From the NCBI RefSeq assembly GCF_000003605.2, contig NW_003155737.1, positions 709,246-742,886 of the forward strand: DNA of 33,641 nt. The letters are read 5' to 3'. This DNA is from Saccoglossus kowalevskii. Its lineage: Eukaryota > Hemichordata > Enteropneusta > Harrimaniidae. The notes under the pieces were generated by a model that saw nothing but the letters and a program-made list of their open reading frames with translations, did no database searches and was not told the origin of the DNA. Each line of letters starts with the position of its first letter. The first letter of the stretch is position 1. Below are positions 1-33,641 of this stretch, piece by piece. The translations under genes and the position numbers were made by a program.

Positions 1-1102
1 CCCCCGGAACCCAGGACGGATCAATATAAACAAAATGTGGGTATCACCAAATTACTAAAATTAGTATAAATACCGTCATGTGTACGTGATAACATGACTG
101 GGTATGTTTTGTTGTCTTGAATTGTTTGTAAAATCTTGGTTTTATGTTACAAATGAAATAACCCTTTAAAATAGCGTAATATTTGGTCCACATTTGTTAA
201 ACACAGTGTAAGAATGCTACACAACAAAATGTCTTGACTGTTGTCTCTAATACACCAGTTATGTGCTATTATATTAAATGTTTTTACGAATTTCTCAAGA
301 ATTATGAATATACTGATAATGATTAACTGTCAAATAGCAGGCAATATCGGAGTACAATCTGACTAAAATTCTAGTTTGGATTTTTTCATTTTTATTTTAA
401 GTTAGGATTTTGTGATTACCAAACAATTTGAAAGAACTGCCAACAAATACATTCAAATAAAATAAAATGTACGAAAAAAATAAATAAAAAAGCACAACCT
501 ATCTCATTCTGGTCAGATTATATCTGGACATGCTAGTACGTGTCAATCCATGTGATCGCGTAAGTCCGTAAATCTTAAAAATGCCGCGTTAACGTTCGTA
601 TTTGGGATTGCAGATTTGGCTGCAGATATCCCGTGTTATACCACACAATTACGACACGCTGTAATTTATCTCTATAAATATGCGACTGAGACATAATAAT
701 AGTATAGTATTTGACTCGCTGAAATTATTAACTACGCAAATGTGTATGCTATTTAACTTGCAAGGACGGTGGTCAGGTTGTCGCGCCACTCAAGTGCGAG
801 ATTTATGTTGATAAACTTTGTTTTTCCAACTTTGATTCCGTAGAGCACAGTTCCTTTATCCCGTCTGATAGAGGGACTATGCTTAGAGTAATTCGATTCG
901 TTCCAATCATACTAGGAATTTCCTAAGTAGACCATAGTAGTGATACTTTTATGTATGTATGCATTGATCAGCGATCTAAGTCATTATTGATGTATTTGGA
1001 CCCATATCTCCTGCATATGTGACGTAACGACCACTGCCGTCACATATAATATACCGGTATTGTAGGATATACAGTGAATTACATTTTAAGCATGAAGCAA
1101 AC

Positions 1103-1192
1103 TTAAAGGGCGGTGGTATTTTGCACGCGTTGTATACGTCGCTATGAGTCCCATATCGAACACAACGCGGCGCGACGACCACCGCCCTTTAA
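1103..1192 (+). mobile_element. MITE family copy 1 (90 bp, internally deleted)
   Basis: Bounded by TTAAAGGGCGGTGGT and ACCACCGCCCTTTAA. The inner part (CACGCGTTGTATACGTCGCT and onward) is the same as copy 3 at 23965-24097, but about 43 bp next to the left end are missing. TTAA is present at both ends. Confidence 0.85.
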
Positions 1193-1691
1193 AAACGTTT
1201 ATCTGAATAATGTACTGTCTATTGGACTACACAGACTTTCATAAACATGCGAAAGTCAAGTCATCGTTTTTTTTAAATGTACATGTTTTCGATGATCGAA
1301 AATACTACATGTCTTCCCAGGCATTATTTAAATTGAGTGAAACAGCATCCGAAAAACTTATTTGGTCACCCTGTGTATTTATCTGTCCAGCCTTTGAATC
1401 TTATCCAAATGGAGTTTAGCCTTTGAACCATACACAAGTTAAACATTATTGTATATAAACATATTTTTATTGCGGTGTATCGTATTCTTTGACACGTTAC
1501 GACTCGTTGATGACATGGACAAATATAATCAAATATAAACATGTCGCGAGTTCACTACTGTATCATACTTCATTGAATGGCGTAACTAACATCAAGTAAA
1601 AAAAACCCAGCCCATTTCAGAATCTACAAATGCATGAATGATGCGAAGACAGGGAAAAGTTGACACCATACCAAAACCATGCCTTGGCTCG

Positions 1692-1715
1692 TGACGTCAC
1701 TAATATATGACGTCA
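1692..1715. promoter_or_regulatory. Paired CRE palindromes
   Basis: Two perfect TGACGTCA sites at 1692-1699 and 1708-1715, 16 bp apart, with further ACGTC halves just after. This is the CREB/ATF consensus. They lie about 1.7 kb 3' of PLPP-A; the regulated gene, if any, is not visible. Confidence 0.45.
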
Positions 1716-3386
1716 TTTCAATCTACGTCCATTTACGTCGTCTGTGCGAAGCGGGTTGGTTGGTTTCAGGTGTATATACGTCATACATATAAACTAGTCT
1801 AAAATGGTGGGGATGTAGACCGCTGTACGATACCAGGCATTCCATGAAACGATCTTTATACTGGCAAGCATGTAATACATAATACAAAGGTCGTGGTTCA
1901 GAGAGTCGGAATAATTACTAGCAGTGGGCGAGGGATAATACTGTGCACTCACATACAAAACGGGTCGAGTCGAGTGGTTTTAATCAGTTTTGTTTGCCTT
2001 TTCAACCCCATCCCTTTGACATGGGTTTCAATGGTTCCATCAATTGAACAGTGTAGCACTGTAGCAACACATACCACCGAATTGAATTGTCGCCAACGGG
2101 GACCACGGACAATTCAAAATTACTGACAGTTTCTGTTTATTTTTAAAATAAATGGCTGCAGATTGTAATCTATCGTCACGTGGTTATCGACCTCAGCCCC
2201 ATGCTGTCTCAACTGGCGACTTCTGACAAGTGAGCCAGCTGGGCTGTCAGTGTGTTGAAACATTTGAAACTATTAAAACAGCCAATTGATGTATTGTTAC
2301 AACACATCGAGTCGTGTTTTTTTTTTATCTCTTCTTACCTGTTATCACGAATATGACGATGTCGATGACCACGTTATAGATTCTAATATCACGTGCCATC
2401 CTGTTCAGAACACAACGGTGTTACCAGGCTGACAAAATGGAAATCACATCAACTGCACCATCGGAACACCGTATTTTTATTTCCCGGGCACATTACCAGT
2501 CCACACAAGCCATGGATACACCCTACAAACAGAGCACTGTACCGGTCACTGTGCTTGTTCTACATATATCAAAATTGTCAAATGTTGTGTCAATACGACA
2601 GTGCTGTATAAATGTCCGTTAACCGTGTTGTTGTCTGATTATACGGCAATTAGTCATCAGCCGGTGACACGGGCAGCGGAGGTATGTGGAGTTAATATTT
2701 CACCTTGGTTTAACCCACAGTCCAGCTTTTCAAATCTATATCTGATCATTCCTCGTTGTACAATGAGGGCGCTGTTTTAATTTCGCCACATATTTCCATT
2801 TGAAGCTACTTGCCCTGTTTTTTTTCAAACCCTTACAAATAGGTTTCTGAATTTCTATTATTACCCCCCCCCCCATGAGAGTAAGAATACCACAAGTACG
2901 GTTACATGATTACATAAGCGACAACAATTTCAATGGAATTTTAATGGAAAAAAATATAGCCTAAACTGACACATCCAGTCGAAAAAAACTACAAGGTAAG
3001 CAGACCACTGTTCCTATGACGACCAGGAGACTACCGCCCTCTATGTTTAGGAATAGGTAACCAATGTAGAAAGATAATATTGGCGATTAAGTCGTGAACT
3101 ACCACAGCCGTCACAATCATTCTATTAAAATTATTTTCATTTACTATAAATATGACAATAAAATCTGACGATGAAAACATCGAATACAATTAATATTAAG
3201 TATAAGTCTATCTGGTAAACAACTTGGATCACACATCATAACTGTGTTAGTTGTTCAACAACCATATATATATGTCTGTATTTACTTTTTACATTCGTCA
3301 ATTGGAGGAGATCGACTACGTAGGCACCGAGGCGCGTAACAAGTCGCGTGAACCTGCCATGACGTCTGACTGTTCGTGTTTCAAGT

Positions 3387-3530
3387 TCACATTGTGTATT
3401 CGTTCCACGCAGGTACCGTTGATCGGTTACTAACAACATAGTTGTACATCTCAACACTAGTATCTTGCTTCTTGTCTTCAAACTCGATGCCGGTGGACTT
3501 TTTCCCAAACAATGAACTGACATGATATGC
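3387..3530 (-). CDS. PLPP-A exon 6 (C-terminal tail)
   Basis: 144 nt including the TGA stop (3389-3387), behind acceptor TTACTTTATAG. It encodes AYHVSSLFGKKSTG, an acidic stretch, then VEMYNYVVSNR, ending NEYTM. It was identified because it aligns with the last exon of PLPP-B (SLFG and VEMNNYVVTNR), which confirms both C-termini. The tail is predicted to be cytosolic. Confidence 0.88.
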   Translation of the reverse strand, partial: AYHVSSLFGKKSTGIEFEDKKQDTSVEMYNYVVSNRSTVPAWNEYTM

Positions 3531-6500
3531 CTATAAAGTAATATATGCAAGTTAATATTGTTTTCTACTCACAGTGATGGATTCGAGATTAGTTACATCC
3601 GGGCTACGTTGAGATAAATATAATGAATATACGCAAAAGTGCATTGACGCTGCAGGTCGGCGTGACGACACAACGCGCAAAAGTGGTGTTATGGTGGCCA
3701 TTATGGATTTATGCAAATTACGAAAAATACCTAGGCGTGACACCATGACATCATGCATGATTTTACAAGTCCATGATCTTAGAGACCAGAATCCATCAAA
3801 ACATGTTATATAGACCCCAAGACCTGGTTGCCATGAGTAAACTGAGGACTGGACTTATTTTAAAATATTTAAGATGTCGTTAACTATTGTGAACAATTTA
3901 CCATCAGTATTGCTATGCCGACACCGAGTACAGCGCCCCCAATGACGTCACCCAGACTGTGGTAGAAGTCGTACACCCTAGACAGTGAGATAAATGTAGC
4001 CACCAAGAGACAGACAATTTGTAACAAGGTTTTCAGTAACCTGGAACCCCTCCAGATTAGTCGAGCTTCAATGTATATCTAGACAAAAAAACACACAAGA
4101 AACCTGAGTTACTAAATATGTGTAATATAATAGGGTACGTCGTTTGACATATGTTATTGCATTCATAACATGTAAACACGTGATCTAGTTGTAATAATAA
4201 TAGTGGTGAATAATTTGTGTTAATTTAAAATCAATTACACTTACTAGAACCAATAACTGATCGTCACTAGACAGACCATGTGACAGTATAATTATGATGG
4301 ATTAGGAACACAGCTATACACAAAATAAGTTGTTGTACTTGAATCTACATCATGAATGTCATGTATAATATGAAAACAAAATATGTGTTTGGTGGACCAA
4401 TGATGGTCTACGAATTGTGAGACCGCAAAGAGATTTCCACAAAACGCAAAAAATGACTGCCACCAGTTTAATTAAAACATAAAAGTTATGGTGGAAACAA
4501 ATCTCTTGGATCGGTATTCGTTCAAACAAACACTAGCAAGAAAGCCACACGATACATACACAGGATCATAAGAAAAATGCAATTCCGGATTTACTTATAC
4601 GTACAGGTTATTCGAAGCGCATGTGCATTAAACAAAATTTAACGTCTTAAAAATAATTTAGATTTTCCAAATTGCATTTTAAAACTACATGAATACAACA
4701 CTCTAGTATGGTCGACACATCGTGACTGACTTACCACAATGAACGTTAGACAGTAGAAAGATGTTGACGCATGGCCCGATGGGAACGATTGCCTGAGAAA
4801 ACGAGAAAAACTGAATTATATGACCAGTATTCTACACAGCCATGACAGTGAGCGCCTTAATTTTTTCCCGACAAATCTTGATGAATGCTAATTTTGCTCC
4901 AAATGTACATTGGCTACATTGATCAATAGCTTTGAAAAAAATGGTAAAAATTGTGCAATAGTATTTTGTGAAAAATGAAAAAAGTTGACAGGGGCGTTGT
5001 ACATGCCGGTACACAACGTCGTAAAACTCTTATGTGTATTCAAATAGTTGCAGTACGCATGGTGACATGTCAATATGACTCAATATGACTCTCGAGAAGA
5101 CAATATCAGGGAGAATTTACCCACAAACATATGACAAATTTGAACTTTGATGTGCAAATAGAAATAGACACTTAACATACCACTGGCGCAATAAGCGCAA
5201 ATACAGGACATAAATTTAGGGCCCATTTTTGGCGAAAAAAATAAAATTATTGATTTATCCCACGAAGTATCACTAAGAAAATTGATTCCCTTGTTTGTGA
5301 CTTGATATTTTTAACAATTACAAATCTAAACGCATAATTATTTCTGTAAGCATAATTGCTGATCATTTCATGCTGTTCGGCTTACGCAAAAACAGGAAGC
5401 ATGTGGAAACACATTGTCTTCTACCTACCTTGCATCTTCAGCTTCAGCTGAATCTCCGAGACACGTGAAATCGAGGATCAGTCCGTCTGTACAATTTATC
5501 TTTGAAAAATCCGGCTGGCAGAGTGCCATGAAATTCGGTCGAAGTTTTCCCACCATCTTCTTGGTAAGTAGTACGAATATAAAGCTCATGCCTGCCCCAA
5601 ATACGTAGAGGCCTATCATCTGGTATATGTTGGATACAATCGGATGAATTTGGAATGACCACGAGCCGCATCGCAGACGTGAGAGGGCGTGCTTCTTTTT
5701 ATGTAGAAAATAATATAGCAGTTCACCTATGACAAACTGATATAGAAATGGAATCTTCATTTATTTTGTAATATTATAGAAGATGAAATGCTGATTGTAT
5801 TATTCTGCACAGTACAATAGAGTTGTAAAACTGTCATGACGTCTTTAACTATGCACGTGCTGAGAAGGGTGTAGCGGAGTAGCGTTGTCGAACCATAAAA
5901 AGAGCTCTATGGTTGGAAAGAAAGGACGCACGTCCATCACCACAAATGTATAGGACTGACAAGAGATGTTGGCAATTGATCGTATTTTTAAAATACATGT
6001 AACATTAAGCCACTCGTCAGATGTCGCGGGACCACTCAATCCTAGTTTAAGATATCCCACAATAACACTATTCGGTAACATTAACTGGTCCACTACCATG
6101 GAGATGATATCAGGTACAACAAGTATATTCGAAAAACTTACAAAAATAATGATTGCAAAAGTTCCAATTAATACGTATAATTCGGGAACAGTTTGGTTGT
6201 ACTTGGGGTGTTGGATGCTGGCGTCGTCACATGTGAAGCCTCGATGTCGGGTCGGAAGAAGATCCAGATTTAAATAATACGGTACGAGAAACGACGCTTC
6301 TGCAAAATAGAACAAAAAAAGAACAAAAGTAGAATCTTTTCATGTCAAATTCCTTATTTACAAATATTTATTTACAGGTAAGTGTATACGTAAAAGGGTG
6401 TAAATAATTATCGTTCAAAGTAACACCTACAGTAGGTTGTGTGGTCATTCAGTATTTGGAATATAGCAAACTTATCAAATTTTGTTTTATTGAAGGCCGA

Positions 6501-8340
6501 CCAATGATCAAAACATCGACGTTGTAAACAGATTTACATTTCAGCAATCACTTGCTAGAGGGCGCTATTCACAGGAGCGGAGTTTCTGGAACTTGAGAAA
6601 CTCCAAATCATATATGACATAATAAGTACAAACAGACAGATTACATACTAATCTGCATGTCAAGAGAAGTTTAATAAAAAATAACAAAATAAATTTCAAT
6701 AAAAAGAGGGGATGATGTTCTATGAATACTAGTATTTCATACTTGTCCGGGTGCCATAAAACACACTCAAATATAAAAATGGGGTCAGCCAAAAAATGAT
6801 TGTTGTAAACTTTTCTCTCACATTTACATGTGAACAAATTACCACAGAAAACATTATTGAATTAACTAATTGATTGATTGATTAATTGAGTGAGTTGTGA
6901 ATTTATTTTTATTTGTTTATCTGGGATAGGAAAAAATGATGGGGCTGTTATATGGTAGCATCGTTCTCCCTAATGGTCACGTTATATGCAGTCGGTTAGC
7001 GGACACAATCTTGTTTATTTTGGCAATGAATCGAACCGAATTTAATGAATTACACTGTACCATAAATACAACACCAAAATAAATACACCATATGACTGAA
7101 CACATTACATAGATTGAATTCAAATTACATTTCTAGTTTTGTAGAGATTATATTTAAAGGGCGGTAATCGTCGTGCCGCGTCCTTTTTGATATGGGACTC
7201 ATAGCGACGTATACAACGCGTGTAAAATACATTGTTTATTTACATGAAATTCAAACACGCGCTGCGCGACGACCACCGCGCTTTAATTGAAAATTGGTCA
7301 AAGTTAATTTAATTTCAACTAAATTTCATAATTAAAAAAAAATAATAATTCGAGTATTATTTCAGAGTTTATTGTTCTGACTTTCAGCCAGCGAGCCAGC
7401 CACTGAAATTAAGATTACAAAAAAAATATCCGGAACTGAATTGCCTAGCAAAAGTGTGTTTGCATCGCGTGTACCAAGTTAATCAATAGAGCGAATGTAA
7501 ACGAGTGTTTTTTTCTATTAATACGACTAAGACAACTCAGGTATTAGTATATATTTAGGCAGAATTTACCTATGTAATCTGAGTATAAGAGCGAGGTCTA
7601 TTCTGTTTACCTTCAAGTGAAAGTAATGTATGAATTGATTTGCGTAACCCCAGGGTCACTTTTGTACAACAAAAGAAACCTAAACAGCGTGTTTGTTTAA
7701 GGGCAAAACGTTTGGTTTCTGCCGCTACTCGTGATATCCATGCATGGCTTACCAAACGCTATTGCTGACCCAGCCATGGGCGCCGTGATTGTCGGAGCAA
7801 GGTCGTGCGTATATATTTGCGTACGTTCTCATGCAGATAATAACCACATATATGCACCGCGTATTTCCGGTCAAATGGTGAGAATGTAACTTAATTAACA
7901 CATACATTGGTCATTCAAGTTGGCTGGATCACGGTTACTTAAACCGTGGTTGGATTCAGTGACGACCAATGGCGAGCTTATCCCGGGGGCTTCCAAGTAG
8001 TTGGCTCACTGAGCACGGGGCGCGGAAAACCGAAAGAACACACCGACTAACTAACGAGCGAATCTATTGGACTAGTCCCAGCTAAACTCACTCTTGTCGA
8101 ACATTTAGATTGAACGTATGAATAGGTCGGAAACACAAAGGTGAGTTTTTCGCGGTAAACGTCACGGCTACACTAATGCGGCGACAATGAGTTCCCATGC
8201 GGTACACGGCGATACGCAGCCAGAAAACGAAATGCTAGTTAAAACAACTTGAAAGACAACAATTTTGACTTACCGACTATTAGAAATATGAAAATATCTA
8301 GAAACACGGTAAAAACCGGAACGTCTTTCCCTTCCGCCAT
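3387..8340 (-). CDS. PLPP-A: lipid phosphate phosphatase (PAP2 family), complete six-exon gene
   Basis: The six exons (8340-8274, 6299-6142, 5736-5429, 4792-4735, 4078-3902, 3530-3387) join in frame to 912 nt, or 303 residues, the usual length for animal PLPP1/2/3-type enzymes. The family dephosphorylates phosphatidate, lysophosphatidate and sphingosine-1-phosphate on the outer or lumenal membrane face. Motif 1 is KKMVGKLRP (residues 134-142), motif 2 is PSGH (182-185), and motif 3 is SRVYDFYHSLGD (230-241), with Arg231, His237 and Asp241 present. Six hydrophobic stretches surround them. An N-C-T sequon at 156 lies in the loop after motif 1, where family members are glycosylated. The start codon is preceded by an in-frame stop and has A at -3 and G at +4. 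The catalytic set is complete, so an active enzyme is inferred; the exact vertebrate orthologue (PLPP1, 2 or 3) is not resolved. Confidence 0.93.
3902..4078 (-). CDS. PLPP-A exon 5 (motif 3)
   Basis: 177 nt (59 codons, phase 0/0) behind acceptor TTTTTGTCTAG, with donor GTAAAT. It starts IYIEARLIWRG and contains SRVYDFYHSLGDVIGGAVLG: motif 3 with its phosphate-binding Arg, nucleophile His and supporting Asp, running into TM6. If the weak donor were skipped, translation would stop six codons later. Confidence 0.93.
4426..4509. repeat. Short inverted repeat in PLPP-A intron 4
   Basis: CAAAGAGATTTCCAC at the left and GTGGAAACAAATCTCTTGG at the right are complementary apart from a 4-base bulge and one mismatch, with a loop of about 50 bp. 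Confidence 0.5.
4735..4792 (-). CDS. PLPP-A exon 4 (motif 2, PSGH)
   Basis: 58-nt exon between acceptor TTTTCTCAG and donor GTAAGT. It encodes QSFPSGHASTSFYCLTFIV after a split Arg codon. PSGH is PAP2 motif 2; by family knowledge its His acts in leaving-group protonation. The exon is too short to stand out as an ORF and was found by motif and splice sites. Confidence 0.93.
5429..5736 (-). CDS. PLPP-A exon 3 (motif 1)
   Basis: 308 nt behind the acceptor TTTCTATATCAG, with donor GTAGGT, phase 0 in and phase 2 out. It encodes TM2-TM3, the phosphatase motif KKMVGKLRP and the loop CQPDFSKINCTDG with a glycosylation sequon. Length and phases equal those of PLPP-B exon 3, and the two align without gaps. 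Confidence 0.95.
6142..6299 (-). CDS. PLPP-A exon 2
   Basis: 158 nt behind the acceptor TATTTTGCAG and ending at GTAAGT. It completes TM1 and carries the conserved extracellular loop HRGFTCDDASIQHP, a typical PLPP signature before TM2. It enters in phase 1 and leaves in phase 0. The frame happens to stay open about 100 codons into the following intron. Confidence 0.9.
7154..7286 (-). mobile_element. MITE family copy 2 (133 bp), in PLPP-A intron 1
   Basis: Reverse orientation relative to the other two copies. It runs from TTAAAGGGCGGTAATCGTCG to GCGCGACGACCACCGCGCTT, then TAA. It is collinear over its whole length with the reverse complement of 23965-24097. Confidence 0.87.
8274..8340 (-). 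CDS. PLPP-A exon 1
   Basis: 67 nt with start codon at 8340-8338, encoding MAEGKDVPVFTVFLDIFIFL and the first part of TM1. It ends at a GTAAGT donor (8273-8268) in phase 1. An in-frame TAA lies shortly upstream, and the context AACATGG supports this start. Confidence 0.88.
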
Positions 8341-9280
8341 GTTGGGACAATTCTGGTTTTACGTATCCAAATGTCTACAATGCGTCTTCCTTGACTTGTG
8401 TATGGATTCAATCGCAGCGGAAGCCCAATGCGGGTAGCAATAATACACGCCCTCATTTGCATTACACTGCTCTGATCCTCAAACAAAATCAAAACAATAA
8501 AGACACGTTGCATGTTAAAAGGAGGCAGGAACAGATGCGTAAATGGACGATCATAGCTTACAAACATTTTTTTTTACAGAGATGCAGGTTCTCTTAGACA
8601 ATGTTTTGTGAAGTCTTCACGTTTCCATGCCAACACCAACTCTACGATGTTGATTTCAGCAAAGTTCTTCACAACCAAAAAGTGTTGAAAAGTCTTTAGC
8701 GACATCTACGTGACACCTCTGAATGCAAAGTGAGCATCGGGGAAAATAGGTATACAAAGAACACTCGTGTAACCATGGTTACGTACCTTCGCAAATAGAA
8801 TGCTTATTGTCATGTCACATGTTATAATATGACCATATATATCATATCTCATTAATTCACAAATGCCTAAATGTTTAATAATGTTTTATTTGCATACGAA
8901 CATACCATGTTTAGTATTGTTGTACGTTGATGAATACATTGAATAAGTTTGATAAAAACAATGACATTCTCTAATACGTATGTGCGCTGGTTTTTAGCAC
9001 GTATAAATACATTATTGCACATGCGTATTAGTGTTTATTTTTCATTTAAAGAATACTGTTGTGTGTCTTGCAAAAACATCATTTTAGTTTATGACAAATC
9101 ATATTTCGATTTAGTTCGCATCATGGAGTCTCGACGTCAATATTAAAACATACATTTTCGTACATATTGAGTCTTTTAGAAACCAATAAATAAACACATT
9201 TATTCTGTACGAGTTTTCATCGAAACGTTTTTTTTTTTTCAAACATCAACCGGAAAGTGCAATTACGTTTTACTGAATCT
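8341..9280. other. PLPP-A upstream region
   Basis: Expected to hold the 5' UTR and promoter of PLPP-A. Octamers lie at 8455 and 8888. No TATA box is evident at a suitable place. A T run precedes the minisatellite at about 9229. Confidence 0.6.
8455..8462 (-). promoter_or_regulatory. Octamer ATGCAAAT upstream of PLPP-A
   Basis: The POU-factor octamer lies 115 bp upstream of the PLPP-A start codon, reading ATGCAAAT on the coding strand. A second copy lies at 8888-8895. PLPP-B has the same octamer at a similar distance. Confidence 0.4.
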
Positions 9281-12200
9281 GGAATCCAATATAATTATGT
9301 AACGTGACACATACCAGTATTCTGTCTGGAATCCCATATAATTATGTAACGTGACACGTACCAGTATTCTGTCTAAAATCCCATATAATTATGTAACGTG
9401 ACACACACACCAGTATTCTGCATGGAATCCCATATAATTATGTAACGTGACACACACACAACAGTTATTTGTATGAAATCCCATATAATTATGTAACGTG
9501 ACACACACACATCAGTATTCTATATGGAATCCCATATCATTATGTAACATGACACACACACCACTATCCTGTATGGAATCCCACATATAATTATGTAACG
9601 TGGCACACACACCAGTAATCTGTATGGAATCCTATACAATTTTGTAACATGACACACATACCAGTGTTCTGTATCGAATCCCATATAATTATGTAACGTG
9701 ACATACACATGTATCCTGTCTGCAATCCCATATAATTATGTTACGTGACACACACTAGTATTCTGTATGGAACCCCATATAATTATGTAATGTGTCACAC
9801 GAAAGTATCACGTATGGAATCCCACATATAATTATGTAACGTGACACACAAAAGTATTGTGTATGGAATCTCATATAATTGTGTAACGTAACACACGAAA
9901 GTATCCTGCATGGAATCCCATATAATTATGTAACGTGGCACACACACCAGTATTCTGTCTGGAATCCCGTATAATTATGTAACGTGACACACGAAAGTAT
10001 CCTGTATGGAATCCCACATATAATTATGTAACGTGACACACAAAAATATTCTGTATGGAACTCCATATAATTATGTAATGTGACACATACCAGTATTCTG
10101 TCTGGAATTCCATGTAATTATGTAACGTGACACACAAAAGTATCTTATATGGAATCCCATATAATTATGTAACGTGACACACAAACGTATTCTGTATGGA
10201 ATCCCATATAATTATGTAACGTGACACACGAAACTATCCTGTATGGAATCCCACATATAATTATGTAACGTGACACACAAAAGTATTCTGTATGGAATCC
10301 CATATAATTATGTAAAGTGACACACACAAGTATCCTGTCTGGAATCCTATATAATTATGTAACGTGACACACGAAACTATCCTGTATGGAATCCCATATA
10401 ATTATGTAACGTCACACACACAAGTATCCTGTCTGGAATCCCATATAATTATGTGAAGTGACACACACAAGTATCCTGTATGGAATCCCACGTATAATTA
10501 TGTAACGTGACACACACTAGTATTCTGTACGGAATCCCATATAATTATGTAACGTGACACACACTAGTATTCTGTATGGAATCCCATATAATTATGTAAC
10601 GTGACACACACTAGTATCCTGTCTGGAATCCTATATAATTATGTAACGTGACACACACTAGTATTCTGTATGGAATCCTATATAATTATGTAACGTGACA
10701 CACACAAGTATTCTGTATGGAATCCCATATAATTATGTAACGTGACACACGAAAGTATCCTGTCTGGAATCCTATATAATTAAGTAACGTGACACATACC
10801 AATATTCTGTCTGGAATCCCATATAATTATGTAAAGTGACACACACAAGTATCCTGTCTGGAATCCCATATAATTAGGTAACGTGACACACAGTAGTATT
10901 CTGTATGGAATCCCATATAATTATGTAACGTGACACACAAAAGTATTCTGTATGGAATCCCATATAATTATGTAACGTGACACACAAAAGTATTCTGTAT
11001 GGAATCCTCTATAATTATGTAACGTGACACACACTAGTATTCTGTATGGAATCACATATAATTATGTAACGTGACACACACTAGTATCCTGTCTGGAATC
11101 CGATATAATTATGTAACGTGACACATACCAATATTCTGTCTGGAATCCCATATAATTATGTAAAGTGACACACACTAGTATCCTGTCTGGAATCCCATAT
11201 AATTATGTAACGTGACACACACTAGTATTCTGTATGGAATCCCACATATAATTATGTAACGTGACACACACAAGTATCCTGTCTGGAATCCCATATAATT
11301 ATGTCAAGTGACACACACAAGTATCCTGTCTGGAATCCCATATAATTATGTAACGTGACACACACAAGTATCCTGTCTGGAATCCCATATAATTATGTAA
11401 CGTGACACACATACCAGTGTCCTGTCTGGAATCCCATATAATTATCTAACGTTACACACGAAACTATCCTGTATGGAATCCCACATATAATTATGTAACG
11501 TGACACACAAAAGTATTCTGTATGGAATTCCATATAATTTTGTAACGTGATACATACAAGTATCCTGTCTGGAATCCCATATAATTATGTAACGTGACAC
11601 ACCAGTATTCTGTATGGAATCCCATAGAATTATGTATCGTCACACACACAAGTATCCTGTCGGGAATCCCATATAATTATGTAACGTGACACACAAAAGT
11701 ATTCTGTATGGAATTCCATATAATTTTGTAACGTGATACATACAAGTATCCTGTCTGGAATCCCATATAATTATGTAACGTGACACACCAGTATTCTGTA
11801 TGGAATCCCATATAATTATGTAACGTGACACACACAAGTATCCTGTCGGGAATCCCATATAATTATGTAACGTGACATACACAAGCATCTTATCTGGGAT
11901 CTCATATAATTATGTAAGGTGACACACACAAGAATCCTGTATAGAATCCCATATAATTATGTAAAGTGACATGCACAAGTATCCTGCATGGAATCCCATG
12001 TAATTATGTAACATGACACACACAAACATTCTTTCTAGAATCCCATATAATTATGTAACGTAACACATACCAGTATTCTGTATGGAATCCCATATAATTA
12101 TGTAATGTGACACACAAAAGTATTCTGTATGGAATTCCATATAATTTTGTAACGTGACCCACACAAGTATCCTGTCTGGAATCCCATATAATTATGTAAT

Positions 12201-13853
12201 GTGACACACACACCAGTACCCTGTATAGAATCCCATATAATTATGTAACGTGACACACACACCAGTATCCTGTATGGAATCCCATATAATTATGTAACGT
12301 GACACACACACCAGTACCCTGTATAGAATCCCATATAATTATGTAACGTGACACACACTAGTATCCTGTATGGAATCCCATATAATTATGTAACGTGACA
12401 CACACAAGTATCCTGTCTGGAATCCCATATAACTATGTAATGTGACATACACAAGTATCCTGTATAGAATCCCATATAATTATGTAACGTGACATACACA
12501 AGTATCCTGTATGGAATCCCATATAATTATGTAACATAACACACACAAACATTCTTTCTGGAATCCCATATAATTATGTAACGTAACACATACCAGGATT
12601 CTGTATGGAATCCCATATAATTATGTAACGTGACATACACAAGTATCCTGTATGGAATCCCATGCAACTATGTAACATGACACACGAAAATGTTCTGTAT
12701 GGAATCCCATATAATTATGTAACGTGACACACACAAGTATCCTGTCTGGAATCTCATATAACTATGTAATGTGACATGCACAAGTATCCTGTCTGGAATC
12801 CCATATAATTATATAACGTGACACACACAAGTATCCTGTATAGAATCCTATATAATTATGTTACGTGACATACACAAGTATCCTGTATGGAATCCCATAT
12901 AATTATGTAACGTGACACACACAAACTTTCTTTCTGGAATCCCATATAATTATGTAACGTAACATATATCAGTATTCTGTATGGAATCCCATATAATTAT
13001 GTAACGTGACACACACAAGTATCCTGTCTGTAATTCCATATAACTATGTAACGTGACATACACAAGTATCCTTATGGAATCCCATATAATTATGTAAAGT
13101 AACACACGTAAGTATCCTGTCTAAAACCCCATATAACTATGTAACGTGACATACACAAGTATCCTGTATGGAATCCCATATAATTATGTAACGTGACACA
13201 CACAAGTATTCTGTCTGGAATCCCATATAACTATGTAATGTGACATACACAAGTATCCTTATAGAATCCCATATAATTATATAACGTGACATACACAATT
13301 ATCCTGTATGGAATCCCATATATATATGTAACGTGACACGCACAAACATTCTTTCTGGAATCCCATATAATTATGTAACGTAACACATACCAGTATTCTG
13401 TATGGAATCCCATATAATTATGTAACGTGACATACACAAGTATCCTTATGGAATCCCATATAATTATGTAATGTGACACACACAAGTATCCTTATGGAAT
13501 CCCATATAACTATGTAACGTGACATACACAAGTATCCTGTATGGAGTTCCATATAATTATGTAACGTAACACACACAAACATTCTTTCTGGAATCCCATA
13601 TAATTATGTAACGTAACACATACCAGTATTCTGTATGGAATCCCATATAATTATGTAACGTGACACACACAAGTATCCTGTCTGGAATCCCATATAACTA
13701 TGTAACGTGACATACACAAGTATCCTTATGGAATCCCATATAATTATGTTACGTGACACACACACCAGTATCCTGTATGGAATCCCATATAACTATGTAA
13801 CGTGACATACACAAGTATCCTTATGGAATCCCATATTATTATGTAACGTGACA
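9281..13853. repeat. 47-bp minisatellite, about 97 units
   Basis: Units of about 44-52 bp follow the pattern GGAATCCCATATAATTATGT, then AACGTGACACACACAAGTAT, then CCTGTCT. They run head-to-tail with point differences and small indels from 9281 to 13853. The unit is not a multiple of three, so the minus-strand ORFs across it are frame-cycling artefacts. Every unit carries an ATAATTAT palindrome and most carry ACGTGAC. The array lies between PLPP-B (3' end) and PLPP-A (5' end). Confidence 0.97.
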
Positions 13854-15993
13854 AGTACTTTGACGCTCTCAGTATTATTCTCTATATCATGAGTCTGTTC
13901 ACTGTCAAATACATAATACGGATGGCAACATGGAATCCTGATATTAAACTCTTCAATTGTGTGACTTTTTCCGCTGGCCATGCTGTGGGATGTACGTTAC
14001 TACAAAAGGTGAAGTACGTCTACATGTGTGTACTTGTAGTAAATCGTAAAGGTGGTTCATTATTTAAATATATTTAAATCTCATCTGTTGCTTAATTACA
14101 CGACTTTATATACACTAAATGCCGTTTTTCATGTACGACTATTTTCAAATCTTATCAATTATACCATAAATGAAATGTGTATACACCTTTGTTCTCCCGA
14201 CTTCTCCTATGACTTTTACACGCCTTTGTTCTCATAAATTTTTCTTGAACTTGTATATAGGTGAAGTAACACCAATGAAGGCACAGTTACCATATTTTAC
14301 TGTTCCAAGAAAGAACCCCGAAAAGTGTTTTGGACAAGTATAGTTATATTCAATTTAAGAAGAGGACACGAGTCACTTTTTCATTAAGAATTTCTCGCGG
14401 AATTGTTGACAAAACACACTAATTGTTTTAAAAGTATTCTCCAAAAATATATCTACTACCTATACATAACACATTTCCGAACAGAAATTTGGCGTGTATC
14501 TAAACCAGAACGTTGCATAGCGGGGTTTTAGATTGTGCATTCATGTAAATATTTGTTAGACATACTACTTTGTGGAAGACTAAATCTTTTTTTAATCAAT
14601 TTTCAAATATCCTAAATTTCTTAAATTATGTTATTTTAACATTTTGCAATTGATATCGAAAATAGCGAAATACTTGGTTCTCGGGTAGAAACTGCAATTT
14701 GAACAAATCCGAAGATTTTGCGTGTTCATAAATATATCCAAAATATCTCAGGTATAATTATAAATAAACAGAATTTGGTAACGAGTAATGTTTAGAATAA
14801 TTTGTGTAACCATGGCGACTGGTACAGTCAATGGACACGTAAAATAACGCAAGTATTTTAAAACTAAAATATGATATTTATTATTCAAAACCCTTTCTTC
14901 AATACATATTGCATTTCTTATATGTATAGGCTCGCTACCAGTAATTGGTCATTAGTTGTGAAATACGATACATTGCGAGACTGTTTAAACACCTTCGAGA
15001 TTAACATAATTTACACAGATTGAAATAAAATGCACAAAATATTACACTTAAAATATCATAAAGTATACCTCATTTGTCCGCCAAACAATCGAATAGACCA
15101 AAGACGAGGAGAGTAAATCGTGACACGGTTTCTGATGTCGTTCCAAACCAAGCCAGTTAACACATGCACGGTCGAAGTAAAACCGTTTTGCGGAGCGGGG
15201 AGATGGGGTGAAAAACATTCAAACGACTAATACTAATATCATAAAGTGGGGAGTTTCAAATCAGTACCTTCTGTAAATGTGTAAAAATGTTCAAAATTGT
15301 CAATGTTGAGTAATGTAGCATTTAAAATGCTTCTCTCTCCGCGTATGTGTGTATGGGGGGGGGGGGGAGTTTGGTTTGTAACTAATACGCAATTACATTC
15401 AAAGAGAGAAATGAGTCAAAGGCATTCAATCACTACTTACTGCGGTTATACGACTTCATCAAAAACAATATTATCATATGTACATTTCTAAATAAAATAA
15501 GTACAAATATGTAGGTGCAAACAAATAATAATAAAATAGAATAAACTTTGTATAATACAGAGATCACGTTGCTCAAAAGTTATATACAAGATAAAAACAA
15601 ACAAAAAAGTGTCGTATACGACAATCGTGGTGACCTTTATCAAAAACATTGAGACACGCCTCGGGACGAATCTTTCAATATTCCATTCATAGAAGTGATT
15701 ATTTATAATATCGAGATATAAATAATTCTCGCTATTCTCGTTCCAGAAGAACGCATTTGAACTTAAACTTACAATAATAAAATAAACGTATAAGAATAAC
15801 ATACTTGCACAAAGTTACAATGACTGTCACGTGACGATAACACAGACAAATATGGAATACGTTAAGCCCTTCAATCACAAAGTACTAGTATATCGAATAT
15901 ATACACGAATTATTACAAAACATTTGAGTTGTCATGGAAATGGCGAGTTTCTTTATTATAAAGACCATTCGTATATATAAATGATGATGATGT
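13854..15993. other. Intergenic region between the minisatellite and PLPP-B
   Basis: AT-rich and without a supported gene. It contains a 13-base G run at 15355-15367 and, at its right end, the PLPP-B 3' UTR with AATAAA. Small ORFs show no family signature. Confidence 0.65.
15952..15957 (-). terminator. candidate poly(A) signal of PLPP-B
   Basis: AATAAA on the minus strand starts 37 nt after the PLPP-B stop codon. This would give a very short 3' UTR. It is the nearest canonical hexamer; whether it is used cannot be told from sequence. Confidence 0.4.
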
Positions 15994-16119
15994 TCACATC
16001 TTCTGCTCCACCCATGCCGAATTTCTGTTCGTCACTACGTAGTTATTCATTTCGACTTCGTCTTCGCGTTTCAGTCGGCGTTTGTGGCTACTGCCGAATA
16101 AACTTGTGAAATAAAATAC
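15994..16119 (-). CDS. PLPP-B exon 6 (C-terminal tail)
   Basis: 126 nt behind acceptor TTTTGTTGTAG, ending in TGA at 15996-15994. It encodes VFYFTSLFGSSHKRRLKRED, then VEMNNYVVTNR and the end WVEQKM. The basic stretch just after the membrane suggests a cytosolic tail. It aligns with PLPP-A exon 6. Confidence 0.9.
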   Translation of the reverse strand, partial: VFYFTSLFGSSHKRRLKREDEVEMNNYVVTNRNSAWVEQKM

Positions 16120-19100
16120 CTACAACAAAACATAAACAAGTTTTATTGATTAAATTACAATATATACCGAATATAGTTGTTCATAGAATAAGCCTCATGT
16201 AAGTTATGTGGCTATATGTTTGGTAACGAGTAAAACGAAACCGAATGATTTCAAAATGGCGCTGTTTACTACATTTCACCCTCCCCATTCTATCGGCACG
16301 TTTTGCCACGAAAGCCCTGGTACGATATGTAGTAGCTTGGTGAAAAAATAAGGGACAAAGCCAGACTACCAGCTGAATTTAGTACATGGAAATATGTTGG
16401 AATATTGCCTGAACAAAAAATAACCTGGGGTTGAAATTCGTTTTGGCGTTTATATATCCCGCAATTCATAATAACGCGTACACGGAAATAATAACGCACG
16501 CAATATATATGTAAGGATATCGACTTAACAAAATTATTAGTCGCCGTGTGTATTCTAGATAATTAATCTCATTCATTCATCTGGCTTTAATATGTTTTTA
16601 AAATGATCGTCCCGGCCCCTCACATTCAAGTTAGTTCACATCCTCGCCCTCAGCACAGACACGCCCATATTAATAGAACATCCCATTGCTACGTAAAATT
16701 GTAGAATGTAGGAACTTACCGTCATCACGGCAATCCCGCCGCCCAGAACAGCACCAGCGATAGCATCGCTGAGAAAATGAGCATTTTGGTATACCCCCAA
16801 CAGGGACATAAAGCACGCCCCCAAGAGACAGGCGGCTTGTATAAATGGTTTCATCAGCCCGACTCCTCTCCACAACCAGCGCGCTTCCAAGTAGAGCTAC
16901 AGAGAGAGAAAAGAGTAGCATGTTGGCATATCACACGATTCGAATGACCCCCAAACCACACTGAAACTAGCTTCACCACACAAGGATTACTTGTTCAATG
17001 ACGGATATGAAAGAGGTTAACGGCATGTTCGGGGTTTTGGTAAAAGTCCAAGGCCCATATGGCATCCTCCAGTCTTTTGATGAATACAGTACAGTTCGAC
17101 TTTATTGCACGACAACATACTACACTTCAAAACTGCCTTTACTGGGCTTGTTATATGTATTATGTATGTTATATTTAACAATTGGTACTTGAACTTGAAC
17201 TTGCCTTTGTCAAGAATAGTAACATTATCATCACCTTTGACTGTGGTAAATGAAGATTATAGAAAGGTTCCTTTCACATCGACATGGGCATTGAACACAA
17301 TAAAAATTACAACAATAGAGCTAAACAAAATAACTGTCGCGGTGAAATTCTTGTAAACAGCACACATTCCGCGCGGAAAAAAAACAGATACAAAACCCCA
17401 TAATACCCGGGCTAGAAATCTTTGCACCCGCCACATGCTAAAATACACCCGGGGAAGATAGCGCGTTTCACTGAAAACACTGCACTAACGACTGAACAAT
17501 GCTGTTCAATAAATATTCACAAAAAAATTCAAAAAATAAATACAGGACAACAGTTAAGCTGCTACCTGAGACGTGCCAACATAACATAACATTCCACCAT
17601 GGTATGCCAGAAATTTCAGCTGATATTAATGCTAACTGGGCATATTTACTGGACAATCAGGCAGTTGCAGACGGAAGTTCTCCCATAATGAACGTGCGTC
17701 AGAGCGCAACTTTCTCTTCACTTTTTAAAAGACCCACACCAGGAACTCCTTTCTTTCTTTTGATCAGACATGTGTGGAGCAGTAATTCTGCGGACTGGTC
17801 TAAGGAGAAGATTGATGAGGGATTGCGACTAGTGGCCCGTAATTACACACGCATCATCATATCAGGTGCGCCGTGTACATCCGGGTCGTGTATTCTGATC
17901 TGATCATCGGCCCATTGCTTATCTGTACAAAGAAAGCTACATAACACCACACAAGCAGCCAGGATGGGGTTTGTATCATTCGTAGCATTCACCAAAAACC
18001 GACCCTGATGAAATCGACTATAAAAACTTGCAACTTGCCAAGTTCGTGATATAACATTGTAAATACTCGTATTCGGCGATTTTGAGTAAAACTCCCTGGC
18101 GCTACGTGTCAATACGACTTATTTCCGTAAATCTGTCATACTCGTAAGTTTACTACCAGTAAATTATTTAACTCGAACAGTAAAGACATCTCTATTAATT
18201 ATGGCACATTTTAATACGTACCACAAAATATACTGCAACACAGAATACGATGGAAGCGTCGTATGATGGGAAAGATTCTCTGAAAAAAGTAAATTGAGAG
18301 TTAATTACTAAACCGTCACAAATCAGTTGAAGACGTGCAAATTCGATAGAATAGTTTCCTCAAATGTGCCAGATAAACTTTTTTGTTATTAACTTGGAGG
18401 TACCTTTAGCGCATTCGATTTTTAATGTTGTTGAAAACATTGTTAACGCGAAAGGAAAATATGGGAGCGGTCTGTTACACAAACCGTTCTAGGGAGTGTA
18501 TGTTTTTCTATGGGTTTCTATGGACACTGGAAGTCAATGCGATGCGCAACACTATCTTTTTGGATAAATTCAGCAAAAAGAAAATAGTTCTAAATCTTAG
18601 TATTCCGAAGAATATCAATATAAAGCGTCATATCACCCGCTCTAATTTTATTGCTTATTTATTTTATGACGCTGTCCATGTTGATGACCCCACTAATCAA
18701 GAATCATAGAGGAAGAGAGAGGGTGAATTTAAAATCCATCATGCTTGACAAGAACGACAGTACCGATTCAGACGATGAGAATTTTGAAGAGTCAGATTTG
18801 GTGACGACTGCAACCAGAATGTCAGTGATGTTCACTTAATAAATTATCATTTTGCTGAAATACCATAGAAACGATTTGGCAATGCATGTAATTCTCTTTT
18901 CTATGTTTTAAATTGTAAATTTAGTAATAAATGAAACTAGTCAGAATTCGTTAAATCTGGTACTTATGTAATGTATTAGCGTAAACAATAATACGCAATA
19001 ATACGTACACGTGGTTGGTACAATAAACTATAATACGTACACGTGGTTGGTACATAAGTACAGTAATGCCAGTAAGATTCAGTATTTGAATAATACTTTA

Positions 19101-22100
19101 TCTTTTCACTCAGCATAGCAATGTTTGCATAATATACGTGCATTTCCACAACTTTATCAAAAGAACACATTTTTGCATCACACAAAATTATATCACATAA
19201 TGTTTACTACAATTCCTTGACATATTTCGAAAAAACGAAGATAAACGAAAACACATATATTTTGTAACATAGCTTGCATGGTGTATTACACGGAAAAAAG
19301 AATTATCAGTTTGCGCATCAATGTCATAGCATTTGTTTTGTTATGTCTTCGACACAAAATGTCCAACTTAAAATCAACACCCGCTTTCAAATTGGCAAAA
19401 CAAATTTGTTCCGGAAAATGCCCTCGCCTTGTTGACACCTCCAACTTTGTTCTTATACATGCAGATTTGTTTATTTTAATAAGCTCATTAAACAGGAGTA
19501 TCTTGCCTGAAACAAATACATGAACTATGTCTGTATATTTTCAATATCATCATCAGAATAACACCAAAAATGTGTGATGTGGTGTCGACTTAAACTCGGT
19601 TTGTTTAAATGGTTTTGATAGATTAAACAGATTAAGTAAAAAACAATTCTGCGCGGGCAGTACTTCAGTCTGAAGTGTCCATATTTCCGATAAATTGTAT
19701 CCGCCCGAAAACTCTATTATGCCTGAGCATGGAATTTAGACCACGTGGAATGTTTGATTTAGAAAATGAAATTATGAATTTTGAATTCAGCGTCTCAAAA
19801 TTGACCAGAAAAAGTTTTCCCTCCTACATGACATATCGCACTTAGTTTTGTAATAATTTGCTGAAATCGAGGCTAGAACGCCTGGATATCATGTATTTTA
19901 GAATCAGCACCACTATCAGAAAATATCTATTGCTGATAAGGTATAAATAATGTGAGACGGGAAGCTACGGTTGAAGCTACCCTTTTCGTATAACCTAGAC
20001 TACTAGAACTCCGAGCAACCAACCTATGAGACGCACAATACATAGAAATAGTACTCACTTAGCCTCTTCGATCAGGTCGTCATTACCCGTGCATACACTA
20101 TCATCAACCCAACCTTCCGAACAGTCATACAAGGTGGTATTAGCTTGACAAATATCCAGGAAATTGGGACGGAGACGACCAACCATCTTTTTTCCAAGTA
20201 TCACGAATATGTAAGTCAAGTTGACGGCGAATATATGAAAACCGATCGTCCTCCAGATGTTGACGAGTATGAGGTGTACGTAACAACCACACGGGATGCA
20301 TGCTGGGGTGTCCCGGTCTTTATTTCTCGTGTAACAACAATAGAACAGGATCTCTCCTACCAAATACTGCAACGATGACATAAAATATTGTTAGCCTTTA
20401 TTATTTATCAGAACGCAGTAAATATCAACTAGTCATAGAAACGAGTCAATTCTCTTATCCGCAAACCGAATATTTAAGGAAATTCAGTATTATGAAATAT
20501 GCCTTTAAAACTAACGTACGTAGTATTAAAGTGAATTGACTTGGCAGAATGTTCACTCAATTACAAAGTATCTATATTGATGTGTGTTGAACGTCACTAT
20601 GTACATAACGGCGATCATATTTATGAATATTAATTACGATAATTACGATCAGCTATTGTGGGTGCTTGCGTATAGTCGGCAACAGGTGGTGACGTCATAA
20701 ATTACACGGAGATCGCGTGAGTGTTTAATGGCGATTAAAAGAGAAGCCATGAAGTTGCATCCATGTTTGTATTATATACAGAATGCCACCCACTGATTGT
20801 TGCGGTCGCCATGACAATATTATAAAATCCCTTGGTTTGGCGACAAACGGAATGCTGAATTATTGAGCGATTGTAGCAACTGAAGCCTGCTCTGAAACCT
20901 GAGTCGTTTAATCCTCAAATTAGACTTTCATTGTTGTAATCACTCAAGTATATTAGCGTGCACTTTTGCTTTTGAATTCGATTTAAGAACTTTAGTGGAT
21001 AAGATTTTTCATGGAATGTGGGGGCCAATGCGAAGTGTTCTACACATCAAACAAAGTTGTAATAAAACTTTAATAAATTGACTATTTTGACCTGAGCATA
21101 GTTAAAAAACAAACAAAAAAAACCAAAAAACGTCGACTATATCAGTCCCCTTCACTGTATACGCTGTGTACATACCCAGTCCGAACAGACTTAATATTTG
21201 TTATTCAGTCATCGTAGTGGTGAGAGTAAAATAATATTTTGAGCACACAAACTGATGACGTATGGTATAATGTGCTGGTAATTAATGTATAACGCATACG
21301 CAGAGTGAAAAGTACAATATGACGTCATCCCGGGAGGTCACGTTCATATTTTAGTCTAATTAACATTGTTTTACATGAATATAAATCAGAAATGCTTATA
21401 TATGGACGTGAGTGACAATAGTTCACGATTAATTACTGTCTTTTAGGTACAAACACAATGCCCAATCACAAGACATTGTCACAAAATGCGACACTGTCGA
21501 AACATGTCCAGACTTTACCTTGTTTTAGAACCTCGCTAACGAGGCCATGACAACTAACAGCACGCAGGAGTACCCGGATGTATCTACCTGAGTATGCGAC
21601 AGATGTTGTTAAGTAGATCGTTACTGAATCCAACGTTTTAATAAACAATAAATACTCACAAATATAGCAATAGCATATGCCCCAACTAGAACGTAAAGCT
21701 TTGGTATAATTGACTCTGTGTATGGGTATTGAATGTCGGTATCGTCACACCGGAAGCCCGTATCACGCACTGGTAGGAACTCCAATACATCGTAGAAAAA
21801 AGGGAACAGGACAATAGCCTCTGAAACGAAACGTAAACAATCCGGTGAATACATTTTCCCGCCAAAAAATAAAGTACTAGTATATAATTTGAACACATTT
21901 TGACTCTTACACAGTCTAGTAAAAAACTAAAAGGTGGCTTCACTATTATCTTTTCTTACCGTTAAGCATATTTATCATACATATATTATTGGTTGTAGTT
22001 GACACAATGGCGATCAACAAATTACATTGTATGACTCGACAGGTATGGAAACATTCTTTGTACAGCTTTTTAGTTTTATTGAATCACAGAAAACTTGAAT

Positions 22101-23185
22101 AATAGCCTGAGATTGACTTATTTATTTGACAACTATACCAACGAAACGATAAATACAACAAACAACAAACTAGCACCATCATACTGTAGTTATACGAGAA
22201 ACGGGGCGGTAGAACGAGATTCTAGTGGAGGCAATGTGTGGCATCAGTTTTGCTTTTAAACTCTCGTGACAGCAAGGCGTAACTATATATCTTACAATGA
22301 CAATGGTCACATACATCCACTACAATCATATTGTGTGCAGTACAGAATTGGTTTTCATCACTGGTATTCTCGTCATAATATTTGTGCTCTGTGACTTGTG
22401 GCAAAGATGTACATGTTGTTATAAGATAAATGATGCGTTTGATTATTCCAATAATAATGTTTAGAAAGAACCCATTGATGCAAATTTTTCAGGTCGAATG
22501 CCGTCCGCAAAAACAGTTTGGTACGAGTTTTTGAAATAAGGTAAAAGGTGCCCACTGGCGCAAAAATAGAGTGACCTCCTTAAGGTACTGAAGCAATGGC
22601 AATGTAGTGCCCACTGGCGCAAAAATAGTGTGACCCCTCGCCCCTAATACATATCAATAGAGACTATTGTGTACTTGGTGATCATTCTCACGCTCTTGCT
22701 TGGTTTCCTTAAATACACTGAAGAATTTATTTATGTCATCCACACTTTGCTTCAGGTGAACTTTTAGAAGCATGTTAAGTGAGTCACAAATATGTTTCTT
22801 TGCAGGCCAGTTGTTTAACAGACAGTGACGTGAGTGCATTGACCCCACCCTGTCATGGCCGTACCACAAGATCCCACAACACTTTCAGCACCGTGTATAC
22901 CATGACACATAGCATGCATATACACATAACACGTCGTTGAACAAGATCGTTACCACGATAAATAACGTTATATTGAACAAAATAAGCTCTCGAGAAGGAA
23001 AGAAAGTTATACCCATGGAAGCGAATTTGATCCCTGTCATTGTAGTTATACGTCCAACACATGTATATGTCAACGGTAGACCCTACCCGGATCAAAAGGC
23101 AGACCACCGGTAAAAGGGAAAACATTCTAGCCAGCAACATGATATTATTAAACTATTCATGATTAACAGTGGTTGAAAATGACCC

Positions 23186-23220
<35 letters not shown>

Positions 23221-23441
23221 TAAAAGTTTATAATAGTTATATAGCACCCTAACTGTGGCAAACATGACACAGCAAGGTCGCCTATATGTGTTAAGAATGT
23301 CTATACCGTAGACAGATTTGGCATGCACAACATCAGGATGTTCCCTAAAGAAACTCGTTTGATGAGAATGAAAGAGTACTCACCAACTCCAAGAAATATC
23401 GCGATATCTATAAACACGTTAAAACATCTGATATCCTGCAT
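15994..23441 (-). CDS. PLPP-B: PAP2-family paralogue with degenerate active site, likely pseudophosphatase
   Basis: The six exons (23441-23384, 21820-21660, 20366-20059, 18279-18222, 16896-16720, 16119-15994) join in frame to 888 nt, or 295 residues. The intron positions and phases (1,0,2,0,0) are those of PLPP-A, so this is a tandem duplicate. Motif 1 is intact (KKMVGRLRP, residues 132-140). Motif 2 reads PSYD (180-183) where PSGH is expected. Motif 3 reads LGVYQNAHFLSD (228-239), so Ser and the phosphate-binding Arg are gone while His235 and Asp239 remain. A sequon N-T-T lies at 149. In the family, loss of the motif 2 His or motif 3 Arg abolishes or severely reduces catalysis; vertebrate PLPPR proteins are a precedent for inactive members. 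The open frame, conserved splice sites and retained tail argue against a dead pseudogene. The function is unknown; inferred roles are lipid binding or partnering with PLPP-A. Confidence 0.92.
16720..16896 (-). CDS. PLPP-B exon 5 (motif 3 lacks Ser-Arg)
   Basis: 177 nt between a pyrimidine-rich acceptor (CTCTCTCTGTAG) and donor GTAAGT, phase 0/0. It encodes LYLEARWLWRGVG, then LLGVYQNAHFLSDAIAGAVL. Where PLPP-A has SLSRVYDFYHSLGD, this exon has SLLGVYQNAHFLSD: the catalytic Arg is Gly, while His and Asp are kept. Confidence 0.93.
17499..17903 (+). other. Unassigned 134-codon ORF in PLPP-B intron 4
   Basis: Open plus-strand frame inside the intron between PLPP-B exons 5 and 4. The middle part (SLFKRPTPGTPFFLLIRHVW and onward) has protein-like composition, but I recognise no domain. 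There is no supporting promoter or splice signal. It could be a fragment of an old retroelement or chance. It is not called a gene. Confidence 0.15.
18222..18279 (-). CDS. PLPP-B exon 4 (motif 2 degenerate: PSYD)
   Basis: 58 nt between acceptor CTTTTTTCAG and donor GTACGT, phase 2 to 0, the same length and phase as PLPP-A exon 4. It encodes ESFPSYDASIVFCVAVYFV, so the Gly-His of PSGH is replaced by Tyr-Asp. The alignment around it (SFPS..AS) is unambiguous, so the substitution is not a misplaced exon. Confidence 0.88.
18998..19053. repeat. Two tandem copies of a 32-bp unit, each with CACGTG
   Basis: ATAATACGTACACGTGGTTG followed by GTACA occurs twice, 32 bp apart, in PLPP-B intron 3. Each copy holds an E-box palindrome CACGTG (19008-19013 and 19040-19045). 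Confidence 0.8.
20059..20366 (-). CDS. PLPP-B exon 3 (motif 1 intact)
   Basis: 308 nt behind acceptor CATCGTTGCAG, donor GTGAGT, phase 0 to 2. It carries TM2-TM3, KKMVGRLRPNFLDICQ, and the loop ANTTLYDCSEG with a sequon. Length and phase equal those of PLPP-A exon 3. Confidence 0.94.
20690..20697. promoter_or_regulatory. CRE palindrome in PLPP-B intron 2
   Basis: Perfect TGACGTCA. A second copy lies at 21320-21327 in the same intron. Confidence 0.3.
21320..21327. promoter_or_regulatory. CRE palindrome in PLPP-B intron 2
   Basis: Perfect TGACGTCA, about 330 bp downstream of exon 2. Confidence 0.3.
21660..21820 (-). CDS. PLPP-B exon 2
   Basis: 161 nt between acceptor TTCGTTTCAG and donor GTGAGT, phase 1 to 0. 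It encodes the end of TM1 and the loop TGFRCDDTDIQYPY followed by KLYVLVGAYAIAIF of TM2. It is one codon longer than PLPP-A exon 2. Confidence 0.92.
22549..22632. repeat. Direct duplication of about 28 bp in PLPP-B intron 1
   Basis: GTGCCCACTGGCGCAAAAAT followed by AG(A/T)GTGACC occurs twice, about 56 bp apart. A partial match (CACTGGCGCA) occurs at about 5182 in PLPP-A intron 3. Confidence 0.7.
23186..23223. repeat. (TA)n microsatellite
   Basis: TA dinucleotide run with one TG interruption, in PLPP-B intron 1. Confidence 0.95.
23384..23441 (-). CDS. PLPP-B exon 1
   Basis: 58 nt, start codon at 23441-23439, encoding MQDIRCFNVFIDIAIFLGV and ending at GTGAGT in phase 1, as in PLPP-A. An in-frame TGA lies upstream and the start has A at -3. 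The shared pattern FxVFxDIxIFL aligns it with PLPP-A exon 1. Confidence 0.85.
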
Positions 23442-23568
23442 TTTGACGACAGAACTCTGTTTCTTTTGTCACCAGATTCATTCGCGAGTTTCTCTCTTGT
23501 TTAAAACTATCGAACGCGTCGTCGTGAAGCAGTGTCAGGCCAGAAGGTGAAACGAACAAACATGAAAT

Positions 23569-23576
23569 ATTTGCAT
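23569..23576 (-). promoter_or_regulatory. Octamer ATGCAAAT upstream of PLPP-B
   Basis: ATGCAAAT on the coding strand, 128 bp upstream of the PLPP-B start codon. A second copy lies at 23697-23704 in the same orientation. Confidence 0.4.
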
Positions 23577-23964
23577 AACAATCGGGGTATTTACACCAAA
23601 ACGCACTGTTTTGTGTATATAACTGTCATGCGCTGATCATTCGTTGTTGACTGTCACACAGCAGTGTATACCCGTATTTTTAGCACTCGTTTTATGATTT
23701 GCATATTAATTGTGTAAAAATAAACCGAATAATGCATCATTATTATTAATTGGTGAGATAACTGGGTTCGCCATCTGGATGGAATGGCGGGTCGATTGTG
23801 TCCTTGTTTTCTCCCATAGTTATCCCGAATATGTGTCGACTCGTGTAAGTAACTCTCTTGTCGTGTCTTAACCTGTAACGGTGGACGACTGGAAATTGTG
23901 GTATACGTATGCTGCGTGCATGATGTTGTCATGGTTATACTAAAGTACAAGTGTCTTAAAATGG

Positions 23965-24097
23965 TAAAAGGGCGGTGGTCGTCGCGCAGCGCGTGTTCGA
24001 ATTTCAAGTAAATAAACTATGTATTTTACACGCGTTGTATACGTCGCTATGAGTCCCATATCGAACAGGACGCGGCGCGACGACTGCCGCCCTTTAA
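23965..24097 (+). mobile_element. MITE family copy 3 (133 bp), upstream of PLPP-B
   Basis: Full-length copy with terminal inverted repeats of about 23 bp (AGGGCGGTGGTCGTCGCGC and its complement), ending CCGCCCTTTAA. It lies 524 bp upstream of the PLPP-B start codon. There is no coding capacity. Confidence 0.87.
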
Positions 24098-24366
24098 GGA
24101 ACACATCGACACCACTACACGTTTAATGGTTACAGTATATCGTCAGTAAAAAAAGAATCGATTCGAGAAACCCCATGAAACCAAATATATACGTAAAAAA
24201 GGATGGGTTCTTCAAAATGTTATGTTTTTTTATTAGAATAATTATTTCCATGAATACAATGTGATTAATCAAGGATGTAAAAGCCTAATATGCGGAACAT
24301 AACCTCGTAAAGGAAGTATAATAGGAAGCTAATACTTATCTCGCAATGTTTGTGTGATACCAGTAA

Positions 24367-24445
24367 CTTTCGACTTGATTACGCCCTCATCGATGGTATT
24401 TAAATTCACAACAAAAGCTCGTCGACGAGGGCGCAATAACGAAAG
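24367..24445. repeat. 79-bp inverted repeat (hairpin)
   Basis: CTTTCGACTTGATTACGCCC at the left pairs imperfectly with the right end, whose complement reads CTTTCGTTATTGCGCCCTCG. The arms are about 29 bp around an AT-rich loop. It could be a MITE remnant. Confidence 0.6.
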
Positions 24446-25269
24446 ACGATTCTTTCAGGGATACTCGAAATGAGTTTCGATTTTATTCTGTGTAGTACTG
24501 ATAATCAAAACGTCAGTGTACGGTATGTACAGTATTTTGATACAATATTGAAGATATTCAAATTAAGTGAATGTGTGAAACACAACAACATAGATTCCAT
24601 GCCGAGTTTTGCGAAATTGTATTTGGCAAATTCGTAATCTGACCAGTATATTTCTAATTTCAGTCATTGACAAAACATGGAACGACTCAAAAACTAACCA
24701 TAAAATCAAAAAGGGTGGGCGAAGAGCCATTTTGAAAGGATAATTTGAACTGGCGGCTGGGCGCTGTTCTCCGTCAAAGTTCTCATCCCTTAAAGAGACT
24801 CAACCGCCAAGCAGTGTCCCCAAACGACACAAAGATCAGTAAATTAACTAACATCGCAATAATTAAATAAATTAAAGTATGAACCCACTAAAAAAAAACT
24901 GTGAGGGCGCTATTTACTCATTTGGTCGGTATCATCTTGCAGTGAGCCATTTGCAAAAATGTTTGTTTTAAACATTTCTTTTTGAATTATGCAATTCAAG
25001 ATTTGTAGAAATAATATAGATAACAAATACTAGCAAAAATATAGCATCTTCTCGGATAATTTGCTATGAAAAGAATTGATAAGTTGAAAAGATACGTCAG
25101 AATAGCATATTGCAGGGAAAAACAAAAATGTGTATTAAAAAAGATAGCCTTTATTCGTTTTCCCCATAAGCAAATAGCACTATGTTTAACGATGTTAATC
25201 GATTGTTAGGTTCTTATTTTTTGTCAAGTTTATATTCAATCTGCTATTATTTTTTGTCAATTTTTTTCC

Positions 25270-25520
25270 ACCAACAACCGATCTGATCAGGGCCATGACT
25301 CAAAATGTTTTTTTTTCCAAATTTACCTCCCCTGCAAAATCAACTTGTCGCTCTATCACACGTTATTCTCACAATATTAAAACACTTAGTTGTTCATAGA
25401 GGACAGCGCCACGCGTGGCAAAATTGAGAGAGTAACTATTGATGGGGCGACTAATACATTTTGCAGGAGAGGTAAAACGTGAAACAAGATTTGAGGCGAT
25501 TGTTGGATAAATTTTTAAAA
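25270..25520. mobile_element. Inverted-repeat (MITE-like) element
   Basis: The clearest arms are 25321-25358 and 25440-25477: TTTACCTCCCCTGCAAAAT on the left against TTTACCTCTCCTGCAAAAT on the complement of the right, continuing into GTCGC..CATCA. Weaker similarity extends the arms outward (CTCAAA, CCAACAA). The outer limits are approximate. It lies between PLPP-B and SARNP. Confidence 0.6.
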
Positions 25521-26941
25521 AATATGAACAAATACAAAGGCTGTTATGCAAAAGTTAGTTTAATGAGAAAATTTTATTTGACAAACTGATCTTGAAGTAA
25601 ATACAGATTGGTCACAAAAACGAATGATTGATATGACCACAGGGAGCCCAGGAACTACCGGTATGATCAACTGTACGAAGTCCCTATGAGCAGGTGAAGT
25701 GGGGGGGGGGGGTTATCGGCTGGTATCTAGTGTAAGAAATAGACAAGGGATGAAGGCTCCAGCCAGCTCACATTTTTTATGACTGTGGCAACTAATTTTG
25801 TTTTACTGCACATTGCCCTACTGCGCATGTCCAATCACCTCTACTCACATGTACATCTAGTTGACCTCTAGGCATTAATAAATGTGGCTGGATTGCAACA
25901 TTTGGGTATTTGAGTCGAACGTTTGAAACATGAATGAAATAAATCATAAAACTATAGCACATCATAGAAATGTAAAACCTTTTTTTAATATGAATGAAAA
26001 TACATAGATTGAGAAGAGTTTAAGACTACAGAATAGAATAGAATGATTTCATAAAACTTTACTCTTCCACTGAAATCCATGTTGAGATTATGTGAAAAGA
26101 TATCTATTTACATCCCTGTGCACTTCAGTGATATTTGGTTGTCCACGATCTGTGTGATCCTGTACTACTGCAAAACTTAATTTTTACTGTCAGACAAGCA
26201 TGTGATCTGATCTACCACAATGAATGTGTCATAGCAAGGCATAGAAGCAGAGGAGACATTTGCTTATGTTTATACACAAGCATTGCGCGATTGCAAATGA
26301 TCATTTAAAGTAAAATTAAGTTTGATTTAGAAGTGAACAAAATTAATTTAGCAAAATATATAAAATACACAAGAACTAGTCTAATAGTTAATCAAAATGA
26401 TAATAACTAATGCATAGAACAGGGCATATTAAATCCTAATTCAAAAATAACATGAAGAGATACAAAGTAAGAGAATCATCTGATAAAGATGAAAAAATGT
26501 ATTTCTTAGTTTTCCATGAGTCAAAAAGTTAAATGTGATCAATTTTAGAATTGTAGACATGACAGAAATAAAATAGCAGCAGCTATCAAAGCTTTGCATG
26601 CTTAATACATGATGCATGTAATTGTAATCCATCACAGGTAACATGAAAATTCAAGACGAGAATTTGAACTCTCCAACAAAGCCACCAAAATCAATGAGAA
26701 CTAAGACAAGTGATTGTGTTAAATGTATTAAATGTATTGATGGATATGAGAAAATAAACAGTATAGTCAGATTTGTTTGATACTTTAAAAACAATACAAA
26801 GTCCAACATTCTGTTGATTCTTGGTTGAATACCAGAATGCCTACAGCTGTTACACTCAGCATATTGTTGGAATGTGTATCCCTCAAATTTAGACATGATT
26901 ATCCCATGTTGCACGGTGTAAAAATAATAAATAAATGTCCT

Positions 26942-26986
26942 CTAGCTATTTGTGCCAAATCTTTCTGCTCTTTTCTGTTTTTTGGC
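26942..26986 (-). CDS. SARNP: SARNP-like terminal exon with fifth RFG motif
   Basis: 45 nt including TAG, behind acceptor CATTTTTTTCAG. It encodes AKKQKRAERFGTNS, the diagnostic SARNP C-terminus. Confidence 0.93.
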   Translation of the reverse strand, partial: AKKQKRAERFGTNS

Positions 26987-29900
26987 CTGAAAAAAATGAA
27001 ATGAATAGTTGTTAATTACTCGGCTGTGTTGCATACTACATTGTGGATGTTACACATTACATCAATCAACTCACTATGGCTATTTGCTGATTTTTGGATT
27101 GATGAATTTTTTTTATATAAAATAAATAGATAAATAAAAAACAAAACTGAGTAATACTGTAAAATCTATATTAGAAGCCGCGGCTTCTATTAAAATGGTA
27201 CAATGCAACAGAGGAGATGTGGCTTCTATTAGAGCATCTACACATATGAGAAATGGTGAATTTTTGGTTCTCAATTATTCAAAAAAAAATGGGTGCGACT
27301 TCTATTAAGGATGCAGCGTATTTGAAAAAAGAATAATCCCTGGTTTGAAGTGTAAAATGTTGCCTGTAGCAGAAACTGATTCTGAAATCAGTAAAGGCTT
27401 GGAAAATGGCTACAATCGTTGCTTTTAACATTATATCGGCTGTGTCTTTGATGAACAAATTATTGACCAAGTAAATCACCAAACAAAACAAGTTGCCTGC
27501 TGCTAAAATTAATACTGTCAAGCTGAATCAATTCCTGCTGTTAGCACTGACCACAGTCCAGTCCAGTCCAGTCCAGTCCAGTCCAGTCACATACTATGGT
27601 GTTCAATGTCTGTATAAATTACAACATGTTATCTTACCTCAATATCACCTGCTATAACACCGGATGAAAGTTTTGATGAAGATGACAGAACTGCACCAAA
27701 TCTTTCTTGTCTTTTCCTTTTCTGTTCTACTTCATTGAGCTGTAGTGAACACAAAATCTGGACTTTAATAAATCCTATGAATTATGGGATACTGGTCATA
27801 GTATCAAGTCAATCATTGAAAAGACATCACAGAACTTACATAGTTCCTATTGTTAAACCACATTTTCATTTACATATGCCTACTCAGAAGACCTGCATCC
27901 CTGCTACAGCTCTCACTCATTTGGGTCCTAACTATGTTGTCTTCACATGTTTTGCCATCATACACTACTATAGGTATACTGTATATTTTGTCACACACCA
28001 CCTGAGGTAAATGGGTTGCTTGTCCTAGTCGTCTTTTCAAATGACAAAAATAAAAAAAAAAATCTGTAAAGCTTACTTTAACTGCTGTCTTTGAAACATT
28101 GACACCAAACCTTTCAGCTCTTTTCTTTATTTTGTCTAAATCAGCACCCTGTTAATATAAAAGTAATATTATAAATCTAGAAGCAAAGCTCAACACAGAG
28201 AGAACCAGGTAAGTGTACACAGCATAAGCATTTGCTTTTATAGGTGTGTGGGAGTTCTCAAACATTGTAAGATGGGTTACATTGCAGCTATCACACACAC
28301 ATACTCAAGAATCCATGACTATGACAATTCAGACTTACTGATACTATCGTTGACCCTGATTTTATTGCTGAGGTGGTGGTAGTAGTTGACTTTGACACTG
28401 GTGATGTGGTACCAAATCTGAAAAGATACAAGACTATGAAATAACTGAAAACTTGCCAAATTAATGATGACATGCAGATACCTTGGACAGTTGTTTCTTA
28501 TTTGATATCTTAGGAAACAAGAATGCAAGATCATTAAGACTCATTAAAACAAAAAGATACACCTTTGCATTATGTTTAAACATCAATAGGGTAATGGATA
28601 TCCAAGCGTATGATAATTAGTCAATGACAAGTACACTGCATCTCTTAACATTGTATCTCACCTCTTTGTAAAAAACATACGCTACACTACACACCTAGAT
28701 GTGATACTATAGTATTAATAGCCACAATTTTTACAAAGAAGAAACTTAGCAAAAGACACAGTGACTTGTAGTTTTAAAGATTCCAATGAAATGTACACTG
28801 CTAACCAGAATACCTAAGTACTCACCGTGCAGCTCTGGCAGCTTTCCTAGCATCTTCAGACTGGGCTCCAAATCTTTGTGCACGAATAGCAATTCTCTGT
28901 AGAGGTCAAGGTGAAAGTAAAGTAAAGAACACAATGATGATTATTCATTCAAAACCATAAACACAGCATAACATATTCCCACCTACATGTACAGTATTTG
29001 CTTTATTAGAACCTTATTCTTAATAACAATATTTTTTTTTTTTTTTTTACTGAAGTACATTTATGATAGTTAAAACTAGTATGTTTTTTAGACAAAATTG
29101 TGCACTGATTAACATACATGTGTCAACAAGGCAGCGAGTACACTAATTTGGTGTAGAAAACATTGCAGCCACTGATATACACGTGTCAACAAGGTATTGA
29201 GTACACTAATTTGGTGTAGAAAACATTGCAGCCACTGATATACACGTGTCAACAAGGTATTGAGTACACGAATTTGGTGAAGAAAACATTGCAGCCACTG
29301 ATATACACGTGTCAACAAGGTATTGAGTACACTAATTTGGTGTAGAAAACATTGCAGCCACTGATATACATGTGTCAACAAGGTATTGAGTACACTAATT
29401 TGGTGAAGAAAACATTGCAGCCACTGATATACACGTGTCAACAAGGTATTGAGTACACTAATTTGGTGAAGAAAACATTGCAGCCACTGATATACATGTG
29501 TCAACAAGGTATTGAGTACACTAATTTGGTGAAGAAAACATTGCAGCCACTGATATACATGTGTCAACAAGGTATTGAGTACACTAATTTGGTGAAGAAA
29601 ACATTGCAGCCACTGATATACATGTGTCAACAAGGTATTGAGTACACTAATTTGGTGAAGAAAACATTGCAGCCACTGATATACATGTGTCAACAAGGTA
29701 TTGAGTACACTAATTTGGTGTAGAAAACATTGCTGCGTAAAACTTACTTCTTGCTCTGTAGTGGTTTTCAAGGTTGGTGAAATGACAGGTTTAATAGTTG
29801 GTGACGTGGGGGATTTTGGTGGTGCATCTATTGATAATCTTATTAATTTGGGTTTTTCTTTTGTTTCTGTTGACACTATCTCTGTATTTTCTGTTTTTTT

Positions 29901-31797
29901 TGGTTCAGCTGCTATCACCACTTCTTCCTTTTTCACTATCTCTTCTATTTCATCATCTTCTATGTCATCGTCGTCATCCTCCACCTCCACTACATCGTCA
30001 TCCTGCCAGATATAACAATTTAGAGAGCATAGTATGCAAATGAAGATAGAATACACAAACATTTATTCAATTTAATCGTATTTCACAGATCAATACATTT
30101 AATGCATTTTTAGCCCTGATTTGGAAAACTCCATCAACAATACTGCACCAGAAGTGTCACAATGACCGACAGTATTTCAAGCCATTATCCAGGTCTAGAC
30201 TTTAGACAGAGCTCTTTCTAAGGTCTATGTGTATTTCTGAAGATGTATAAATCGCTATTAATTCCAATACAATTAAGTGTCTTGCTGTGATCAGTATAAA
30301 TCATCAACACCATAACTTTCAGATTTGATTATTGGCCAAGTTACTCAAAATTGACTGGGATTTCAATTAAATTTTACAAACAAAACAACCAGAGCCCTAA
30401 ATCACTGTTTTTCTTGCGACTGCTACCAATTTAAAAAGTTGATAGCATGACAATACTGTTGGGTAGTCCATAAGTGGTTTGGTAATTGAATGCAGTCAAT
30501 TTTGAATACATGAAAACAACCAACTCATTTTTTGTAGGACAATTTTAATCAATCACAAATTTCTAGTAATCTACTTGGGTTACCGGTATTAATTTTGAAA
30601 AAAATGTTAGCCCTAGCACAAGAATTGATAATCTTTGTGCTTCAGGCAACTGTAATAAATGCATACATTCATGATTCAATATAAGAAATTAAGAATTCAA
30701 TTGATCACACACACCTCTAAGACTTCATCGTCCTCTTCTGTACTACCTGTTCAAATAAAATTGCAAAAATTTGCCTGAAATTACTCAGTACATGTGTTTT
30801 TGTTGAATGACAGAAGAAGTAAAACAACTCAACCATCTATACACATCAATTGTCTGAACTTACAAATCAGCTCTCAAAGTTTAATATTTTCCCCAGTGTC
30901 CATTGGCAACCAATTAGTAACCAATTAGTAATGGTAGTAACAAAACTGCTGGTCACCAGAATTAATTCTTTTACAAATACATAAGAAATTTAGATATTTC
31001 AGATGCGATTTCCTTAATTAGCAGCCTAGATATATTTTTTCTGATCGCCATTGATTAAAATTTAATATCCATGGTGATCAAAATAATCGCAAATCAGAAA
31101 ATCATTACTTTTGGAATAAATTCAGATGAACAAGGTCTAACGGTAATTGTCAGTAACATGGGCTAAAATTGTGCCCTCAGCGGTGAACTTAAAACGTATA
31201 GACATGTGAATTCTATAGCGATGGATGGAAAAATTATTTAAGGTTTGACATTTTTGGCAAGCAATATTACGGATGATGGTATTAGGTTAGCAGCTTAGGT
31301 GTTGTTAAGGCAGTTTATTTACTCTTTCACAGTGAAAATGTTACAGGAAAGCAACACAAATACAGAGAGTAAGAACACAATAGCAATGTAACCCATAAAT
31401 GAAAGCTATAGATTCCACCACACTATTGAACAAAAAATGCGCCTTATACACACTTCAATTAGAGATGTGCTTTTAATAGAGATGTGCTTCGAATAGAGAT
31501 GTGCTTCTAATAGAGCAAATGCAGCAACTATGTTTTACTTGGGTATTGTTATCCCCTCAGTAAAACATTCAAAACTTTACAAAGAGAAGCAATCCAAAAT
31601 GACTACAATGTTTAGAATGTTTTGGGGTTATTATGTATCCAAATTATTCAAAAGGAGTTTGATAGATTACTTTATGGATTACTCAGAATAATTACAAGTT
31701 TAATTTGAATGATGTTTTGCAGTGATGAGTCCATTTCAGAGACGAATTTCATAGTTTTTAGTCTTACCTTCATCAAGTATACTGATACCTGCATCAC
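26942..31797 (-). CDS. SARNP: SARNP/CIP29/THO1-like mRNA-export factor, eight 3' exons (5' end outside window)
   Basis: Eight exons (31797-31768, 30746-30715, 30002-29748, 28896-28826, 28417-28339, 28148-28077, 27739-27638, 26986-26942) join in frame to 227 residues and a TAG stop. The order is a short acidic run, a long Asp/Glu-rich exon, then five copies of an R-F-G motif (IRAQRFGA, RAARFG, KRAERFG, KRQERFG, KRAERFG). The C-terminus AKKQKRAERFGTNS matches the end of SARNP. Family knowledge: SARNP has an N-terminal SAP domain, works with the helicase DDX39B/UAP56 and TREX in nuclear mRNP assembly and export, and the RFG motifs contact the helicase. No SAP-domain exon is visible up to 33641, so the N-terminus lies to the right. 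The gene is in CpG-poor DNA, as expected for a methylated housekeeping gene. Confidence 0.9.
27165..27310. repeat. Degenerate repeat with recurrent CTTCTATTA
   Basis: CTTCTATTA occurs three times (GCGGCTTCTATTAAAA, GTGGCTTCTATTAGAG, GCGACTTCTATTAAGG), with a mirrored TTAGAAGCCGC before the first. Related text recurs at 31445-31515. This is an old dispersed repeat. Confidence 0.45.
27555..27588. repeat. (AGTCC)n microsatellite
   Basis: Nearly seven perfect copies of AGTCC, in the last large SARNP intron. Confidence 0.95.
27638..27739 (-). CDS. SARNP: SARNP-like exon with fourth RFG motif
   Basis: 102 nt, phase 0/0, acceptor CACTACAG and donor GTAAGA. It begins LNEVEQKRKRQERFGAVLSS and ends GVIAGDIE, corresponding to the K.RKERFG block of the family. 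Confidence 0.92.
28077..28148 (-). CDS. SARNP: SARNP-like exon with third RFG motif
   Basis: 72 nt, phase 0/0, acceptor TATATTAACAG and donor GTAAGC. It encodes GADLDKIKKRAERFGVNVSK and TAVK, matching the LDK(L/I)K.RA.RFG..VS block of SARNP. Confidence 0.93.
28339..28417 (-). CDS. SARNP: SARNP-like exon, Ser/Thr-rich
   Basis: 79 nt behind acceptor TATCTTTTCAG, donor GTAAGT, phase 2 to 0. It completes the second motif (AAR|FG) and encodes a low-complexity linker TTSPVSKSTTTTTSAIKSG. Confidence 0.88.
28826..28896 (-). CDS. SARNP: SARNP-like exon with first RFG motif
   Basis: 71 nt, phase 0 in and 2 out, donor GTGAGT. It encodes RIAIRAQRFGAQSEDARKAA followed by RAA, strongly resembling the conserved centre of SARNP (RAERF....KKAARAARFG). 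Confidence 0.92.
29120..29732. repeat. 63-bp minisatellite, ten units, in a SARNP intron
   Basis: Ten near-identical 63-bp units start at TGTCAACAAGG and repeat every 63 bp (29120, 29183, 29246 and so on). Differences are few: GTGTAG or GTGAAG, and ACACG or ACATG. The array ends about 15 bp from the donor site of the acidic SARNP exon. Because 63 is 21 codons, frames stay open on both strands; I do not call these genes. Confidence 0.96.
29748..30002 (-). CDS. SARNP: SARNP-like acidic exon
   Basis: 255 nt (85 codons, phase 0/0) between acceptor ATATCTGGCAG and donor GTAAGT. It encodes DDDVVEVEDDDDDIEDDEIE, then a Lys/Glu mix and a Ser/Pro/Thr stretch (PPKSPTSPTIKP). Past the donor the frame stays open through the 63-bp minisatellite. 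Confidence 0.88.
30715..30746 (-). CDS. SARNP: SARNP-like 32-nt microexon
   Basis: Bounded by acceptor TTATTTGAACAG and donor GTGTGT. It encodes STEEDDEVLE after a split Gly codon and leaves in phase 0, matching the next exon. The acidic content continues into that exon. The donor is weaker than average, so the exon could be skipped; at 32 nt, skipping would shift the frame. Confidence 0.72.
31445..31517. repeat. Short tandem GAGATGTGCTTNNAATA units
   Basis: AGAGATGTGCTT followed by TTAATAG, CGAATAG or CTAATAG repeats three times at about 21-bp spacing, in a SARNP intron. It resembles the CTTCTATTA repeat at 27165-27310. Confidence 0.55.
31768..31797 (-). CDS. SARNP: SARNP-like 30-nt exon
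   Basis: Bounded by acceptor TGCTTCTACAG and donor GTAAGA. It encodes DAGISILDE with split codons on both sides (phase 1 in, phase 1 out). It is the most upstream exon seen and fits the linker following the SAP domain. Confidence 0.7.
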
Positions 31798-31840
31798 CTG
31801 TAGAAGCAGAGAATGGACGCACGATTAATACATCACATGC

Positions 31841-32642
31841 AATAAGTAAACTGAAAGGTACATGTAAACTATGTTATAATGTTTGCCTTGCATGGAATAG
31901 GTAAACAGAGAGGTACATGCAAACTATGTTATAATGTTTGCCTTGCATGGAATAGGTAAACAGAGAGGTACATGCAAACTATGCTATGTTTGCCTTGCAT
32001 GGAATAGGTAGACAGAGAGGTACATGCAAACTATGGTATGTTTGCCTTGCATGGAATAGGTAAACAGGGAGGTACATGCAAACTATGGTATGTTTGCCTT
32101 GCATGGAATAGGTAAACAGAGAGGGACATGCAAACTATGTTATGTTTGCCTTGCATGGAATAGGTAGACAGAGAGGTACATGCAAACTATGGTATGTTTG
32201 CCTTGCATGGAATAGGTAAACAGAGAGGTACATGCAAACTATGTTATGTTTGCCTTGCATGGAATAGGTAAACAGAGAGGTACATGCAAACTATGTTATA
32301 ATGTTGGCCTTGCATGGGATAGGTAAACAGAGAGGTACATGCAAACTATGTTATGTTGGCCTTGCATGGAATAGGTAAACAGAGAGGTACATGCAAACTA
32401 TGTTATGTTGGCCTTGCATGGAATAGGTAAACAGAGAGGTACATGCAAACTATGTTATAATGTTGGCCTTGCATGGAATAGGTAAACAGAGAGGTACATG
32501 CAAACTATGTTATGTTGGCCTTGCATGGAATAGGTAAACAGAGAGGTACATGCAAACTATGTTATAATGTTGGCCTTGCATGGAATAGGTAAACAGAGAG
32601 GTACATGCAAACTATGTTATAATGTTGGCCTTGCATGGAATA
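31841..32642. repeat. 52/55-bp minisatellite, block 1 (about 15 units)
   Basis: The unit reads GGTAAACAGAGAGGTACATG, CAAACTATGTTATGTTTGCC, TTGCATGGAATA. Two length forms exist (TTATGTT, or TTATAATGTT with three more bases) and two sequence forms (TTTGCC on the left, TTGGCC on the right). The block begins about 45 bp upstream (on the coding strand) of the most 5' SARNP exon seen. Confidence 0.95.
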
Positions 32643-32811
32643 TTGTAAAGCCATTTATTTTCACTTGCATTTAATTTCACTATTTCTCTGGGTTTTGAGT
32701 TCATTACATGACTTCTACTGTTAATTTCATGTTCACATGGATTTAATTTAATTTTACTCATCAGCAAAAACAGCAAAATTAAAACCAGCAAATAATTAAT
32801 GTGTTCACAGT
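32643..32811. mobile_element. MITE-like element inserted in the minisatellite
   Basis: About 169 bp of non-array DNA interrupts the repeat after CATGGAATA and before GGTAAACTG. Its ends are imperfect inverted copies over about 44 bp: TGTAAAGCCATTTATTTTCA at the left, and TGTGAACACATTAATTATTT when the right end is read on the minus strand. Both are followed by a TTTAATTT-type segment. There is no coding capacity. This suggests a non-autonomous DNA element. Confidence 0.65.
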
Positions 32812-33016
32812 GGGTAAACTGAGGGGTACATGAAAACTGTTATGTTTGCCTTGCATGGAATAGGTAAACTGAGGGGTACATGAAAACTATGTTATGTTTG
32901 CCTTGCATGGAATAGGTAAACTGAGGGGTACATGAAAACTATGTTATGTTTGCCTTGCATGGAATAGGTAAACTGAGGGGTACATGAAAACTATGTTATA
33001 ATGTTGACCCTGCATG
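32812..33016. repeat. 52-bp minisatellite, block 2 (about 4 units)
   Basis: The same repeat family as block 1 but a distinct variant: CTGAGGGGTACATGAAAACTATG replaces CAGAGAGGTACATGCAAACTATG in every unit (given here as differing segments). It lies directly beyond the inverted-repeat insertion. Confidence 0.93.
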
Positions 33017-33430
33017 ATAGATTGTTACTATACATGCACCTGTAAAAGTGCAATGCGACACTAATTGTACAAATCAACACCAAATTTTCAACACCAAAGC
33101 ATTTGGCAAGGTATGCACATGCAGAAATGTTTGTGTGAAATGTCTCTTGATGATGATCTCCATCCCAATAGACAATTCAGTTCAAAACTCAACATGTGCC
33201 GACATGTGCTTAGAGTGACTGTTTGACGACACGACATGGGATAAAATTATGCTCTCAGTGGTAAACTGAATGCTTGTTACACGTGTACTATCTTGTTTCA
33301 ATGTTTAAAGCTTAGCTGAAGATGCTTGAACCATGAACATGAACAACTGGATGTTTCTGGCCATGGTCAAAAAGGCTGCATTAGACTTGATTTCCAGCCT
33401 TTGTCCCTGTCCGCATGTTTTTTTATACAG

Positions 33431-33530
33431 TCAAACCTGTCTATAGCGGCCACCCAAGGGACTTTGAAATTTTGGCCTTTATAGACAGGTGGCCTTTCTA
33501 TACAGGTTCACTAATTTATTCATGAATATT
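33431..33530. repeat. Dispersed repeat with CCTGTCTATA inverted copies
   Basis: CCTGTCTATA at 33436-33445 is mirrored by TATAGACAGG at 33480-33489, and GGCCACC/GGTGGCC also mirror each other. I recall similar segments as widespread in marine invertebrate genomes, but did not check this. Confidence 0.5.
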
Positions 33531-33641
33531 AATTAGGCACTGAATGTATTAAAACGGATCTCGCAACCCCATTTGACACACTATTACACTACTGTACACA
33601 GTATCCAAACACTTTATTACAAATAAAAATGTTGATTTTAA

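Follow-up and report, generated by a model that had tools for sequence, protein, structure and literature searches.

The Saccoglossus kowalevskii gene PLPP-B, located at positions 15994-23441 on the minus strand of the window (the whole 33,641-nucleotide stretch of contig NW_003155737.1 analyzed here), may have been preserved as a pseudophosphatase, possibly one that serves active PLPPs as a non-catalytic partner; this reading stands at about an even chance. That it is a real gene is very probable. Its six exons encode a 295-residue product with a single terminal stop, and none of the six exons or five introns contains a stop, a frameshift or a broken splice site. All five introns, which a processed pseudogene would lack, are bounded by GT...AG, and the exon start phases (0/1/0/2/0/0) are those of the neighboring gene PLPP-A, so that the open exons, usable splice sites and compatible phases listed in a preliminary description of this DNA were recovered. 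Exon 1 (23384..23441, 58 nt) includes the start codon, preceded by an A at -3, and ends in phase 1; exon 2 (21660..21820, 161 nt) encodes a GFRCDD loop; exon 3 (20059..20366, 308 nt) contains motif 1 and a sequon at N149; exons 4 (18222..18279, 58 nt) and 5 (16720..16896, 177 nt) carry degenerate versions of motifs 2 and 3; and exon 6 (15994..16119, 126 nt with the stop) encodes a tail whose VEMNNYVVTNR block resembles PLPP-A. A polyadenylation-like AATAAA (15952..15957, minus strand) lies 37 nt past the stop, and the GC content is 0.50 at third positions vs 0.37 in the introns.

The spliced product scores 65.4 bits against Pfam PAP2 (PF01569, curated cut-off 27.2 bits) and its top PDB matches are the solved PLPP3, PLPP1 and PLPP2 chains (E 8e-33 to 2.3e-25), which together exclude a chance resemblance. 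Its hydropathy peaks in a simple scan are compatible with six segments plus an additional hydrophobic stretch before TM3. With PLPP1/2/3 (LPP1-3; Wunen in the fly), PLPP-B shares the PAP2 domain, motif 1, the nucleophilic His and the Asp of motif 3, a sequon between motifs 1 and 2 and the loop III cysteines; it differs in that the Gly-His of motif 2 and the Ser/Thr-Arg of motif 3 are replaced.

The motif scan bore out the earlier reading of all three sites. Motif 1, KKMVGRLRP (20192-20166), keeps the K......RP pattern; motif 2 (18269-18258) reads PSYD in place of PSGH, with Asp183 at the His position; and motif 3, LGVYQNAHFLSD (16800-16765), follows LG.....H...D and not the required [S/T]R.....H...D, the Ser-Arg pair being lost. 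However, the earlier statement that PLPP-B lacks its catalytic residues overstates the loss: His is gone from motif 2 and Arg from motif 3, but the nucleophile His235 and Asp239 are retained. In PLPP1 numbering, K120, R127, P128, S169, H223 (the nucleophile) and D227 are kept, and four positions differ, with Y at G170, D at H171, L at S216 and G at R217. According to a review, the residues of these PAP2 motifs serve as nucleophile, in bond breaking and in coordination (PMC7564803, in the sections drawn on here). Judged by its motifs, PLPP-B is a protein that has lost the leaving-group His and one phosphate-binding, substrate-coordinating Arg and not the entire site, and it would very probably lack ordinary PLPP activity. 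A pattern search of both strands of the gene and its introns found no replacement exon carrying SGH or SR.....H...D in PAP2 surroundings; xSGH occurs three times in the gene, twice in intron 1 and once in intron 2, each time outside such a context.

PLPP-A (3387-8340, minus strand) has intact catalytic motifs. Its six exons lie at 8274..8340, 6142..6299, 5429..5736 (with motif 1 KKMVGKLRP), 4735..4792 (with an intact motif 2, PSGH), 3902..4078 (with an intact motif 3, SRVYDFYHSLGD) and 3387..3530 (with the stop), exons 3, 4 and 5 being equal in length to those of PLPP-B. The two proteins are identical at 129 of 294 aligned residues (44%), and their identity to PLPP1-3 is 28-30% for PLPP-B and 35-40% for PLPP-A. 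These shared residues and identical phases uphold the proposal of a tandem paralogue with an intact structure: on this comparison, PLPP-B arose by an old tandem duplication of PLPP-A, which itself looks active. Only 8 of 55 fourfold sites are identical between them, meaning that synonymous sites are saturated, and the dN/dS of PLPP-B against PLPP-A, proposed earlier as a check, was computed for the pair and gave no usable ratio due to this saturation (NG86 dN 0.487, dS undefined; maximum likelihood dN 0.55, dS 3.4).

Searches found at least four PLPP-type genes in the genome; besides A and B, two further genes, D and E, entered the comparisons. In 113.6 kb around the window no PLPP exons were found beyond those of A and B and one orphan first exon of a third copy (2339..2399, minus strand; MARDIRIYNVVIDIVIFVIT), which ends in a phase-1 donor and was detected by an exon 1 profile search (E=9.1e-6; next-best match E=0.16); no exons 2-6 for it occur within 50 kb downstream. 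A scan of the viral collection IMG/VR with PLPP-B gave no orthologue, a result that carries no information on animals. Among clues to the taxon, the gene order of mitochondrial contig C4830 would suit a deuterostome outside the vertebrates, and a search for the mollusc hemocyanin domain gave no hit, with no positive control responding either. In a tree of seven sequences, which took in no named PLPPR, PLPP-B pairs with PLPP-A (SH-aLRT 89 / UFBoot 88) and gene E, which we take to be PLPPR-like from its motif pattern alone, falls outside. Due to this grouping with PLPP-A and not with the separate PLPPR-like gene, the inactivation of PLPP-B looks independent of that in the PLPPRs, which supports the earlier suggestion to this effect.

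That PLPP-B is instead the local PLPPR orthologue, with no independent loss, is highly improbable. PLPPR1-5 (the plasticity-related genes) are likewise PLPP-derived with catalytically degenerate motifs, and the overall pattern is similar; in PLPPR5 the position of the motif 2 His is even taken by an acidic residue, E195 (PMC9520309, in the part consulted). However, the passages available from the same source describe PLPPR1, 3 and 4 as retaining this His, which PLPP-B does not. PLPP-B also differs from the PLPPRs in being the tandem sister of PLPP-A, with which it shares gene structure and tail besides the 44% identity and the tree pairing, in keeping its motif 1 residues, and in coexisting with gene E, presumably the PLPPR-like member of this genome. 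An error of sequencing or assembly at motifs 2 and 3 is less credible still: no second copy or allele of PLPP-B was found in searches of the assembly for comparison, but at least five substitutions (hand count) fall in catalytic codons of two exons separated by about 1.5 kb, and the reading frame is unbroken. Another possibility, that of an unprocessed pseudogene so young that no stop or frameshift has arisen since selection ended, is rather unlikely and deserves more weight than these two. In its favor, PLPP-B has more unique sites than PLPP-A when the two are compared with PLPP1 (41 vs 19, p=0.0045), PLPP3 (43 vs 20, p=0.0038), PLPP2 (33 vs 20, p=0.074) and the in-genome gene D (31 vs 9, p=0.0005), and its branch over exons 3-5 is about 2.8 times longer (1.02 vs 0.37). 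Losses outside the motifs are also common. PLPP-B has lost 21 of the 57 columns invariant in PLPP-A and PLPP1-3, with no preferential loss of catalytic columns (3/9 vs 18/48 others, Fisher p=1.0), so that a general relaxation of constraint contributes. By contrast, the rate difference disappears with E as outgroup (16 vs 18, p=0.73), and the excess branch of PLPP-B over PLPP-A would under neutrality correspond to d of about 0.3 and require some 10 stop events. In a simulation of neutral decay, the frame is still intact at d=0.05 with a probability of 0.053 when only substitutions occur, and of 0.0025 when each substitution is accompanied by 0.1 indels. The same divergence yields at least five changes in the 30 sites of the ten motif codons with P=0.019, and at least five substitutions in the 12 sites of the four changed codons with a probability of 0.0004; at d=0.08 (substitutions only) the frame survives with a probability of 0.0115 and the 30 motif sites reach five changes with 0.096. 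Recent decay therefore fits poorly, because the intact frame permits too little neutral drift for the substitutions seen in the catalytic codons. It is likely that selection has kept the frame after the catalytic losses; the decaying pseudogene raised as an alternative in the preliminary description is disfavored, and the simulation gives selective maintenance indirect support.

Two further explanations concern what the altered site might do. As a decoy or sensor, PLPP-B would bind LPA, S1P or similar lysophospholipids through the retained motif 1 and a lipid-tail pocket and would not hydrolyze them. This is unlikely, if the least so of the alternatives. Motif 1 still has its K, R and P and motif 2 its S, and a review deems direct LPA binding by the inactive PLPPRs plausible (PMC9520309, in the passages used). 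However, the change of R to G takes away a phosphate ligand, and replacing H by D brings an acidic side chain into the pocket. The earlier argument that an intact motif 1 suits binding without turnover is weakened by a pocket that has lost Arg and His and gained Asp; Asp183 and the loss of the Arg would be expected to impair tight lipid-phosphate binding. An altered enzyme, using the His-Asp pair (H235, D239) with Asp183 as general acid on another substrate, is very unlikely. The retained residues and the D at the motif 2 His position are compatible with it, but LPP1 R217K is called catalytically inactive (PMC7564803, in the excerpt used) and PLPP-B has Gly there, and the Tyr in place of the motif 2 Gly would probably crowd the loop.

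In the preferred reading, that of a maintained pseudophosphatase, PLPP-B would be a PLPP-family membrane protein that is unable to run the normal phosphatase reaction and functions without catalysis. Its most likely route would be to enter hetero-oligomers that contain active PLPP-A or PLPP-D, whose amount, location or activity it would alter, a partner-subunit mechanism of somewhat below an even chance. The heteromers with PLPP-A suggested in the preliminary description would be plausible. The PDB entries of PLPP1, 2 and 3 contain four chains each (by chain and entry counts), and homo- and heterodimers have been reported for LPPs (PMC11471602, in part). According to passages of the same source, fly Wunen reportedly fails to heterodimerize with Wunen2 and with human LPP1 or LPP3, association is lost when the catalytic domain is mutated, and dimerization is not needed for activity, results that count against the partner model. 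A dead protein beside an active paralogue, working through hetero-oligomers, is described for trypanosome prozyme and inactive deoxyhypusine synthase (PMC5201418; PMC3663545, in the parts drawn on). These are unrelated soluble enzymes, however, and the complexes reported there are only proposed here.

PLPP-B is a new case, inactive PLPP relatives (PLPPRs, PLPP7) being already known; among the literature matches listed, no title or abstract opening describes an inactive PLPP in a tandem arrangement like that of A and B. PLPP7 (NET39) belongs to a different superfamily branch and is not known to be a tandem duplicate of the PLPP1-3 type. Like PLPP-B, it is a PLPP-family protein, and it is described as inactive through the loss of critical catalytic residues (PMC7564803, as excerpted). 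For PLPPR4, LPA phosphatase activity was reported early on but could not be reproduced, and PLPPR1 showed none (PMC9520309, in the section available). The PLPPRs and PLPP7 indicate that lipid phosphate phosphatases can be retained in vertebrates after losing catalysis. As pseudoenzymes are common, amounting in the fly to 8% of genes for enzyme-like proteins (PMC12869072, in the part cited), PLPP-B would be useful to specialists and no great surprise. It adds what looks like a separate loss from the parent family of the PLPPRs and PLPP7, in a gene lying in tandem with a sister that looks active, and it converges in part with PLPPR5 through its acidic residue for the motif 2 His. This offers a natural comparison, in which features common to both dead lineages are candidates for non-catalytic function.

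When the gene models of PLPP-A and PLPP-B, adjacent lipid phosphate phosphatase genes on the minus strand, are both reassembled from the raw DNA sequence, PLPP-B consists of six exons (window positions 23384-23441, 21660-21820, 20059-20366, 18222-18279, 16720-16896 and 15994-16119), and all five introns are of the GT...AG form. The 888 nt spliced product encodes 295 residues and has a single, terminal stop; an A occupies position -3 of the ATG, and an AATAAA lies 37 nt 3' of the stop. PLPP-A (8274-8340, 6142-6299, 5429-5736, 4735-4792, 3902-4078 and 3387-3530, minus strand) is transcribed in the same direction and encodes 303 residues. The exon phases of the two genes are the same, and exons 3, 4 and 5 are equal in length (308, 58 and 177 nt). 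Their products agree at 129 of 294 aligned residues (43.9%) and have in common the C-terminal block VEM.NYVV.NR. The gene structure is therefore as intact as the preliminary description held. On the opposite strand, PLPP-B intron 4 contains an open frame of 135 residues (17496-17903, plus strand) that matches no Pfam family at E up to 0.1.

The accompanying claim that PLPP-B has lost the catalytic residues must be narrowed: the motif 2 His and motif 3 Arg are gone, but the His that acts as nucleophile is still present, as is its Asp. Alignment with partial human PLPP1, 2 and 3 sequences from PDB matches shows K120, R127, P128, S169, H223 and D227 retained and G170 replaced by Y, H171 by D, S216 by L and R217 by G, in PLPP1 numbering. 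PLPP-A keeps all 10. The codons are TAC GAC in motif 2 and TTG GGG in motif 3, vs. GGC CAT and TCT AGG in PLPP-A, and the four replacements require at least five substitutions (counted by hand). Given the Gly at R217 and the Asp at the motif 2 His, ordinary phosphatase activity should be absent.

Protein searches with A and B (E up to 1) of the 572-Mb assembly, in which the window is C4504:709246-742886, reveal at least four PLPP-type genes, a lower bound as the search scores best candidates only. Gene D (C4504, ~183.3-186.1 kb, plus strand), ~525 kb from the pair, has intact motifs (KGMLVSPRP, PSGH, TR.....H...D). Gene E (C1812, about 700-2300, plus strand), presumably PLPPR-like by its motif pattern, has degenerate ones (QLMIGRLTP, PNTY within FPNTYA, SEVAINQCFWSD); its motif 3 (LSEVAINQCFWSD) lacks both the Arg and the nucleophilic His. 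A Pfam PAP2 search of the assembly gives four matches: A, B, D and a PAP2 protein of another kind on C1346. A maximum-likelihood tree built on exons 3-5 of seven sequences, none of them a named PLPPR, places A and B together (SH-aLRT 89, UFBoot 88), which argues that PLPP-B is the sister of PLPP-A and probably not the local PLPPR. The same assembly includes a 17,037-bp mitochondrial contig, C4830, with COX1 identified by Pfam and repeats at both ends; one strand presumably carries COX2-ATP8-ATP6-COX3-ND3-ND4L-ND4-ND5-CytB in this order, and the opposite strand COX1 and ND6, an arrangement suggestive of a deuterostome that is not a vertebrate.

An orphan first exon (2339-2399, minus strand) with a start codon and phase-1 donor lies downstream of PLPP-A at a distance of ~1 kb; a profile built from exon 1 of A and of B recovers it at E=9.1e-6 over 113.6 kb, the runner-up having 0.16. 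No exons 2-6 were found for it within 50 kb, so the array either contained a third copy in the past or never completed one. The interval that separates PLPP-A from PLPP-B is mostly occupied by a 47-bp minisatellite (9280-13853; ~97 copies, 86% matches). Elsewhere in the window are a 317-residue open frame (29109-30062, minus strand), in which an acidic stretch precedes ~10 copies of a 63-bp repeat and for which the sole Pfam match is sub-threshold, and arrays of related 52-bp tandem units (31836-32642 and 32813-32999).

PLPP-B appears loosened and altered in general, not solely at its active site. Unique changes in B exceed those in A with PLPP1 (41 vs. 19, p=0.0045), PLPP3 (43 vs. 20, p=0.0038) or D (31 vs. 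9, p=0.0005) as reference, less clearly with PLPP2 (33 vs. 20, p=0.074), and show no excess with E (16 vs. 18, p=0.73). Of the 57 alignment columns that do not vary among A and PLPP1-3, a set that excludes the S216 column (Thr in PLPP2), B retains 36, and catalytic columns are not preferentially lost (3/9 vs. 18/48 others, p=1.0). Branch lengths in the exon 3-5 tree are 1.02 substitutions per site for B and 0.37 for A.

Because fourfold sites of the pair are identical at only 8 of 55 positions, not above the chance expectation of 0.25, the genes are too old for pairwise dN/dS, and neutral drift of the PLPP-B frame was simulated instead (4000 replicates per point; intact meaning no in-frame stop and no loss of splice site, start or stop codon). 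At 0.05 substitutions per site the frame stays intact with probability 0.053, or 0.0025 with 0.1 indels per substitution. At this distance the ten motif codons (30 sites) take at least five changes with probability 0.019, and the four codons that did change (12 sites, a post hoc choice) with 0.0004. At 0.08, with substitutions only, intactness falls to 0.0115 and the 30-site value rises to 0.096. The product of intactness and five or more changes is ~0.001 or lower at every distance with both computed, so the catalytic losses most likely predate any neutral phase. The branch excess of 0.65 would demand ~0.3 neutral substitutions per site and ~10 stop events, of which none is seen. GC content is higher at third positions (0.50) than in introns (0.37, p=3e-6).

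Inactive relatives of this family are already established, namely PLPPR1-5 and PLPP7, the latter described in PMC7564803 as inactive because critical residues are lost; PLPP-B is a further predicted member, apparently of independent origin. No paper on a tandem pair of this kind was found among the matches listed from open-access full text, which falls well short of the literature as a whole. The favoured reading is that PLPP-B would serve as a non-catalytic partner. Each solved PLPP1, 2 and 3 entry has four chains (chain and entry counts), and PMC11471602 reports homo- and hetero-dimers of LPPs. Weighing against a partner role, the same source reports that fly Wunen forms no pairs with Wunen2 or human LPP1/3, that association is abolished by catalytic-domain mutations, and that dimerization is dispensable for activity. 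A role as lipid-binding decoy is weaker because one Arg is missing from the PLPP-B pocket and an Asp has been added to it; even so, a review regards direct binding of LPA by inactive PLPPRs as a plausible hypothesis (PMC9520309).

A further parallel concerns location. According to PMC9520309, PLPPR5 naturally carries Glu in place of the motif 2 His, E195H restored prominent plasma-membrane expression, and PLPPR1 motif 2/3 mutants were stuck in intracellular membranes. Asp183 of PLPP-B stands at the same place as the PLPPR5 Glu, a partial convergence which suggests that trafficking is a property of interest for PLPP-B.
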